A stretch of DNA of 64,000 bases, taken from Verrucomicrobiales bacterium (GTDB lineage: Bacteria > Verrucomicrobiota > Verrucomicrobiia > Verrucomicrobiales > DEV007). The number at the start of each line of letters is the position of its first letter. Position 1 is the stretch's first letter. The stretch spans positions 620,001 through 684,000 of the forward strand of contig PAAG01000047.1 of NCBI GenBank assembly GCA_002698785.1. The letters are read 5' to 3'. Below, in pieces: positions 1-64,000 of the stretch. The translations under genes were made by a program, and so were the position numbers. The notes under the pieces are model-generated. The model was not told the DNA's origin, did no database searches, and worked only from the letters and a program-made list of their open reading frames with translations.

Positions 1-548
1 TCACGGAGGGTGATTTCAGTGAGGGGTTTCTTACCATCGTCAAAGTGCCCGTGGTGAGTAATCCAGCTCTGACCCAGGAGTTCCCGGATTTTCTCCCCTC
101 CCCCAAAACTGTGTTTTTTCTCGGGATCGTTCTGGAACCCCCAGCCGTCCAAGCCTGCGTCGTTGGGGAATCGAAAAGCGTGGGTTGATGTTCGGAATGC
201 CACCACGGGCTTTCCCGCGTCGAGATAATCGATAATGTTCTGAAACAGTTCGGGTGATGGAGATCGAAACCGAAGATACATCACAAGCAGATCGGCGTCT
301 TTCAGCTCTTCTGTCTTAGTGAGCGATGAAATTTCGAGCGGATCAACGTATCCATCCTCGTCGACAGAAAATCCCACCTCGGTATCGAAGCCGAACTCTC
401 GCTCCACGATTTTTGCGAGCATCGGGAGGGACTCTTCAGATCGGTATTCCTCGTCTCCTGAAAGGAAGACGATTTTCGTGTCAGCGCGTCCCGGAAGGGC
501 CGTGAGGAGAGAGAGGGCACACATGAGTGGGAAAAGCGGGGATTTCAT
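1..548 (-). CDS. ThuA-like domain protein, C-terminus cut by window edge
   Basis: An open frame of 182 codons starts at the ATG ending at 548 and runs off the left edge without a stop. It begins with a clear signal peptide (residues 1 to about 22, hydrophobic core then GRADT). The mature part starts with a beta-strand followed by SGDEEYRSEE and continues with an LVMYLRFRSP strand, GKPVVAFRTSTHAF, and a THHGHFDDG stretch. This is the pattern of the ThuA / trehalose-utilisation glutamine-amidotransferase-like fold, which PVC bacteria often encode as secreted proteins near Gfo/Idh/MocA oxidoreductases. The next gene, transcribed divergently from 719, is one. The substrate is unknown; a role in carbohydrate metabolism is inference from the family and neighbour. 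Confidence 0.75.
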   Translation of the reverse strand, partial: MKSPLFPLMCALSLLTALPGRADTKIVFLSGDEEYRSEESLPMLAKIVEREFGFDTEVGFSVDEDGYVDPLEISSLTKTEELKDADLLVMYLRFRSPSPELFQNIIDYLDAGKPVVAFRTSTHAFRFPNDAGLDGWGFQNDPEKKHSFGGGEKIRELLGQSWITHHGHFDDGKKPLTEITLR

Positions 549-718
549 GTCCGGCAATAAGCCGGGAATCTCGCTGGGAAGCAAGCCCAATCCCTAATTG
601 CGCCATACCTTCGACGGCCCGGATGTCCAAAATGGCACAAAATCCGGCCATCGGATTCAAGATCGATTCGGCCACAAGTCTGTATTCTATTTAATCCCCG
701 TATTTCCTTTTCCTTTTT

Positions 719-1858
719 ATGACGACACCCATCGAGAAACCCCGTGTAGCGATCATCGGCCTGGGCTTTGGAGCCGAGTTCATCCCCATTTACCAGCACC
801 ATCCGAATGCGGAGATGTCGGCGATATGCCAGCGGAATCCCGAGTCACTGAAAGAGATCGGAGACAAGTTTGGCATAGAGAAACGTTTCACCGATTATGA
901 TGAGTTGCTCGCGGACCCTGACATTGATGCCGTCCACATCAACACACCGATCCCGGATCATGCGGAGCATACGCTGAAGGCTATGAAAGCAGGCAAGCAT
1001 GTTGCCTGCACGGTGCCCATGGCAACATCTGAGGAAGACTGCAAGGCTATCGTGGAATTGAGCGCCGAGACGGGACTTCACTACATGATGATGGAGACAG
1101 TGGTGTACGCCCGAGAGTTCCTCTACATGAAAGAACTCCACGACACGGGAGAGCTTGGAAAGCTGCAGTTCCTCAAAGCCAGCCACCAGCAGGATATGGA
1201 TGGATGGCCGGGGTACTGGCCAGGACTCCCGCCAATGCACTATGCGACGCACTGCGTAGGTCCCGTTCTCGGTCTTGCGAGAAACGAAGCGGAGTATGTG
1301 AGCTGTTTCCCAAGTGGGACCATCCGCGAAGAGATGCATGATTGCTATGGATCACCATTCGCTGTGGAGACGACGCATATTAAATTCGCGAACAGCGATC
1401 TGAGTGCGCAGGTGTATCGCTCGCTTTTCGATGTAGCGAGGCAGTACCGTGAGAGCTTTGAGGTATACGGCTCCAAGAAGGCCGTGGAGTGGCCGCTCAT
1501 CGAGGGTAATCCGCTCGTGGTACACACGGCGAAGAAGCCGGAGCCGGAGATCCCGATGGAAAAAGAGTGTCCTGACTACGGATTCCTTTTGCCGGATGAG
1601 ATTGCTCCTTTTACCACGGGCGGTGTGTATGGCGGAGATGATGGTGAGGAGCACCTGAGTTTTACCCAAGGAGCCGGGCACGGTGGTTCGCATCCGCACC
1701 TGGTTCATCAATTTGTGGAGCTGCTTCGCGGAGATGGTGAAGGCTATCCGAATGCGGTGCAGTCGGCCAATATTACTTTGTGCGGGATCCTCGCACACGA
1801 AAGCGCCCAGAAAGGCGGCGAACTCGTTCGCCTGCCGGAATGGAGCCTTTCCTCTTGA
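719..1858 (+). CDS. Gfo/Idh/MocA family oxidoreductase
   Basis: 379 residues, no signal peptide, so probably cytoplasmic. The N-terminal Rossmann motif (IIGLGFGAEF, residues about 12-21) binds NAD(P). The usual EKP motif of the family is replaced by a TVP version (HVACTVPMATS, near residue 97), a variant I believe is recurrent in a PVC/Bacteroidota subfamily. The C-terminal half is the alpha/beta substrate-binding domain. The family oxidises or epimerises sugars and cyclitols through a 3-keto intermediate; the substrate here cannot be read. It is divergent from a ThuA-like gene and followed after about 100 bases by a giant secreted cytochrome protein. The ATG at 719 follows an AT/pyrimidine-rich stretch without a good Shine-Dalgarno. 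Confidence 0.9.
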   Translation: MTTPIEKPRVAIIGLGFGAEFIPIYQHHPNAEMSAICQRNPESLKEIGDKFGIEKRFTDYDELLADPDIDAVHINTPIPDHAEHTLKAMKAGKHVACTVPMATSEEDCKAIVELSAETGLHYMMMETVVYAREFLYMKELHDTGELGKLQFLKASHQQDMDGWPGYWPGLPPMHYATHCVGPVLGLARNEAEYVSCFPSGTIREEMHDCYGSPFAVETTHIKFANSDLSAQVYRSLFDVARQYRESFEVYGSKKAVEWPLIEGNPLVVHTAKKPEPEIPMEKECPDYGFLLPDEIAPFTTGGVYGGDDGEEHLSFTQGAGHGGSHPHLVHQFVELLRGDGEGYPNAVQSANITLCGILAHESAQKGGELVRLPEWSLSS

Positions 1859-1891
1859 TGCAAAAATAACTCTACCAAGGAGGTGCCGAGT

Positions 1892-1918
1892 ATGTGTGAG
1901 CAGATCGGCGTTTCCTGA
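1892..1918 (+). other. possible 8-residue leader peptide
   Basis: A textbook Shine-Dalgarno (AAGGAGGTG at 1877-1885) stands 6 bases before an ATG that opens an 8-codon frame (MCEQIGVS, stop TGA at 1916-1918). Few genes in this window have such a strong ribosome site, and this one drives no long frame. It ends inside a hairpin (1898-1931) and 43 bases before the 1545-residue cytochrome gene. A regulatory leader is possible; chance cannot be excluded. Confidence 0.3.
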
Positions 1919-1931
1919 CAAACGTCTGCTC
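1898..1931 (+). promoter_or_regulatory. leader hairpin upstream of the large cytochrome gene
   Basis: GAGCAGA (1898-1904) pairs perfectly with TCTGCTC (1925-1931), and inside it CGTTT (1909-1913) pairs with AAACG (1920-1924), leaving a 6-base loop and a 4-base bulge. The following GCTCAC at 1932-1937 could alternatively pair with GTGAGC at 1896-1901. There is no T-run, so it is not a classical terminator. It overlaps the putative 8-codon leader frame. Confidence 0.45.
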
Positions 1932-1961
1932 GCTCACGCTCGCTGCTACGAAAAACTCCCC

Positions 1962-4900
1962 ATGAAACGAACAGCTCTTCATTTACTCGCAGTCGTGGCA
2001 CTGACTGCCGCCCAAGCAGAAGACGCCTGGGAATCGAAACGCTTGCTTTCAGATTTCCACTCTGAGGGCGCCTCGGTTGGCGATCTCAACGGAGACGGAA
2101 ACGTAGATATCGCCTACGGTCCCTTCTGGTTTGCAGGACCTGAATTCTCTGAGAAGAATCGCTTTGCCGAAGGTGAGTCGTTTGTCGCCGAGAAAGGCTA
2201 TTCGGATAACTTCTTCAGCTACGTCGTCGATGCGACCGGTGACGGGAAGAACGATGTTCTAGTTTATGGCTTCCCCGGAAAAGAAGCACGGCTGTATGTA
2301 AATCCGGGTGAGCCGAAAGATGGCGAACTCTGGCAAATGCACATAGTGGCAGAAGAGATCAGCAATGAATCGCCGACTTTCGTCGATCTAATTCCCGGCG
2401 GCCTCCCTGAAATGGTGGCGACGCACAACACCTGCTACGGATACTATGAAGCCGGTGAAGATGCAACGAAGCCATGGAAGTGGAACGCTATTTCTCCTGA
2501 GAAACAAGCCGGAGGACGATTCGAACACGGTCTGGGAGTCGGCGATGTCAATGGTGACGGTCGTCTCGACATTGTTCAACGGATGTACTGGTATGAGCAG
2601 CCTGAGAACCCCGACAGCGGGAACTGGAAGAAGCACGGCTGGTCGCCGATGGCATCTGCGGGTGGGGCGCAGATCCTCGTGCATGATTTCGACGCAGATG
2701 GTGATAATGATATTGTCTCTTCTCTGAAGGCCCATGGATACGGGCTGGCATGGTTCGAACAATTGGAGCCGGGGAAATTTGCCCGTCATGATTTGATGGG
2801 AGAGAATTCGACGGACAACCCGTATGGAGTCTGCTTTTCCCAGCTTCATGCCCTGACATTGTCCGACATCGACGGGGATGGTAGGATGGATTTCGTAACC
2901 GGAAAACGCTATCTCGCGCATCAGGGTAAAGACCCCGGCGGATTAATGGATCCGGTACTGTATTGGTTTCGCAATGTGAAGACGGAGGACGGAATCGATT
3001 TTGTGCCTCACTTTGTGCACGACGATTCGGGCGTCGGGGTGGAGATCACAACGGCGGACCTGAACGGGGACGGTCGCCCGGATATTGTTTCGGGAAACAA
3101 AAAAGGGCTGACCATTCATATTCAGAAAGGTGATGCGAAAGCTTCGGCAGTAGCGCCGTGGAAAGTGCCCGGAGGGCGGCCACAAGATGACTACGGAAGC
3201 GGGATGTCCGCGGAGGAGGCTCTTGCAAAGATGGAGGTGCCTGAAGGTTTTTCGGTCGATCTGATCGCTGCTGAGCCAGACATCACTCAACCGATCGCGA
3301 TGTGCTTCGACGCACGCGGTCGCATCTGGGCGATCGAGGGGCACACTTACCCAGTGCCGGCTCCAGAAGGAGAGGGAAAAGATCGCATTTTGATTTTCGA
3401 GGACAGCGATGGAGATGGTTCTTTTGAAACGAGAAAGGTTTTTGCCGAAGGAATCAATCTCGCCAGTGGCATAGAAGTCGGGTTCGGCGGTGTCTGGGTG
3501 GGAGCAGCTCCTTACTTACTTTTTTATCCTGACAAAGATGCTGACGATCAGCCCGATGGCGATCCTGTGGTTCTTCTCGATGGCTGGGGTCATCAGGATA
3601 CTCACGAGACGCTGAACGCTTTTACCTGGGGCCCGGATGGCTGGCTCTATGGATGCCATGGGGTCTTTACACACTCCAACGTAGGGAAGCCGGGGACTCC
3701 GGACGAGAAGCGAACCAAGATCAATGCGGGGGTGTGGCGGTATCATCCTGTGAATCATGAATTCGAAGTGTTCGCTCATGGAACGAGCAATCCGTGGGGC
3801 GTCGATTTTAATGAGTACGGGGACTGGTTTGTGAGCGCGTGCGTGATTCCCCATTTTTATCATCTGAGTCAAGGAGGTCGCTATCAGCGGCAGGCAGGGC
3901 AACATTTTAATCCCTACACCTACGACGACATCAAGACGATCGCGGACCACGCACACTACGCCGGGAACATTCGAGATCATGCTTTCTGGGGAGCAGCGAA
4001 AACAGAGCGACCTCCGGCACCGACGGATACTTCGGCCCTGGGAGGCGGTCATGCTCACTGCGGTCTCGCCTTTTACCAAGCGGACATCTTTCCCTCGCAT
4101 TACCGTGGCAAAGCCTTTTTCCACAATTTGCATGGCCATCGAATCGTGAGCGAACAGATTGAGAAGAATGGCTCAAGCTATGTTGCGAGGCATCGTCCGG
4201 ACTTTCTTCTCTCCAACAACCATGACTACATCGGAGTAGGAATGATGTTAGGACCTGACGGAGCCCTCTATTTTTCCGACTGGGTCGATCCCCAAACCTG
4301 CCACCATCGTGACGTCGAAATCTGGGATCGCAGTAACGGGAGGATCTATCGGGTCCGGTATGGAGATGCGAAGAGTACAGCACTTGATCTACCAAGCCTG
4401 AGCGATGCCGATCTCGTGGCAATGCTTGGAAACGGAAACGCATTCCAGGCAAGGCAAGCACAACGGTTGCTGCAGGAAAGAGCGTCGATGAAAGACCTCG
4501 ACATGGACGCGACGAAAGCTGCGCTTTCTGCTTTTACTCGGAGTCATTCTGACGACACTACGCTCCGGCTTCGGGCGCTGTGGACGAGACATGTGACGGG
4601 ACTTGCCGACGCAGCCTATCAGGCAGCCAGCCTGAGCGATCCCGACGAGTATGTTCGAGGCTGGGCAGTGACGCTCCTTGGCTCGGAGAAGGAGGCACTT
4701 CCGGGAGATGCCCTGAAGAAGCTCGAGGAGATGTCAGAAAATGATTTTTCTCTTTTCGTCAGGCGACGTCTTGCTTCCCGCCTGCAAACGCTCCCGAACG
4801 AGCAGCGGTGGAAAATTGCAGAAGGGCTCATCAATCACGGACGGAGCAGTCACGATGTGAATCTCCCCTATCTGTGTTGGTATGGGATTGAACCCCTCGT

Positions 4901-6599
4901 GGAGGAAGACCCTATTCGTGCTTTTGGACTCGCCAATAAAACACGGTGGCCCATGCTCCAGGATTTCATCAATCGTCGAGCAGCGGGTTCGGACGAGGGA
5001 AGAAATGCGATCATGTCTCATCTCTCGAAGGCGAGGAATCCCGATGAATTTCTCAGGAACGCAAATCAACTGCTGGGGGCGCTTTCCAATCTTCCACCGG
5101 TCGACAGACCAACAGGTTGGGAAGCCGTGAAGAAGTCCGGAGCGAAATTTGATCAGAAAAAGGCAGAGGTAGAAAATGTGCTTAGCCGCCTCGGTACTCG
5201 ATTTGGAGACGCTGATTATTTCCCCGCCTGGAGAAAGATTGCGACCGACAACAAAGCAGCTCCGGCAAAGCGAACGGAAGCTCTTGAGCTACTCACTATC
5301 GGAAAGGATCCAGAACTCGGAGCGATTGCTCGCAAAGCCCTCACAGTACCTGCTCTCCGGCAAATTTCTCTCGCCGCCTTGCGACAGCATCCGGGTGACG
5401 AAACTGCGAAGGCGGTGGTAGATCAACTGCCCAAATTTCCACTGAAGCTTCGTAACGAAGCAGTGAATCTTCTCGCAACGCGAGCCGACATGGCCATCGT
5501 TCTTCTGAAGGCTGTCGATGAAGACAAGCTCGAAGCGTCAGTCGTCTCCCCTGTCTTACTTGACCAGTTCGAAAGATTCGAGAATGAAGAGATCAATACG
5601 CTGATCTCCAATAACTGGGTTCGTGGCGGAGATGGAGTCGATCTTGCCCAGCTTCACAAAGAAATCGAAAAGTGGAAGCAAAAGCTAAATCCAAAAGTGA
5701 TGGCGAAAGCCGATGCTTCTCGTGGGCGCCAGACTTTCACTGTAACCTGCGGAACCTGCCACCAACTCTTCGGTGAGGGTATTGCTCTCGGACCGGACTT
5801 GACTGGATCCAATCGGGCTGATTTAGGATATTTGCTAGAGAACGTTCTCTCTCCGAGCGCGGTAGTCGGAAAGGATTATTTGCTGAATATTTTTTCGATG
5901 AAAGATGGCTCGACCGTCAGTGGAATGGTGAGATCGGAGACGCCGGAGTTCGTTACCGTTTCGATGCCGGGAGGTTCTCAGGCTGACATCAAGAAGAGCG
6001 ATATCGAGAAGAGAGAGGAAGTTCCCCAATCTCTGATGCCAGCGGGTTTGTTTGAGGCCCTCCCGCTCGATCAAGTCGCCGACCTGGTGAAATACCTGAG
6101 TAGTCCGACACAGGTCCATCTCCCCGGTCAAGGACCTCCTCCGGCTTCGAGTCAAGTTCCGCCACCTGCCGAGGGGGTCACTCGAATCGAAGGTGAATCC
6201 CTGATCAAAAAGTTCAAGCCCAGCGGAGGTGGTCTAGGAGCTCAGGGCATGTCCGGATTTGGAACCGGGTGGTCTGAAAACAGGCAGTTGTGGTGGACCG
6301 GTGGTAAGCCCGGGGACATTCTCACGTTGAAGCTGGAAGGCATCGAACCCGGCACAAAGAACGTGACAGTTTTCCCCACGACAGCCAAGGACTACGCGAC
6401 CATCAAAGTCTCCATCAATGGACAGTTGCGTGAGGCGGACCTTTTCACTGAGAAGGTCTTACCCGGTGCTCCGATGCTTTTTGAAAAGGTAAATGTGAGT
6501 CCGAGCGAGCCCCTTCAAATCGACATTCATATCACGGGGATGAATCCAGCTGCTCTGGATCGTTATATGGTAGGAATCGATAGGATTGAGGTGAAATGA
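1962..6599 (+). CDS. Secreted FG-GAP / PVC membrane-bound dehydrogenase / cytochrome c protein
   Basis: 1545 residues from the ATG at 1962, chosen over an upstream in-frame start because it opens a signal peptide (MKRTALHLLAVVALTAAQAE). Residues about 25-400 hold at least five FG-GAP/VCBS-type calcium loops (DLNGDGNVDI, DVNGDGRLDI, DFDADGDNDI, DIDGDGRMDF, DLNGDGRPDI), a beta-propeller. Next comes the PVC 'putative membrane-bound dehydrogenase' propeller starting near VPEGFSVDLIAAEP, then a helical HEAT-like region. A single class-I cytochrome c domain follows, with heme motif C1263-G-T-C1266-H, and the C-terminal 150 residues look like a beta-sandwich carbohydrate-binding module. The family is typical of Planctomycetota and Verrucomicrobiota; a periplasmic sugar-oxidising role is assumed but not proven. 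A sulfatase follows in the same direction. Confidence 0.85.
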   Translation: MKRTALHLLAVVALTAAQAEDAWESKRLLSDFHSEGASVGDLNGDGNVDIAYGPFWFAGPEFSEKNRFAEGESFVAEKGYSDNFFSYVVDATGDGKNDVLVYGFPGKEARLYVNPGEPKDGELWQMHIVAEEISNESPTFVDLIPGGLPEMVATHNTCYGYYEAGEDATKPWKWNAISPEKQAGGRFEHGLGVGDVNGDGRLDIVQRMYWYEQPENPDSGNWKKHGWSPMASAGGAQILVHDFDADGDNDIVSSLKAHGYGLAWFEQLEPGKFARHDLMGENSTDNPYGVCFSQLHALTLSDIDGDGRMDFVTGKRYLAHQGKDPGGLMDPVLYWFRNVKTEDGIDFVPHFVHDDSGVGVEITTADLNGDGRPDIVSGNKKGLTIHIQKGDAKASAVAPWKVPGGRPQDDYGSGMSAEEALAKMEVPEGFSVDLIAAEPDITQPIAMCFDARGRIWAIEGHTYPVPAPEGEGKDRILIFEDSDGDGSFETRKVFAEGINLASGIEVGFGGVWVGAAPYLLFYPDKDADDQPDGDPVVLLDGWGHQDTHETLNAFTWGPDGWLYGCHGVFTHSNVGKPGTPDEKRTKINAGVWRYHPVNHEFEVFAHGTSNPWGVDFNEYGDWFVSACVIPHFYHLSQGGRYQRQAGQHFNPYTYDDIKTIADHAHYAGNIRDHAFWGAAKTERPPAPTDTSALGGGHAHCGLAFYQADIFPSHYRGKAFFHNLHGHRIVSEQIEKNGSSYVARHRPDFLLSNNHDYIGVGMMLGPDGALYFSDWVDPQTCHHRDVEIWDRSNGRIYRVRYGDAKSTALDLPSLSDADLVAMLGNGNAFQARQAQRLLQERASMKDLDMDATKAALSAFTRSHSDDTTLRLRALWTRHVTGLADAAYQAASLSDPDEYVRGWAVTLLGSEKEALPGDALKKLEEMSENDFSLFVRRRLASRLQTLPNEQRWKIAEGLINHGRSSHDVNLPYLCWYGIEPLVEEDPIRAFGLANKTRWPMLQDFINRRAAGSDEGRNAIMSHLSKARNPDEFLRNANQLLGALSNLPPVDRPTGWEAVKKSGAKFDQKKAEVENVLSRLGTRFGDADYFPAWRKIATDNKAAPAKRTEALELLTIGKDPELGAIARKALTVPALRQISLAALRQHPGDETAKAVVDQLPKFPLKLRNEAVNLLATRADMAIVLLKAVDEDKLEASVVSPVLLDQFERFENEEINTLISNNWVRGGDGVDLAQLHKEIEKWKQKLNPKVMAKADASRGRQTFTVTCGTCHQLFGEGIALGPDLTGSNRADLGYLLENVLSPSAVVGKDYLLNIFSMKDGSTVSGMVRSETPEFVTVSMPGGSQADIKKSDIEKREEVPQSLMPAGLFEALPLDQVADLVKYLSSPTQVHLPGQGPPPASSQVPPPAEGVTRIEGESLIKKFKPSGGGLGAQGMSGFGTGWSENRQLWWTGGKPGDILTLKLEGIEPGTKNVTVFPTTAKDYATIKVSINGQLREADLFTEKVLPGAPMLFEKVNVSPSEPLQIDIHITGMNPAALDRYMVGIDRIEVK

Positions 6600-6685
6600 G
6601 GTGGCTGAAGAACCGAATGTGATCCGCAGCGCCTGGATAACCGGGTTGCCTTGCGGGTGCCGCCCACCCTGCTACAGTGGACGGA

Positions 6686-8089
6686 ATGAGAAAACTCCCC
6701 TTTTTCCTTCTTATTTTCCTACTGTCGGGATTTGGCCATTCAGCAGATCGACCAAATATCATCCTGCTCCTGGCGGACGATCTCGGATATCGGGATCTTT
6801 CAAGCTATGGAAGCCCAGCAGTCGAAACACCTAATCTTGACCGCTTGGGAAAAGAGGGTATCCGCTTTGATCGTTTCTATGCAGCATCGGCCGTCTGCTC
6901 CCCCACTCGCGCCTCGATCCTGACAGGCCGATATCCGCTGCGTTTCGGAATTACCAAGCATTTCAATGATGTTAACCGCTGGTTGCCTGAAACGGCTACT
7001 ACTGTTGCAGAATTGCTGAAAGGAAGCGGCTACCAGACGGCCCACGTCGGGAAATGGCACCTGGGAGGACTCCATGTCGATGATAACGGAGAGCGACTGA
7101 ACGATCAGCCCGGACCTGTGCAGCATGGATTTGACTATTATCAGACGCAGATCGAACAGCAGCCACTTCGAGGAAAGATGGGGAAAGAAAGAACGATTTT
7201 TCGTGAGGGAGGAACCGTGTTACTTCGGGACGACAAAAAGGTGCCAGACAGCGATCCATATTTTTCAAAACATCTCACAGATGCCAATGGAGACTACTCC
7301 TGTGAGTTGATTGAAAAACTGGCAAAGGATGATTCTCCGTTCTTTCTCAATCTCTGGTGGCTAGTTCCTCACAAACCTTACGAGCCTGCTCCGGAACCAC
7401 ACTGGTCTGAAACAGAGGCAGAGGGTATCAGCGACGATCAACACCGTTTCCGGTCTATGATGCAGCACATGGATGCGAAGGTGGGAGAAATTCTCGATAC
7501 TCTGGATGAGATGGGAATCGCTGAAGACACTCTCGTCGTTTTCACCAGTGACAACGGCGCTGCTTTTGAAGGATACATTGGAGATCTGAAAGGTGGGAAG
7601 ACGGATCTGCATGACGGAGGTATCCGGGTTCCCATGCTGGCCCGGTGGCCAGGCACGATTCCCGCTGGGCAGCAGAGTGATGCTTTTGGAATCACTACCG
7701 ACCTTTTGCCAACGTTTTGCGAAGCGGCAGGAGTCGAGATTCCGGGGGAACTGTCGCTTGATGGTATCAGTCTTCTTTCGCACTGGAAAAGTGGACCGCC
7801 TCCCACTGAAGCCGAGCGAGGAACTGTCTTCTGGCAACTCGACCTTTATAAAAACATTCAGCGACATTACCCAAAGCCGAAGCCATATGCGACGGAAGTA
7901 GTTCTGAACGAGCACTGGAAAATGCTCGCATTCGAGGGCGAACCTGTCGAACTGTTCGACATCCTGGAAGATCCTAACGAGTCAACCAATCTTATCAAAG
8001 ATAAACCAAAGCTCGTCGAGAAGATGAAAGGAGAGCTTGCCGATTGGTTGAGTGCTGACCGTATTCCCACTGGCGGAAGTGAGCCCTAA
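6686..8089 (+). CDS. Sulfatase (formylglycine-dependent, secreted)
   Basis: 467 residues from the ATG at 6686; a GTG three codons earlier is possible but the ATG gives a clean signal peptide (MRKLPFFLLIFLLSGFGHSA). All family landmarks are present: metal-binding DD at 31-32, the modification motif C71-S-P-T-R whose cysteine becomes formylglycine, GKWHLG, and SDNGA. Length is normal for bacterial polysaccharide sulfatases. The enzyme should remove sulfate esters from sugars in the periplasm or outside the cell. It sits 86 bases behind the large cytochrome gene and 8 bases before a sulfotransferase-like gene, so sulfate removal and sulfate transfer functions are neighbours. The exact substrate cannot be told. 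Confidence 0.93.
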   Translation: MRKLPFFLLIFLLSGFGHSADRPNIILLLADDLGYRDLSSYGSPAVETPNLDRLGKEGIRFDRFYAASAVCSPTRASILTGRYPLRFGITKHFNDVNRWLPETATTVAELLKGSGYQTAHVGKWHLGGLHVDDNGERLNDQPGPVQHGFDYYQTQIEQQPLRGKMGKERTIFREGGTVLLRDDKKVPDSDPYFSKHLTDANGDYSCELIEKLAKDDSPFFLNLWWLVPHKPYEPAPEPHWSETEAEGISDDQHRFRSMMQHMDAKVGEILDTLDEMGIAEDTLVVFTSDNGAAFEGYIGDLKGGKTDLHDGGIRVPMLARWPGTIPAGQQSDAFGITTDLLPTFCEAAGVEIPGELSLDGISLLSHWKSGPPPTEAERGTVFWQLDLYKNIQRHYPKPKPYATEVVLNEHWKMLAFEGEPVELFDILEDPNESTNLIKDKPKLVEKMKGELADWLSADRIPTGGSEP

Positions 8090-8097
8090 TTTTCTCG

Positions 8098-9420
8098 ATG
8101 CCTGAGACGATTCCAGTTTTTCCCCTTCCGAATCTGGAATTGCGCTATGCCCGCAATTGGACTCGGCGTAAACAGCCTTTCGAGAAAAAGGACGTTCTCT
8201 ATTTCTACCATTTTACCAAATGTGGGGGGACGAGTTTTTACTCATTCCTCAGTTCTTTCTTTTCAGAAGACGAGATCATTCCAGTCGAGAGGCAATATTA
8301 TCCAATCGATGAATGGACCGAGACAGAATGGAACTCCTATCGTCTCTACCGCCACGCCAGGCACAACTTTGACTTCGTTAAAGAAAACTGTCGTCCCGGG
8401 CATTCCATAGCTTTGCTCCGCGATCCTGTCCGCCGAGTGGTATCACTGTATCATTATCTGAGACAACCTGGTCGCTTTGTCGAATCTAACGACGAACTCA
8501 ACAAACGTTTTGGTAAGGGACTGACGGCAGCTCGTAACTTGTCTTTTGAAGAGTGGCTGCAACTGGAAAGTCCCCGGTTCGGACCTCCGATCAATCACTA
8601 TACTGCCTGCCTATCCTGTGGACCAACGACCTACGCTCAGGCTTCACAACAGAAACGCAGAGAGTATCTCAAGCAAGCCAAGCGAAACCTTCGAGACGGA
8701 TTCGCATTCTTCGGAATCACGGAACGCTACAAAGAGAGCAAAATGCTTTTCTGCCGCTCGTTTGGGTTGCCAAACCACTTCGCGCAAGGAGAAGAATTCT
8801 TTAATTCGGCCACTAGGTCCAGGTATACAGAGGAATTTTCCCGCGAGGTACTGGCAAGAATCGAAGAACTGAACCGCGAGGACTTGGAGCTTTACCAATT
8901 CGCCTGTGAATTGTTCGACGAGCGGCTCGCTGCCTCAGACAAGTGGCACGAAAAGAAACCGAAGTTTCCCATCGAATCGCAGCCTGTTCCGGAACTTACT
9001 CCAGCGGAAATGCGCGGTTCCGGTATTTACCGGCAGGAGTTTCGCCCCGAAGGCAAGTCCCACCGATGGACAGGTAGCCTGCCTGTGACTCGTTTGAATT
9101 TTGGTGCAAAGCTCCCTTCCTCTGGAAAGCTGACCATCAGGTTTGAGATCCCCTTTCTCCTCGACCCGTCTTTCCTTGAAGACATCAAGGTCTCGTTCAA
9201 CGAGAGCCAAGCCTATCTCCATCCGCCTTCCTTTTCTGATGAAGGAACGATCTACCTGACGGCCGAAACCTCACTTACCCGCTCCATCGCCAAGAAGCAT
9301 TCCCATGAACTCGCGATCACCTGCGCTTCGGAACACCCTCCAACTCCGCCGGAAGGAGTAGCAGATGAGAGAACTCTGGGAATCGCCCTGGAGCGGATAT
9401 CACTCACCTGCAAAAGATGA
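8098..9420 (+). CDS. Sulfotransferase family protein
   Basis: 440 residues, no signal peptide. Two PAPS-binding signatures are visible: the 5'-phosphosulfate loop YHFTKCGGTSF (residues 37-47) and the 3'-phosphate loop LLRDPVRRVVSLYHYL (106-121). These are the hallmarks of the Sulfotransfer_2 / heparan-sulfotransferase-like superfamily. The last 140 residues, after about 300, are beta-rich and do not belong to the core fold. Its TGA stop overlaps the ATG of the next small gene in an ATGA junction, implying translational coupling with the 55-residue protein and LpxO. A plausible target is envelope glycan or lipid, because the operon partner acts on lipid A; this is inference. It might instead sulfate a secreted polysaccharide. 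Confidence 0.82.
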   Translation: MPETIPVFPLPNLELRYARNWTRRKQPFEKKDVLYFYHFTKCGGTSFYSFLSSFFSEDEIIPVERQYYPIDEWTETEWNSYRLYRHARHNFDFVKENCRPGHSIALLRDPVRRVVSLYHYLRQPGRFVESNDELNKRFGKGLTAARNLSFEEWLQLESPRFGPPINHYTACLSCGPTTYAQASQQKRREYLKQAKRNLRDGFAFFGITERYKESKMLFCRSFGLPNHFAQGEEFFNSATRSRYTEEFSREVLARIEELNREDLELYQFACELFDERLAASDKWHEKKPKFPIESQPVPELTPAEMRGSGIYRQEFRPEGKSHRWTGSLPVTRLNFGAKLPSSGKLTIRFEIPFLLDPSFLEDIKVSFNESQAYLHPPSFSDEGTIYLTAETSLTRSIAKKHSHELAITCASEHPPTPPEGVADERTLGIALERISLTCKR

Positions 9421-9584
9421 ATCAAAGTGAAAATTCGCCCATTTGCACATTTGATCAGTGTGAGTATACTCCGGGCAACACGAACCACCGCCCCGGAAAC
9501 GCCGCTTTCGGGACACCAACCTATTTACTGCTTTGTCACGGCTGCTTCTCTCAGAAAGTGGTGTTCCCGAGCTTCTATCGGTGA
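9417..9584 (+). CDS. 55-residue Cys-rich small protein, unrecognised
   Basis: This frame of 55 codons starts in an ATGA overlap with the sulfotransferase stop and ends in a GTGA overlap with the LpxO start, the arrangement of a translationally coupled operon member. The protein begins MNQSENSPIC. It has four cysteines in a Cys-x4-Cys (C10, C15) and Cys-x2-Cys (C40-H-G-C43) arrangement, which could bind zinc as a small ribbon. There is no signal peptide and no clear membrane segment. I do not recognise the family. It could be a partner of either neighbour, or a translational spacer. The double overlap is the main evidence that it is translated. Confidence 0.6.
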   Translation: MNQSENSPICTFDQCEYTPGNTNHRPGNAAFGTPTYLLLCHGCFSQKVVFPSFYR

Positions 9585-10507
9585 AATACATCGTACTGTT
9601 TCTTATCGTAGGCATCTGTATCGCCTGCGTTGTCTACACCCACCTTCGGGGCAAAGTGAGGCACAAGTTTGTTCGCCAACTGTCGGACCACTCGACATTC
9701 ATGGCGCCAATCAACTGTTTCATGTATGCCTTTTCAGCGATTCCGAATCGGCCCTATGCCAATCTGGATGATTTTCCCGAACTGAAGAAATTTCGGGATA
9801 ATTGGGAGACCATCCGAGCGGAAGCTCTCGCGCTAGCCAGTGAGGGGGCCATCAAGGCATCAGAAAAATACGACGACGCCGGATTTAATTCCTTCTTTCG
9901 TCGTGGTTGGAAGCGATTCTATCTGAAGTGGTATGGTGACTACCACGAATCGGCGAAACAATACTGCCCCAAGACGATCGAGATGATCGAATCGATACCC
10001 AGCATTAAGGCAGCAATGTTCACCCAGCTTTCGCCAGGCAGTCAGTTGGTGAAACATCGTGATCCCTACGCTGGCTCCCTGCGCTACCACCTCGGTATTA
10101 TCACGCCAAACTCGGACGACTGCGCCATCGACGTTGATGGTGAGCTTTACTCATGGCGGGACGGTGACGACGTTCTGTTCGACGAGACTTACATCCACTA
10201 CGCCTATAACAAGACCGACGACGACCGCATCATCTTCTTTTGCGACGTGGAGAGACCAATGAAGTTCGGCTTTGCCACATTGATCAATCGCTTCTTCGGA
10301 AAGATTGCCATGGCCGCAGCCGCTTCACCAAACGATGATACTGACAAGACCGGTTTCATCAACAAAGCTTTCAAGTATGTCTACGGAATCCGCCGTATCG
10401 GGAAAGCCCTCAAGAAAAAGAACAAGCCGCTCTATCACCTGACGAAGTGGCTTTTGATCCTGGGTGGACTAGGTCTCCTGATCTGGGCATATATCGCGAT
10501 TTTCTGA
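9581..10507 (+). CDS. lpxO: Lipid A hydroxylase LpxO (Fe/2-oxoglutarate dioxygenase)
   Basis: 308 residues from the GTG at 9581. This start gives an N-terminal membrane anchor (VKYIVLFLIVGICIACVVYT) followed by LRGKVRHKF, matching how LpxO proteins begin; an upstream TTG at 9533 would add 16 non-homologous residues. The core is the aspartyl/asparaginyl beta-hydroxylase fold: iron ligands H159 (KHRDPYAGSLRYHLG) and H206 (FDETYIHYAYN), and the 2-oxoglutarate-binding R216. A second hydrophobic segment closes the C-terminus (KWLLILGGLGLLIWAYIAIF). LpxO hydroxylates the secondary acyl chain of lipid A on the inner-membrane face, so the host probably makes lipid A. It is coupled to the 55-residue protein by a GTGA overlap. 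Confidence 0.88.
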   Translation: MKYIVLFLIVGICIACVVYTHLRGKVRHKFVRQLSDHSTFMAPINCFMYAFSAIPNRPYANLDDFPELKKFRDNWETIRAEALALASEGAIKASEKYDDAGFNSFFRRGWKRFYLKWYGDYHESAKQYCPKTIEMIESIPSIKAAMFTQLSPGSQLVKHRDPYAGSLRYHLGIITPNSDDCAIDVDGELYSWRDGDDVLFDETYIHYAYNKTDDDRIIFFCDVERPMKFGFATLINRFFGKIAMAAAASPNDDTDKTGFINKAFKYVYGIRRIGKALKKKNKPLYHLTKWLLILGGLGLLIWAYIAIF

Positions 10508-10520
10508 TTCCGAGGGCCGG

Positions 10521-10553
10521 ATTTACCGCCTCTCCTATTTTCTTACGGTAAAT
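10521..10553 (+). repeat. inverted repeat upstream of a PSCyt gene
   Basis: ATTTACCG (10521-10528) is the exact reverse complement of CGGTAAAT (10546-10553), with a 17-base spacer. It lies between the lpxO stop and the PSCyt start at 10621. It could be an operator or a weak transcription stop; there is no T-tract. A Shine-Dalgarno-like GGAGGT lies at 10579-10584, too far from the start (about 36 bases) to be useful. Confidence 0.35.
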
Positions 10554-10620
10554 TTCCTTCTCAGGCTTCACGCGATTTCGGAGGTAAACATCCTCCTGAT
10601 TTTCCGGTAGTCTTGGGATT

Positions 10621-13116
10621 ATGGGAAAATTGTGGACGAGAGCCGGATCTCCTCTCCGACTGCTATCGGCGTTTGCCGCTGCATTGATATTATCGGGATT
10701 CGCTCAAACGACCTTCGCGGTCGATTTCGAGAAAGACGTATTTCCCATACTGGAGAACCGTTGTCTCGACTGTCATGACAGCGAGACATTGAAAGGTGGA
10801 GTCGGGCTAGAGACATTTTATCATGCGAATCTGCCAACCGATGCAGGCGAGTCGCTGTTTGTTGCGGGGAAACCGGAGGAGTCAGCACTGCTCCACGTTG
10901 TAAAAGAGACCGATCCAGAAAAGAGAATGCCGCCAAAGGGCGATCCTCTTTCCCATCAAGAAATCGCGGTAATCAGCAAATGGATCGACGAAGGTGCTGT
11001 GTGGCCTGATGACGGTTGGCGTCCGCCGGTGCACTGGTCGTATCTTCGCCCGGTGAAGCCGGACCTTCCCGAGGAGGAAAAAGAATTGCTCGAAGAGCGC
11101 GATACGAACGAGATAGACCATTTCATTGTCGCGAAGCTTTCTGAACATGGACTGGAGTTGAACCCGGAATCCGATCCAGCCCGACTCGTTCGACGTGTAT
11201 ATCTGGATATTACCGGTCTGCCACCAACGATTGAGCAAGTGGATGCATTTCTTGCTGATCCGAGCCAAGATCATTATTCAAAAATTGTCGACGAGCTTCT
11301 CAGCTCTCCCGCATTTGGAGAAAAGTGGGCCGTTCAGTGGCTGGACCTGGCTCGATACGCAGACTCAGAGGGCTACCAGCGAGATGCTCCCCGGAACATG
11401 TGGCCATGGCGCGACTGGGTAATCGATGCACTGAATGCAGATATGCCTTTCGATCAATTCACGATCGAACAGATCGCCGGAGACCTGCTTCCGAATGCTA
11501 CCGAATCGCAAAAAGTGGCCACAGCTTTTCATCGCAATGCGCCGATGAACCTTGAGGCTGGAACCGACCCGAAAGAAGATCACTACAAGATGATCGTCGA
11601 CCGAGTCAATACGACCGGAACGATCTGGCTGGGTTCCACCGTAGGTTGCGCCCAGTGCCATAATCACAAATACGATCCGATTTCTTCAAAGGAATACTAC
11701 GAGCTATTTGCCTTTTTCAACAATACTCCGATGGAGTCAAAGCAGCAGGGCAAAGAGATGGGCATGTCAGGAATGAAGCACATCGGCCCCACCATGAAAG
11801 TCACTCGAAGCGAGGAAGACACACTCTACCTCCGAGAGGCGGCGGAAGAGTATCGTGCTTACCTAGGGGACATTCGCACCGATATTCTCGAGGCTGTCGA
11901 CAGGAAGATTGAGAAAGATCCGAAGGGAAGAGCTGGCCTGCCCGAGGACGTCCTGAAGATCATCGACAACGAAGAAGAAATGGCTCTGGGTCAGTGCAAA
12001 CTCGTAGCCAAGAAAATCTCCCTTCGCGATCAGGACCTGAATCTCCGCATGGCCAAAGGAGACATCATGGAAGCCCGCCTGAAGGCGATGCGAGATAAAG
12101 AGGTCCGCGTAATGCAGGAGATGGAAACCCCACGCGAAACATTTATCGCGAAGCGGGGCGATTTTATGACTCATGGGGAAAAGGTGACTCCTTCCACCCC
12201 CGCATCCCTGCACCCGTTTCGCGACGAATACCCGAGGAATCGCCTCGGCCTTGCAAAGTGGTTGGTAGATCCAGAGAACCCACTCGTAGCCCGGGCGTTT
12301 GTGAATCGACTGTGGATCGAAATATTTGGGCAGGGACTGGTAACGACGCCAGAGGATTTCGGGACCCAGGGAGAACTCCCTACCCATCCTGAACTGCTCG
12401 ACTGGATGGCGGTCACGTTCATCGAGGATGACCACTGGTCTTTGAAAAAATCGATTCGCAGAGTTGTCCTTTCTGCGACCTATCGGCAATCGGTCACAGT
12501 GAACGAGAAGTTCGCCGGTATCGATCCAAGGAATCAATACCTCTGGAGACATCCAGGACACCGGCTTCGAGCCGAAGTCATTCGTGACCAAGCCCTCTCG
12601 ATCAGCGGACTTCTTTCGGAGCGCATGCATGGTGCGCATGTCAGGCCATATCAGCCAGCCACATTCTGGCGAAAGACGGCGGGTGCTTCTGAGACCTATT
12701 ATATTCCCTCAAAAGGAGAGAATGCATACCGCCGAGGAGTTTACACGATCTGGCGACGCAATTCACACTACCCGAGCTTTGCCAACTTCGATGCACCAGA
12801 CAGAGCTGCCTGCGTCGTGCAGCGCGACGTTTCGAATACTCCCCTGCAGGCACTCACTTTGTTGAATGATCCTGCCTATGTAGAAATGGCGAAAGCTTTT
12901 GCGAAGCGGATTGCACAAGAAGGTGGGAACACTTTGGAGGACAAGATCGAGTGGGCGTTCAGAACTGCCCTTTCCCGTATTCCCCGAGAACCTGAGAAAC
13001 AATTGCTCCACTCTGCTTTCTCATCTGTTCTTGGCGATACCCAATCCGAAGAGAAGGCTTACAACGAAGTGGCGACGATTCTTTTGAACCTTCACGAGAC
13101 CATCAACCGAAGTTAA
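10621..13116 (+). CDS. PSCyt1/DUF1549/DUF1553 secreted cytochrome protein
   Basis: 831 residues with a signal peptide (hydrophobic stretch 11-30). Domain order: Planctomycete cytochrome C (PSCyt1) with heme motif C48-L-D-C51-H and the MPPKGDPLS / WIDEGA endings typical of that domain. Then comes DUF1549, beginning NEIDHFIVAKL and continuing through LDITGLPPT and WLDLARYAD, with a second CAQCH motif. Last is DUF1553 (FVNRLWIEIFGQGLV, PTHPELLDWMA, SATYRQS). Between DUF1549 and DUF1553 the variable region is unusually short. The biochemical role of the family is unknown; a periplasmic electron-transfer or oxidative function linked to polysaccharide use is the usual guess. It is 4 bases upstream of a DUF1501 gene, its standard partner. 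Confidence 0.9.
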   Translation: MGKLWTRAGSPLRLLSAFAAALILSGFAQTTFAVDFEKDVFPILENRCLDCHDSETLKGGVGLETFYHANLPTDAGESLFVAGKPEESALLHVVKETDPEKRMPPKGDPLSHQEIAVISKWIDEGAVWPDDGWRPPVHWSYLRPVKPDLPEEEKELLEERDTNEIDHFIVAKLSEHGLELNPESDPARLVRRVYLDITGLPPTIEQVDAFLADPSQDHYSKIVDELLSSPAFGEKWAVQWLDLARYADSEGYQRDAPRNMWPWRDWVIDALNADMPFDQFTIEQIAGDLLPNATESQKVATAFHRNAPMNLEAGTDPKEDHYKMIVDRVNTTGTIWLGSTVGCAQCHNHKYDPISSKEYYELFAFFNNTPMESKQQGKEMGMSGMKHIGPTMKVTRSEEDTLYLREAAEEYRAYLGDIRTDILEAVDRKIEKDPKGRAGLPEDVLKIIDNEEEMALGQCKLVAKKISLRDQDLNLRMAKGDIMEARLKAMRDKEVRVMQEMETPRETFIAKRGDFMTHGEKVTPSTPASLHPFRDEYPRNRLGLAKWLVDPENPLVARAFVNRLWIEIFGQGLVTTPEDFGTQGELPTHPELLDWMAVTFIEDDHWSLKKSIRRVVLSATYRQSVTVNEKFAGIDPRNQYLWRHPGHRLRAEVIRDQALSISGLLSERMHGAHVRPYQPATFWRKTAGASETYYIPSKGENAYRRGVYTIWRRNSHYPSFANFDAPDRAACVVQRDVSNTPLQALTLLNDPAYVEMAKAFAKRIAQEGGNTLEDKIEWAFRTALSRIPREPEKQLLHSAFSSVLGDTQSEEKAYNEVATILLNLHETINRS

Positions 13117-13120
13117 TACG

Positions 13121-14518
13121 ATGATTTCCGAACTGAACAAAGCGCTGAATCGCCGAAAGTTTTTGTCACGCACTGGCGCAGGGGTAGGCTCGCTGGCCTT
13201 AGGATCTCTGCTGGGGAAAGAGGCAACGGCGGCTTCGATGCTGGCCCCTTTCAAGAAAGTGGCCCCGAAAGCGCAAAGTGTGATTTTCTTTCACATGACC
13301 GGTGCGCCATCGCACCTGGATCTCTTTGACGAGAAGCCGGTATTGAAACAATACGATCGCAAACTTGCCCCGAAAGAGCTGTTCGAGGGAAAACGGTTTT
13401 CGTTTCTGCGAGGTCACCCAAAGTTACTTGGCTCTCCTTACGAATTCATCAAGCACGGTCAAAGTGGGAACGAGCTATCTGAACTTCTTCCCAACCTGGG
13501 AACGGTTGCCGATGAAATGTGCATCATCAAATCGATGCATACGACTGAGTTCAACCATGGTCCGGCGCAGCTGGTATTTCATACAGGATTGAATCGCCAG
13601 GGAAATCCATCGATCGGATCTTGGACAACCTACGGCCTTGGGAGTGAATCGGAGAATTTGCCTGCTTATGTTGTGTTTTTGAAAGGAAATACTCCGGGAG
13701 CAGGAGCCAACCTCTGGAAAGCCGGCTTTCTGCCAAGCGTTCATCAGGGAGTTCAGCTACGGGGAGAGGGTGAACCTGTCCTTTATCTAAAAAGCCCAAA
13801 GGATGTCTCCCGAGAAGATCGCCGACGTACCCTCGATAGTATTGAGGCTCTGAATCGACAGAATCTTGAGTTGATCGGTGACCCGGAGATTCAAACACGG
13901 ATCGATCAATACGAAATGGCGTACCGCATGCAGGCATCCGTTCCAGATCTAGTCGACCTATCGCAGGAAGAGCCGAAGACGCTGGAAATGTATGGAGACA
14001 CTGAGTTTGCCGGGCAGTGCCTGAAAGCTCGACGGCTTGTGGAACGAGGTGTTCGCTTCGTAGAGCTTTTTCATGGAGACTGGGACACTCACTCCAATCA
14101 AAAGAACAGACTTGCCGCTAACTGTAAGGAAGTCGATCAGCCCATTACTGCATTGATCACAGATCTGAAGCGTCGTGGACTCCTGGACTCCACCCTCATC
14201 GTCTGGGGAGCTGAATTTGGGAGAACTCCCATGCTTCAGGGGACAGAAGATCCAGAAAAGTGCGGTCGCGATCACCAGAAAGATGCCTACACCGTCTGGA
14301 TGGCAGGAGGCGGAATCAAGGGCGGCGTGACGTATGGAAAGACCAACGACCTGGGGAATGAAGTGGCTGAGAATCCCACAGAGGTGCGAGACCTACACGC
14401 AACGATACTGCATTTGTTAGGGATAGATCATGACAAGCTCACGTATCGCTACCAGGGGTTTGAGCAGAAATTAACCGGCGTGGAAGAAGCCCACGTGCTT
14501 CGAGAGCTACTGGTCTAG
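13121..14518 (+). CDS. DUF1501 family protein with Tat signal
   Basis: 465 residues. A twin-arginine signal (RRKFLSRTGAGVGSLALGSLLG) sends it folded to the periplasm. DUF1501 proteins have an alkaline-phosphatase/sulfatase-like fold; the conserved blocks HMTGAPSHLDLFD, MHTTEFNHGPAQ, DWDTHSNQ, WGAEFGRTP and DHQKDAYTVWMAGGG are all present. No formylglycine signature exists, so it is not a classical sulfatase. It is the partner of the PSCyt protein 4 bases upstream. Its substrate and reaction are not known; metal-dependent hydrolysis is only an inference from the fold. Confidence 0.9.
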   Translation: MISELNKALNRRKFLSRTGAGVGSLALGSLLGKEATAASMLAPFKKVAPKAQSVIFFHMTGAPSHLDLFDEKPVLKQYDRKLAPKELFEGKRFSFLRGHPKLLGSPYEFIKHGQSGNELSELLPNLGTVADEMCIIKSMHTTEFNHGPAQLVFHTGLNRQGNPSIGSWTTYGLGSESENLPAYVVFLKGNTPGAGANLWKAGFLPSVHQGVQLRGEGEPVLYLKSPKDVSREDRRRTLDSIEALNRQNLELIGDPEIQTRIDQYEMAYRMQASVPDLVDLSQEEPKTLEMYGDTEFAGQCLKARRLVERGVRFVELFHGDWDTHSNQKNRLAANCKEVDQPITALITDLKRRGLLDSTLIVWGAEFGRTPMLQGTEDPEKCGRDHQKDAYTVWMAGGGIKGGVTYGKTNDLGNEVAENPTEVRDLHATILHLLGIDHDKLTYRYQGFEQKLTGVEEAHVLRELLV

Positions 14519-14532
14519 AAATTTCGGTTTAT

Positions 14533-14562
14533 ACAGACATCTCCGCTGGACGGAGAATCTGT
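14533..14562 (+). terminator. hairpin between DUF1501 and P450 genes
   Basis: ACAGA (14533-14537) pairs with TCTGT (14558-14562) and CTCCG (14541-14545) with CGGAG (14551-14555) around a 5-base loop. The pyrimidine-rich CTCTTCT follows. It is a plausible rho-independent terminator for the PSCyt/DUF1501 pair, separating the P450 gene that starts at 14580. Confidence 0.5.
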
Positions 14563-14579
14563 CTCTTCTACACTGATTT

Positions 14580-15734
14580 ATGAGTGAAGACTCCCTCCCT
14601 CCGAACGATCCTTTTCAGGAAGCCCGCAAGAACGGTCCGATTTTGCAGTGTCCTTTCCAGGGAGAAAATCTACCGATGATTCTCCGCCACGCCGATGTGA
14701 GAGCTGCGGCGAAAGACTGGAAGACCTACAGTTCGGACGCGCCATTCCGAGTGCCGATCCCCTCTGAAGAGGAAGTTCGCTCGACCCGCCAGCTTCCGAT
14801 TGAGCGGGATCCGCCTTTGCACGGAGAGTATCGAGCTATCGTGGAGCCGTTTTTCCAAAGGGCAAAGCAGCCCGAGATGATCGAGAAAGTGGAGTCGCTG
14901 ATCGACAGGATGGTCTCCGAAGCCATTGAAAAAGAATCGCTCGAAGTAGTCGGGGAATTTTCTCTTCCTATTCAATCGCATGCTTTAACCTATTTGCTGA
15001 ACGTGCCTGAGGCCGAAGCGGAAACATATATCAGTTGGGGTATTCACGTTTTCAAAGTGACGGGTGGCCCTTTCAAGAAAGGGAATGCTCTGGAAGACTA
15101 TCTTTCCGCTCAATTTGATCGTGCCGAAGCTGACCCAGGTGAAGATTTTTTCTCAGCCCTGACACAGGCTGAATTTCAAGGGCGAAAGTTGACCCGGGAA
15201 GAGATGATGGGATTCGGGAACCTGACTTTTGCTGGCGGACGGGACACGATCATTCACAGTGTCTCCTCCATTCTGGCCTACTTTGGAAAGCATCCTGATG
15301 GGCTCGACTACTTGCGAGGGGACGCGAAGCGAATCCGACTCGCATCAGAAGAATTCTTTCGTGTCTTCATGCCGCTGACCCACATTGGACGTGTGTGCCC
15401 AGTGGAGACGGACGTTCACGGAATGCAGGTCCCCGCTGGCGGCCGCGTTTCCCTCTGTTGGAATTCAGCCAACCATGACGAGGAAGTTTTTGAAAACCCA
15501 CAGGAAATCAAACTGGATCGTAAACCGAACCCGCATGTGTCGTTCGGCTTTGGAACCCACCTCTGCCTCGGTGCTCCCCACGCACGGCTGATCGTGCGTG
15601 CGCTGCTTGAGAACCTGGTCGAACGGGTCGAAGCGATCAAAGTCCTCGAAGAGAAACCCGCCGTCGAGCACGAAGAGAAATACAGTCGCTCGAATGGCTA
15701 CGAGACGCTCCGTATTTCTCTCACTGCCCGGTAA
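14580..15734 (+). CDS. Bacterial cytochrome P450
   Basis: 384 residues, soluble. The P450 landmarks are all there: I-helix motif AGGRDT (218-223), ExxR in the K-helix (E258-F-F-R261), PERF-like region, and the heme loop FGFGTHLCLG with the thiolate ligand C329. The length and lack of a membrane anchor fit a class I bacterial P450 needing ferredoxin and ferredoxin reductase. Neither is encoded in this window, so the redox partners are elsewhere. The substrate is unknown; the gene stands alone between two PSCyt/DUF1501 pairs and converges with the next DUF1501 gene only 6 bases away. P450s of this type can demethylate methoxy sugars, which would suit the context, but this is speculation. Confidence 0.92.
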   Translation: MSEDSLPPNDPFQEARKNGPILQCPFQGENLPMILRHADVRAAAKDWKTYSSDAPFRVPIPSEEEVRSTRQLPIERDPPLHGEYRAIVEPFFQRAKQPEMIEKVESLIDRMVSEAIEKESLEVVGEFSLPIQSHALTYLLNVPEAEAETYISWGIHVFKVTGGPFKKGNALEDYLSAQFDRAEADPGEDFFSALTQAEFQGRKLTREEMMGFGNLTFAGGRDTIIHSVSSILAYFGKHPDGLDYLRGDAKRIRLASEEFFRVFMPLTHIGRVCPVETDVHGMQVPAGGRVSLCWNSANHDEEVFENPQEIKLDRKPNPHVSFGFGTHLCLGAPHARLIVRALLENLVERVEAIKVLEEKPAVEHEEKYSRSNGYETLRISLTAR

Positions 15735-15740
15735 AGCTAC

Positions 15741-17024
15741 TTACGAGAACAGTTTCGCAATTGGCTTGCCTCCGTCCGTGATCGGAACGGGGCGAGAGCC
15801 ATCGAAGAGTTCCTTGGTAGGATCGATTCCCAGTGCGGCATGGATAGTCGCATGGTAGTCTGGAATCGAGACGGGATTCTCAAGAATCTTCTTACTCAGT
15901 TCGTCAGTTGTTCCGTATACGCCCTGGTGGTTCAATCCTCCACCAGCGAGAAGCAGACTAAAACAGCTACCCTGGTGACCACGACCGCCACGCCCATCAT
16001 AAGAAGCCGGGCGACCGAACTCGGTTCCCAGTGCGACGAGAGTCTTGTCGAGCATACCCTGCTTTTCCAAATCGTTGATAAGAGCAGAGAGAGCTGTGTC
16101 GAGTTCCTGGATGAGCTTGTATTGATTCTGCTGTCCTTCGTTGTGAGTATCCCAGCCTGTTCCGTTCATGAAGTTCAGGTTGTGTGATACTTCGATGAAT
16201 CGAACGCCTGCGCTAACAAGCCTTCTCGAAAGAAGGAGTCGCTGGCCAAACTCACCACCGTATTCATTTCGCAAATTATCCGACTCATCGCTGAGTTTGA
16301 AATGCTGCATGAAATCCGGTCCGGCCAAGCGGAGTGCCTCTTCCTGCGCGGTGCGATATTGATCCACGGCAGAACCTCCTTTGATGTCTTGAGTGAGGGA
16401 ATTCAGCAATCCCCGACGCCGTGCGGCTCTTTTGGGATCAACATCGTCTGGACGGGAAAAGCCGGCCGGTCCACTCTCTGTATCAGTGAGGTAAACAAAA
16501 CCGTGCTTGGCACCAAGAAATCCAGGACCACGGCTAACATTCGGATAACCGACCAGCATGTAAGCTGGCACGTCAGAGCTGGCGGCTCCCAGTTCGTGCC
16601 CCACGATGGAGCCGAGTGATGGGTATGTAATACTGCCGCTAATGGCGCGACCGGTGTGAACAAAGTTCGTACCGAATGCGTGCTCGTCGATGAGATGGTG
16701 ATTGATCGTACGAATCACTGTCATCCGCTCGGCAAGGCGAGCGACCTTTGGAAGGTGTTCGCAAAACTTAACTCCCGGCACGGCAGTATCGATCGATGAA
16801 TATTCTGATCCAGATACTTTCGGTGAGGCTTTGGAGTCCCCTTTACGCTTCGGATCGAAGGTGTCGATCTGTGCCATTCCTCCACCGAGCCAGATAAAAA
16901 TACAAGCTTCGGCTTTTCCTTTCGGAATCGAAATGCCACCTGAGGAAGCCATGAGGCTCGTTGGCAAAATGGAAGCTCCGGCACCGGCCAGGCTAGTGTT
17001 CTTAAGGAAGTTTCTCCGGTTCAT
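15741..17024 (-). CDS. DUF1501 family protein with Tat signal
   Basis: 427 residues starting [20 protein letters not shown], a twin-arginine export signal. It has the DUF1501 blocks ([72 protein letters not shown]). Sequence divergence from the copy at 13121 shows it is a separate subfamily, closer in length to the shorter DUF1501 type. It lies 36 bases downstream of its PSCyt partner on the same strand and presumably forms an operon with it. Function is unknown beyond the alkaline-phosphatase-like fold. Confidence 0.9.
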
Positions 17025-17060
17025 GATTCTTCGGGGGGTTCAGGATGATAACGTAAATAT

Positions 17061-20000
17061 TCAGGGGGTGTAAATCCATTCTGGAGCATTCAGCATGGCC
17101 CAAAGGACGTCTTCGAGGCGCAGTCTCCAATCTTCAGTAAGAGCCGTTGTTGGTGGATCACCAGCGCGAGCTTCGATTTCTTTCTGCTGAGCCAGCGTAT
17201 TGGCCGGACCATCGAGGTGATTCGACCAACTAACGTAACGCTCTGGCTCCCGTGGACCGTCCTGCTTTTTCTCGGGACGCTCTGCTTCTGGAACAACGCG
17301 CGTCTCATAACCTTCGGAAAGAAACGCGATGTATTTGTCCCTCTCTGCTGCGGAAAATTTCCGGGTCAGGAGGCGCAGGCCAAGTCGATCTACAAGTTCT
17401 TCGACGGACTGATCTTCCAGGGCCAATTTTGTGATTTCGTGACGATCGCTCAAGCGGGTCAGCCAGATGCCCATGGTTCCATTCGCAAGGATCGCAGGCT
17501 GAAGAACGTTTGGATCGGTCTCACGAATACTGACAGGGTCCTGACGTGCACCTCTCCAGCCAAATGTTTCCATCACACTGGACACGGCCTGGATTCGAGG
17601 AAGCGAGAGACTTGGGCGATCACGCTCATTCGAAGTCGAAGCAAGCATCCATGCTCTTTCAGGTTTCCCGAGTGTGATGGAGTTGCTGTAGGTTCTCACA
17701 CTGTCAATGTCGAGACTGACCTCTTCGAGATCGAAAGGAGCACCTGTGGCACTAAACAGGGAGTCGATGATCTGCTCTGCCTGGAGTCGGCGCGGAGCAG
17801 GCGCTATGTAAAGAGGGCCCGTTTCCGTAGCGAGCGGATCGGAAGCACGCTGGTAGGCGTGTGAACTGAAGATGAGACGTGCGACATGCTTCATGTCATA
17901 CCCCGAAGAAACGAACTGGTGCCCCAGCCAGCGGAGCATCTCGGGATGAGAGGCTTCGGCTCTTTCCCAGTCTGAGACATATTCGACAATACCTCTTCCC
18001 ATCAGCCTCTCCCAGATTCGATTCACCATGACCTGAGCGAAACGCTCGTTTTGAGGTGCAGTGATAAGAGCTGCAAGTTTATCCCGTGGATCGGTTGGAT
18101 CTTTTGCGAGGGCGGTCGCCACTTCTTCGTCACAGAATTCGTCGAAAGGCCAGCCTGGCTGCACTTTCTCGCCAGGTTTGAGAGTGACTTCAATCAAGGG
18201 CTTCCGTCCGCCTTCGTGAATTTTATCCATCGGCACGCTGCTTGTTTTGGGCACCTCGATAGAGTTTTCTTTCAGCATCGCAGCAAGTTCGAAAAGATCT
18301 CCCTGCTTAGAAACGTGTGATGGTGCGTCGTGACAGCGAGCACACTTCATCTCTACGCCCATGAATGCGGAACTCACAATGATTCCCTTGGCAGCCATAG
18401 GCACATCGTTTTGTGAGGCCGTTCCAAATCCGGCAGGACCACCAAAGCGCTCGCTACCTTCCATACGAATCAGCTCGGTGACCATGAGATCGGCGGGCTT
18501 GTTGTCTAGCAGTGACTCGTAAATCCACCAGCGAAACGGCCCCGTGTTATTGAGGGTTGGGTTAATGATGTTGGGGTTTTCTGCCAGCATGTCCTGCCAG
18601 TATCCCATCCATTTGTCTGCCCAACGAGAATCGGCAAGGAGGCGCTCGATTGCATTGCTGCGGCGGCTCTTCTCATCGTCTGCAAGAAAGGTTTCAATTT
18701 CCTCTTCTGTCGGCACTACGCCAACGGTATCCAGCGTAACACGACGCAGGAACTCGAGGTCCTCCGTGAGCGGTGTGAAGTCAAAGCTATCTACGTCAAA
18801 CTGTGGCCAAGCTGCACCCTCTTCGATCCACTGGGTCAAGAGTGCGACCTCTTCTTCAGAAAGTGGATCGCCTTTCGGAGGCATGATGTCGTCGCCTGCA
18901 TCCTCGGTGATCCGATAAATCAGGGAACTGCCATTCACATCGTGAGGCGCGACAGCAGGCCCATCGAGTTCTCCACCTTTCAGGGCTGATGCATGCTGGT
19001 CGAGACGCAAATCCCCCTTCGCCTTCCCACCTTGGTGGCAGTCGTAACACTTGCCTTCAAGCAATGGCTTCACTTGCTCAAAATAGTCGATTGTCCCGCT
19101 TTCTGCGGTTTCGAATTCTGAAGCTACACTTGCGATCCTGGCTCCGACAAAGTGATCGATCTCGTTGAACGCAGGATATCCTTCGGGCAGTTCCGGAACT
19201 TTCACCGGATCCACCTTGGCGAGCCACTCGCCTGCCTGCTCGCGACGCTTCGCCCAATAGGAGGCAGTTTCTTTTCTGCGTGCCTCACGGCTCGCAGTAT
19301 TTACCTCCGCCAGCCAATTGCGGCGTTCTTCCTCATACTTAGCCCAACCTTCATCTGTGTAGGCTACCTCGCGGCTGCCAGGAGAGAGGAGAGACCAGGA
19401 CTCTGTTCCCTCGGGTGAGATGGCAACAACCGTCTCACCAAACTCAGGGCGACGCTTGCTTCTACCAGCAACACCACCAATCATTGTCTCGAGAATCACG
19501 AAGTGCTCGCCACCATCTGATTCAAATTCGACCCAGTTTTCCCGGTTGCCGGGAGGAGCAAATCGGAAATCAGGCCCCAGGTCGAGATATTCATCCTGAG
19601 ACGAAAGCACGCCGTGGCCGCCCGTATCGCCGCTGGGGAACGGATTGGAAAGAATGTTCTTTCCATCGATCCAGAGCTTCGATGCGCCACGACTACGAAG
19701 GAGAAGGCGATGTTTTCCTTTCGGGATATCAACGAGCGCAGACGCTCTCACGTGAGAAGGGTTCGCCCGGTCGGCACGGACACCGGTAGAAATATATTTT
19801 TGAGGCCAGTCGAAAAATCCAAATACATCTTCTTCGTAGGTTTCAGTCACCTTGGGTTCTTCCGGCCATGAATTCGCTTCAGGCACGCCGTCTTCGCTGA
19901 TCTGCATCAAGACCTTACCCTCTGGAATCATCGCCTTTGTGATCGGCGGCGGCGGCGGGATGTATCGATACACATTTTCAAAACGCTCAGCAGGAAGTGC

Positions 20001-20759
20001 TGCCCTGTAGAGGCGGATACCGTCCATCCAACCGTTGAACGATTGTCCTGAACTGCGCTGATATCCTGTACCTATGACGAGATCGTCGTAGTCATTGACT
20101 GGGGCCTTGTCGGTAGCTCCGCCCATATCCCAGGTGCCACCCGTCGGCTTTCCGTCGATATATGCCTTGAGGCTGTCCCCTTTTCCGAACGTGTAGACCA
20201 CTGCAATGTGATGCCACCCGCTCGTGGGCACAAGATTCTTACTCCACCAACGGTGCCAGTCACGCTTCTTTGTCTTGGGATCTTCACTCGTGAAGAGAAA
20301 ACCGAGCTGACCTTTTCCGTTCAATCGAATCGCGTAGTTGTGATTCTGCTCTGAAAGTTTCTCGCCCCGCTCTCCGTGGCGGCCTTTTCCCATGATGTAG
20401 TCCATGTCTCCGCCGCCCATCGATTTGACCCGAATCCAAGCCTCGAAGGTGAAGGAATCCCCTTTTTTGAAGCGGATGTTTGCGGTGCCGCCCTTTTCGT
20501 GATCCTTGATCAAAATTCCAGCATCGCCACCTGGGAAATAACCACCACCATTTGTCTGGTTGAAATCAGGGTATTTCGGCGCACGAGGGCCAGCGACATC
20601 TTTCTGTGCTTCCACAGCATCACCGAACCAAACGCCGGGGCCGGCAATGCCATCAAATTCCCATGAAAGTATTGGCTTCGGCTGTTCAGAGGGTGCGCCA
20701 AACACCGGAACTGTGCCCAATCCTATGAGTGCCAGAAAGAGATGAATCCTGCGAATCAT
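17061..20759 (-). CDS. LamG + PSCyt1/DUF1549/DUF1553 secreted cytochrome protein
   Basis: 1232 residues from the ATG ending at 20759, which opens a signal peptide (MIRRIHLFLALIGLGTVPVFG); an ATG five codons upstream is less likely. Residues about 30-270 form a laminin-G/concanavalin-like jelly roll (SFTFEAWIRVKS, WHHIAVVYT, NGWMDGIRLYRAALP), then a PA14-like region. The start of DUF1549 follows (NEIDHFVGARI), and the heme domain with CYDCH is inserted right after it. DUF1549 then resumes (EFLRRVTLDTVGVVPT), with a second CARCH motif, then DUF1553 (VMVNRIWERLMGRGIV, SHPEMLRWLG). The inserted order is unusual. The lectin-like domain suggests glycan binding. It is the first gene of a two-gene unit with DUF1501. 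Confidence 0.88.
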   Translation of the reverse strand: MIRRIHLFLALIGLGTVPVFGAPSEQPKPILSWEFDGIAGPGVWFGDAVEAQKDVAGPRAPKYPDFNQTNGGGYFPGGDAGILIKDHEKGGTANIRFKKGDSFTFEAWIRVKSMGGGDMDYIMGKGRHGERGEKLSEQNHNYAIRLNGKGQLGFLFTSEDPKTKKRDWHRWWSKNLVPTSGWHHIAVVYTFGKGDSLKAYIDGKPTGGTWDMGGATDKAPVNDYDDLVIGTGYQRSSGQSFNGWMDGIRLYRAALPAERFENVYRYIPPPPPITKAMIPEGKVLMQISEDGVPEANSWPEEPKVTETYEEDVFGFFDWPQKYISTGVRADRANPSHVRASALVDIPKGKHRLLLRSRGASKLWIDGKNILSNPFPSGDTGGHGVLSSQDEYLDLGPDFRFAPPGNRENWVEFESDGGEHFVILETMIGGVAGRSKRRPEFGETVVAISPEGTESWSLLSPGSREVAYTDEGWAKYEEERRNWLAEVNTASREARRKETASYWAKRREQAGEWLAKVDPVKVPELPEGYPAFNEIDHFVGARIASVASEFETAESGTIDYFEQVKPLLEGKCYDCHQGGKAKGDLRLDQHASALKGGELDGPAVAPHDVNGSSLIYRITEDAGDDIMPPKGDPLSEEEVALLTQWIEEGAAWPQFDVDSFDFTPLTEDLEFLRRVTLDTVGVVPTEEEIETFLADDEKSRRSNAIERLLADSRWADKWMGYWQDMLAENPNIINPTLNNTGPFRWWIYESLLDNKPADLMVTELIRMEGSERFGGPAGFGTASQNDVPMAAKGIIVSSAFMGVEMKCARCHDAPSHVSKQGDLFELAAMLKENSIEVPKTSSVPMDKIHEGGRKPLIEVTLKPGEKVQPGWPFDEFCDEEVATALAKDPTDPRDKLAALITAPQNERFAQVMVNRIWERLMGRGIVEYVSDWERAEASHPEMLRWLGHQFVSSGYDMKHVARLIFSSHAYQRASDPLATETGPLYIAPAPRRLQAEQIIDSLFSATGAPFDLEEVSLDIDSVRTYSNSITLGKPERAWMLASTSNERDRPSLSLPRIQAVSSVMETFGWRGARQDPVSIRETDPNVLQPAILANGTMGIWLTRLSDRHEITKLALEDQSVEELVDRLGLRLLTRKFSAAERDKYIAFLSEGYETRVVPEAERPEKKQDGPREPERYVSWSNHLDGPANTLAQQKEIEARAGDPPTTALTEDWRLRLEDVLWAMLNAPEWIYTP

Positions 20760-20878
20760 GCCACAGTATGGCAAATTTCCTCAAAAAATTCATCCCCGGG
20801 CCTATACCACTTTAGGGGGGTCCGCAGTTGCGTATCGGCTTGGAGACCGCATCTACTGCCTCTGAAGAGGTATAGAAG

Positions 20879-22498
20879 TCATGGCAGCACCAGATCCAGA
20901 TACATCAATTTTACTCGAATGCCTCCCGTGACGAGAAAACCGATCTCGTTCTCCCCCTTGCGAATCAGATCTCGAGGAACGGAGAAGCATGCAAATTCCT
21001 CCTCGTCGCCCAACCAGACATCATATGGGTGAGCGACAGGTTGGGCTTCGAATGAAGTTTTTTCCAGAATCTGTCCGTTGATTTGAACTTGGATTTCTCG
21101 ATCAGAGATATTCTCGCTCGAACGAAAACGGAGGATCCCGTCGTTTTTCTGATACTCCGTCGGGGCTGCCAGAATCGTGAATGTTTTCGGTTCGTTTCGC
21201 TTGATTACTGCGGGAAGCGGCTTTTCCCCGAGAACAGGATCATTGCGGCCCGCCGAAAGAAAATACCACTGTGGTTGACGGGCCACAAATTCACGATCCC
21301 CGACGTTTTCCAAGACCTCGAAGGGTGGCTCATGAAACGGGCCCAACTCCGGAATGCCATGCTCCCGATAGTAGGCGAAATTGAAGAAGCTGACTCCGGC
21401 AGCCCCTTGCTCGTAGGCCAAGTGAGCCGTGGTATAAAACTGCTCGGGGGTAGTTCTCAGATATGGCTGCGTGCCGCTACCGGACATGGCTTTTCCCGTC
21501 AGGGTCGTGTGCGTCATCTCCAGATAGATGGGAGTATCCGGGATCCGTTTTTTCGCCCGCTCCACTGCATCTGTCTGCATCGTGAAGTAGGTGTACGATA
21601 GATTGACGAAGTCGATCCCGGACTCATGGACCAGTTGGACGAGGTCGACACCTTGGTCGGGGTGAATCTCCATTTTTGCGGGCACACGTACCCCCAGCCA
21701 TCGACGCTTTCCTTTGTATGTCTTTCGATCCAGCGCCTTCCGAATGCGCTTCACGAAGGCCGTCGTTATTCTGGCCCTTTCCAGAGGAGAGGTTCGGGAG
21801 GGAGAAAACCGAGACCAATGTCTAAGAAAATCCAACTCCAGCCCAGCAAAATCGTGAGTATCGCAAAGCTCCTCAATTAATTGCGCCTTGTGATCCACGA
21901 CCTCTGGGAATGACCAATCGAACACTGCCTGATCCCATTCTTTTGTGTCTTCTCCGATACGGTACTTGTCGACGTTTTCCCAGTAGTGCCTGGACATCGT
22001 CTGATCGGGTCGCCCTTTCGCCAATGAGTCCGCCAATTTTCGAGTGTGGTGCCCATCATTCAGTCGATACGAAACAAAAGGAAGTATCCCCTGTTGTTCA
22101 CACTCCTCTGCGAGAGTCTGGACCAAGTCGCCGCCTTTCAGCAGGTAGCGCCCGTATGCATTGGGTTTCTCCAGCCCGTGCTTTTTCATGAACACACCGT
22201 AGTGCTCTTCGGGGGAGTAGATTTCGGAAGCCCACCAGGGAATCCAACCAAGCCCGGGTTGTAGCATGTGCACGTCGGCTCCGGCAGCCTCCCGTATCGT
22301 ATGTCTGAGATGCTCGTCGAGAAAACCGTCTTTTTTGTTCCTCCATGGACTGACACAAGAGGTGATGTTTGTCGTGTCGTTCGAATAGATGACTCGCGGA
22401 GGGGCGATTTCCTCAGACCAAGTCAAACTGCCAAGACCAGGCAGGAGAATAAACAGGGGAACGAACCTGAAAGAAAAACGGAGGATACCTTCGATCAT
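20879..22498 (-). CDS. Secreted TIM-barrel glycosidase-like protein, family unassigned
   Basis: 539 residues from the ATG ending at 22498, chosen because it begins a signal peptide (IEGILRFSFRFVPLFILLPGLGSLTWS) that the longer in-frame start would bury. The central part has strand-loop features of a (beta/alpha)8 barrel: VIYSNDTTN, ILPFVSYRLNDGHH, FAGLELDFLRHW (a candidate acidic catalytic loop), LGVRVPAKM, DFVNLSYTYF, PIYLEMTHTT, GAAGVSFFNF. This resembles the GHL/DUF187-like 'glycosyl hydrolase-like 10' proteins common in PVC genomes. A small beta-sandwich closes the C-terminus. It probably acts on a polysaccharide or glycoside outside the cytoplasm, but no substrate can be named. It is divergent from threonine dehydratase. 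Confidence 0.65.
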   Translation of the reverse strand: MIEGILRFSFRFVPLFILLPGLGSLTWSEEIAPPRVIYSNDTTNITSCVSPWRNKKDGFLDEHLRHTIREAAGADVHMLQPGLGWIPWWASEIYSPEEHYGVFMKKHGLEKPNAYGRYLLKGGDLVQTLAEECEQQGILPFVSYRLNDGHHTRKLADSLAKGRPDQTMSRHYWENVDKYRIGEDTKEWDQAVFDWSFPEVVDHKAQLIEELCDTHDFAGLELDFLRHWSRFSPSRTSPLERARITTAFVKRIRKALDRKTYKGKRRWLGVRVPAKMEIHPDQGVDLVQLVHESGIDFVNLSYTYFTMQTDAVERAKKRIPDTPIYLEMTHTTLTGKAMSGSGTQPYLRTTPEQFYTTAHLAYEQGAAGVSFFNFAYYREHGIPELGPFHEPPFEVLENVGDREFVARQPQWYFLSAGRNDPVLGEKPLPAVIKRNEPKTFTILAAPTEYQKNDGILRFRSSENISDREIQVQINGQILEKTSFEAQPVAHPYDVWLGDEEEFACFSVPRDLIRKGENEIGFLVTGGIRVKLMYLDLVLP

Positions 22499-22539
22499 CG
22501 TTGCGCACAGGACTCTTCCACACAAAACTGAGGGACGCT

Positions 22540-24096
22540 ATGCTCGAAAACGAAGATATCGATGCCACCGACGACATGCCAGTAATCCGGCGCCTGCGAC
22601 GCGAAATTCTTTTCGCAAGAGAACGGGTGTATAAAATAGCAGCGCAGACGCCTCTGGAGCGAATTGATAATTTCGGCAGTGCCGATGTATTCGTGAAGCG
22701 GGAAGACCTTTCTCCCATCAAAGCCTACAAATGGCGGGGTGCCTACAATCGCATGGCTATCCTGACGGAGAAGGAGAGGGCACGCGGAGTCATTACGGCT
22801 TCCGCAGGAAACCATGCCCAAGGTGTCGCTCTCGCTGCTGAAGCACTGGGAATAAAAGCCCTCATATACATGCCACTCACCACTCCGGGAGTGAAGAGGG
22901 CGGCGGTTCAAAAACTGGGCGGAGAGAGTGTCGAAATCGTCCTTTCCGGCGACTCCTATGATGAGTCCAGTGCGGCAGCAAAAGAGCGAGGTCAAAATGA
23001 AGGACTGACTTACATCCACGCTTACGACGACCTCTACGTAATGGCAGGCCAAGGCACTCTAGCTGATGAGGTGGTCATGTCAGGGGAAGGCCCCTTCGAT
23101 GTCGCCTACCTGCAAATCGGAGGTGGAGGAATGGCCGCAGGCGTCGCTACCTGGTTGAAGACATTCTACCCTGACATACACATTGTTGGCGTAGAAGGAG
23201 TCGACCAGGCATCGATGAGAGCTGCGGTGGAAGCAGGTCACCCAACGAGGCTGGATGAGCTCGATATTTTCTGCGATGGCACGGCTGTCCGGCAAGCGGG
23301 AGAATTGCCCTTTCAAATCTGCCGCGATGTGATCGATGAGTTTGTTACGGTGACAAACCTTGAAGTTTCGGAAGCGATTCGACTCTACTGGGATCGCATT
23401 CGAGTCTTATCCGAACCTTCCGGAGCTATGGGTGTGGCTGGGGCATGGAAGCAGAGGGAGAAACTGGCGGGAAAGAAAGTCCTTGTGGTGTTGTGTGGAG
23501 CAAATATCGACTTCAACCGCCTTGGCACGATCGCAAGCGAAGTCGGTGAGGGTGATCGTATTCGCCATTATTTGCGTATCAGCATTTCGGAACGGACAGG
23601 ATCGATGTTGCAGTTGCTCGACGATGCCTTCGAAGGAGTCGGCATCCGTGCTTTCCAATACGGAAAAAACAACGCAGATGTCGCGTGGCCGTTGTTCGGT
23701 CTGACACTTTCGAAAGAAGAACTAGGCCGAGTGAAAGATGCTCTCAGTGGAAGCGGCTACGAGTTCGAAGAATTGACCGATACCGATGAAGTTCGGTACC
23801 GGCTCATTCCTCTGCGCGCCGATCTTCTGTCTGCACCTCTCTTCCTCGACCTCGAATTTTACGAAAGACCAGGCGCACTTCACTCCTATTTGACAGAGAC
23901 TGTTCGCGGAAGGGGTAGCTTCTGCTACTTCAACTATACTTACACAGGCGAGCGTGTGGGTCGCGCTCTTATCGGCATCGACTTCGAATCAGCGAAAGAG
24001 AGGGACGCTTTCCTCAGCGACTTGCCCTCGAGCGGAGAAGGTTTTCGATCGTGCAAACGCCTGAGCGACGCCGCAACGAGTCATCTGTTAGGTTGA
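22540..24096 (+). CDS. ilvA: Biosynthetic threonine ammonia-lyase
   Basis: 518 residues from the ATG at 22540, which has an AGGGA ribosome site 4-8 bases upstream; a TTG at 22501 would add 13 residues and is less likely. The PLP lysine is K64 in SPIKAYKWRGA, the phosphate-binding loop is GGGGMAAG, and SAGNHAQG is intact. The C-terminus carries two ACT-like regulatory domains (LRISISERTGSMLQ... and DLEFYERPGALHSY...), as in isoleucine-sensitive IlvA. It converts threonine to 2-oxobutanoate, the first committed step of isoleucine synthesis, in the cytoplasm. It is a housekeeping gene without an operon here and ends in a shared bidirectional hairpin. Confidence 0.94.
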   Translation: MLENEDIDATDDMPVIRRLRREILFARERVYKIAAQTPLERIDNFGSADVFVKREDLSPIKAYKWRGAYNRMAILTEKERARGVITASAGNHAQGVALAAEALGIKALIYMPLTTPGVKRAAVQKLGGESVEIVLSGDSYDESSAAAKERGQNEGLTYIHAYDDLYVMAGQGTLADEVVMSGEGPFDVAYLQIGGGGMAAGVATWLKTFYPDIHIVGVEGVDQASMRAAVEAGHPTRLDELDIFCDGTAVRQAGELPFQICRDVIDEFVTVTNLEVSEAIRLYWDRIRVLSEPSGAMGVAGAWKQREKLAGKKVLVVLCGANIDFNRLGTIASEVGEGDRIRHYLRISISERTGSMLQLLDDAFEGVGIRAFQYGKNNADVAWPLFGLTLSKEELGRVKDALSGSGYEFEELTDTDEVRYRLIPLRADLLSAPLFLDLEFYERPGALHSYLTETVRGRGSFCYFNYTYTGERVGRALIGIDFESAKERDAFLSDLPSSGEGFRSCKRLSDAATSHLLG

Positions 24097-24100
24097 TGGT

Positions 24101-24117
24101 GGCGAAAAACTTTCGCC
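24101..24117. terminator. bidirectional terminator hairpin between ilvA and protoglobin 1
   Basis: GGCGAAA (24101-24107) and TTTCGCC (24111-24117) form a perfect 7-base-pair stem with a 3-base loop. The two flanking genes converge here, and A/T-rich sequence on either side is modest. It can serve both directions. Confidence 0.6.
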
Positions 24118-24132
24118 TTCATTAGGGGGAGT

Positions 24133-24741
24133 TCAGTAGCCGTAATGTCGAGACAACAGATTGTTCTGAATCCAAAAGAATTTTCCCAGCGCCCGAACTG
24201 AATTGATCTCCCTTTCTCGATCCAGTTTCAGCTCAAAAATGGCGGACTTGAAGACATCCGCTAGCAATCCCAGCAGAGCATCCATCTGAACGTGAGGAAC
24301 GGTGCTCCCTGATTTACTGACCAACTGTGTGCAATAGTTCCCTACCTTGTCGATGAATGTCGCCAAACCTTCCTCTCTGCTCGAAGTGATTAGAGTTCGC
24401 AAAGATTTCCCCAATTCACTTTTCTGGTAGTCCAATACGTCGGGGTCAACTTCAAGGTCCATTAGCGAATCCCCTTCGACACTCGATTGAGGAGAATGTG
24501 CCGACAAGACATGCCGCATCGTGGCATCATAGGAGAAAAGCTTGTCGAAAACACGATCAACAATATCTGGAATTTGGGGAGCCAGGGCAGACTTGAGAGA
24601 ACTGACCGCGACCATATCGGCCTCTGAGAAGTCCATGAAATCGGTGACATAGTCATATCTGTAACCCGAATCCGACTCCAGGCGATCTTCGTCTATCAGC
24701 CGTGGGTCCTCTCCTCCCAGATTCGCAGCAACGCTCTCCAT
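24133..24741 (-). CDS. Protoglobin with Cys at the proximal ligand position
   Basis: 202 residues, cytoplasmic, all-helical. It aligns end to end with the second protoglobin at 25073 (shared KLFSYDATxRH, VPxVQMxALxG, FxLxLDRExE, WIQNxLxxRHY), and both fit the protoglobin/globin-sensor N-terminal fold of about 195 residues. No kinase or cyclase output domain is attached. In the gap-free alignment the residue opposite H125 of the other copy is C137 (VGNYCTQ against VGKMHTP), so the expected proximal heme histidine is missing; H150 is another nearby candidate. Upstream lie two copies of a palindromic operator at 24816 and 24861, shared with the neighbouring Rrf2 regulator. A gas-binding or NO-detoxifying role is inferred from family and context. 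It might not bind heme. Confidence 0.85.
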   Translation of the reverse strand: MESVAANLGGEDPRLIDEDRLESDSGYRYDYVTDFMDFSEADMVAVSSLKSALAPQIPDIVDRVFDKLFSYDATMRHVLSAHSPQSSVEGDSLMDLEVDPDVLDYQKSELGKSLRTLITSSREEGLATFIDKVGNYCTQLVSKSGSTVPHVQMDALLGLLADVFKSAIFELKLDREREINSVRALGKFFWIQNNLLSRHYGY

Positions 24742-24815
24742 CTCAAATTCCTCCTACCGTATTAAATTTATGAACTGTTAGATTTTACATCATGCAAACT
24801 GCAAACCGGACATTT

Positions 24816-24829
24816 GGATACGTTTATCC
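24816..24829. promoter_or_regulatory. Rrf2 operator copy 1
   Basis: GGATACGTTTATCC, extended to the perfect TTGGATA-4-TATCCAA inverted repeat, 75 bases upstream of the protoglobin 1 start. It fits the consensus GGAyrynnryATCC shared by the four copies in this locus. The assignment to the Rrf2 regulator is inference from location. Confidence 0.65.
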
Positions 24830-24860
24830 AATTAAGCATATCTTGTGCTTTCCACAAACC

Positions 24861-24874
24861 GGATGTCAATATCC
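24861..24874. promoter_or_regulatory. Rrf2 operator copy 2
   Basis: GGATGTCAATATCC within AAACC...GATTA flanks; one mismatch from a perfect palindrome. It is 120 bases upstream of protoglobin 1, 45 bases (start to start) from copy 1. Confidence 0.7.
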
Positions 24875-25072
24875 GATTAGAGAAACACGATGTATCAAAT
24901 CGGAACGCCTAATGCATTACCGGTCAGGTAATTACATTCAAAGATCGGCATGGAAGGGGAGAAATCTGCTCCTTCAAAATCGAATTTCCAAGGACGACGA
25001 AGGGAAACCGGATCTTTCGGAGGACCCGATTTGCTACTCGAAAACGGGGCATGTTTCCCGACACAGCTTTCG

Positions 25073-25642
25073 CTACACGTAGTGTCGAACGATCAGATCG
25101 TTTTGAATCCAGAGCAATTTGTTGAACGCTCGCATAGTTTTCATTTCTGCATCTCTGTCCAAATTTAACCCGAAGATGGTCGAGACGAAGGCCTCTGCAA
25201 CAAAGCCCATGAGAGCGTTCATCTGCACGATTGGAACATTCAGATTCGGGCTGCCCGCTTTCGGAGTGTGCATTTTCCCCACCATATCCAGATAGGCTAC
25301 CATTTTCTCATCGTATGTTGCTGTGACAAGCTTCTCAAGATAGCGAGCGAGGTGGCTCTTCCGGAAGGAAATCATCTCGTGATCGACTGACAATGCATCA
25401 ATGTTTTCCGGTACTTCCCCTTCGTATCCGTGCTGACGAGGAACAAAATGCCTCTTGGTTGCGTCATACGAAAAGAGCTTTTCATATACGGCATCGACAA
25501 GGGACGGAACGAGTGGTGCCAGAACTGCAGCCGCACCGTGAATCGCATCAATGTCTTCGTCACCAAAGCCGATAAACCCGGCAAGATATCCGAATCGATA
25601 TCCCAGGTCTGTTTCAAGGCGGTCTTCTTCAATATGTTCCAT
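25073..25642 (-). CDS. Protoglobin with canonical proximal histidine
   Basis: 189 residues, soluble. Same fold as the copy at 24133, but the proximal heme ligand is present as H125 in VGKMHTPKAG, matching the F8 histidine of archaeal protoglobins. Other shared features are the aromatic-rich B-helix (LGYRFGYLAGFIGFGDED) and the WIQNDLIVRHY C-terminus. Protoglobins bind O2, CO and NO, and single-domain forms are proposed NO or carbene/nitrene-type redox catalysts or gas sensors. Its promoter region (25643-25744) contains two operator copies and is shared with the divergent Rrf2 gene, so it is probably repressed by it and induced by NO or a redox signal. Confidence 0.88.
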   Translation of the reverse strand: MEHIEEDRLETDLGYRFGYLAGFIGFGDEDIDAIHGAAAVLAPLVPSLVDAVYEKLFSYDATKRHFVPRQHGYEGEVPENIDALSVDHEMISFRKSHLARYLEKLVTATYDEKMVAYLDMVGKMHTPKAGSPNLNVPIVQMNALMGFVAEAFVSTIFGLNLDRDAEMKTMRAFNKLLWIQNDLIVRHYV

Positions 25643-25670
25643 AAGGTATTCTATTGTTGAGCTTTAAATC

Positions 25671-25684
25671 GGACATTCTTATCC
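25671..25684. promoter_or_regulatory. Rrf2 operator copy 3
   Basis: GGACATTCTTATCC with AAATC...AATTTA flanks, 29 bases upstream of protoglobin 2. It is the most degenerate of the four copies, with one half-site mismatch. Confidence 0.6.
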
Positions 25685-25708
25685 AATTTAAACTCTACGT
25701 ATAAAATC

Positions 25709-25722
25709 GGATGTCAACATCC
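25709..25722. promoter_or_regulatory. Rrf2 operator copy 4 (perfect palindrome)
   Basis: GGATGTCAACATCC, part of CGGATGT-2-ACATCCG, 22 bases before the Rrf2 start and 38 bases (start to start) from copy 3. It is well placed for autorepression of the regulator and for control of the divergent protoglobin 2. Confidence 0.72.
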
Positions 25723-25744
25723 GGTTTCTGGTCTTCATTGAACA

Positions 25745-26197
25745 ATGCTCTCCCAGACCGTTGAATATGCCCTTCGCGCAATGGTTTACCTCGCCAGCGC
25801 CGAAGAGGAAGTTTGCCCTGTCGACGAGGTGGCGGAGGGGACAAAAGTTCCTCCCTCATATTTATCGAAAGTTTTGCAGAACCTAAACAGGGCTGGCCTG
25901 GTGCAATCAAAGCGCGGCCTTCAGGGGGGCTATCATCTCTCAAAGGATCCTACCGAGACCACAATACTCGACGTGGTCAATGCAGTGGAACCCATCGAAA
26001 GGATTCACACCTGTCCCCTCGAACTGAAATCTCATGGGACGAACCTTTGCCCGCTCCATCGACGCCTCGATTCGGCAATGGCGGAAGTAGAGCGGGCATT
26101 TGGAACCACGACTCTACAGGAATTGATTACTGATCCCTCTCCAAGCGTTCCCTTGTGCGATTTCCCGTGTCCCAAACGGAGCACTGGGGCAGAATAA
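25745..26197 (+). CDS. Rrf2 family regulator, NsrR/IscR-like
   Basis: 150 residues. The N-terminal winged helix starts MLSQTVEYALRAMVYLAS and contains the recognition segment VPPSYLSKVLQNLNRAGLVQSKRG and the wing GGYHLSKDP, all classic Rrf2. NsrR and IscR hold an Fe-S cluster with three cysteines near residues 91-105. Here C90 and C102 are present but the middle position is S96 (next to H97), and two extra cysteines sit at the C-terminus (C138, C142). E7 aligns with the acidic fourth ligand described for Streptomyces NsrR. The gene is divergent from protoglobin 2 across two operator copies, so it very likely controls both globins and itself. The signal, NO or another redox agent, is inferred. 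Confidence 0.9.
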   Translation: MLSQTVEYALRAMVYLASAEEEVCPVDEVAEGTKVPPSYLSKVLQNLNRAGLVQSKRGLQGGYHLSKDPTETTILDVVNAVEPIERIHTCPLELKSHGTNLCPLHRRLDSAMAEVERAFGTTTLQELITDPSPSVPLCDFPCPKRSTGAE

Positions 26198-26249
26198 ATT
26201 CTGCGCGCCGCTTTGGAGGTCTTTCCGCGATAAGGGAGGCGCTACTCGA

Positions 26250-29200
26250 TTACTTCCCTATTCGAATCGCGAAGACTCTGGCATTCTGGAGCTTCAGTTG
26301 GATTCGTACGGGGCTCTCTCCCAGTTCCGGCCGATCGCTTTTCCACGTCACGAAATGGTCGAGGCTGTCGGTATGTATCGCAACGCAGTCCGAATGGTCG
26401 AAACCATCCAAAGGGCTACCCGATACATCGAGGAGCGCCATGGTTGCAAAGCCAGTGCCACTCGTGTCGACATTCAACGAGATTGAGTTCCCGACCAGAG
26501 TGACAGGCTCTGTCGTTAATGTTCCTCCCTCCGGTCCTGCGGACAAAGAAACGAATCGATCCAATCTATTCGTCGCACAGTAAATCCCTCCGAGATCCTT
26601 CTTGCTCCACCCGTCGCGTATCTCAGGCTTCCGGTCCCACTCGACGGGTTGGTTGTGCGTGTAGGGCCAGCCCACGAAATATTGATGGAGAAGATTTCCC
26701 CTGCGAATCATCCCCTGCCCCATGCTGACTAATTGAAGTTGCAGACCATCGATGAGATCGGGTTCAATCCACGGCTCCCGAAATCGCTTCCACGTAACAC
26801 CATCGGAACTCACAGCGAGTTGCACATCGAATGTGCCGTCATTTCCATCAAGGGCACGATCTTTCCATCTGTCGCCTTTGTAATGAAAATAGGCAGCCGG
26901 GAAAGCGAGGTAGGTTCTGTTTGCCCAAGGGTACCGAAAGGCCGTGCTCGTATAAAGGTGGACGTTTTCAGGATCTCGCTCGTCTGGCCTCATTACGATG
27001 GGTAATTCTCTGGAAGGAGTGGGCACCTTTTCTTCTCCCCACACATGCAATGGCTCAACGCTTTCATCGAATGGCCACGGCGTTTCGATATTGGGGACAG
27101 CAACTCTCGCGATCGAACGCTTCGGATCCCAGGCACGCAAATAGATTGCATAACACTCGTTCTTTTTATCCCAGAATGCAGAAGGTTGACTGTCAGGAAC
27201 AAAAGGGAAAAGCCGCGTTTCGTGCTGCTTCCAATTGATACCATCAGGCGAGCTTGAAAGGTAAACACCAGCTGTCTCCGGATCTGGCCAGTTCCGATTA
27301 TGAAGCATACGAAAGCGCTTTTCCTCGGGGACTGAAGGGTCGATGAAAACACCGGCTTCCACTGCTTCCTGGGGGAACAAATTATTCTCCTTCGATCCAC
27401 CGTAATCAGTTAGTCCGAGCTCAGGACGCGACCATTGAATGCCATCTTTGCTGGTCGCGAGACAGAGATGTTTCTTCTTTCCCTTGTCGTAGCAGCCATA
27501 GTAGAGCATCGCCGTTCCTTCGTAGTCGATGACGGTACAATAGAAAATCAATCCGAGCGCTTCCCATGGCATTTCGGGTTTGAGGACTCGACGGATGTCC
27601 CCAGGAGGGTTTATCCGCCGTTCGATGCCGCTCGTTCGAGCCCAGTCAACAAAGGTGTCATTGATAGCGAGAAACTCTGAAGTTGGTTTTTCAGGCATTC
27701 TCTTTCCTCCAGCCCTCCAGCCGTTCTCCCGAAGATATTTTAGCGTTTCGTCAGGGTTAGCTGTGTGAAACATTCGAACTCCCGCTTCTGCAAGCTGCTG
27801 CCATTGCTCTGGATCTCCGTAGCTGTGGCTCTCAACCAGTATTCCCAGATCGACGGCCTTCCGGATCGCTTCCTTTTTCTCTTCCGAAAGTGATTCCCCT
27901 TTCGCGATATTGACCTGAATCGTAGTCGGAGAAAACAGATCAGCGATCTTCTGCACCTGCTCTGAACGATCGACTTTGTACATGACCTCTACTTTTGGCG
28001 CGCCCGCGGCTAAGGCTTTTGCGATCGCATCGGCGTCCTTTGTGCTCGTGCGAAAAAAGATGTGGTCTTGCATGTCCAGTTCGGTGACTAGAGAAGCCAA
28101 GTCATCAAAGTGATTGATGACTCCGGGCTTTAAGTCAGCCTTGAATAGCAGGCGCCCTTTTCCGGCCGTGAGAAGATCCTTAAAAAGCGCTACCTTGTGC
28201 TCTGAAATCGTCCCGTCACGATATCGCTTTTTCAGCGACTTCACTTCATTGATCGTCAGGTTCTCCACGGGACCACTCCCATTCGTTTCTCGATCCAGAG
28301 TGTCGTCATGAACAACCACAAAGGCCCCGTCAGCAGTTCGCCGAATGTCAGTTTCGTAAACATCGTAGCCCTTTGAAATCGCGACTTCGACGTTTGCGAC
28401 CGAGTTTTCCGGAGCGTCGTCCGCTTTGTCGTTCGCGTATCCACCTCGATGGGCCGCGATCAGAACTGTCGGCGTGGTTGTATCCTTGGCGGCAGCCAGA
28501 GCCTGCCCAGCCTCCGTAAAACCTGGCTCAGGTGACGGGCTTGGACCGTCGTTCGGAAATCGTGGAAGGCGTGCCGGAATCAATCCTTTGCGATGCTCCG
28601 GGACATACTCTGATGCTTTTTTCAGTTCCGCCGTCAAGTCGTCTTCCGCGCTTGGATCGGCAGGAAGCGGCCTGTCCACTACTGAAGGAAGCAGATGGGC
28701 AAAATTCAAAGTCTTGAGAACCTCACCGACTCGTTCGGGAGGAAGGTCGGAAGTCATAACGAAAACAATTTTCTTCTCCGGAACAACGAGGATCTGCTGA
28801 CCGCGAACTCCTTTTGCGGCGAATGACTTTCCTCCGTCCCGAGCTATATCGGTCCACCAAAAATAACCGTAATTTTCTCCGGTGATGTCGGACACGGCTC
28901 GAACAACCCATTCCGTAGGAAGAATCTGTTTTCCTTCCCAAACGCCACCCTGAAGATACAACTGACCCAGCTTTGCCATATCGATGGGACGCAGTCGCAA
29001 ACCATACCCTCCCGGCACAGAACCCGTTTGATCGGCATACACCCACCGAGCTCCATTAAACCGCAGATGGCGGAAAAGTTTTTCACGAGCAATCTCGATT
29101 AGCTTTTTCCCATAGGCTTTCTCCAGCGCTGCGGATACAAGTTGTGGATCAATATTACTATATGCGAAAACCTCTCCTGGTGGATGCGCCAGCTTCAGGT

Positions 29201-29687
29201 TCTGGATTTCGGTCAATCGATCTGGCGCATCATTAATCCTGTCGAACAATTCCCTTTCCACTCCTGTGGCTTTGTTAGCACGAGATTGTGGTAGGCCACT
29301 CCTCATCGTGAGGAGGTCCTCGAAAGTGACTTCTCCCGGGCCACCTTCGAACCCGAGTAAATCGTTCAATGTTGCATCAGCACTTCGAATCTCTCGCTCG
29401 CTGAGTGCAATTCCGGCAAGGGTAGCGACCATGCTCTTTGTTACAGAGAAGGTATTGTGGTTCATTTCTCGATCCACCTCGCCGGCATACCATTCCATGA
29501 CGAGTTTCCCATTTCGGAGAACAATCATGCTGCGCACATCGAGTTCTTCCGAACGTATCCACTCCGACATCTCTCGCAGGGTATGAGACGGAATTCCCTG
29601 GCTCTCGGGAGTGGCGGTCTCGAAGTCCTGAGAATAAACCTGGGACGTCAGAGAATATAGAAATACAAATACTGTAGCGACACGCAT
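26250..29687 (-). CDS. Secreted beta-lactamase-fold / GDPD / propeller glycosidase-like fusion
   Basis: 1145 residues from the ATG ending at 29687, chosen for its signal peptide (MRVATVFVFLYSLTSQVYSQ). Three enzymes-worth of domains follow in one unbroken frame. Residues about 25-340 are a class C-type serine hydrolase with nucleophile S81-V-T-K84 and Y176-S-N178. Residues about 405-660 are a glycerophosphodiester phosphodiesterase-like barrel with H413-R-G-G, PENS (427-430), E445-x-D447 and H460-D, all catalytic residues kept. Residues about 670-1145 are a five-bladed propeller with repeated LATSKDGIQW / LSSSPDGINW / LAVSSDGVTW blade motifs, as in GH32/GH43-like proteins, plus a small C-terminal sandwich. 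It lies 63 bases downstream of the beta-helix protein and is the last gene of the two-component operon. Confidence 0.82.
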   Translation of the reverse strand: MRVATVFVFLYSLTSQVYSQDFETATPESQGIPSHTLREMSEWIRSEELDVRSMIVLRNGKLVMEWYAGEVDREMNHNTFSVTKSMVATLAGIALSEREIRSADATLNDLLGFEGGPGEVTFEDLLTMRSGLPQSRANKATGVERELFDRINDAPDRLTEIQNLKLAHPPGEVFAYSNIDPQLVSAALEKAYGKKLIEIAREKLFRHLRFNGARWVYADQTGSVPGGYGLRLRPIDMAKLGQLYLQGGVWEGKQILPTEWVVRAVSDITGENYGYFWWTDIARDGGKSFAAKGVRGQQILVVPEKKIVFVMTSDLPPERVGEVLKTLNFAHLLPSVVDRPLPADPSAEDDLTAELKKASEYVPEHRKGLIPARLPRFPNDGPSPSPEPGFTEAGQALAAAKDTTTPTVLIAAHRGGYANDKADDAPENSVANVEVAISKGYDVYETDIRRTADGAFVVVHDDTLDRETNGSGPVENLTINEVKSLKKRYRDGTISEHKVALFKDLLTAGKGRLLFKADLKPGVINHFDDLASLVTELDMQDHIFFRTSTKDADAIAKALAAGAPKVEVMYKVDRSEQVQKIADLFSPTTIQVNIAKGESLSEEKKEAIRKAVDLGILVESHSYGDPEQWQQLAEAGVRMFHTANPDETLKYLRENGWRAGGKRMPEKPTSEFLAINDTFVDWARTSGIERRINPPGDIRRVLKPEMPWEALGLIFYCTVIDYEGTAMLYYGCYDKGKKKHLCLATSKDGIQWSRPELGLTDYGGSKENNLFPQEAVEAGVFIDPSVPEEKRFRMLHNRNWPDPETAGVYLSSSPDGINWKQHETRLFPFVPDSQPSAFWDKKNECYAIYLRAWDPKRSIARVAVPNIETPWPFDESVEPLHVWGEEKVPTPSRELPIVMRPDERDPENVHLYTSTAFRYPWANRTYLAFPAAYFHYKGDRWKDRALDGNDGTFDVQLAVSSDGVTWKRFREPWIEPDLIDGLQLQLVSMGQGMIRRGNLLHQYFVGWPYTHNQPVEWDRKPEIRDGWSKKDLGGIYCATNRLDRFVSLSAGPEGGTLTTEPVTLVGNSISLNVDTSGTGFATMALLDVSGSPLDGFDHSDCVAIHTDSLDHFVTWKSDRPELGESPVRIQLKLQNARVFAIRIGK

Positions 29688-29750
29688 TACCTGAGAGTAG
29701 ACTGGCCCGCCGACAGCTGGCCAGCCCAGCGGCTTCCGTAAACACGGCAT

Positions 29751-32429
29751 CTACTCTTCTGAAAGGCGTAAGTTGTCGATGTAAAAAGACGCCTTAGAGG
29801 ACCCTATACTACTCCAGAGTAGATAGCCTGCATCTGCCCATGTCGTCTTACAAGGGAGGTCCGGAAACTCCTTCTTTGTTCCGTCTTCCGTAGTCACGGT
29901 TACCGACCATACACCAGAACCGGTCTCAGCAGAAACCTCGACGCGACACCATTTTCCCACAGGGAGGTCTATCAGAGGAATCGGTTTTCCATTGTTCGCA
30001 GTCAACTTTCCGCTACTCCAGCGAATGTAAGGTCCAGCGGCAAACTCTCCGTTACCTCTCATCTCAAAAAACCATCCAGCACCTTCCTCTGCCATAATGT
30101 CAAACGAGGCACGAAAGGCACCATCTTCCCATCGCGGAGAAAGATGGAGGATAGGGTGATAAGTAGGATCGAGGTCGGGCGAATCTAATACCCTTAGACT
30201 CTTCTTCGACTGAGCCTGTCCCTTCACATCAATTGGCGAACCAACCCCATCGACTACACCAATAGACTCTCCTTTCCCTTGAGCGTCCCAACGGGCGAAT
30301 GGAATTCCCAACGCACCGTTTCCTACTGCTTCAAATGTTTGAAGCGGAAATCGAAAGGGAGGAACGGGCCAGGGTTTTGCATCTTCATTCCAGTTCGGAT
30401 ATTTGTGGCCCTTTTCCGCCAGCTTCTTCCATTCTCCGCCTCCACGGACACCTGCCTCGTTCAGGTCCCATTCTTTGAAACCGAGTTCGAACGCCGGGCT
30501 GTCTTTCGCTAAACGGAAATCACGTTTTTCGAGGTTGATGAATTTTGGATAGGAAAACTTCGAATTTCCATCTCGACCCATCGATCGCCACGCTTTCCAT
30601 GAAATCGATTTTCCCTCTTCGGTTTCGGAAGATATGACCTCAGGCTGCTTTCCATCTGTCTGAAAATAGAGATTATTTCGAAAGACCACATTGTCCCTCG
30701 GGTCGCCCTTGTCGCGGTTCTCGTAAAACTTCCAGCGGTCCAGTCCGCCATAGAGCAGAGCTGATGGTTTGTTCCAAACCACGATATTTTTCTCCACCGT
30801 TATCGTCAGCCGAGGTTCGTTTCGGGAGCGGCGAATCATCCCCTCTCCTCCGAAGGCAAAGATGTTATTGCGGATGCGATTCGCGTATCCGTAGTGCTGA
30901 TGGAAGCTCGCACTGCTAGTGTCGTGGACGAGATTGTCTTCCATGAGGACGTCACCACTCCCTTCGTCGTTGTACAGCCCCCAGCCGCCGTAGTCGTAGC
31001 AGGCAACGTGGTGGACATGATTCCCGCGAATTACTGTTTCCGGAGAGTTTCCCAGATTGTAGAAACCTCCCATATCACTTAGATAGGCCCAACCGATGTG
31101 GTGGATGTGGCAGTTCTCCAACCGGTTGCGTCGATTGACCGTTTCGCGATACCCCCAGTTCCATCCGTAGCTGACACCGCTGTAGTAAAAGTCGCCAATA
31201 TCGCAGTGCGTCACGGAACAATCATAGGCATGTGTCAGGACAACTCCGCAGGCACTTGGGTGCAGACGTCCCCCATGCTGCATGATGCAATCGTCGACCA
31301 CAATGTGATGGCTAGCCTGCTCTTCGGGAACACGATCTGGAGTTCCTATTCGCACTCCCCCAGCTCCCAGATCGTGCATGTGACAGTGCTTTACCGAACT
31401 GTGGGAGTTTCCGTGTTTGAAATAGATCGCATACTGACCAATGTGGCCTATTTCACAGTTCTCGAAGTGGATACCCGTGCTGTTTTCGATTTCAAAGACA
31501 CCACCGATCTGGGCAGCAGCCTGACCGTCGTGCAGACCGTTTTCAGGATACAAATACTGGCTGTGGAGAAATCGGATTCCCGTAAAGCGAATGTCTGAGG
31601 CATCTCGAATTTCCGCAAATCTCTCGATTACTGGGGCCACTGCTTCGAAACCTTCGATGGTTTCTCCGGGCAATGGAGAGTAGTAAAGCACACCCTTTCC
31701 TCGATCCAGATACCACTCTCCCGGTTCGTCGAGAGCAGAGCGAAAATTCTCCATCCAAAACCTCTGGTCAGGCCCCTTGGCCAGAAACGCATATCGTGAC
31801 CGCCCCTTGATCCTAACGGAGCGAGCTGGCGGATGTAGTGCCGCTATCCGACACTGCCCCACCGACCAGGAATGCGCTACCGTAATCAAAACATCATCTC
31901 GTTGCGGCTCCGGGATATTGGATAGAATCTTGAAATGTTCTGGCTGAAGAACGAAGGCCTCATAGTCCACGTTTTTCGTATCAGGGAATACATCAGGCCC
32001 ACATTTGTCCGGGATATGATAAAACCCTTTGTTCGGTGTGCGCGCTCGAGTCGCTCGCCTTTCGCCGATCCAAAGTTGATCGAAATACCATTTTCCATCT
32101 TTCACGTCAGGGACAGACGCTTGCCAGAGCCCACCTTCGGCTTTTTCCCAACCAGAGATGGTTCGACCTGCGGAAAACACCGGACTAGCTCCCTCAGCTG
32201 CCTTCCATGTAATCCCCGAGTCCGCTTTCCCAAACCTCAGAGTATCTCCCACTCGATACAGCCCATCCTCAACCACGATGGTGACTGGACGCTCTGACTC
32301 TCGCGCTTTCTCAAGAGCTGCTGATGGAGTGAAAATGGGTCCATCGAGCGAAAGGCGAATCTCTCCAGCATCTACACATGTGGCTATCAGACATACAAAA
32401 ACAGGGTAAAAAATCCGCATAGCAATCAT
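29751..32429 (-). CDS. Secreted right-handed beta-helix protein with C-terminal sandwich
   Basis: 892 residues. The first ATG (32429) overlaps the response-regulator stop in ATGA, so this start is favoured; a second ATG at 32420 opens the same signal peptide (MRIFYPVFVCLIATCVDAG). Residues about 250-620 show repeated strand-turn units such as GIHFENCEIGHIGQYAIYF, SVKHCHMHDLGAGGVRIG and VIRGNHVHHVACYDYGGWG, the parallel beta-helix of pectate-lyase and glycan-processing proteins. The final 190 residues resemble a concanavalin-like sandwich (DIMAEEGAGWFFEMRG, YIDNLRLSEE). This overall layout is common in PVC proteins linked to acidic polysaccharide degradation. No catalytic residues can be assigned with confidence. 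Co-translation with the response regulator suggests a signal-dependent supply. Confidence 0.8.
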   Translation of the reverse strand: MIAMRIFYPVFVCLIATCVDAGEIRLSLDGPIFTPSAALEKARESERPVTIVVEDGLYRVGDTLRFGKADSGITWKAAEGASPVFSAGRTISGWEKAEGGLWQASVPDVKDGKWYFDQLWIGERRATRARTPNKGFYHIPDKCGPDVFPDTKNVDYEAFVLQPEHFKILSNIPEPQRDDVLITVAHSWSVGQCRIAALHPPARSVRIKGRSRYAFLAKGPDQRFWMENFRSALDEPGEWYLDRGKGVLYYSPLPGETIEGFEAVAPVIERFAEIRDASDIRFTGIRFLHSQYLYPENGLHDGQAAAQIGGVFEIENSTGIHFENCEIGHIGQYAIYFKHGNSHSSVKHCHMHDLGAGGVRIGTPDRVPEEQASHHIVVDDCIMQHGGRLHPSACGVVLTHAYDCSVTHCDIGDFYYSGVSYGWNWGYRETVNRRNRLENCHIHHIGWAYLSDMGGFYNLGNSPETVIRGNHVHHVACYDYGGWGLYNDEGSGDVLMEDNLVHDTSSASFHQHYGYANRIRNNIFAFGGEGMIRRSRNEPRLTITVEKNIVVWNKPSALLYGGLDRWKFYENRDKGDPRDNVVFRNNLYFQTDGKQPEVISSETEEGKSISWKAWRSMGRDGNSKFSYPKFINLEKRDFRLAKDSPAFELGFKEWDLNEAGVRGGGEWKKLAEKGHKYPNWNEDAKPWPVPPFRFPLQTFEAVGNGALGIPFARWDAQGKGESIGVVDGVGSPIDVKGQAQSKKSLRVLDSPDLDPTYHPILHLSPRWEDGAFRASFDIMAEEGAGWFFEMRGNGEFAAGPYIRWSSGKLTANNGKPIPLIDLPVGKWCRVEVSAETGSGVWSVTVTTEDGTKKEFPDLPCKTTWADAGYLLWSSIGSSKASFYIDNLRLSEE

Positions 32430-33061
32430 TCTTCAATCTTCACAATTCCGCGTCGTATCGCCTCAGCTGTAGCCTGCGCCCGATCGCTAACATTCAGCTT
32501 TTGAAAGATATTGCTGATGTGCCGTTTGACTGTGTCCTCGGCAATCCCAAGCTCTGAACCGATCTCTTTGTTAGCTCGCCCCTTGGAGATGAGGTCGAGA
32601 ATTTCCCGTTCACGGAGTGTAATTGTCGGACCAAGTTGCAAACCGGAAAGTCGATCTGCCAGCCCCGCAGGGAGATACGTCTCGCCTACCGCCACAGCTC
32701 GTATTGCTGAAATCAATTCCTGCCGATCAGCGGACTTCTGCAGGTACCCGAGCGCACCTGCATCGAGGGCCGCCTGCACTTCGTCATCTCGAGCGAACGT
32801 TGAGAAAATCAAAATCCCGGCTGTCTTGTCCACCTCCCGCAAGGCACCAGTGACATCGATTCCGTTCATCCCCGGCAACTGCATATCGACAAGTACGACC
32901 CGCGGCTTTTTCTGCTGATACATTTCGACAGCATCTTCTCCACTCTCGACCTCTCCCACGACGGTAATGTCGTCTTCCAGATCAAGAGAAGCAGCGAGAC
33001 CGCTGCGCACAACGAAGTGGTCATCTACCAGCATCACAGGGATGGATAATTCTTCACTCAT
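32426..33061 (-). CDS. NarL/LuxR family response regulator
   Basis: 211 residues. The receiver domain has the acidic pair D13-D14, phosphoacceptor D59 (VVLVDMQLPGMNG) and a conserved K in LQKSADR. The output domain is a LuxR-type helix-turn-helix (LTLREREILDLISKGRANKEIG...DTVKRHISNIFQKLNV). The ATG lies 3 bases after the histidine-kinase stop and the TGA overlaps the start of the beta-helix gene, so it is the middle of a tightly coupled operon. It should bind DNA as a dimer after phosphorylation by the kinase; the target is probably this operon's own promoter or other polysaccharide genes, which is inference. Confidence 0.93.
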   Translation of the reverse strand: MSEELSIPVMLVDDHFVVRSGLAASLDLEDDITVVGEVESGEDAVEMYQQKKPRVVLVDMQLPGMNGIDVTGALREVDKTAGILIFSTFARDDEVQAALDAGALGYLQKSADRQELISAIRAVAVGETYLPAGLADRLSGLQLGPTITLREREILDLISKGRANKEIGSELGIAEDTVKRHISNIFQKLNVSDRAQATAEAIRRGIVKIEE

Positions 33062-33064
33062 GTA

Positions 33065-35113
33065 TTACTTAACGTATCCTGACAGGCTCTTAATTGGGAG
33101 CTTCACCTCAATCATGGTTCCCTCTCCGGTCTCACTCACCCAATCAACCGTAGCATCGATTCGGGAACACCGTTCCCTAATTCCCATACAACCAAAATGC
33201 CCGGATTTCCCACGAGTCTCCGACTCCACCTCAAAGCCGTTCCCGTTGTCTGCCACTTTCAACAGAAGAGCGCCGTCCTCAACCGACAAGCTAATGTCAA
33301 TTTGATCGGCCTCGGAGTGTTTCATGGCATTGGCGATTGCTTCGCGTGCAATCATTTTCAAATGGTGAACCGTTCGCTGGGGAAGAACAGGAACGAGAGT
33401 ATTTTCTTTCACCTTAAAGGAAACTCTTGGACCAAGATCAGGATGCTGGTTGGAGACAAGCTCTCGCAAAGCACCGATGAGATCACCAGTACCCGAGGAA
33501 GTGTCCCGCAAGTCCGATACAAGGTTTCTCGTTTCCATTTGAATTCGGGAAACCAGGCTCTTTGACCCGTCGAGCAGCCCCACCAGCTTTCCCTCTCCGC
33601 CGTGCGCGACCGCTGCATCAAGACGAAGAGAAAGGCCTGCCAACTCCTGCTCAAGCGTGTCATGGAATTCTCGGGCGATCCGCTGCCGCTCCTCCAGAGC
33701 AGCCTCGTGCTCAATACGATGACGGAGGGCGACTGTTTGCCGCATGACTTGTCGCCGAAGTAAGCCAATCCACAGCATGGCAAGCGTGACGATGACTATC
33801 AGAACAACCAGTAAAGTAATCAACCGCTCTGTCGTCCACCACCCGGGTGCTGCCAGAATGGCTATATCTTCCGGAGAGCGCAACCGGAGGGAGATCGACT
33901 CTGGCTGGGAACGATAGGAGGACGTCTTCGTGGTTTCCACCTGACAAACACCCGTAACACTGACCTCTGACCCAGCCACGAGATCCGGTGGGATGCTGGG
34001 CGTTTTCGCTTGAACCGTCTTGTCGCCCTGCTGCAAAACCAGAACACCACCTGGCCCCGTCCGATAAAAATCGGTCAAAGTAGCCTTCATTCTCACCAAA
34101 TCACCATCGGCACGCCCATCCATCATCTCATCCGCGGTCAATGATCTCGGAATAGGCATACGCACTCCCGGCTGCTGGTCCACCAGAGTAGCATCGACCA
34201 CAGAGGCACTGAACCGGCTCATCTCCGGAAAGCCCACCACTGCAACTCTGTCACCAGGATTCAATGAATTATTCGGTGTTAACAGTTGCACCCCGATGGC
34301 CGATTCTCCGTCCCGCAGAAATAGCTCACCTCGGGGAAACCTCGCGAGCACTACCCCTTCAATGCGCACCCTATGCCCGCCTTGTCCTTCCACCTCAAAT
34401 GTCAGTAATTGCTCGGGAGAAAGTTCTGCCACTTTTTCAACGGGAACCGCCTCCCTGGTCACGGAAAACTCTGACCAATCCGCCGAGCGAAGATATGGCT
34501 CTACCAGTTGTCGTCTGTCATTGATGTGCCCTGCGGCTAGTCCCGCCACAGTTACTCTTGCGTCGACAAAATTCTGTGTCGAGAGAGGTGGTTGTTCGAC
34601 ATGCACCTCAACGAGGCGGGAACCCATCGCTACCCGAGCCACACTTCCTGCTTCGCCTTCGGGAGCAATCGTCCGGACGACACCGTCGATGGAAACTCGC
34701 TGATAGTGGTAGCGCCCGGATATCAGGTCGTCGTAGGTAGCAGGAATAGGATCAGGTATCCCCCTGTTTTCCAGCACTTCGAAGGAGCAATCCTCAATTC
34801 CCGGAAGGTATAGCCCGTTGAACGCCTGCCCTGTCACTTTAACGACGTCTCCCGGAACTGGAGGTTTTCGGCTATTGAGACGGAAAAACGTTCCCGCAGT
34901 ATCGTCCTGCACAAAAATTGTAGCGGGAGGATCGGAGAAAATCACTGTGGCGGTGAGCTCTACCTTCGGGTTTTGCTCTGCCTTTTCCACACTTAGTGAG
35001 CGGACTTCCAGGGCAGTCTTTAGTTGAGCGCTCGCCGTAAGCACAAATCCACACACTGCCCCCACAACAGCAAGGCGGAAGAACCAGGCAGAATTACTGA
35101 TACGAGGGGGCAT
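33065..35113 (-). CDS. Membrane sensor histidine kinase, NarX/DesK (HisKA_3) type
   Basis: 682 residues from the ATG ending at 35113; an in-frame GTG 8 codons upstream is possible and neither has a good ribosome site. The N-terminus is a signal anchor, followed by about 390 periplasmic residues with repeated OB-fold-like units (VRIEGVVLARFPRGELFLRDG and VKVTGQAF type), then a membrane helix (LITLLVVLIVIVTLAMLWIGLL). The cytoplasmic part has the HisKA_3 box with H484 (EERQRIAREFHDTLEQEL) and a HATPase_c domain with N-box (REAIANAMKHS) and G-boxes (DNGNGFE, GMGIRER). The large OB-fold sensor is likely to read a periplasmic ligand. It is 3 bases upstream of its response regulator. Confidence 0.9.
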   Translation of the reverse strand: MPPRISNSAWFFRLAVVGAVCGFVLTASAQLKTALEVRSLSVEKAEQNPKVELTATVIFSDPPATIFVQDDTAGTFFRLNSRKPPVPGDVVKVTGQAFNGLYLPGIEDCSFEVLENRGIPDPIPATYDDLISGRYHYQRVSIDGVVRTIAPEGEAGSVARVAMGSRLVEVHVEQPPLSTQNFVDARVTVAGLAAGHINDRRQLVEPYLRSADWSEFSVTREAVPVEKVAELSPEQLLTFEVEGQGGHRVRIEGVVLARFPRGELFLRDGESAIGVQLLTPNNSLNPGDRVAVVGFPEMSRFSASVVDATLVDQQPGVRMPIPRSLTADEMMDGRADGDLVRMKATLTDFYRTGPGGVLVLQQGDKTVQAKTPSIPPDLVAGSEVSVTGVCQVETTKTSSYRSQPESISLRLRSPEDIAILAAPGWWTTERLITLLVVLIVIVTLAMLWIGLLRRQVMRQTVALRHRIEHEAALEERQRIAREFHDTLEQELAGLSLRLDAAVAHGGEGKLVGLLDGSKSLVSRIQMETRNLVSDLRDTSSGTGDLIGALRELVSNQHPDLGPRVSFKVKENTLVPVLPQRTVHHLKMIAREAIANAMKHSEADQIDISLSVEDGALLLKVADNGNGFEVESETRGKSGHFGCMGIRERCSRIDATVDWVSETGEGTMIEVKLPIKSLSGYVK

Positions 35114-35182
35114 TATCAGACGATGCCGCCTGAGCACAGTTTTCGCAATGGTATTCCTGTCCCTCTAAAGTGGTAAACGGGT

Positions 35183-36295
35183 TCACGCGTTGCACATCAC
35201 CAAACTCCTTGCGACCTCTCCCTTTTCGAGGTCAGCATAGGCTTCGTTGATTTCACTCAACGGATAGGTCTTGGTGAGAAGCTCATCCAGCATGAGGCGG
35301 CCTGCCTGGTGCAATTCAATCAATCGAATCAGATCGATGCGAGGTCTGGTGGAGCCATAAATCGATCCTTTCAATGTCTTCTCAGCATACACCAGTTGGT
35401 TCACGTTGATCTTTGCTCTCGCCGATGGTGGTGCGATTCCAACCACTACGCAAGTTCCACCTTTTCTCGTGGCGTCGTAGGCTTGCTCAATCGGCCCGGG
35501 CAGGCCAATCGCTTCGAACGCATAGTCGACTCCCAGATTTCCAGTCAGGTCATGAATGGCTTCGACGGGATCTCCTTCCTTCGCATTGATTACATCGGTA
35601 GCGCCAAACTGCTTCGCGTATTCGAGCTTTTTCGGGACCGTATCTACCGCGATGATCTTTACTGCCCCCGCGATCCTTGCTGACTGGACGATATTTAATC
35701 CGATGCCGCCACAGCCGAATACCGCAACAGTATCCCCTGCCGTCACATCCCCCGCATTGAAAACTGCCCCAAACCCGGTGATCACCCCACACCCTATCAA
35801 CGCGGCAAACTCCAATGGAAAGTCTTTGGGAATCTTCACCACCGCTCCCTCTGGCATAGTCGACAATTGAGAAAACGTTGAGACCCCTGCATAGTGAAGA
35901 ATTTCCCGCCCACCCGATGTCTGGAATCGAGTTTTGCCATCCGGCATCCGCCCTGTAAAGCGCATCGCAGTTCCCACATCACAAAGTGCCGGACGACCAC
36001 CAAGGCAATATTCGCATGTCCCACAGGACATCCTCCAAATTGGAATGACGTGATCGCCGACCTCTACGCTTTTCACTCCATCACCAACCGCCTCGACGAC
36101 TCCCGATCCTTCGTGCCCCAAGATGATGGGCATGTTCATTGGCTGATCCCCTTTCATCACATGGAGGTCGCTGTGGCAAACTCCAGCCGCATGCAGTCGC
36201 ACTTGAACCTCCCCAGGCCCAGGTGGCAAAACGGTGACAGACTCAATACGCAAGGGGGTATTTGGCTCGTATAGAACAGCAGCGGTTGCTTCCAT
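35183..36295 (-). CDS. Zinc-dependent alcohol dehydrogenase (MDR)
   Basis: 370 residues from the ATG ending at 36295; a longer in-frame start adds 26 non-homologous residues. The catalytic zinc ligand region AAGVCHSDLHVMKGD and GHEGSGVV, the structural zinc lobe CGTCEYCLGGRPALC, and the NAD-binding FGCGGIGLNIVQSARIAGA motif followed by D (VDTVPKK) are all present. The D points to NAD preference. It is most like class III / aryl-alcohol and glutathione-independent formaldehyde dehydrogenases of the MDR superfamily. It is about 70 bases upstream of the sensor kinase on the same strand, so it may start that operon or stand alone. The substrate is unknown. Confidence 0.9.
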   Translation of the reverse strand: MEATAAVLYEPNTPLRIESVTVLPPGPGEVQVRLHAAGVCHSDLHVMKGDQPMNMPIILGHEGSGVVEAVGDGVKSVEVGDHVIPIWRMSCGTCEYCLGGRPALCDVGTAMRFTGRMPDGKTRFQTSGGREILHYAGVSTFSQLSTMPEGAVVKIPKDFPLEFAALIGCGVITGFGAVFNAGDVTAGDTVAVFGCGGIGLNIVQSARIAGAVKIIAVDTVPKKLEYAKQFGATDVINAKEGDPVEAIHDLTGNLGVDYAFEAIGLPGPIEQAYDATRKGGTCVVVGIAPPSARAKINVNQLVYAEKTLKGSIYGSTRPRIDLIRLIELHQAGRLMLDELLTKTYPLSEINEAYADLEKGEVARSLVMCNA

Positions 36296-36419
36296 TCGGA
36301 AGAGTGGAGCCTTCTGAAAGAATTCCTGCAAGGCAAATCCATCCGAATGCGCGTCATCACGCTCCTCACGCAATCAAAACCTTTTCCCTTTGAACTTCGC
36401 CTCCTAGAATTCAAACACT

Positions 36420-39400
36420 ATGAGAACCATTCTCGCCTCAGCCCTGGCAGTCGTTCCTCTTTTGCTGATCACTGTCCTTTGCAGTCGCGCCGACGAGAAA
36501 TCCAAGTCAGGAGAAAGAGAATCTACTCAGTTGCCCATAGGAGTAGCCTCCATCGACATCACTCCTAAAAAGCCAATTCGGCTGAGTGGCTATGGGAATC
36601 GAGATACCCCTTCCGACGGAGTCGATCAAAATCTAAATGCGAAGGCAATCGCTTTCGGCGCTGGCAGCAGCGAGGAGCCACTTTCGGTATTGATAACTCT
36701 CGATGCCATTGGAATCCCCGGCTGGGTATCGAAGGAAGTAAGCAAGCGCCTGAAAGAGAAGAAGGGAATTGAGCGCAGCCAAATTGCCATTTCCGCGTCA
36801 CACACACATGCCGCGCCAAGCTTAAAAGGGTGCATCCCTTTCATGCACGTTACGGTCCTGACTGAAGAGGAAAATCAAACCATCGACGAATACACAAACT
36901 CACTTATCGACAAACTGGAACAGGTAGCTCTCGAAGCGATTTCTGCACGGGGTCCTTCTTCCCTTTCCTGGGGCAAAGGCGAACTGAAATTCGCAGGAAA
37001 TCGACGCGTGCTAGAAAACGGTAAATGGAAGGGCTTTGGAACCCAGGAAGATGGTCCCGTAGATCACACCATGCCTTTCCTACGGATCGACGATGAAACA
37101 GGAAAGACGAAAGCGATTTTCATCAATTACGCTTGTCACTGCACAACGCTGGGAGGGAACTACAATCATATACACGGAGATTGGGCAGGGGCGGCGCAGG
37201 AGGAAATTGAAAAGCGTCATCCCGGGACGACGGCTCTAATCGCGATTGGCTGTGGCGCAGATCAGAATCCTAATCCGCGAGGAGAAATGGACCACGTGCT
37301 TCAGCACGGAAAGTCAGTGGCAGATGAGGTCGATCGCATGCTTAAGCAGGACCTCGCGCCTCTGACTGCCATTCCGATCGGCAAATACCATCAGATCGAG
37401 CTTCCACTCGATAAGCCCGTCGGCCGCGAAGTTTGGGAAAAGCAGGTGAGCAAAAACGAGAAAGGATCACACTTCGCGAAGGCCATAATCGACAAAATAG
37501 ATCGGGGTGAAAAGCTAGATACCCATGTCAACTATCCCATACAGACATGGACCTTCGGCGAAGACCTTGCCATGATCTTCCTCGGTGGCGAAGTGGTCGT
37601 GGACTACGCCCATCGTTTTTACCGTCAGTTTGATCCCGATCGTCTGTGGATAAACGCATACACAAACGATGTCCCCTGCTATATCCCCACCCGCAGACTC
37701 TATGAAGAGGGTGGCTACGAAGTCGACTATTCGATGGTCTACTACGGAAAACCGTCCCGACTTTCACCGGAGACAGAAGATTACATCTCTGACGAAGTCA
37801 CGAAGCAATTGCCCCACTCTTTCTATTCGAATACGACCCTGGCTAACATACCAGCTCCGATTAAGAAGGAAGAAGCCCTGACGACAATTCAAGTTCCAGA
37901 CGAGTTTGAAGTGACGCTTGTCGCCGCCGAGCCGCTCGTGATGGACCCTGTCGACATTGCCTGGGATACAAAGGGCAGGCTCTGGGTCGTAGAAATGGCA
38001 GACTATCCCACCGGGATAGAAGGAAAAGCGGGCGGTCGAGTCAGAATATTGGAGGACAACGATAATGACGGAATCTTCGATGAGTCCCATTTGTTTCTCG
38101 ATCAGTTGAAATATCCGAACAGCGTCTTTCCCTGGCGCGACGGCATTCTTGTCGTGACAGCTGACAGCATTCTGTTTGCAAAAGATACAGATGGAGATTG
38201 TAAATCCGATTCCGAAGAGACGCTGTTTACCGGTTTCGAATCTGGAAATGCACAACACCAACTCGGTTCCCTGCAATGGGGACTCGACAACTGGATCCAT
38301 GTTGGTAACGGCGACAGCAAGGGAAGCTTCACCTCCACAAAAACCGGAGAATCAATCGATCTCGGAGCTCGTGACATGCGATTTCGCCCGGATACCGGGG
38401 AAGTCTCCGCCCTTTCAGGAAAGGCGCAGTTCGGCCTGACTCGAGACGATTGGGGAAACTGGTTTGGGTGCAACAATTCCCATCCCTGGTGGCACTATGC
38501 ACTCTAAGACAGCTACCTTGAATCGAATCCACACATACCCTATCCGGACCCCAAAGTTCTCCTGACAGATGAACCTCTGGCTGGTCCCGTTTACCCAACC
38601 AGCAGGACTGTTAGCCGCTTCAACGACTACGACAAAACGAACCGTTTCACTTCCGCATGCGGGCTGTCTGTATTTCGGGATACACTCCCTGACTATCCTG
38701 ACAAGACTTCACTTTTTGTAGCAGAACCAGTTCACAATCTCGTATCTCGAATTTTTATTGAACCCAAGAACACAACTTTTAAGGGCTCCCGTGCACCGAC
38801 TGAAATGGAATCGGAATTTTTCACTTCTACTGATAACTGGTGTCGCCCTACCTCAATTCGGACCGGCCCCGACGGAGCCATCTACGTGGTCGATATGTAT
38901 CGCCTGGTTATCGAACACCCGGAATGGATTCCGGAGCAATGGCAAAGACGACTAAACCTGCGGGATGGACATGACAAAGGTCGAATCTATCGAATTTCCA
39001 AGAAAGGGAGCCAACTCACCCCACCTGCCGATTTATCAGGATGTTCCAACGACGATCTACTTGCTGAACTGGAATCCCAGAACGGCACAAGGAGAGACCT
39101 TGCACACCTTGAAATCATCTGGAGAAAGGACGTATCAATTGTGCCCCTGCTCGCTGAATCAGCCACTCAGGCCCTGCTCCCCGAAACAAGAATTCAATGC
39201 CTTTCCATACTCGAAGAGTTGGAAGCCCTGGATGAGCCGATTCTTCTTGAACTGTTGGCAGACTCTCATCCCCACGTTCACAAGCATGCTGTAAGTCTTT
39301 CTGAACCATGGCTTTCTAACAAGGATTCAGAAATTACTCAGAAGATTTTCCCACTCGCAAAAGACGAGAACAACTTTGTAGTGCAGCAAGTCGCCTACTC

Positions 39401-41063
39401 ACTTGGAAGCGCATCTCATCCAGATGCCGGGAAAACACTTGCTCAAATCCTCCTGAATCACGGTGAGGATTCCTATGTCCGATCTGCTGCTCTCAGCAGC
39501 GTCATCCCCCACCTTTCTTCTGTAGTTACGGAAGTTGCTGAGTCGCTTCCGCACGTGCCCGAAGAAACCACATCGGCACTTGTTCAAACCGCACTGGGCA
39601 TTGAGGACGAAACATCTCTCGCACTGATTTTCTTCAAAGCGGCAGAATGGGACACCCAGTCTCTCACAATCGTCCTACACACAATCGAGTCCAGCGGTTG
39701 GTCTTTGAAAGACCTGAATGGAGGAGCCGGGAAAAATTTGGAATCAGCAATTGTAGCTTTCGATAAGCAGCTCTCTCGAAAAGCCTCAACAATCAAAGAT
39801 CCTTCTACTTCGCCTGAAGATCAAAGAGCAGCCATTTCACTTCTCGGAGGATCGCTTTCCGGAGTCAACTCTGATCTGGAGCTTCTATTGTCGCTTCTCA
39901 GCCCTCAAAATCCGATCGAACTTCAAAAAGCTGCTATTGGTCGCGCTACAAAACTCGGCACCTTAGAAATCGCTCAACAACTTCTACAAGAGTGGGACTC
40001 TTTCGGTGCTACTGTCAGGAAAGAAGCCCTTGCCACGTTTCTTTCCCGTCGATCGTGGACCGGGCTTTTTATGGGAAAATTGATTGAGCAACCTCAATGG
40101 ACGCGGCTGCTCGATGCTTCGCAACGCAGCTTGCTGCTCAATCACCGAGACGAACTTATCAGAAAACAAGCTTCGGAGATCCTTGGAAACAAGGGAAAGC
40201 CAGGAACAGGAACTATGAAAAAATTCGAGAGTTCCCTGACACTGACTCCAGACCTGTCATCCGGTCAACAGAACTTTACGGTTCTCTGCGCCAGCTGTCA
40301 CAAAGTTGGAGACACAGGATTTCACGTTGGCCCCGATCTCGCTTCCCTTTCAAACCTTTCTCGTGAGTCACTTCTCAACTCCTTGATCAATCCTAACCAG
40401 GCCGTAGAAAGTAAATATGCTATGCATACGGCACAGACAAAAGACGGCCGAACAGTATCTGGAATCCTATCTTCGGAGACTGGGTCGGGAGTCACCATTC
40501 TAGGACCTGCCGGAGTAAACGAGACGATCCTGAGATCCCAACTTCAGTCATTGGAAAATACCGGAATATCCCTGATGCCCGAAGGGCTCGCGACAGGACT
40601 CGACGCCCAAGGCATGGCAGACCTTCTCGGCTTTCTCCAGTCATCCGGCAGCGTTGCTCCCGTCTCACCGGATGACGATGGTTCGATTCGGCTGACGCCA
40701 TCTAATGGAACCGCAGCCGGTAATCTGATCGCGGTCGATTCCGGACTTGATGCGTTCAGCTGGATCGGAGCAGAAGATCACGCTGAATGGATTGCCGACA
40801 TTCCTGCTGGTCGCTATTCGATCTTTTTCGACGCCTCTCGAAGTGGAGGCGAAACCGTCTCGGATGAGTTATTCAGCTTAACAATCGGAGACTCTACGAT
40901 TCATGGAGCGGTACAATTTACCGGAGGATTGAGTCGCTTTCGAAAACGTCTCTATGGAGAAATCCATCTGGCGAAACCGCTGCGGGAAGCAAAGGTCTCA
41001 TTTGAGCATCGCATGACTGACGGAGAGATGAGCCTTCGGGAAATTGCCATCATTCCTCAGTAG
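36420..41063 (+). pseudogene. Ceramidase-like / PVC dehydrogenase / cytochrome c giant gene with in-frame TAA
   Basis: One reading frame of 1548 codons, interrupted only by TAA at 38505-38507 (codon 696). Before the stop: signal peptide (MRTILASALAVVPLLLITVLCSRA), then a neutral/alkaline ceramidase-like domain (SIDITP, ASHTHAAPS, HCTTLGG...HGDW, zinc-type histidines), then the start of the PVC dehydrogenase propeller (VPDEFEVTLVAAEPLVMDPVDIAWD). After the stop the same frame continues with DSYLESNP, RTGPDGAIYVVDMYR, HEAT-like repeats, a heme motif (C1290-A-S-C1293-H) and a C-terminal sandwich. A GAA to TAA change would explain it (homologues often read HYxLED). No further lesion is seen. It could be a recent nonsense mutation, a sequencing error, or two separately translated pieces with a restart at the ATG at 38805. 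Confidence 0.8.
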
Positions 41064-42365
41064 TCAGGATTTGAGGTGATACACCTCCACGACGACTCTT
41101 CGACTGCGTCGCAGAGCTTCGTCACTAACTTTCCCTCCTACATTCCGTTTCTCTGACTGCGAATCGGACTTTGCGGTAATTTCAGCCGTCACTTCATCCG
41201 CGATCTGGCCAGAAAAAATCGCATCGCGGACGCGCTCCGCACGGGCTAAAGACAGCTTTTTGTTCAACTGGTAGCTACCCCGGTGGTCTGCGTAGGCAGT
41301 GATATAAACAATCGACCTCGGAGTGGACGCACGCTGAATCGCTCGCTGAACTTTCTCACGATCATCAGGCAAAATCTCGGCCGATCCTGTCTCAAAGTAA
41401 AAGATAAGAGGCTTTCCATCGTCGCGAATTGGCTTCTTTGGTTTTGAGGTCTCGGTGGCTTCTTCAGTTTCCATCGAAGTAGTAGGAGTTTTTGATTCCC
41501 CTTTTGAAGTCGAAACATACACGACCGCATTTTCCTCTTCAGGGGGACCGACAGCAGGGCCGTAGAAAGACCTGTCCTCAACGGTTTCTCTTTCGCCCTC
41601 TGAAGACTCCTCGTTTTCGGGAGTTTCATCTAATACGCCTGGGACTGAAGCCTCAGCTTCTGCTAAAACGACCTCCGGTTTCTGTCGCGAGAACTCAGGC
41701 AGCTTACCCATCAATTTAGAATCGATCGGCAATTCAGATTCGATCTTTAGAGCACCACTAGAAAACTCACCCGCCATAGCGAGGATTCCGGCTTTTGCCC
41801 CCTCCTCGGGAACACTTCCCCCTAGAATCAATCGCTCATCGACGATTGTCAGTTCATGCTCTCCACCAGTGTGGGCGAAAAACGTTAGAACCATTTCGGG
41901 CAAATGTGGAAGCCATTCCGGATTCTCGGTTTTTGGGGAATATTTCAAACGGTTGAATACCTCCCCACCCTCGACAGCAGAAGCAGCCGCCTGAAAAATT
42001 GCGTCTTTGACTTCCTTGGATGGAATAGACCCTTGAAGCATGAGTCCATTATCAAAACGGCTGATGTTCATCACAAACGGAAGCCTGGCTTCCGGCTGGG
42101 GAGGTCCCACAAACTTTGTTGATTCGTTGACTACCTCAGGCTCTTCGCGTTCCGGAGGAGAGGTCTCACTTTGCCTCTCTGGTTTCGGCTCGGGAGTAAC
42201 CGGGGGCAGAGGATCGATTTCGGGAGGTGGCTCGACCTCTACAACTTGGGGTTTAGAGACCTTCTCATTTTGCGAAATATTAACGAAACACCACAACACC
42301 AACACCCCTTCAAAAAACACTGCAGTAACCACTGCGGAGAGGACGATGGAGACGAACGATTTCAT
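41064..42365 (-). CDS. OmpA family envelope protein with proline-rich linker
   Basis: 433 residues. A single N-terminal membrane helix (FVSIVLSAVVTAVFFEGVLVLWCFV) is followed by a proline-rich periplasmic linker (VEPPPEIDPLPPVTPEPKP), two BON-like small alpha/beta repeats (residues about 95-240: MLQGSIPSKEVKDAIFQ, LILGGSVPEEGAKAGILA), an acidic low-complexity spacer, and a C-terminal OmpA domain (LIFYFETGSAEILPDDREKVQ, ITAYADHRGSYQLNKKLSLARAERVRDAIF). OmpA domains bind peptidoglycan, so this probably bridges inner membrane and cell wall. Its stop directly abuts that of the preceding gene on the other strand (no intergenic base). Confidence 0.88.
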   Translation of the reverse strand: MKSFVSIVLSAVVTAVFFEGVLVLWCFVNISQNEKVSKPQVVEVEPPPEIDPLPPVTPEPKPERQSETSPPEREEPEVVNESTKFVGPPQPEARLPFVMNISRFDNGLMLQGSIPSKEVKDAIFQAAASAVEGGEVFNRLKYSPKTENPEWLPHLPEMVLTFFAHTGGEHELTIVDERLILGGSVPEEGAKAGILAMAGEFSSGALKIESELPIDSKLMGKLPEFSRQKPEVVLAEAEASVPGVLDETPENEESSEGERETVEDRSFYGPAVGPPEEENAVVYVSTSKGESKTPTTSMETEEATETSKPKKPIRDDGKPLIFYFETGSAEILPDDREKVQRAIQRASTPRSIVYITAYADHRGSYQLNKKLSLARAERVRDAIFSGQIADEVTAEITAKSDSQSEKRNVGGKVSDEALRRSRRVVVEVYHLKS

Positions 42366-42552
42366 TCCTCGTAGGTGAGAAGCTCACACAGCTTCGTCCC
42401 CGTATGCTACGAGCATCCTGCCCACTGGGAAATGAAAAATTTCCTCTCACAGCAAATATGGGAAATTTGTCACGTTCATGCTGCTCTTACGGCGAACTGC
42501 ATACCGAATTTCCGCCATGGCCATGAGGCCGCATTCTTACTATCCTAGGAAA

Positions 42553-44961
42553 GTGAAACCCTCTTTCTCATCTCTATTTTCATTTCTCTTTCTTCTTCCG
42601 GTCGTTGCAAAGGGTCAAATCGATTTCGTCCATCAAATCGTTCCCGTTCTCAAAGAACACTGCACCGAGTGCCACGGCGGGGAGGAAGCAAAAGGCGGAT
42701 TCTCTCTGAACACCCGGGAATTGTTCCTCGACGATGAAACTGCGATTCCCGGCGAGGCTGAGAAATCGTATTTTATCGAACTCATTCTCGATTCGGACCC
42801 CGACTATCAGATGCCTCCAGAAAAGAAGGCGCGAGTTCCAAAGGAACAGGTTCAACTGCTGAAACAGTGGGTCGACGAGGGAATGAAATGGGAACCCGGA
42901 TTTACCTTCGGGGAACCCACCTACGAACCGCCACTAAAGCCCCGACGCCCGGCACTACCGCAGGTCACTGATGCCAGGGGGAATCCTATTGATCGGATCA
43001 TTGATCATTATCTCTCGGAGAATGCTCTCCCTAGACCTGAGCCTATTGATGATGCTACCTTTCTGCGGCGAGTATCTCTCGACCTTACTGGTCTTCTCCC
43101 AACTCCGGACGAAGCTCGGAACTTTCTCTCCGACGTATCGCCTGACAAACGCACCCAACTCATAGAAGACCTCCTCTCCCGAGATATCGCCTACACCGAG
43201 CATTGGCTTACCTTCTGGAACGATCTCTTGCGGAATGATTATGACGGCACCGGATTCATCACGGGCGGCCGTACGCAGATCAGCGAATGGCTCTACGATT
43301 CACTGAAGTCAAACAAGCCTTTTGACCAGATGGTCCGAGAATTGGTAGCGCCTCAGGACAAAAGCAGTTCAGGATTCATCGACGGGATCAAATGGCGGGG
43401 GACCGTAAGCGCAGGCCAGACCCTGCCAATCCAATTTTCCCAAAGCATTTCCCAGTCGTTTCTCGGGATCAACATGAAGTGCGCCTCGTGCCATGACAGT
43501 TTTATTGATCGCTGGACCCTCGCGGATGCGTATGGACTCGCCGCAATCTATTCCGAAGAGCCACTGGAAATTCATCGATGCGACAAACCTATCGGCGAGA
43601 CGGCCTCAGCAGCATGGCTATTTCCTGAGATCGGAAAACTTGATTCATCCAAGGACAAAGCTGAACGCCTCCGGCAACTCGCCCATTTGATGACTCATCC
43701 AGATAACGGTCGTGTTCCCCGGACGATCGTGAACAGGCTATGGGGACAATTGATGGGACACGGAATCGTACATCCTCTAGATGCCATGCAGACCGAACCG
43801 TGGAACGAAGATTTGCTGGACTGGCTGGCAAGCGACTTTCAGGACAACGGCTACGATTTGAAGCGTACACTCCGGCTGATCACAAACTCGCAAGCCTATC
43901 AAAGCCAGACTACAGAACAAAAAGAAACCGCAGAATTTGTTTACGATGGCCCAAGAACAAAACGGATGACAGCCGAGGCATTCGTCGACGCCATCTGGCA
44001 GATAACCGGCACTGCTCCTGTCGCATATCATGCACCAGTCGCCCGCGGTGTCGTCCCCACCGAATTGACTGAACGTCTCAGCTTTCCCAGTTCATGGGTC
44101 TGGGGATCTTCGATAGACAAAGGGCCTCCTCCGAATGGTGAACAGATCCTTCTCCGCCGTGAATTCACGCCGACGAAACCAATCCGATCGGCAGGAATCA
44201 TCGCGGCAGCAGACAATTCGTTTGTTCTTTATCTCAATAACAAACAGATTTTGAGCGGTGAGAAATGGACGGACCTTGAGGCTGGTCCGATTTTGAATCA
44301 CCTCCGTCCCAAAACAAACAGAATCCTTATCGTCGCTGAGAATAGAGGTGCGAGGCCCAACGCCGCAGGAGTCTTCTGCGCCGTCCGCATAGAATATCAG
44401 GATGACACAGAGGAAATCATCGTAACAGACAGCAGTTGGCAGGTTACCAACGAAATCCCAAAGGATTCACGACCGGCTAGATGGAAGTTGGAAGATCTCG
44501 AGTGGGAATCAGCAAAGCAACTGGGAAACATCACCTGGAAGAAACAGACTGACCCAAAAATTGGAGAAACTCTCGCCACAGCTTCAGTTGGCAGCTCACG
44601 GATGATTCGCGCTTCTCTACTCAAAGCGGATGATCTAATGCGCTCCCTTGGTCGCCCAAACCGCGACCAGATTGTGACTTCCCGCCCATCAGAATTGACA
44701 ACGTTGGAGGCAATCGACTTATCCACCAGCAACGTGCTTTTCGAGAATCTTGAAAAAGGTGCGTCAGCTTTTCTCGCAAAGAACCTCACCTCGACTGAAG
44801 AACTGGTTGAAGAGATTTATCTCACCCTCCTGACAAGGCGGCCGACGCAGGGTGAAATCTCAATCCTCACAGAAATACTTGGCGAATCTCCAGAGAAAGG
44901 CTTGATCACCGACACCCTCTGGTCCCTGACAATGACGCCAGAATTTCTCCTCATCCGCTAA
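42553..44961 (+). CDS. PSCyt1/DUF1549/DUF1553 secreted cytochrome protein with inserted sandwich
   Basis: 802 residues from the GTG at 42553, chosen because it opens a signal peptide (VKPSFSSLFSFLFLLPVVAKG); ATGs at 42478, 42517 and 42523 are in frame and would add 10-25 residues. PSCyt1 has the heme motif C37-T-E-C-H, then DUF1549 (NPIDRIIDHYLSE, LDLTGLLPT, second CASCH motif) and DUF1553 (TIVNRLWGQLMGHGIV, NEDLLDWLASDF). A beta-sandwich of about 130 residues (EFTPTKPIRSAGIIAAAD, FVLYLNNKQIL, SSWQVTNEIP) is inserted inside the DUF1553 region, as in some alpha-L-rhamnosidase-like modules, hinting at sugar binding. It is 14 bases upstream of its DUF1501 partner and then a sulfatase. Confidence 0.88.
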   Translation: MKPSFSSLFSFLFLLPVVAKGQIDFVHQIVPVLKEHCTECHGGEEAKGGFSLNTRELFLDDETAIPGEAEKSYFIELILDSDPDYQMPPEKKARVPKEQVQLLKQWVDEGMKWEPGFTFGEPTYEPPLKPRRPALPQVTDARGNPIDRIIDHYLSENALPRPEPIDDATFLRRVSLDLTGLLPTPDEARNFLSDVSPDKRTQLIEDLLSRDIAYTEHWLTFWNDLLRNDYDGTGFITGGRTQISEWLYDSLKSNKPFDQMVRELVAPQDKSSSGFIDGIKWRGTVSAGQTLPIQFSQSISQSFLGINMKCASCHDSFIDRWTLADAYGLAAIYSEEPLEIHRCDKPIGETASAAWLFPEIGKLDSSKDKAERLRQLAHLMTHPDNGRVPRTIVNRLWGQLMGHGIVHPLDAMQTEPWNEDLLDWLASDFQDNGYDLKRTLRLITNSQAYQSQTTEQKETAEFVYDGPRTKRMTAEAFVDAIWQITGTAPVAYHAPVARGVVPTELTERLSFPSSWVWGSSIDKGPPPNGEQILLRREFTPTKPIRSAGIIAAADNSFVLYLNNKQILSGEKWTDLEAGPILNHLRPKTNRILIVAENRGARPNAAGVFCAVRIEYQDDTEEIIVTDSSWQVTNEIPKDSRPARWKLEDLEWESAKQLGNITWKKQTDPKIGETLATASVGSSRMIRASLLKADDLMRSLGRPNRDQIVTSRPSELTTLEAIDLSTSNVLFENLEKGASAFLAKNLTSTEELVEEIYLTLLTRRPTQGEISILTEILGESPEKGLITDTLWSLTMTPEFLLIR

Positions 44962-44975
44962 TCCCCCGCCAAGAC

Positions 44976-46424
44976 ATGCATTTCCCCATAGATCCGAATG
45001 CCCCGGAAACGGTTGTCCGCCGAGACTTTCTGAAGAAACTCGGAGCGGCTTCGACAGCTGCCTGGATGACAGGCACTCCCCAGCTCGTTCGAGGGAAAGA
45101 AATTGAACACCCCGAAGCGACCGCTGACTCGTGCATACTGCTCTGGATGGCGGGAGGCATGGCAGCACCGGAAACGTTCGATCCAAAGCGATATGCTCCT
45201 TTCGAAAACGGAATGGCTGTTGACTCCGTCCTGAGCACATTCCCCTCAATTGATTCCTCTGTAGACAACATCAAAGTCTGTGCCGGAATGGAGAACATCG
45301 CGAAGATCATGGATCGAGGCACCTTGATTCGCTCAGTCGTTCAGCCCGACTTGGGAAGCATACTCCACTCTCGCCACCAGTATCACTGGCACACCGGATA
45401 CGTCCCCCCTCAAACGGTCGCATGTCCCCACCTCGGATCATGGATGGCACGAGTGTTAGGCCCAAAGAACCCAGTAATGCCAGCATTCATTAATATCGGC
45501 CAGCGACTCGAAGGAGTCGGTGAGAAAGAAGAGTTGAAAGCCTTTACTACCGCAGGCTTTTTCGGAAGTGAATACGGGCCTATGAACCTTCCCTTCCCCG
45601 AACAGGCATCTCAGTCCGTGCGCCCGCCGGAAGGAATGACCGCCGAGCGCTTCGCGAATAGGGACAAACTGTATCGCAAACTGCTGGCAAAGAGTCCTCA
45701 CCGCGAGTACGCGAGCGATTTTCAACAGGAATCACTCATTCGCTCGATGGACAACGCCTATCGCCTTTTGAGCTCGAAGGAGCGAAAGGCATTCGATATT
45801 GAGAGCGAGCCAAAGGAAGTTCGCGATGCCTACGATACCAGCCGCTTCGGCCGCGGGTGCCTCCTTGCCAGAAGACTGGTAGAGAACGGCGCACGCTTCA
45901 TCGAAGTCTCGACAGAGTACGTTCCCTTCCTTCACTGGGACACTCACGCAAATGGCCACGATACGGTCGACCGCCTTCACAAAGAAATCGATCGTCCCGT
46001 TGCTCAACTAATCCTGGACCTCGAAGAGCGAGGTCTTCTGGATCGAACTCTGGTCATCGTCGCATCCGAGTTCAGCCGGGATGCTATCATGGAAGGTAAA
46101 CCAGGATCGGACGCAAACGACCAGGCAACCCATAAAGTCGATACGATTACCGAATCCAAACACTACGGTCTTCATCGCCATTTCACCGGAGGAACCAGCG
46201 TTGCCATGTTTGGAGGTGGAGTGAAGAAAGGATTTCTCTATGGAAAAACGGCGGATGAAAGGCCTCTTGTCGCCGTCGAAAATCCCGTTTCGATGATGGA
46301 TCTTCATGCCACCATCATGACCGCGATGGGAATTAGCCCGAAAACAGAGTTTACCATTGAAGGCCGACCGTTTTACGTTACCGAAGACGGCAAAGGCAAA
46401 GCTGTCTCAGAAATCTTCGCATAA
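44976..46424 (+). CDS. DUF1501 family protein with Tat-like signal
   Basis: 482 residues. A twin-arginine-type signal (RRDFLKKLGAASTAAWMTG) sits after about 15 residues. The DUF1501 blocks are present in variant form (LLWMAGGMAAPETFDP, HRQYHWHTG-like HSRHQYHWHTGYVPP, HWDTHANGHD, IVASEFSRDAIMEG, HRHFTGGTSVAMFGGGVKKG). It belongs to the same subfamily as longer DUF1501 members. Partner of the upstream PSCyt protein and 3 bases ahead of a sulfatase, so all three are probably one transcript. Function unknown. Confidence 0.9.
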   Translation: MHFPIDPNAPETVVRRDFLKKLGAASTAAWMTGTPQLVRGKEIEHPEATADSCILLWMAGGMAAPETFDPKRYAPFENGMAVDSVLSTFPSIDSSVDNIKVCAGMENIAKIMDRGTLIRSVVQPDLGSILHSRHQYHWHTGYVPPQTVACPHLGSWMARVLGPKNPVMPAFINIGQRLEGVGEKEELKAFTTAGFFGSEYGPMNLPFPEQASQSVRPPEGMTAERFANRDKLYRKLLAKSPHREYASDFQQESLIRSMDNAYRLLSSKERKAFDIESEPKEVRDAYDTSRFGRGCLLARRLVENGARFIEVSTEYVPFLHWDTHANGHDTVDRLHKEIDRPVAQLILDLEERGLLDRTLVIVASEFSRDAIMEGKPGSDANDQATHKVDTITESKHYGLHRHFTGGTSVAMFGGGVKKGFLYGKTADERPLVAVENPVSMMDLHATIMTAMGISPKTEFTIEGRPFYVTEDGKGKAVSEIFA

Positions 46425-46427
46425 CAA

Positions 46428-47918
46428 ATGATTCAAAAATCCCTCCTCGCTCTCGCAGTTCTTTTTTCGGCCTTCATAGGATATACCGCGGACAAACCAA
46501 ACTTCGTTTTCATCATCTCTGACGACATCAGCTACGATGATCTCGGATGCTACGGCAGCATCGATGCGCGAACCCCGCACATAGATTCGCTGGCCGAAGA
46601 AGGTCTTCTTTTTACCAACGCTTATCTCACGGCGAGCAGCTGTAGCCCGAGCCGTAGCAGCATCATCACTGGCCGATATCCGCACAACAATGGCGACGCC
46701 TCCGAACTTCACCGGGCGATCTCCTGGCATATCCCGTCCTTCCCCGGCATGCTTCGCGATGCAGGCTATTACACCGCGCTTGCGGGGAAAGACCACATGA
46801 CCTGGCATCCCGCCCCAGAAGGCGAAACACCTCCCACCGAGCCTTTCGATAAGAAGTACGGTACAAAGGTGAAAGGAAACTCGGGCGGACATGGTTACTG
46901 GGTGGAAGCAATCGAAGAATCCCCAGCCGACCAGCCGTTTTTTCTCTGGCTGGCAGCACTCGATGCACATCGAGCATGGGACGGAGATAGAGAGTGGAAA
47001 GAGGACCTCTACGGACCAATGTACAACCCAGAATCCCTGACACTGCCACCTGCGTTCATTGACACTCCCGAAACCCGGCAGGATTTTGCTTCCTATCTGA
47101 ACGAAGTGACCCGCTTTGATTACTTCGTTGGCCAAGTTGTGGATCGCCTGAAGGAAAAGGACCTTTTCAAAAACACTTACCTCTTTGTCGTGGCCGACAA
47201 CGGACGCCCTTTTCCCCGTGCAAAAACTCGTCTCATTGACGACGGGATGAAGACTTATTTCATTGCAACAGGACCTTCGATTCAGAACCCGGGTGCTCGC
47301 ACAGATTCCCTGATCAGCGTAATCGATATCGCACCGACTATTCTCGAACTAGCCGGTTTGGAAAAGGCAGAAACTCTCCAGGGAAGATCACTAACACCAA
47401 TCTATGAGGACCCAACGGCATCGATTCGTCCGTATGCTTTTTCAGAGCATAACTGGCACGACTACGAGGCACATGGGCGCTCTGTGCGGGATGGGCGCTG
47501 GCTCTACATCGAGAACAATCGGCCGAATCTCGCCCTTCAAGGTCCGGCAGATTCAGTAGGCTCGCCCACCTTCCAGGATATTCTCGCAGCAGCAGAATCT
47601 TCCGAGCCGCTCACACCAATCCAAGCCGACATTCTGCTAGCACCACGCCCCGAGACGGAACTCTACGATATGGATGGCGATCCGCACCAGATCAGCAACC
47701 TTGCGGAAAGCACCGAATACACAGATATTAAGCGCAGCCTCTCGGAGGCTCTCGCAAAGTGGACTGAGAAAACCGCCGACTCCGTGCCTGAAGAAATCAG
47801 CCTGGATGGATTTGATCGTGAAACAGGCAAGAAGACCTTCAAGACTCGGGAAGACTACCAGCGTCCTCCTGCAGGGGCAGACAAAGGAGCCGACAAGGTC
47901 AACGAAGACGGCCTCTAA
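46428..47918 (+). CDS. Sulfatase (formylglycine-dependent, secreted)
   Basis: 496 residues with a signal peptide ([21 protein letters not shown]). Metal-binding D32-D33, the formylglycine motif C72-[12 protein letters not shown] and ADNGRPF are present, with typical sulfatase C-terminal TRPETEL-like ending ([22 protein letters not shown]). This is a heparan-sulfamidase/N-sulfoglucosamine sulfohydrolase-like subfamily by look, but specificity cannot be read. It follows the PSCyt/DUF1501 pair by 3 bases and ends overlapping the stop of the convergent DUF1501 gene. It likely de-sulfates a glycan handled by that group. Confidence 0.93.
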
Positions 47919-49405
47919 GCGATAATGTCGTTCACTACATGCGCCTCTTCCACACCGGTGAGGCGCTGGTTCAAGCCACGGAATTTGAAAGTAAACCGTT
48001 CGTGGTCGATTCCAAGCAAGTGCAGGATCGTCGCGTTCAGGTCACGAATGTGAACCGGATTCTCTGCGATATTGTAGGCGTAATCATCGGTCTGACCGTA
48101 GTCGTATCCACTTTTTACTCCGCCTCCGGCCATCCATAGAGAGAAGCATCGCCCGTGGTGATCACGGCCGGATGTGGATGCACCCAACTCGCCTTGGCTA
48201 TAAACCGTTCGCCCAAATTCACCTCCCCAGATCACGAGCGTGTCCTCAAGCATACCAAGACGCTTCAGGTCTTTCACGAGCGCAGCAGATGCCTGATCCA
48301 CATCCTGACATTGCCGAGGCAACTGTGACTTGATGGAAATATGCTGATCCCAACCGCGGTGAAATAACTGAATAAATCGAACACCGCGCTGAGCCATGCG
48401 CCGAGCCATCAAACAGTTTGCAGCGAACGTTCCCGGACGGCGAGATTCCTCCCCATACAATTCGAAAGTCGACTCCGGTTCGTCAGAGAAGTCCGTCAAC
48501 TCGGGCACCGAGGTCTGCATGCGATATGCCATTTCGTAGGCTTCGATCCGCGCAAGCGTCTCCGGATCTCCGGCAGACTGAGCCTGCTGTCGATTCAAAT
48601 CCCCCAGCGTATCGAGAAGTCGACGACGTGCATCAGCCGAAACTCCGGGAGGATTCTGCAGGTAGAGCACAGGGTTAGCCCCTGGACGCAACATCACTCC
48701 CTGGTGGCTGGATGGAAGATATCCACTCCCCCACAAGCGAGAGAACAATGGCTGACCGGGATTCTTCCCTGTGCCCTGACTTAGCAGAACCATGTAGGCT
48801 GGAAAATTCTCGTTCTCCCTACCAAGTCCATAACTCAGCCACGCCCCCATGGAAGCATGCCCCATCTGTTGAGAGCCGGTATTGATGTAGGTAACGCCCG
48901 GATCGTGATTAATTGCCTCAGTCCACATCGAGCGGACAATTGTCATGTCGTTGGCGATTCCCTGGATATGTGGAATAGGATTCCCGATCCAAGTGCCATG
49001 ATCCCCGCAGCGCTTTCCTCCCCACATCGAACTCACCACAGGAAAATTGCTCTGCCGTGCAGTCATTCCCGTCAACCGCTGCCCACCGCGCACCGAATCC
49101 GGAAGATTACTTCCGTGATGCTCATCGAGGAAACTCTTTCCGTCGAAAAGATCAACGTGACTCGGCCCACCAGACTGGAAAAGATAAATCACCCTCTTCG
49201 CTTTTGGGGCAAAGTGAGGGAGTCCCGGTATGCCTCCACTTCCGGTCGATCTGTGTATATCCAGCGGAGAATTACTGACAGTCTCATTAGCGAGCAACCG
49301 GTTCAAAGCAATTCCCCCAACCCCTGCCGCGGTCGCACCGAACAGCGAACGACGAGTCATCAGCTTTTGCTGTTCTTCACTCCAGGTTTCAATTGTCGTT
49401 TTCAT
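47915..49405 (-). CDS. DUF1501 family protein with Tat signal
   Basis: 496 residues. Twin-arginine signal [18 protein letters not shown] after a 16-residue cytoplasmic tail. Conserved blocks [79 protein letters not shown] are complete. It is the last gene of the sigma / cytochrome / sulfatase / DUF1501 operon, 14 bases after the sulfatase stop. The junction is preceded by TGACCAAAA, like other gene junctions in this window. Confidence 0.91.
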
Positions 49406-49419
49406 GGTGTGAATTTTGG

Positions 49420-50739
49420 TCAGGGATTTGGGTAAGTTTCTGCGAGTCGCCTTTGAAAATCGGTAACGACTCCGGGGTTTTGGTTAGCCAGATTAGTGGC
49501 TTCGTCAGGATCGTTCTCGACATCAAACAATTGTATCGGTGCGGTATCCCATTCGTGCACAGTCAGATATTTCGTCGTATCGGCCCCATGATATCTCTGA
49601 AGATATTTCCATCGTCCTTCTCGGATCCAAGCGTATTGAAGCGTATCAAAAGGTTCACCGGGCGTCATGTTGTGAATGGAATATGCAGCTCCAATGACCT
49701 GAGAGCGCTCCTTAGCCATCAAATCAATTCCTGACAGCCCCTCAGGAATATCGAAGCCGCAGAGCTTCACCATTGTGGGGAACAGATCAATTGAACTCGC
49801 GAATCCATCGCGATCACCGCTCTTCAGTTCGCCGGGCAGGGAGAAAAGAATGGGGGTTCGAATTCCGACTTCATAGGGCGACCCTTTCGACTTTGGCGCA
49901 TACTTAAGCCACCAGTCATCTGGCAGTTCGATGGTCGACTCTTCGGCAGCCGCCCATCCGTTGTCACACACATAGACGATCAGTGTGTTTTCAGACAACC
50001 TCCGCTCTTCAAGCATTCCCAGCAACTGCCCACAGGTATCGTCGAACCATTCACACATGGCATAGTAAGTTGCCGTTGCTGGTTCGATATTCTTGTTTTG
50101 ATAGTTCTTCTTGTACTTTTCCTGAGGATTATGAGGTGTGTGGGGAAGAAATGGCGCATACCACAGAAAAAAAGGTTTCTCTTCACTAACTGCCTGGTCG
50201 AGAAAATCGGCAATCGGCTCCATCCCCTCTCTCCCGATCTTCAACCCAACGTCTCCATGGCGCCCACCTTTCTTATAATCCCCATGTGTCATTCCGTGGC
50301 TAAATCCGCCATCTTTCCACGACCCTTCCCACCATTTTCCTGACTGGAATGCAAGGTATCCCCTATCGACAAAAAATCGGACAAGACTCTGCTTTTTGTG
50401 AAACGCCTCCACCACCGGGCGGTCTTCCCGATTCCTCGCTTCCTTCTTGGCAGGACTCACATCATTACCAACAACACCATGTTCGTGTGGATAGAGTCCC
50501 GAAACGATCGAAGCAAGAGAAGGTCGGCAAAGGGGGGAAACGACATACCCTTTTCGATACACAGCACTCCTTTCCGCCAAGGCGTCGAGATTCGGGGTTT
50601 GTACAATGTTGTTCCCCATGAATCCATAGTCCCCCCAACCCTGGTCATCCGAGAGGATGAGGACGACATTTGTCGGTGCCTCCGCAAGAGCGGAGAACAT
50701 TCCCGCAACACTGACCAATATGCTGACAAGGCCTCTCAT
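49420..50739 (-). CDS. Sulfatase family protein with degenerate signature (C-R-P-S-L)
   Basis: 439 residues with a signal peptide ([19 protein letters not shown]). Metal-binding D31-D32, GKWWEG (Trp-type variant of GKWHLG), DNGWAA and the C-terminal [11 protein letters not shown] are present. The modification site reads C71-R-P-S-L75 instead of C-x-P-x-R. The arginine is important for formylglycine recognition in classical sulfatases, so activity is uncertain. The CRPSL form may define a PVC subfamily; I recall similar ones but could not search. It starts one base after the upstream cytochrome gene stop and is certainly in the ECF sigma operon. Confidence 0.87.
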
Positions 50740-50740
50740 A

Positions 50741-53700
50741 CTATGACCTTGTCAGTGATTCACTGAGGTTAAAAAGCAAACTGGCAACCTGTGTCCAAAC
50801 GGCCTGTTCAACAGGGTCAACACCGACAGCCAATGGAGATTCACCGACCGATACCAAGGCTTTCGCCGAAGCAGGATCTGAGGAATACCTCTCTTTCTCA
50901 TCGCTCAAGAACGAATCAAGTGCATTGACTTCCGAATCCTCCGGAACTCGGCCGGTGACACGCTCGAAAGCAACCTTGAGTCGCTCGCGCGAATCCATGT
51001 CACCGGTATCGTTCAACAACCTCTCGGCAAACACGCGGAAGGCTTCGGCAAACTGTGGATCGTTCAAAGTAACCAGCGCCTGCAATGGGGTATTGGTGAC
51101 CCCTCGCTCGGTAATGCACATCTCCCGATTGGGAGCGTCAAAAGCGGACATCGCGGGATGAGGACTCGTCCTCTTCAAAAAGGTATAGAGGCTACGCCGG
51201 TAAAGCTTCTCTCCTTTATCGGCTACGAAAACCTGCTTGGTCGCGGGAGTGCTTCCAAAGTGACTCACTTCCTTCCAAAGGCCGGCAGGCTGATAAGGGT
51301 GGACACTTGGCCCGCCTACACGAGGAACTAGCAGTCCGCTCACTGCCAACGCCTGATCTCGAATAAATTCCGCGGAAAGGCGGAAGCGGGGGCCGTGAGA
51401 AAGCAGGCGATTGTTCGGATCTTTTTCCCGCTTCTCAGCAGTTGCAGCCGAGTCCTGTCGATAAGTTGCACTGCTGACCATCTTTCGGATGAGCGCTTTT
51501 TGATCCCAACCATTCTCGACAAAATCCACGGCAAGCCAGTCCAATAACTCAGGGTGGCTCGGCCATTCTCCCTGACTGCCGAAGTCGGCTGTTGTCGCGA
51601 CGATTCCCGTCCCGAAGAATGTTGCCCAGATACGATTCACAGCAACTCGAGCGGTAAGCGGGTGGTCTGGGGAAACCAGCCAATTTGCTAAATCGAGGCG
51701 AGTGGCCTTCTCTGCCGCTTTTATTGGCGGAAGAACTCGCGGGGTCCCGGTCGACACCTTCTCGATCTTTGCATCATATTGTCCACGATCCAGAATATGA
51801 GTTTCCCGTGGGGTTGGGGAAACGTCCATTACCATTGTCGAGTGAGGCTTTGTGAGGACCTGGATTCTTTCTTCCAAATTGGCGATTCTCGTGCGGATAG
51901 CCTCCAACTCCGGGCCATACTCACGAAATGCAGAAAGAACTAACTCTCGCTCGGTATCATTCCAGCCGTCCTCATCCTTCGAAATTGCTGCGGCAAGCTG
52001 ACGGCTAAACCGACTATCCGTATCCTCTCCATCGAACCCATCGATTCTCCAATGATGCGGGAGAGATTGTGGCTTACCAAAAAACACCATCACACTGAGG
52101 TAGGGAGTCTTTTCAGGATTTACCGGTTCATCAAACGTGATGGTCAGGTGAGGTTCCCGGTCCCCTTCCGAGGGTTGCCACCAGTGGAGGTTCCGCTCAT
52201 CAAGGACACCTTCAGGAATATTTTCACCCCCTGTCGAGCTGGCAGTCGCTTTTTCAAAGGTGAGCTGTTTGTAGATATCCACTTGCTTTGCTGGCTGGTT
52301 GTCAGCCGAGACCAGAACCGTCGTTATCATCGGCACACCTTCTGGAAAAGGGGTGAGTTTGCTCGTTTTGGGATTTCGAAGAAAATGGATCCGAATTCCT
52401 TCAAGAGATTCCCCCTCTGGCAACTTCAAGAGATGGCTGAATGCGTTCAACCCCTTGCCCGGCTGCTCAAGAAACACCGATCCATCTTCCCTCACTTCGT
52501 AAGCACCTGGTCGATTCGGGCTTGAGGCATCTTCCGTAGTCAAACTGATGAGATCAAAACCTTCACCTCGAGAGATTTCTTCTTCCTTCACCGTAGCGAG
52601 CCAGGATTGAAACCCTGCACGACTGCTATTGAGCTCCGCCTTTAAACGAGCTAACTCCGTCCTCAACGATTCGAGTTCAGTTTTTGGTATGACCGTATGG
52701 GCCATCATTTTCGGCCCGGCGTTTACCCCTGCATTACCATCGAGCCCCCTGTCACTCAATTCGTTGAAGAAGGCAAAGAACTCATAGTAATCCTTCATCG
52801 AAATGGGATCGTACTTATGATCGTGGCACTGTGCACATGCCATCGTGAGCCCAAGGAACACCTCAGACGTCGTCTTTACCCGGTCCACCGTGTAGTTTGT
52901 CAGGTTTTCTTCCGGGATCGTCCCACCCTCATGTGTGATCATGTGATTCCGATTGAACCCGGTAGCTATAAACTGGGACTCCTTTGCGTCTGGTATGAGA
53001 TCGCCAGCAAGTTGCTCCCTCGCAAACTGATCAAAGGGCATATTCGAATTGTATGCCTGAATCACCCAGTCCCTCCAAAGCCACATGTCACGCCCGCCAT
53101 CAATCGAGTAGCCATTTGTGTCGGCATAGCGAGCCTGATCTAACCATGGCACCGCCATACGCTCACCGAAATGGGGAGAATCAAGAAGCTGCGTGATGAC
53201 ATCCTGCCACGCCTGCTCTCCTCGCTTCTCATAATCCAGGATGAATTGTTCCACTTCATCCGGGGAAGGTGGTAAACCCGTGAGATCCAGACTCAGGCGT
53301 CTGATCAGCGTTCTTGGTTCGGCTTCTTCAGAGGGGCTCATTCCTTCTTCTTCGAGACGAGCAGCAATGAACCCATCGATCTCGTTTTTCTGCCAGTCAG
53401 ACTTCGTATCAGGCACCTCAGCCTTTTCAGGTCTTTGATAGGCCCAGTGTCCCTCATATTGCGCTCCCTCTTCAATCCACCGTTTCAGGATTTGCTTCTG
53501 TTCCTCTGTTAGAACGAGATGGGATTCCGGCGGTGGCATCAATTCATCGGCATCGTCCGATATGATCCGATACCATGCTTCACTCTTCTCGAGGTCTCCC
53601 GGCACAATTGCCTTGTAGCCTCCAAGGTCGGCTACAGCTCCCTCTTTTGTATCGAGACGAAGATCTGCCCGGCGCCCATGCTCATCCGGCCCATGGCAAT

Positions 53701-54277
53701 GAAAGCAAGTCTCCGAAAGAATGGGACGCACATCTCGATTAAACTTGATCGGACGGCTGTTCGAAACTTTCGAAGGAGGCGAATCTTTCAGCCCCGGGTG
53801 GTTGAGCGATCCAGTAGAGTTAATCACCTTCCATGGATCTCGCTGAGAAGTCGAGGAAGCCAACTCCATTGGAGACTCAGAAACAGACACTTCCTCCTCG
53901 CTCTCCTCCACCGTTCTAGTGAGAACAACTTCGTTACCTTCTTCCTCCTCCGGCAATCCATAGATCAGAACGAGAGTTACCAGCGAAATGATCGCCATCG
54001 CGGCAAGCATATACCCATATCGTTCGAGCTTAGAATCGCCTGCCGGGGGCATTTCAGGCACGTCATCTAAAATAGAAATGACATCCCGCCCCGACATTTC
54101 TGTTACTGATCCTCCTGCAGCGGCCAGCCACGTTTCCACGTCGCAATGATCGAGGTAGCGATCCAGTGCCTCGGGCGATTCTCGCAACAACGCTTGAAGC
54201 TCCTCTTTTTCCGATTCGGTAAAAGGACGCTCCGTCAATGTCGCCAGTAATTCGTCTATTCTTTCTTCATCGCTCAT
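50741..54277 (-). CDS. Anti-sigma-like / PSCyt1 / DUF1549 / DUF1553 fusion membrane protein
   Basis: 1178 residues. The N-terminal 75 residues are a cytoplasmic anti-sigma-type helical domain (ERIDELLATLTERPFTESEKEEL, ALDRYLDHCDVETWLAA), followed by one membrane helix (86-107) and a charged, serine-rich linker. The periplasmic part is PSCyt1 (C191-F-H-C-H), DUF1549 (NEIDGFIAARL, LDLTGLPPSP, CAQCH) and DUF1553 (VAVNRIWATFFGTGIV, SHPELLDWLAVDF), with a jelly-roll insert. The gene lies 4 bases downstream of an ECF sigma factor and one base upstream of a sulfatase. I infer that the cytochrome part may sense a periplasmic signal and that the N-terminus holds the sigma factor; such a heme-containing anti-sigma would be unusual. 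The alternative is an unrelated cytoplasmic tail. Confidence 0.85.
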   Translation of the reverse strand: MSDEERIDELLATLTERPFTESEKEELQALLRESPEALDRYLDHCDVETWLAAAGGSVTEMSGRDVISILDDVPEMPPAGDSKLERYGYMLAAMAIISLVTLVLIYGLPEEEEGNEVVLTRTVEESEEEVSVSESPMELASSTSQRDPWKVINSTGSLNHPGLKDSPPSKVSNSRPIKFNRDVRPILSETCFHCHGPDEHGRRADLRLDTKEGAVADLGGYKAIVPGDLEKSEAWYRIISDDADELMPPPESHLVLTEEQKQILKRWIEEGAQYEGHWAYQRPEKAEVPDTKSDWQKNEIDGFIAARLEEEGMSPSEEAEPRTLIRRLSLDLTGLPPSPDEVEQFILDYEKRGEQAWQDVITQLLDSPHFGERMAVPWLDQARYADTNGYSIDGGRDMWLWRDWVIQAYNSNMPFDQFAREQLAGDLIPDAKESQFIATGFNRNHMITHEGGTIPEENLTNYTVDRVKTTSEVFLGLTMACAQCHDHKYDPISMKDYYEFFAFFNELSDRGLDGNAGVNAGPKMMAHTVIPKTELESLRTELARLKAELNSSRAGFQSWLATVKEEEISRGEGFDLISLTTEDASSPNRPGAYEVREDGSVFLEQPGKGLNAFSHLLKLPEGESLEGIRIHFLRNPKTSKLTPFPEGVPMITTVLVSADNQPAKQVDIYKQLTFEKATASSTGGENIPEGVLDERNLHWWQPSEGDREPHLTITFDEPVNPEKTPYLSVMVFFGKPQSLPHHWRIDGFDGEDTDSRFSRQLAAAISKDEDGWNDTERELVLSAFREYGPELEAIRTRIANLEERIQVLTKPHSTMVMDVSPTPRETHILDRGQYDAKIEKVSTGTPRVLPPIKAAEKATRLDLANWLVSPDHPLTARVAVNRIWATFFGTGIVATTADFGSQGEWPSHPELLDWLAVDFVENGWDQKALIRKMVSSATYRQDSAATAEKREKDPNNRLLSHGPRFRLSAEFIRDQALAVSGLLVPRVGGPSVHPYQPAGLWKEVSHFGSTPATKQVFVADKGEKLYRRSLYTFLKRTSPHPAMSAFDAPNREMCITERGVTNTPLQALVTLNDPQFAEAFRVFAERLLNDTGDMDSRERLKVAFERVTGRVPEDSEVNALDSFLSDEKERYSSDPASAKALVSVGESPLAVGVDPVEQAVWTQVASLLFNLSESLTRS

Positions 54278-54281
54278 AGCA

Positions 54282-54839
54282 CTATGAATCTGAAAAATCT
54301 TCGTAATCGAGTTCTCGATGCGATTCTCTTCGAACGCACCGAATCAAATTTTGTCTCGCCCGATGCAGCAATTGGGCAATGGCATTCGCCTTACTTCCCT
54401 CTGACTCACCGACTTCTTCGAGGCTCAGGCCCTTCAGATAGAACTGCTCCACAACCGACTTCTGCCGGTCAGGTAATTTTTGCAGACAAACCTGCAGTAG
54501 ACGCCTCTTACGGCTTTCCTCCTTTTCCCGCTCCTCGTGCCTCGCCTCAACCATATGTTCGAGGTCGGCATCGAGTAAAGGTACGGTCTTCCGGGACTGC
54601 CACTTGCGGCTTTCGTTTCTGTAATGATTCAGAGCGATTGTCCGCATCCAGGCCACAAATTCCGACCCTTTCTCAAAATCGTCCCGCTTGTCCCATACCG
54701 TGAGGTTTGTCGCCTGCAACAGATCTCGCGCATCGGCAAGATTCCCCGTCAAGCGAACCAGATAGCCAAGAACCGGCACCTGAGCACGGTTGAGTTCCGT
54801 CTCAAATTCTGATGTAGGATCGTGTTGCAAAGCCTTCAC
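54282..54839 (-). CDS. ECF sigma factor, Rhodopirellula/Verrucomicrobium type
   Basis: 185 residues. Region 2 has LGYLVRLTGNLADARDLLQATNLTVW and the promoter-melting F-x-x-W-M-R-T-I (FVAWMRTIALNHYRNESRK). Region 4 has the helix-turn-helix (LPDRQKSVVEQFYLKGLSLEEVGESEGSKANAIAQLLHRARQNL). This matches the short ECF sigmas of the rhodopirellula/verrucomicrobium group, which often sit beside a FecR-like or otherwise membrane anti-sigma. The next gene, 4 bases downstream, has exactly such a cytoplasmic N-terminus. It probably transcribes its own operon and other targets. No reliable -35/-10 motif could be identified upstream (54840-55117). Confidence 0.92.
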   Translation of the reverse strand: MKALQHDPTSEFETELNRAQVPVLGYLVRLTGNLADARDLLQATNLTVWDKRDDFEKGSEFVAWMRTIALNHYRNESRKWQSRKTVPLLDADLEHMVEARHEEREKEESRKRRLLQVCLQKLPDRQKSVVEQFYLKGLSLEEVGESEGSKANAIAQLLHRARQNLIRCVRRESHRELDYEDFSDS

Positions 54840-55117
54840 TCCGCAAAGGGATGTTTGTTTTAGTGGGTACTTTACGGTATTTGGAGCGAAATAGCTGGCC
54901 TGTTTGCGGGAGGAACAGTCTCATCCCCCGCCTTCTAGCCATTTCCGAACCGCAAAGAAAGAGCTGGCGCCTGAACCGACACACACACCTTACATGGCTT
55001 GTCTGCAACCCGGTTCGGGAGAGCAGCCTCGTAAATTAAAAACCGCAGCCGCTCGGAATCAAATTAGCGACACACCTTTTACGGCAAAGAGAAGCTCGAT
55101 CAAGCAAGCTTCCAGGA

Positions 55118-55990
55118 TCACAGAGGATACCTCTTTTTCATATCGAGATATGCAAGGTTAGACACCTCTCGAATGACGTCGGCACGTCGGGAAATCCATG
55201 ACCCATAGGAGGTGCTCCGCTTACCGCTCTCGATCACCCCTACCACGATGTAAGGATAACTGCGTCCGTTTCGGCCTCGCGCAACGAGTATCCCCATATC
55301 TCCACAACACATCGCCGTGCTTCCCGTCTTGTTGTAAACGGCAGTCCCCTTCGGAATGTGTCGGCAATCATAATAGAGTCGATCGATACCGGGTAGAGCC
55401 ATGACTCGGAGCATCTCCTTCGAATACGGAAGCTGCCCTTTCCAGAGCGCGCTCAGGAAATTTGTGTAATCCGCAGCCGATCCTTTATTGCGATAGGTGC
55501 GCCCGTTGCTTGGAATGTACTCAACCAGACTCAACTGACGACACAACGCGGGATAGTGTTTTTTCAGCAATGCCTCGGTAGCCGCTGGGCCACCCGTCTG
55601 TCTCATGACCCAGTTGGTGGACTCATTGTTACTCTTCTGAATCATGAGCTCCATGTGGCGTCGGCTCGCGGAACCGTAGATAATTCTTCCGGCCTGGACT
55701 TGATGGAAAAAAGCGAGAGCCAGATAGGGCTTCACCATACTGGCAGCTTGAAGCTGAGAATTCTCGTTAATACTCACCAGCTTCTTCCCGGAAGTAAAAT
55801 CATAGACTACCCAGGCTGTCCTCTCATACCCATGAATCACTCCCTTTCGCCGCAGACCTTTGACATACGACTCCACACTGCTCTCCAGAGGGCTGTTGAT
55901 CGCGCCCTGAACAGGAGCGATCTGCAAGGCGAACAGTGCGGTTAGAATGGAAAAAGTGGATATGTGACGAAGCAGCCGGTGATTCCTCAT
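55118..55990 (-). CDS. Beta-lactamase-fold serine hydrolase
   Basis: 290 residues with a signal peptide (STFSILTALFALQIAPVQGA). Active-site motifs of the penicillin-recognising fold are complete: S84-M-V-K87, S120-N-N122 and K221-T-G. The general-base glutamate of class A beta-lactamases (E-x-x-L-N) is not visible, so it looks more like a D-alanyl-D-alanine peptidase or a class A-like relative than a true lactamase. It probably acts on peptidoglycan in the periplasm. It is a single gene on the minus strand between the sigma operon and the desulfonation cluster. Confidence 0.83.
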   Translation of the reverse strand: MRNHRLLRHISTFSILTALFALQIAPVQGAINSPLESSVESYVKGLRRKGVIHGYERTAWVVYDFTSGKKLVSINENSQLQAASMVKPYLALAFFHQVQAGRIIYGSASRRHMELMIQKSNNESTNWVMRQTGGPAATEALLKKHYPALCRQLSLVEYIPSNGRTYRNKGSAADYTNFLSALWKGQLPYSKEMLRVMALPGIDRLYYDCRHIPKGTAVYNKTGSTAMCCGDMGILVARGRNGRSYPYIVVGVIESGKRSTSYGSWISRRADVIREVSNLAYLDMKKRYPL

Positions 55991-56094
55991 AGCGGATTCG
56001 AAGATGTCTGTTGGAAAATCAGGAGAGGTGCGGAAAAAATCCGCCTGTCGATATCATCGCACATTATTTAAGAAATGCGAATTATCTATCATTT

Positions 56095-56106
56095 CCGTAA
56101 TTACGG
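56095..56106. repeat. 12-base perfect palindrome
   Basis: CCGTAATTACGG in the AT-rich region 105 bases upstream of the serine-hydrolase start. It is a candidate operator for that gene, but no second copy was found and no cognate regulator is nearby. Confidence 0.35.
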
Positions 56107-56124
56107 TAGCAACCAAAGAAACGG

Positions 56125-56142
56125 ATTCACCCAATGGTGAAT
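56125..56142. terminator. inverted repeat after the isomerase gene
   Basis: ATTCACC-4-GGTGAAT, a perfect 7-base-pair stem. Read on the minus strand it lies 31 bases after the isomerase stop and is followed by a T-rich stretch (CCGTTTCTTTGG), so it is a plausible terminator for the leftward desulfonation cluster. Confidence 0.5.
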
Positions 56143-56172
56143 TAGGCGAATTCCACGCGAGATCCGCCCATT

Positions 56173-57072
56173 TCAGGACGGATCTACTGCCCGATAGGCC
56201 TCGACGACGGCCATATCTCCCTCTTTTCCTTTCATCGAATTTCCATGTTCCATCCCGATGATTCCGGCAAAACCCTGCTCCTTGAGATGCGAAAACACCT
56301 TGGCGTAATTGATTTCGCCCGTTCCGGGTTCTTTTCGGCCGGGATTGTCCCCCACCTGGACATACCCGATTTGGTCACGACAGAGATCAAAAAGAGGGAT
56401 GATATTTCCCCCCGCGATCTGCTGATGGTAAATATCGTAGAGCACCTTGCAATTGGGATGGCCTACCGCGTCACAGATCAAAAAGCCCTCAGTCACTGTC
56501 TGAAGAAACGAACCAGGATGGTTTGTAAACCGATTCAAGGGTTCCATGACCATGGTGATATTGTGCGGTTCTACAATCTCAGACGCTCTCCGCAGAAGAT
56601 CGATGCAGTTTGAAAACTGGATCTCTCTCGGCCACCGAGGGTCGACCTGACCGGACACAAGCGTCATGTAACCCGCATTCACCCGCTTCGCTGTCTCTAC
56701 CGTTTCACTGATCTGCTTCAGAACAATGTCATGCGCTTCCTTGTCCCGAGACGCAAAATTCAGCTCCCCGATTCCAGTCTTGGCAGAAACGACACCCATC
56801 GTCATTCCCAGCTTCTCCATCAGAGCTCCGACCGCCTTCTGGTCTTCGACCGGACGTGAGCTCATGCCATTATCTTCCCAAGCGCGAAAACCGTGATCGT
56901 AAGCGAACTGGATCTCATCAAGCAAACCACCCGGAGCGACATTCTTGAACATCCCAAAATGGGGAGCGTAATTCAGGGCAAAAGGATCGCTCGCTTCTAC
57001 AGCCCAGCTCGTAGAGAAAGCAGTAGCAGCGACCGAAGAAGAGGAAAGTGATAGGAAATTTCTACGATTCAT
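56173..57072 (-). CDS. Tat-exported TIM-barrel sugar isomerase/epimerase-like protein
   Basis: 299 residues from the ATG ending at 57072, which begins with a twin-arginine signal (MNRRNFLSLSSSSVAATAF); the frame extends 27 codons further upstream but overlaps the preceding gene. The mature part is an AP-endonuclease-2-type barrel: GRAWEDNGMSSRP-like entry, GYMTLVSGQ, MVMEPLNRF (E and metal site), VLYDIYHQQIAGG, VGDNPGRKEPGTGEINY, GIIGMEHGNS. This is the hydroxypyruvate isomerase / sugar-phosphate isomerase superfamily. It is the last gene of the YeiH-FMN reductase-monooxygenase-aldo/keto reductase run. Export by Tat is common for such PVC proteins; the substrate is unknown. Confidence 0.87.
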   Translation of the reverse strand: MNRRNFLSLSSSSVAATAFSTSWAVEASDPFALNYAPHFGMFKNVAPGGLLDEIQFAYDHGFRAWEDNGMSSRPVEDQKAVGALMEKLGMTMGVVSAKTGIGELNFASRDKEAHDIVLKQISETVETAKRVNAGYMTLVSGQVDPRWPREIQFSNCIDLLRRASEIVEPHNITMVMEPLNRFTNHPGSFLQTVTEGFLICDAVGHPNCKVLYDIYHQQIAGGNIIPLFDLCRDQIGYVQVGDNPGRKEPGTGEINYAKVFSHLKEQGFAGIIGMEHGNSMKGKEGDMAVVEAYRAVDPS

Positions 57073-57082
57073 AGGGGTTTTG

Positions 57083-57979
57083 TCAGGGGATGGAATGTCC
57101 TTTCGCTGCTTGCCAGACAGCAAACCAATCTTCTCGAGCAAAAGGGATGGCACCGCCCGCGGCGCCGTTTCGAATTCTACTCTCCTTGTTCGTTCCGAGA
57201 ATGACAGTGGGCTTCGCCGGATGATTCAAAATCCAACCGTAGACAACAGCATCCATTGTAACCTCGTACTTGTCTGCCAACACCTTCAGGCACTCACGAA
57301 GACGAATGGCATCTTCGTCCTCTTCTGCAAAGACGCGACCTTTCGCCAAGGGAGACCATGCCATTGGGCGAACCTTCTTCTGCAAACACTGGTCGAATGT
57401 CCCATCATAAATCGGGTCCATATGGAACGGGCTGAACTCCACCTGATTCGTAACCAGTTTCCCACCCAGGATGCGGTCCAATGTTTCAAATTGATGAATG
57501 GTGTAGTTCGACACACCTACATTTTTCACCTTCCCGCCATCGAGCAGTTTCTGTAACCCAGAAGCAGTATCTTCAGGGTGGGTTGACCAATCCGGCCTGT
57601 GAACGAGAAACAAATCGATCACCTCAGTTTGTAGCAGAGAAAGCGACTTCTCAGCACACTTCACGAGATTCTCTCCCGTCGCGTTGTATTGAGGGATAGA
57701 CGCGTGCGATTTCTCTTCGGAAGGCACATCAATCCCCGCCTTTGTCACGATCGTCATCTTTTCCCGAAGATCGGGCCTCAACTTGATCGCCTCCCCTAGT
57801 TCTGCTTCTACCCGGTAATCTCCGTAGATCTCTGCAGTGTCCAGTGTTCGAATGCCCGCTTCCAGACACACTTCGAATCGATCTACCAAATCAGCTGCTA
57901 CGGGTTCGATTTCTTCATCGAGAATCCTCCAGGTCCCGTAGGCAAAGTCACCTGTATCGAACAAATATTCGTCGGCCAT
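57083..57979 (-). CDS. Aldo/keto reductase
   Basis: 298 residues from the ATG ending at 57979; an in-frame ATG at 58009 overlaps the previous gene and is less likely. The catalytic tetrad is readable: D47 and Y52 (LDTAEIYG), K80 (IVTKAG) and H127 (LVHRPDW). The C-terminus binds NADPH (VILGTNKESRI). It resembles E. coli YdhF-type reductases (AKR11/12-like). It follows the SsuD-like monooxygenase by 13 bases. In the known sulfoquinovose monooxygenase pathway an aldo/keto reductase of the SmoB type reduces 6-oxo-glucose to glucose; this is the most attractive role here, by analogy of gene content. Confidence 0.9.
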   Translation of the reverse strand: MADEYLFDTGDFAYGTWRILDEEIEPVAADLVDRFEVCLEAGIRTLDTAEIYGDYRVEAELGEAIKLRPDLREKMTIVTKAGIDVPSEEKSHASIPQYNATGENLVKCAEKSLSLLQTEVIDLFLVHRPDWSTHPEDTASGLQKLLDGGKVKNVGVSNYTIHQFETLDRILGGKLVTNQVEFSPFHMDPIYDGTFDQCLQKKVRPMAWSPLAKGRVFAEEDEDAIRLRECLKVLADKYEVTMDAVVYGWILNHPAKPTVILGTNKESRIRNGAAGGAIPFAREDWFAVWQAAKGHSIP

Positions 57980-57992
57980 AATCAAGATTGGA

Positions 57993-59159
57993 TCACTTAC
58001 GCTCGCCAAAGGTCAATGGCGTTTCCGGTGTTTCTGCAGGAAATCGATCCTGAACAATATTCAGCTTCGTCGTATCAAGACGGGGAAGCACGTATTTTGC
58101 GAAGAGTTCGCATTCTTCCAGATGAGGATAACCTGAAAGGATAAAAGCACGCATCCCCATATCGATGTAGCGCTGTATCTTGTTATAGACTTGATCCGGG
58201 TCACCCACGATAGCACTCCCACATCCGGAACGGGCCCGGCCGACTCCCGACCACACATGATCTTCGATGTAGTCGTCCGTCGATTGTGCGCGCAATTCAT
58301 CCTGACGCATCACCCCGGCTGACTTGCTGTCTTGCGAGCGATTCTTGATTTCTTCACCCTTGTCTGCATCCAGCTTGGAGACCAATCGGGACGCGGCAGC
58401 CCGGGCTTCTTCTTCCGTTTCTCGAACAATCACATGAATCCTCAGGCCAAAATCGATCTTGCGACCGAAACCGGCGGCAAGGTCACTCATTTCGCTCATC
58501 GTTTCACCGAGGCGCTCTTCTGTCTCAGGCCACATCAGGAAAACATCGCAATGCTCTGCGCACAGTTTCTTCGCCCCCGGTGAGATCCCACCGAAATAGA
58601 GAAGAGGTCCACCATTTTGCTGATACGGCTTCACCGGATCAGTCCACGGGATTTTCAACTTGTAGTATTCCCCATCGAAATCGATTTCCTCTTTCGTCCA
58701 GCATTGCTTCAAGATCTCGATCACTTCCCGGGCACGATTGTATCTCGCCTCGCTTTCGACTTTCTCTCCGGGAAGATCGGAAGAGATGATGTTCACCGTC
58801 AACCGCCCCTTAGCAATGTGATCGATCGTTGCCAGATGCCTTGCCAACATCGGAGGATGAATCTCACCCATTCGCACTGCGATGAGCTGATTGATATTCT
58901 CCGTTTGAGCAGCCATCGCGGAAGCAAACGGAAGAGGTTCCTGTCCGACTACAAATCCAGAAGGAAGCAGAATATTCTGATACCCGAGTCGATCGGCAGC
59001 TTTCACGATACTTCCGCAGTGCTCGTAGGAACTACGATACTTTCCATCGGGCACCCCGAGGAACTCGTAGTCGTCGCTGCACAGAGCGGAAAACCAGGCA
59101 ACCTCAACCTTGCGATCTGGTGTGCGTATTTCTATCGGCGGGGAAGTGGATTCAGACAT
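57993..59159 (-). CDS. SsuD-type FMNH2-dependent sulfonate monooxygenase
   Basis: 388 residues from the ATG ending at 59159, preceded by 12 in-frame codons that do not look conserved. It is a luciferase-like (LLM) TIM barrel. The residues that bind and desulfonate the substrate in SsuD are all kept: W210 (FLMWPE), R240 and H242 ([12 protein letters not shown]), R310 (GRARSG), Y344 and H346 (LSGYPHLEE). It should use FMNH2 and O2 to cleave a C-S bond and release sulfite plus an aldehyde. The FMN reductase gene is 13 bases upstream. Whether the substrate is an alkanesulfonate or a sulfosugar such as sulfoquinovose (as for SmoC) cannot be decided from sequence alone; the neighbours favour a sugar. 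Confidence 0.92.
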
Positions 59160-59172
59160 GTTTCGTTTCAGG

Positions 59173-59724
59173 TTAGGGTTTTTCAAAAGATTCAATTTTC
59201 TTCGCAGCTTCTGCCAGAACCGGAACTTCCTGAGCCAGGAAATGGATTCTCTTCCTTACCGGACTGTCGTCCGCGAGGACTCCTTCTTCGGTAAAATTAC
59301 TGCGAGCGACATACACGAACCGAGGCGACACCAGGCAACGATAGTCAACCGCGAGGCTGTTGATAAAACCCAGAGGAGCAAGATAGCTCTTTTCGCCAGC
59401 CGCCTGACAGACAAGCCCAATCGCTTTCCCCTTCCAGCTGTTACCAGTCAATTCGATCAGGTTTTTCGCCGCAGCATTCAGGTCATAATTGTAGACAGGT
59501 GAAACCAGCACAATGGCATCAGCCTCTGACAGGCGGTCGGTGAGATTGATCGTCTTCTCGTCCTTGTAGCACAGGTAGCCATCGCAGGCAGGAAGAGAAA
59601 GATCACCAGCATGATCAATATCAGTCTCATGGCCCAAGGACTGAAATTCTCCGGCGATCACGTCCGCCAGGTGAGCGGATTTACCTCCAGGAGCGAGATT
59701 GGAATTTAGAATAGCAATTTTCAT
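59173..59724 (-). CDS. NADPH-dependent FMN reductase
   Basis: 183 residues, flavodoxin-like. Features: opening MKIAILNSN strand and phosphate-binding loop, [20 protein letters not shown] (FMN loop), [15 protein letters not shown]. This is the FMN_red family that includes SsuE and SmoA. It should supply FMNH2 to the SsuD-type enzyme encoded 13 bases downstream. The interval before its start contains the same TGACAAAACTCCTATG junction as the isomerase gene. Cofactor preference is inferred from the family. Confidence 0.9.
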
Positions 59725-59734
59725 AGGAGTTTTG

Positions 59735-60913
59735 TCAGGAGAAAAAGAGTTTCACAATTAGAATAACAAGGACAGCAAGAATCCCCGAAGCCGCCGATGC
59801 GGCAACGATAGGTCTCCAACCGATATCTTTCGCCTGGGAAAGCCGAGTCTGGTAGCCCACTGCTACCATTCCCATCGCGAGGAGGATGCCTGAAATTTTC
59901 TTCAATACTTTTGCGAGGTCGAAGTCAACTCCGACATCTCCGGCGCCAACCAATCCGGACCATTCAAAATGCATCGAGGGCAAAAGCCCCATCGATCTCA
60001 CAACCGCCAAAATTAAGAACCCAAGAGCAAATCCGGGAAGCAGTCGATACCATGGCTTCGCCTTTCCCGGGCCACCCATCCCACCATCAAGAGAAGGCTG
60101 CCGCGATACCCACCAGCCGAGGATCACTGCCATTGGGGCGAGGAGACAAACACGCGCCAACTTGGCCACTGTAGCGACTTGCCCAGCCTCATCTCCATAA
60201 GCAAATCCCGAGGCAATAACTTGCGGGGTCTGGTGAATCGTTAAACCGGCCACCAATCCAAACTGAGTTTGAGAAAGCCCCAGCCACCCCGCAATCACTG
60301 GAAGAACCAGCATTCCGATCAGGCCTAGCAATGTCACCAAACCGACCCCGAGCATAATGTCCCTGTCGCGAGCGGAGAGAATGGGAGCGATCGCAACGAT
60401 TGCCGTTCCACCGCAGATCCCCGTCCCTACCCCCAGAAGGAGCGCCAATCGGTTTTCAATCTTAAAAATTCTCCCGAACACGAGCAGTAAAATCAAAGAG
60501 CAAACCACCACAGCCGCGCTCAAACCAAGCCCCGGTAGACCAACTCTCATCGCTTCGAAAAAGTCCATACGTGCACCGAGGAGAATGATCCCGATGGGCA
60601 AAATCTTTCTCACCGTCACACTCATTCCAGGCAACCACCTGGCTGCCGCAGCAGTATTCCCGACCACTAATCCTAACAGCATCCCAACGAGAACTGGATC
60701 AACCAGGCTCGCTTTCGTCCATCCCGCCGCATTCAGCACCATGGGGATTCCCATAGCAACAAGAGTCAGGCACAACGCAAGCACCACTCCAGGCCACTGG
60801 CGAACGGGGGCACTGCTGGTAACAGGCTCCCCACCTTCCATCCAGATAAGATGTTCCGCCCACGCATATTGCGGGGGAGTTACATCGCTCGCTGGTGTGG
60901 CACTGTCGGTCAT
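59735..60913 (-). CDS. YeiH/UPF0324 family membrane transporter (sulfite/sulfate exporter)
   Basis: 392 residues with about 10-11 membrane helices after a 40-residue soluble N-terminus. The family signature GVGTGICGGTAIVAIAPI and the repeat VAGLTIHQTPQVIASGFAYGD are present. YeiH-type proteins are annotated as putative sulfate exporters; the E. coli homologue is linked to sulfite stress. As first gene of the monooxygenase operon it most plausibly exports the sulfite released by desulfonation, matching the role of a sulfite exporter in sulfoquinovose-monooxygenase loci. It ends 10 bases before the FMN reductase start. Confidence 0.9.
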   Translation of the reverse strand: MTDSATPASDVTPPQYAWAEHLIWMEGGEPVTSSAPVRQWPGVVLALCLTLVAMGIPMVLNAAGWTKASLVDPVLVGMLLGLVVGNTAAAARWLPGMSVTVRKILPIGIILLGARMDFFEAMRVGLPGLGLSAAVVVCSLILLLVFGRIFKIENRLALLLGVGTGICGGTAIVAIAPILSARDRDIMLGVGLVTLLGLIGMLVLPVIAGWLGLSQTQFGLVAGLTIHQTPQVIASGFAYGDEAGQVATVAKLARVCLLAPMAVILGWWVSRQPSLDGGMGGPGKAKPWYRLLPGFALGFLILAVVRSMGLLPSMHFEWSGLVGAGDVGVDFDLAKVLKKISGILLAMGMVAVGYQTRLSQAKDIGWRPIVAASAASGILAVLVILIVKLFFS

Positions 60914-60965
60914 TTGCTGGTTGGCGTAAAAAAGTTTCTACAATGCATTAATTTCATTTGCAACA

Positions 60966-60985
60966 AAATACTTGATTTGGTATTT
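60966..60985. promoter_or_regulatory. inverted repeat in the divergent promoter region
   Basis: AAATAC-8-GTATTT between the divergent YeiH and Gfo/Idh/MocA genes, 21 bases before the latter's start. It is a possible operator for the regulator whose gene begins at 63842. Only one copy was found, so this is tentative. Confidence 0.35.
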
Positions 60986-61006
60986 CGGAAAGACACCCTT
61001 GAATTT

Positions 61007-62341
61007 ATGACGACAGAAAATCCCCCATCTTCCTCGACACGCCGGGTATTCCTCGAACGTTCTTCGGCGATGTCAGCGGCTTCAATCACTCTGGCACTGG
61101 CATCGCAAACTCCAGTTCACGCCGCCAGCGGAGACGGCAAACTGAAGCTCGGTCTTGTCGGGTGCGGAGGTCGCGGAGCCGGTGCCGCCAACCAGGCAAT
61201 GACCGCCGATGACGGAGTCGAACTTTTCTCTATGTGCGACGTCGACCGCAGTGTCCTCGACCGGGCTCACGACATCATCGATAAGAAACACGAAGGTCGT
61301 GTCGACGTACCTGAAGAACGCCGCTACAGCGACTTCGAGGGATATAAGCGCGTCATCGCCGATTGCGACATCGTCATCCTCGCGACCTCGCCTGGATTTC
61401 GTCCCCAGCATTTCGAAGAGGCCGTCGCACAGGGAAAACACGTCTTCATGGAAAAGCCTGTCGCAACTGATGTCACGGGGATCAAGAGAGTGATCGAGGC
61501 AGGAAAACAGGCCAAAGCAAAGAACCTGAAAGTGGGAGTAGGACTGCAACGCCGCCACCAACCCGGCTATCAGGAATGGATAAAGCGAATTCAGGATGGC
61601 GCGATCGGAGACGTGCTCGTGATGCGCGCCCTCTGGAACGGATCTTCTCGTCCCGGAAAACCACGCATCGAGGGGGAGACCGAACTCGAATACCAGATCC
61701 GCAATTGGTACTACTTCACCTGGCTGTCTGGAGATCACAATGTCGAGCAGCACGTTCACAATCTCGACGTGGTCAATTGGATGAAGGGTGACCAGCACCC
61801 TGTCCTTGCTCGAGGAATGGGAGGTCGCGAAGTCCGAAACAAAATGGAAAACGGACAGATCTACGACCACCACTTTATCGAATACGAATACGCCGACGGA
61901 ACCGTGATGTACAGCCAGGCTCGCCAGATTCCCAACTGCTGGCGTAGCATCAGTGAGTCCGCCATAGGCACTCTGGGACGAGCAAATCTAGAACAGCGCG
62001 AATTTACCATCTCAGGACCCAACGCCGATACCATGCGCTTTCGGAAAAACGAAGACGGTCACCAACTGGAACACTATCCGCTTTTCAAAGCGATTCGGGA
62101 AAACCTCGAATACAACGAAGCAGAAAGAGGCGCCATGGCCACCATGACAGGGATTCTCGGTCGCATGGCGAACTACTCAGGAGTGGAAGTGACTTGGGAT
62201 GATGCCATGGCATCTAATCAGAAACTCGTTCCAGACGATCTCGTCGACTTCAGCTCTCCTGCTCCAGTACAACCTGACAAAGACGGATGGTATCCTGTAG
62301 CCGTTCCCGGCGTCACCGATCCATTCCAAGTTTGGTATTAA
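61007..62341 (+). CDS. Tat-exported Gfo/Idh/MocA oxidoreductase (GH109/GH188-like fold)
   Basis: 444 residues from the ATG at 61007; the frame is open further upstream but the twin-arginine signal (RRVFLERSSAMSAASITLAL) starts here. Rossmann motif GLVGCGGRGAG, D (CDVDRS), and the EKP motif (HVFMEKPVATD) are intact, with GDHNVEQHVHNLDVVNWM in the second domain. Several exported members of this fold are NAD-dependent glycosidases (GH109, and the NAD-dependent sulfoquinovosidases). It is divergent from the desulfonation operon and could release the sulfosugar from its aglycone, but a plain sugar dehydrogenase is equally possible. An MFS transporter follows. Confidence 0.88.
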   Translation: MTTENPPSSSTRRVFLERSSAMSAASITLALASQTPVHAASGDGKLKLGLVGCGGRGAGAANQAMTADDGVELFSMCDVDRSVLDRAHDIIDKKHEGRVDVPEERRYSDFEGYKRVIADCDIVILATSPGFRPQHFEEAVAQGKHVFMEKPVATDVTGIKRVIEAGKQAKAKNLKVGVGLQRRHQPGYQEWIKRIQDGAIGDVLVMRALWNGSSRPGKPRIEGETELEYQIRNWYYFTWLSGDHNVEQHVHNLDVVNWMKGDQHPVLARGMGGREVRNKMENGQIYDHHFIEYEYADGTVMYSQARQIPNCWRSISESAIGTLGRANLEQREFTISGPNADTMRFRKNEDGHQLEHYPLFKAIRENLEYNEAERGAMATMTGILGRMANYSGVEVTWDDAMASNQKLVPDDLVDFSSPAPVQPDKDGWYPVAVPGVTDPFQVWY

Positions 62342-62425
62342 CGAACCCTAATCACGCCGGAAAGAACAGGGTTTACTCAAAAGGGGAACCCTGTAACATC
62401 CCTTCCCTATCTTGCCGATATTTCT

Positions 62426-63829
62426 ATGAGTTCTCCCGCAGATTCCAACCTCCGCTGGTACCAGGGCATTACCAAATACCAGTGGCTCGTACTCTTGATC
62501 GCCAGCCTTGGCTGGGTTTTTGATATTTTTGAAGGTCAGATCTTCGTCGCCTCGATGCGCGACGCGATGCCAGACCTCCTGGGAGTGACTCCAGACGATG
62601 CCAGCGTAACGAAATGGAATGACTGGGCATTTGGAGCGTTCCTGTTAGGCGGCGCTATTGGAGGGATCCTGTTTGGGATGCTCAGCGACCGGATCGGCAG
62701 GTCGAAGACTATGATCATCACGATCTTGTTTTACTCCCTGTTCACCTGTGTGAGTGCATTTTCTCAGGAAGGGTGGCACATGGTCGCTCTGCGATTCCTC
62801 GTCGCTATGGGTGTCGGGGGAGAGTGGGCGGTTGCCTCGGCAATGGTGGCCGAAGTAATGCCAACAAGATCACGCCCTGTGATGAGTTCCATCTTTCACG
62901 CATCGAGTGTGTTCGGAACACTGTTGGCAGTGGCTGCCATCGCCCTCCTTATCGGCAACCCTGAAGTAAATGCTTGGTTCGCTGAAAGGGGAATCGATGG
63001 CTGGCGTGCAGGCTTCTTCATTGGAGTGATTCCCGCCTTCTTGACGCTCTGGATCCGCTGGAAGCTTCGCGAGCCAGAATCCTGGACTCAAGCGAAGGAA
63101 CGGGAGAAAGCGGATGCCACCCAGAAAACAGGAAAGCTTTCCGACCTATTCGCCAAAGAACATATTCGAAATACCTTCGTCGGGGTGAGCCTCGCAACCA
63201 TCGGACTGGTCACTTTCTGGGGAGGTCATATTTATGGAAAAAATGCCCTGCTCAGAAAAGCCGAAGCCGACGTCCTCGTCGTTGCAAATATAGCGCCCGA
63301 TGCTCCGAAAGAGGAGAAAGCCGCTGTTCTGGGAACAGATGAAACCAAGGCGAAACTGAAGCGAGCCGAAATGCTCAGTATGACGATCAACACGATTGGT
63401 GGGGGGCTCGGTCTTGTGCTGTTTGGATGGATCTCTGACAAGATGGGCCGAAAAGGAGCCTTTATTTTGTATCACGCAATGGGCTTCATCACTATGGTGA
63501 TACTGTTCAAATTTCTGATACCGGGAGGTGCCTCTCAAATCGCGCTGGCGCTATTCCTTCCGATTTTTGGATTCTTCACTCTGGGGATGCATGCAGGGTA
63601 TGCTGTGTACTTCCCGGAGCTCTATCCGACACGACTTCGAGGCACCGGAGCGGGTTTCTGTTTTAATGCCGGCCGACTCGGCACCGCTGCAGCGTTCTTT
63701 GGTTTCGGAATGATGGCATCACCTCCCAGCCCGGAGAGCAAAGCGTTGCTACTGTCCCCTCTATACCTTCTTGGCATTGTCGTGGTGCTAATGGCGAAAG
63801 AAACTCGCCGACAGGAATTAATGGACTAA
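62426..63829 (+). CDS. MFS transporter, sugar/acid type
   Basis: 467 residues with 12 predicted helices. The MFS signature between helices 2 and 3 is GMLSDRIGRSKTM, repeated after helix 8 as GWISDKMGRKGA; RFLVAMGVGGEWAVASAMVAEVMP is typical of the sugar/sialic-acid/aromatic-acid branch. A 45-residue insertion with charged helices lies between helices 6 and 8. It follows the Gfo/Idh/MocA gene by 84 bases, same direction, and would import the substrate for the divergent operon. In ABC-type sulfoquinovose loci the importer is different, so this is a variant if the pathway is right. Confidence 0.9.
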   Translation: MSSPADSNLRWYQGITKYQWLVLLIASLGWVFDIFEGQIFVASMRDAMPDLLGVTPDDASVTKWNDWAFGAFLLGGAIGGILFGMLSDRIGRSKTMIITILFYSLFTCVSAFSQEGWHMVALRFLVAMGVGGEWAVASAMVAEVMPTRSRPVMSSIFHASSVFGTLLAVAAIALLIGNPEVNAWFAERGIDGWRAGFFIGVIPAFLTLWIRWKLREPESWTQAKEREKADATQKTGKLSDLFAKEHIRNTFVGVSLATIGLVTFWGGHIYGKNALLRKAEADVLVVANIAPDAPKEEKAAVLGTDETKAKLKRAEMLSMTINTIGGGLGLVLFGWISDKMGRKGAFILYHAMGFITMVILFKFLIPGGASQIALALFLPIFGFFTLGMHAGYAVYFPELYPTRLRGTGAGFCFNAGRLGTAAAFFGFGMMASPPSPESKALLLSPLYLLGIVVVLMAKETRRQELMD

Positions 63830-63841
63830 CATTCATTCCGC

Positions 63842-64000
63842 ATGGACCCAGCAACTCTCGAGTGCCTCCTGGTCCGGGAGATCAGAAAAGCCAACGAGAT
63901 CTCTCGTCGCGACCTCGCGGATCGACTCGAAGTCGCTCGATCGACTGCAGGTCGACGTGTCGACAGCCTCATCGATCGGGGATTACTTCGGGAGAAAGGG
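63842..64000 (+). CDS. HTH transcriptional regulator, probably ROK type, C-terminus cut by window edge
   Basis: 53 codons to the edge without a stop. The visible part is a winged helix-turn-helix (LVREIRKANEISRRDLADRL, STAGRRVDSLIDRGLL), as at the N-terminus of ROK-family repressors and MarR-like regulators. ROK repressors control sugar operons, fitting the context: it follows the MFS gene by 12 bases. The effector-binding part is outside the window, so the family is tentative. Confidence 0.6.
   Translation, partial: MDPATLECLLVREIRKANEISRRDLADRLEVARSTAGRRVDSLIDRGLLREKG

Follow-up and report, generated by a model that had tools for sequence, protein, structure and literature searches.

Does a gene cluster in a Verrucomicrobiales bacterium cleave the carbon–sulfur bond of sulfoquinovose (SQ), and how far do its parts resemble those of the proteobacterial pathway? 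SQ is an abundant plant sulfosugar, with yearly production of about 10 billion tons given in the accessible text of two papers (PMC10755693, PMC12890257). The sulfolytic SQ monooxygenase (sulfo-SMO) pathway lies mainly in alpha- and beta-Proteobacteria according to the available portions of reviews, and the available part of a 2026 survey of aquatic genomes adds Actinomycetota and Spirochaetota as hosts (PMC13372026). We analysed a 64,000-nucleotide stretch of DNA (the window). Judged by its genes, the cluster most likely cleaves the C–S bond of SQ with parts partly unlike those of the proteobacterial pathway, and we think it probable that the locus is a Verrucomicrobiota version of sulfo-SMO.

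Gene content and proposed roles

The locus consists of two divergent runs (Table 1). Five genes are read leftward: those for a YeiH protein, an FMN reductase, an SsuD-like monooxygenase, an aldo/keto reductase (AKR) and a TIM-barrel protein. Genes for a Tat-exported Gfo/Idh/MocA protein, an MFS transporter and a ROK-type regulator are read rightward, the last leaving the window (368 residues at full length, as read from the genome; family assigned by eye). Every named gene is open at the coordinates of Table 1, and the Pfam families are AP_endonuc_2, Aldo_ket_red, Bac_luciferase, FMN_red, Cons_hypoth698 (YeiH), GFO_IDH_MocA and MFS/Sugar_tr. The gene run, families and divergent arrangement given in an earlier, sequence-only reading agree with these ORFs and families, and its assignment to a PVC host agrees with the closest kin, which are Verrucomicrobiales. 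With ATG starts, the gaps of 10, 13, 13 and 10 bp between the leftward genes make it likely that these form one operon, and the locus is probably a compact, co-controlled set. Terminator-like sites number 13 in the region (7.7, s.d. 2.8, in shuffles).

Table 1. Features of the locus in window coordinates
Feature	Position	Strand	Basis or remark
Whole locus	56173-63829		
Candidate terminator stem, 3' of operon	56125..56151	-	weak
Tat-exported xylose-isomerase-like TIM-barrel protein (hydroxypyruvate isomerase/tagatose-3-epimerase type)	56173..57072	-	PF01261, RR leader, fold
AKR, SmoB/YdhF type; proposed 6-dehydroglucose reductase	57083..57979	-	Pfam, identity to cluster AKRs, tree
SmoC/SquD-type FMNH2-dependent monooxygenase	57993..59159	-	PDB scores, tree, diagnostic residues; ORF opens at TTG 59195
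NAD(P)H:FMN reductase, flavodoxin-like (PF03358); proposed FMNH2 supplier	59173..59724	-	Pfam
YeiH-family protein (PF03601), proposed sulfite/sulfate exporter	59735..60913	-	Pfam, NCBIfam; Ruegeria similarity
22-bp pseudo-palindrome TAATTTCATTTGCAACAAAATA, proposed operator	60949..60970	divergent promoter	conserved across SmoC loci
Tat-exported Gfo/Idh/MocA oxidoreductase	61007..62341	+	Pfam, RR leader; not detectably GH188
MFS transporter, proposed sulfosugar importer	62426..63829	+	Pfam/NCBIfam
ROK-type regulator, start	63842..64000	+	continues to 64948 in extended window numbering

From this gene content we infer a substrate, an order of reactions and the cargo of transporter and exporter. 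The MFS protein would import SQ. The SmoC-type enzyme, using O2 and FMNH2 from the FMN reductase, would cleave the C6–S bond to yield sulfite and 6-dehydroglucose, the AKR would convert the latter to glucose, and YeiH would export sulfite or sulfate. The regulator may bind the 22-bp site and so switch both divergent runs. The Tat-exported Gfo and TIM-barrel proteins would work beyond the cytoplasmic membrane, where their most likely task is to make SQ glycosides ready for import.

The closest known systems are sulfo-SMO and sulfo-ASMO (Agrobacterium SmoABC, Novosphingobium SquDF), which share with the locus a SmoC-clade monooxygenase, an AKR, an FMN reductase, an exporter and a sugar-type regulator. 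The proteins of Novosphingobium sp. EMRT-2 (L156) here represent those studied in N. aromaticivorans; we ourselves assigned the SquD/SquF labels to L151 and L156. The clusters of Ruegeria TM1040 (L152) and Rhizobium SL42 (L153) also resemble the locus in having smoC, an AKR, a flavin reductase, a nearby YeiH-like exporter-annotated gene and a divergent Gfo gene. The earlier claim of a different transporter (MFS, not ABC) and regulator holds: Agrobacterium uses an ABC system, as far as the accessible description goes, the Ruegeria and Rhizobium clusters have TRAP transporters, and their regulators are GntR rather than ROK-type. Unlike sulfo-SMO clusters, the locus also has a flavodoxin-type FMN reductase, an extra Tat-exported Gfo and TIM-barrel pair, and no recognised GH31 or GH188 sulfoquinovosidase within the cluster.

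Neither exporter nor FMN reductase is new to such loci: YeiH-type exporters and SsuE-type reductases are already present in or near sulfo-SMO clusters in the accessible literature, the former near those of Roseobacter. The window YeiH shares 33% identity with the gene annotated as an exporter close to the Ruegeria cluster. When the FMN reductase was compared by BLAST with the flavin reductases of the Ruegeria and Rhizobium clusters, no similarity appeared at E≤1e-3, and it scores only 19 bits against MsuE.

Placement of the monooxygenase

By sequence and tree, the monooxygenase is a member of the SmoC/SquD clade, the SQ monooxygenases of sulfo-SMO. Its top PDB matches are 7olf (463 bits) and 7oh2 (459 bits), with SsuD 1nqk at 200 bits, and it scores 266 bits against the NCBIfam SsuD model, below the cut-off of 518. 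A tblastn search of plasmids returned 30 records at E≤1e-60, every one at least 50% identical; at E≤1e-20, ssuD-labelled rows reach at most 37.2% identity among the matches listed (60 of 508). In a tree of 54 rows—39 of 115 loci plus controls, chosen by us, with long outgroup branches flagged by the program—46 SmoC/SquD-side rows split from SsuD with support 99/99 and a branch length of 2.22. The window enzyme is one of 17 rows that make up a PVC clade (100/98); the Novosphingobium SquD-type rows branch first (94/94) and 7olf is in the sister group. The clustering with SsuD that the sequence-only reading named as its refuter is thus not what the phylogeny gives. One member of the window's own family (L069) groups with Flavobacterium in this tree, perhaps through transfer or mis-binning.

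Residue comparisons point the same way. The enzyme keeps 43 of the 52 residues that separate SmoC/SquD from SsuD. The six sulfonate-binding residues picked out earlier (W210, R240, H242, R310, Y344 and H346 from ATG 59159; W222, R252, H254, R322, Y356 and H358 from TTG 59195) are indeed present. As a sulfosugar marker they fail: all six also occur in the four SsuD rows compared (4/4) and so do not discriminate between the two enzymes, and we rejected them as proof.

Could the locus instead desulfonate alkanesulfonates generally for sulfur supply, as SsuD and SsuE do, with sugar genes adjacent by chance? The pairing of FMN reductase with monooxygenase and the residues shared with SsuD would suit such scavenging, as would the host genome, in which the monooxygenase matched only itself at E≤1e-3 and a separate SsuD was therefore not found. 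The tree and the diagnostic residues tell against it. So do the sugar-type neighbours and the exporter, since sulfite export would run opposite to scavenging; the surrounding listed ORFs, among which no sulfonate ABC transporter was recognised by eye; and the placing of the 22-bp site in a promoter common to the operon and the Gfo gene. We regard scavenging as very improbable.

Nor do we expect the same chemistry to serve another sulfosugar or sulfonate, such as sulfofucose or an SQ glycoside, although this reading is less remote. In its favour are the 9 of 52 SmoC/SquD-specific residues that differ, the different importer, the extra exported pair and the sugar-type regulator. The clade itself may not be uniform, since 12 of the 46 rows on the SmoC side, all from outside the PVC clade of the window enzyme, have leucine at the position of the sulfonate-side His358. 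However, the window enzyme retains His358 and sits between the SquD-type and 7olf SmoC-type branches, and the new sulfosugar substrate suggested earlier gained no positive evidence. Another substrate is unlikely, and SQ remains our preferred one.

The reductase and the relatives

The AKR is 36–37% identical to those of the Ruegeria, Rhizobium and Novosphingobium smoC clusters and carries, by eye, the D-Y-K-H residues that we take to be the AKR catalytic tetrad. YdhF-type chains score slightly higher in the PDB (208 bits) than SmoB chains 7bby/7bbz (190 bits). In the AKR tree, which omits L128 (27% AKR), it belongs to a PVC clade of 12 rows (99/98) that includes two Opitutae AKRs adjoining smoC. 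This clade lies on the Ruegeria/Rhizobium/7bby SmoB side, not with YdhF, at moderate support (84/92); the Novosphingobium AKR is elsewhere, on a long branch.

Of 386 genomes sampled from the order Verrucomicrobiales, 88 encode SmoC. The named strain Brevifollis gellanilyticus NBRC 108608 (L086) carries it. A SmoB-like reductase beside smoC is unusual within these relatives. By our reading of the locus listing, an AKR adjoins smoC at 1 of 35 loci, the window's own, a TIM-barrel gene is near at 7 and a Gfo gene at 18, though many contigs are short and absences may be contig ends; the other 34 loci have no AKR within 6.5 kb of smoC. In whole genomes, some of them incomplete, a SmoB match at E≤1e-10 was absent from 11 of 15 same-genus SmoC+ genomes, and the AKR family showed no association with SmoC among 74 genomes (5/30 SmoC+ versus 8/44 SmoC-, p=1.0; inside the genus 1/23 versus 3/10, p=0.07). 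An AKR remote from smoC is not confined to Verrucomicrobiota, since in R. rhizoryzae (L151) the roughly 9 kb around the smoC-type gene gave no AKR match.

The accessible text of the aquatic survey describes a requirement for SmoB and SmoC within 10 ORFs (PMC13372026), a rule that probably misses loci such as these 34, despite the presence of SmoC in the order at the count given above. One genome scored SmoC- (G412) has a contig that stops just past yeiH, and its SmoC may be unassembled.

The shared promoter site and the exported pair

How far the 22-bp site is conserved, and where it lies, can be read directly from the DNA. At ≤2 mismatches it occurs at 14 of 35 SmoC loci (15 sites), five of these loci being outside the set used to read the consensus; 21 loci lack it. 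Genome-wide at this threshold, it is present in 8/9 SmoC+ genomes, G397 being the one without, and in 0/7 SmoC- genomes. Nine of the 11 genome-wide sites lie at the smoC locus, and a reversed control gave 1 match in 16 genomes. The window's own genome holds two further similar sites, with 1 and 2 mismatches, next to genes judged unrelated by eye. The rearranged locus L053 has two copies, the first separating yeiH(-smoC) from the ROK gene and the second separating the Gfo and FMN reductase genes, which suggests that smoC and Gfo/FMN reductase share one regulon.

Are the Gfo, TIM-barrel and AKR genes passengers from other sugar systems, with smoC, importer and regulator as the only working unit? 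The counts near smoC fit this idea, as do the Gfo remnants that adjoin smoC in G388 and G392, and two genomes without a found SmoC (L160, L164) that carry ROK-Gfo-MFS with a weaker, 3-mismatch form of the site before Gfo. On the other side are the two sites of L053, the persistence of Gfo near smoC through rearranged loci, and the TIM-barrel orthologue, found with Gfo in 12 of 12 genomes and never without it. We judge the passenger reading somewhat unlikely and keep to a pathway that includes these genes. Co-occurrence with SmoC is weak for Gfo (p=0.024) and TIM-barrel (p=0.011), and neither association persists when only the genus is considered (p=0.28 and p=0.43, respectively); 10 of 25 Gfo-carrying genomes lack SmoC. 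The window MFS protein is 70–77% identical to the MFS proteins that neighbour Gfo where no SmoC was found (L157, L160, L164) and just 40–56% identical to those at SmoC loci. Its nearest NCBIfam models, aromatic-acid and sialate H+ symport families, lie far below their cut-offs.

Both members of the pair carry twin-arginine leaders. That of Gfo, reported before, is borne out (RR in 20/20 aligned homologues), but its start is most likely ATG 61007 and not 60851; that of the TIM-barrel protein (11/11 rows) had been overlooked. The TIM-barrel model (mean pLDDT 78.3) is nearest to folds of the D-tagatose 3-epimerase/hydroxypyruvate isomerase type, and the protein has an EPLNR motif, presumably of epimerase/Hyi type. 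Fold searches of both models gave generic matches only.

The proposal of a new Gfo-fold glycosidase is superseded on one count and unsupported on another: an NAD-dependent sulfoquinovosidase of this fold is already a published family, GH188, in the available text of PMC10755693, and the window Gfo is not detectably a member. It shares the fold with GH188 (SqgA) but is exported, whereas the annotated start of the Ruegeria Gfo shows no RR leader by eye. It has no phmmer match to 8qc or 8zn9 chains and no BLAST similarity to the Ruegeria Gfo, both at E≤1e-3, while that protein, as positive control, scores 379–540 bits against 8qc2, 8qc3 and 8zn9; in the Foldseek list 8qc2 comes 39th, amid many Gfo folds of a generic kind. 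We rejected the GH188 assignment. A sulfoquinovosidase search gave 0 matches to a GH31 query run without a positive control, and a best GH188 match of 92.6 bits at 30% identity, not taken as a sulfoquinovosidase.

What might the pair do? Together the two proteins may release SQ from its glycosides by oxidation and elimination in the periplasm, in place of GH31 or GH188, with relatives running a SmoB-less sulfo-SMO in which another enzyme acts on 6-dehydroglucose, all in one ROK regulon; we offer this tentatively and think it rather unlikely as a whole. Like the oxidation-elimination-hydration pathways (levoglucosan lgd genes, Agrobacterium OGE/HYD), the locus combines a putative Gfo dehydrogenase with a sugar-phosphate-isomerase-like partner, here known from genes and folds; its TIM-barrel protein carries EPLNR, unlike their partners. 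BT2156-2160 is presumably another such glycoside pathway. A Gfo route for SQ glycosides has been weighed for Arthrobacter, with companion genes not reported in the accessible part of that paper (PMC8873060).

Other Gfo proteins lie beside smoC in relatives. The C4 cluster, Verrucomicrobiaceae Gfo proteins without an RR leader, was considered as GH188 and the label dropped on L086 alone, because its Gfo favours 1,5-anhydrofructose reductase 2glx (93.5 bits) over 8qc2 (66 bits). For other C4 rows, at 24–29% identity, the label is doubtful. For the Gfo rows of L087, L097 and L103, 36–46% identical to Ruegeria, membership of GH188 is plausible by sequence.

The monooxygenase and its probable operon

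Our comparisons support a new variant in Verrucomicrobiota of the sulfo-SMO pathway, which cleaves the C-S bond of sulfoquinovose (SQ). The locus centres on SmoC, the SQ monooxygenase, and is probably co-regulated; its substrate, the cargo of its importer and the roles of its exported enzymes are putative.

The genes called in the sequence-only reading proved correct, with open reading frames and matching families. Gaps within the leftward run from yeiH to the TIM-barrel gene are 10–13 bp with ATG starts. A twin-arginine pair is invariant in the leaders of the Gfo protein (20 of 20 aligned rows) and the TIM protein (11 of 11).

Genes of the locus in window coordinates
Feature	Position	Strand	Remarks
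yeiH	60913-59735	-	ATG start; family match
FMN reductase	59724-59173	-	ATG start; family match
Monooxygenase	59159-57993	-	ATG start; family match
Aldo/keto reductase	57979-57083	-	ATG start; family match
TIM-barrel protein	57072-56173	-	ATG start; family match
Gfo	61007-62341	+	Divergent from the leftward run
MFS	62426-63829	+	3' of Gfo; divergent from the leftward run
ROK-type regulator	Starts 63842, runs beyond window	+	Family named by eye

Just 3' of the operon, 55118-55990 encodes a class A beta-lactamase-like protein (PF13354); at 35.6 bits against a class A cut-off of 200, it is not a typical beta-lactamase. Sulfatases and large cytochrome-type/DUF1501 pairs (labels by eye) lie in or just beyond the window (6677-8089, 46428-47918, 49420-50739; 10094-11512 in the compared locus L002) and apparently have no relation to the sulfonate locus.

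Judged by sequence, the monooxygenase is SmoC and not SsuD. It scores 463 bits against 7olf and 459 against 7oh2, which we take to be the Agrobacterium and Rhizobium SmoC structures (named methanesulfonate sulfonatase and alkanesulfonate monooxygenase in the PDB), and 200 against SsuD (1nqk). The NCBIfam SsuD model gives 266 bits, below its cut-off of 518. All 30 matches in plasmid records at E<=1e-60 are at least 50% identical to the window protein; ssuD-labelled plasmid rows reach at most 37.2% among the 60 listed of 508.

Phylogeny, one of the checks that had been proposed, places the monooxygenase on the SmoC/SquD side, apart from SsuD. In a 54-row tree, 46 SmoC/SquD-side rows split from SsuD with support of 99/99 and a branch length of 2.22; outgroup branches are long, and the program itself warned. 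The rows of Novosphingobium sp. EMRT-2, a stand-in for the studied N. aromaticivorans SquD, and of R. rhizoryzae diverge first (94/94). The window protein is one of 17 rows forming a PVC clade (100/98), whose sister group holds 7olf with Ruegeria and Rhizobium rows. Moreover, five SmoC/SquD rows agree at 52 columns in residues that four SsuD rows lack, and the window protein has 43 of these. The six sulfonate-binding residues on which the sequence-only reading had relied are common to both groups and do not separate them.

At the position of sulfonate-side His358 (numbered from TTG 59195), 12 of the 46 SmoC-side rows have Leu and a one-residue gap (loci L090, L095, L102, L104, L106, L109, L116, L133, L136, L147, L154 and L155). 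The Spirosoma row, L155, also has Phe at the R322 and Y356 positions. These Leu-type proteins may act on another substrate.

The chemistry of the pathway and its SsuE-type reductases are already known (PMC9594981, PMC12890257), and YeiH-like exporter genes lie near two SMO clusters. Titles and abstract openings of open-licence papers yielded no report of sulfo-SMO in Verrucomicrobiota or Planctomycetota; PMC12555021 concerns UDP-sulfoquinovose synthase.

A 22-bp site in the divergent promoter

The promoter between yeiH and Gfo carries a pseudo-palindrome, TAATTTCATTTGCAACAAATTA, a putative operator that a ROK-type protein would bind. Among 13 divergent spacers (the window and 12 loci), nine have it or close forms, that of L055 has a weaker form, and it is absent from those of L157, L068 and L059. 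At up to two mismatches, 15 sites occur in 14 of 35 loci; these are not independent because most come from one genus, and five (L045, L050, L052, L053 and L056) had no part in deriving the consensus. Allowing four mismatches gives 20 sites in the 35 loci; five block shuffles averaged 4.2.

Across 16 whole genomes, the site (two mismatches or fewer) occurs in eight of nine with smoC and none of seven in which smoC was not found. Nine of the 11 genome-wide sites are at the smoC locus; the other two, in the window's own genome, adjoin genes judged unrelated. Three-mismatch forms also precede Gfo in two genomes without found smoC (L160 and L164). The site may therefore be tied as closely to the ROK-Gfo-MFS module as to smoC. 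The best evidence, at the sequence level, that Gfo and the FMN reductase would work with SmoC comes from L053. There the gene order is broken up, and the site is present twice, once between yeiH(-smoC) and ROK and once between Gfo and FMN reductase.

Putative importer, exported proteins and reductase

The window MFS is 70–77% identical to MFS proteins adjoining Gfo where no SmoC was found (L160, L164 and L157, the last ending at a contig edge), and 40–56% identical to those at SmoC loci. Gfo orthologues scoring above 500 bits are present in 25 of 74 family genomes, 15 with SmoC and 10 without. TIM orthologues (>430 bits) occur in 12 of the 74, and each of the 12 also has Gfo (p=2e-7, or 7e-6 within the genus; relatedness makes the genomes non-independent).

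An NAD-dependent Gfo-fold glycosidase had been suggested as a possible difference from the known pathway. Such an enzyme is already known as GH188, a sulfoquinovosidase that PMC10755693 calls near-universal in the SMO clusters of Roseobacter. No GH188 membership is detectable for the window Gfo. In levoglucosan and natural-product glycoside pathways, a Gfo oxidoreductase acts with sugar-phosphate-isomerase-like partners by oxidation, elimination and hydration (PMC7676230, PMC10628242). That route was considered for SQ glycosides, where the companions were not found (PMC8873060); in the window, by contrast, possible companions of Gfo adjoin smoC, although Gfo and TIM occur without SmoC too. DUF1080-like proteins (3-keto-disaccharide hydrolase type, by eye) lie beside the smoC operon in L091 and L084.

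The window aldo/keto reductase (AKR) is 36–37% identical to those of the Ruegeria, Rhizobium and Novosphingobium smoC clusters. In the AKR tree it joins two Opitutae AKRs adjoining smoC in a PVC clade (99/98), which lies on the side of SmoB, the 6-dehydroglucose reductase (7bby), a placement moderately supported at 84/92; the Novosphingobium AKR is placed elsewhere on a long branch. Its best PDB scores are to YdhF-type chains. Among 35 loci, comprising that of the window genome and those retrieved by searching the family and the phylum, an AKR was found within 6.5 kb of smoC in the window only; in a wider set, 23 of 115 loci have an AKR of the window's cluster. Thirteen of 74 family genomes have this AKR, five of them among the 30 with SmoC. 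A SmoB query (E<=1e-10) matched in eight of 19 SmoC-bearing genomes and found nothing in 11 of 15 of the same genus. The window locus is thus more complete than those of its near relatives.

In several Verrucomicrobiota (L086, Brevifollis gellanilyticus; L038, L039, L063, L066 and others), a Gfo protein without the RR leader is encoded directly 3' of smoC. It is 348 aa long in L086 and L038, and that of L086 is nearest to 1,5-anhydrofructose reductase. This protein might fill the place of the missing 6-dehydroglucose reductase.

Distribution of SmoC

SmoC is carried by 30 of 74 family genomes at E<=1e-60; at E<=1e-90 it turns up in 88 of 386 from the order, and an evenly drawn sample of the phylum gave six of 387. 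All three counts include the window's own genome. In named genomes, the 80 best of 574 confirmed stretches span Verrucomicrobiota, Planctomycetota, Bacteroidota, Spirochaetota, Chloroflexota, Cyanobacteriota and others; since many records are metagenome bins, binning errors could underlie claims for a single phylum. Among the records whose titles do not mark them as bins are Brevifollis gellanilyticus, Spirosoma fluviale, Lacihabitans soyangensis and Scytonema tolypothrichoides.

On the 34-kb plasmid pEMTOL05 of Emticicia oligotrophica (L154), a smoC-type gene adjoins sodium/solute symporter and GH95 genes. Four loci (L041, L106, L115 and L155), one of Verrucomicrobiota and three of Bacteroidota, carry SoxC (sulfite-dehydrogenase-like) genes close to smoC, a placement pointing to possible sulfite oxidation.
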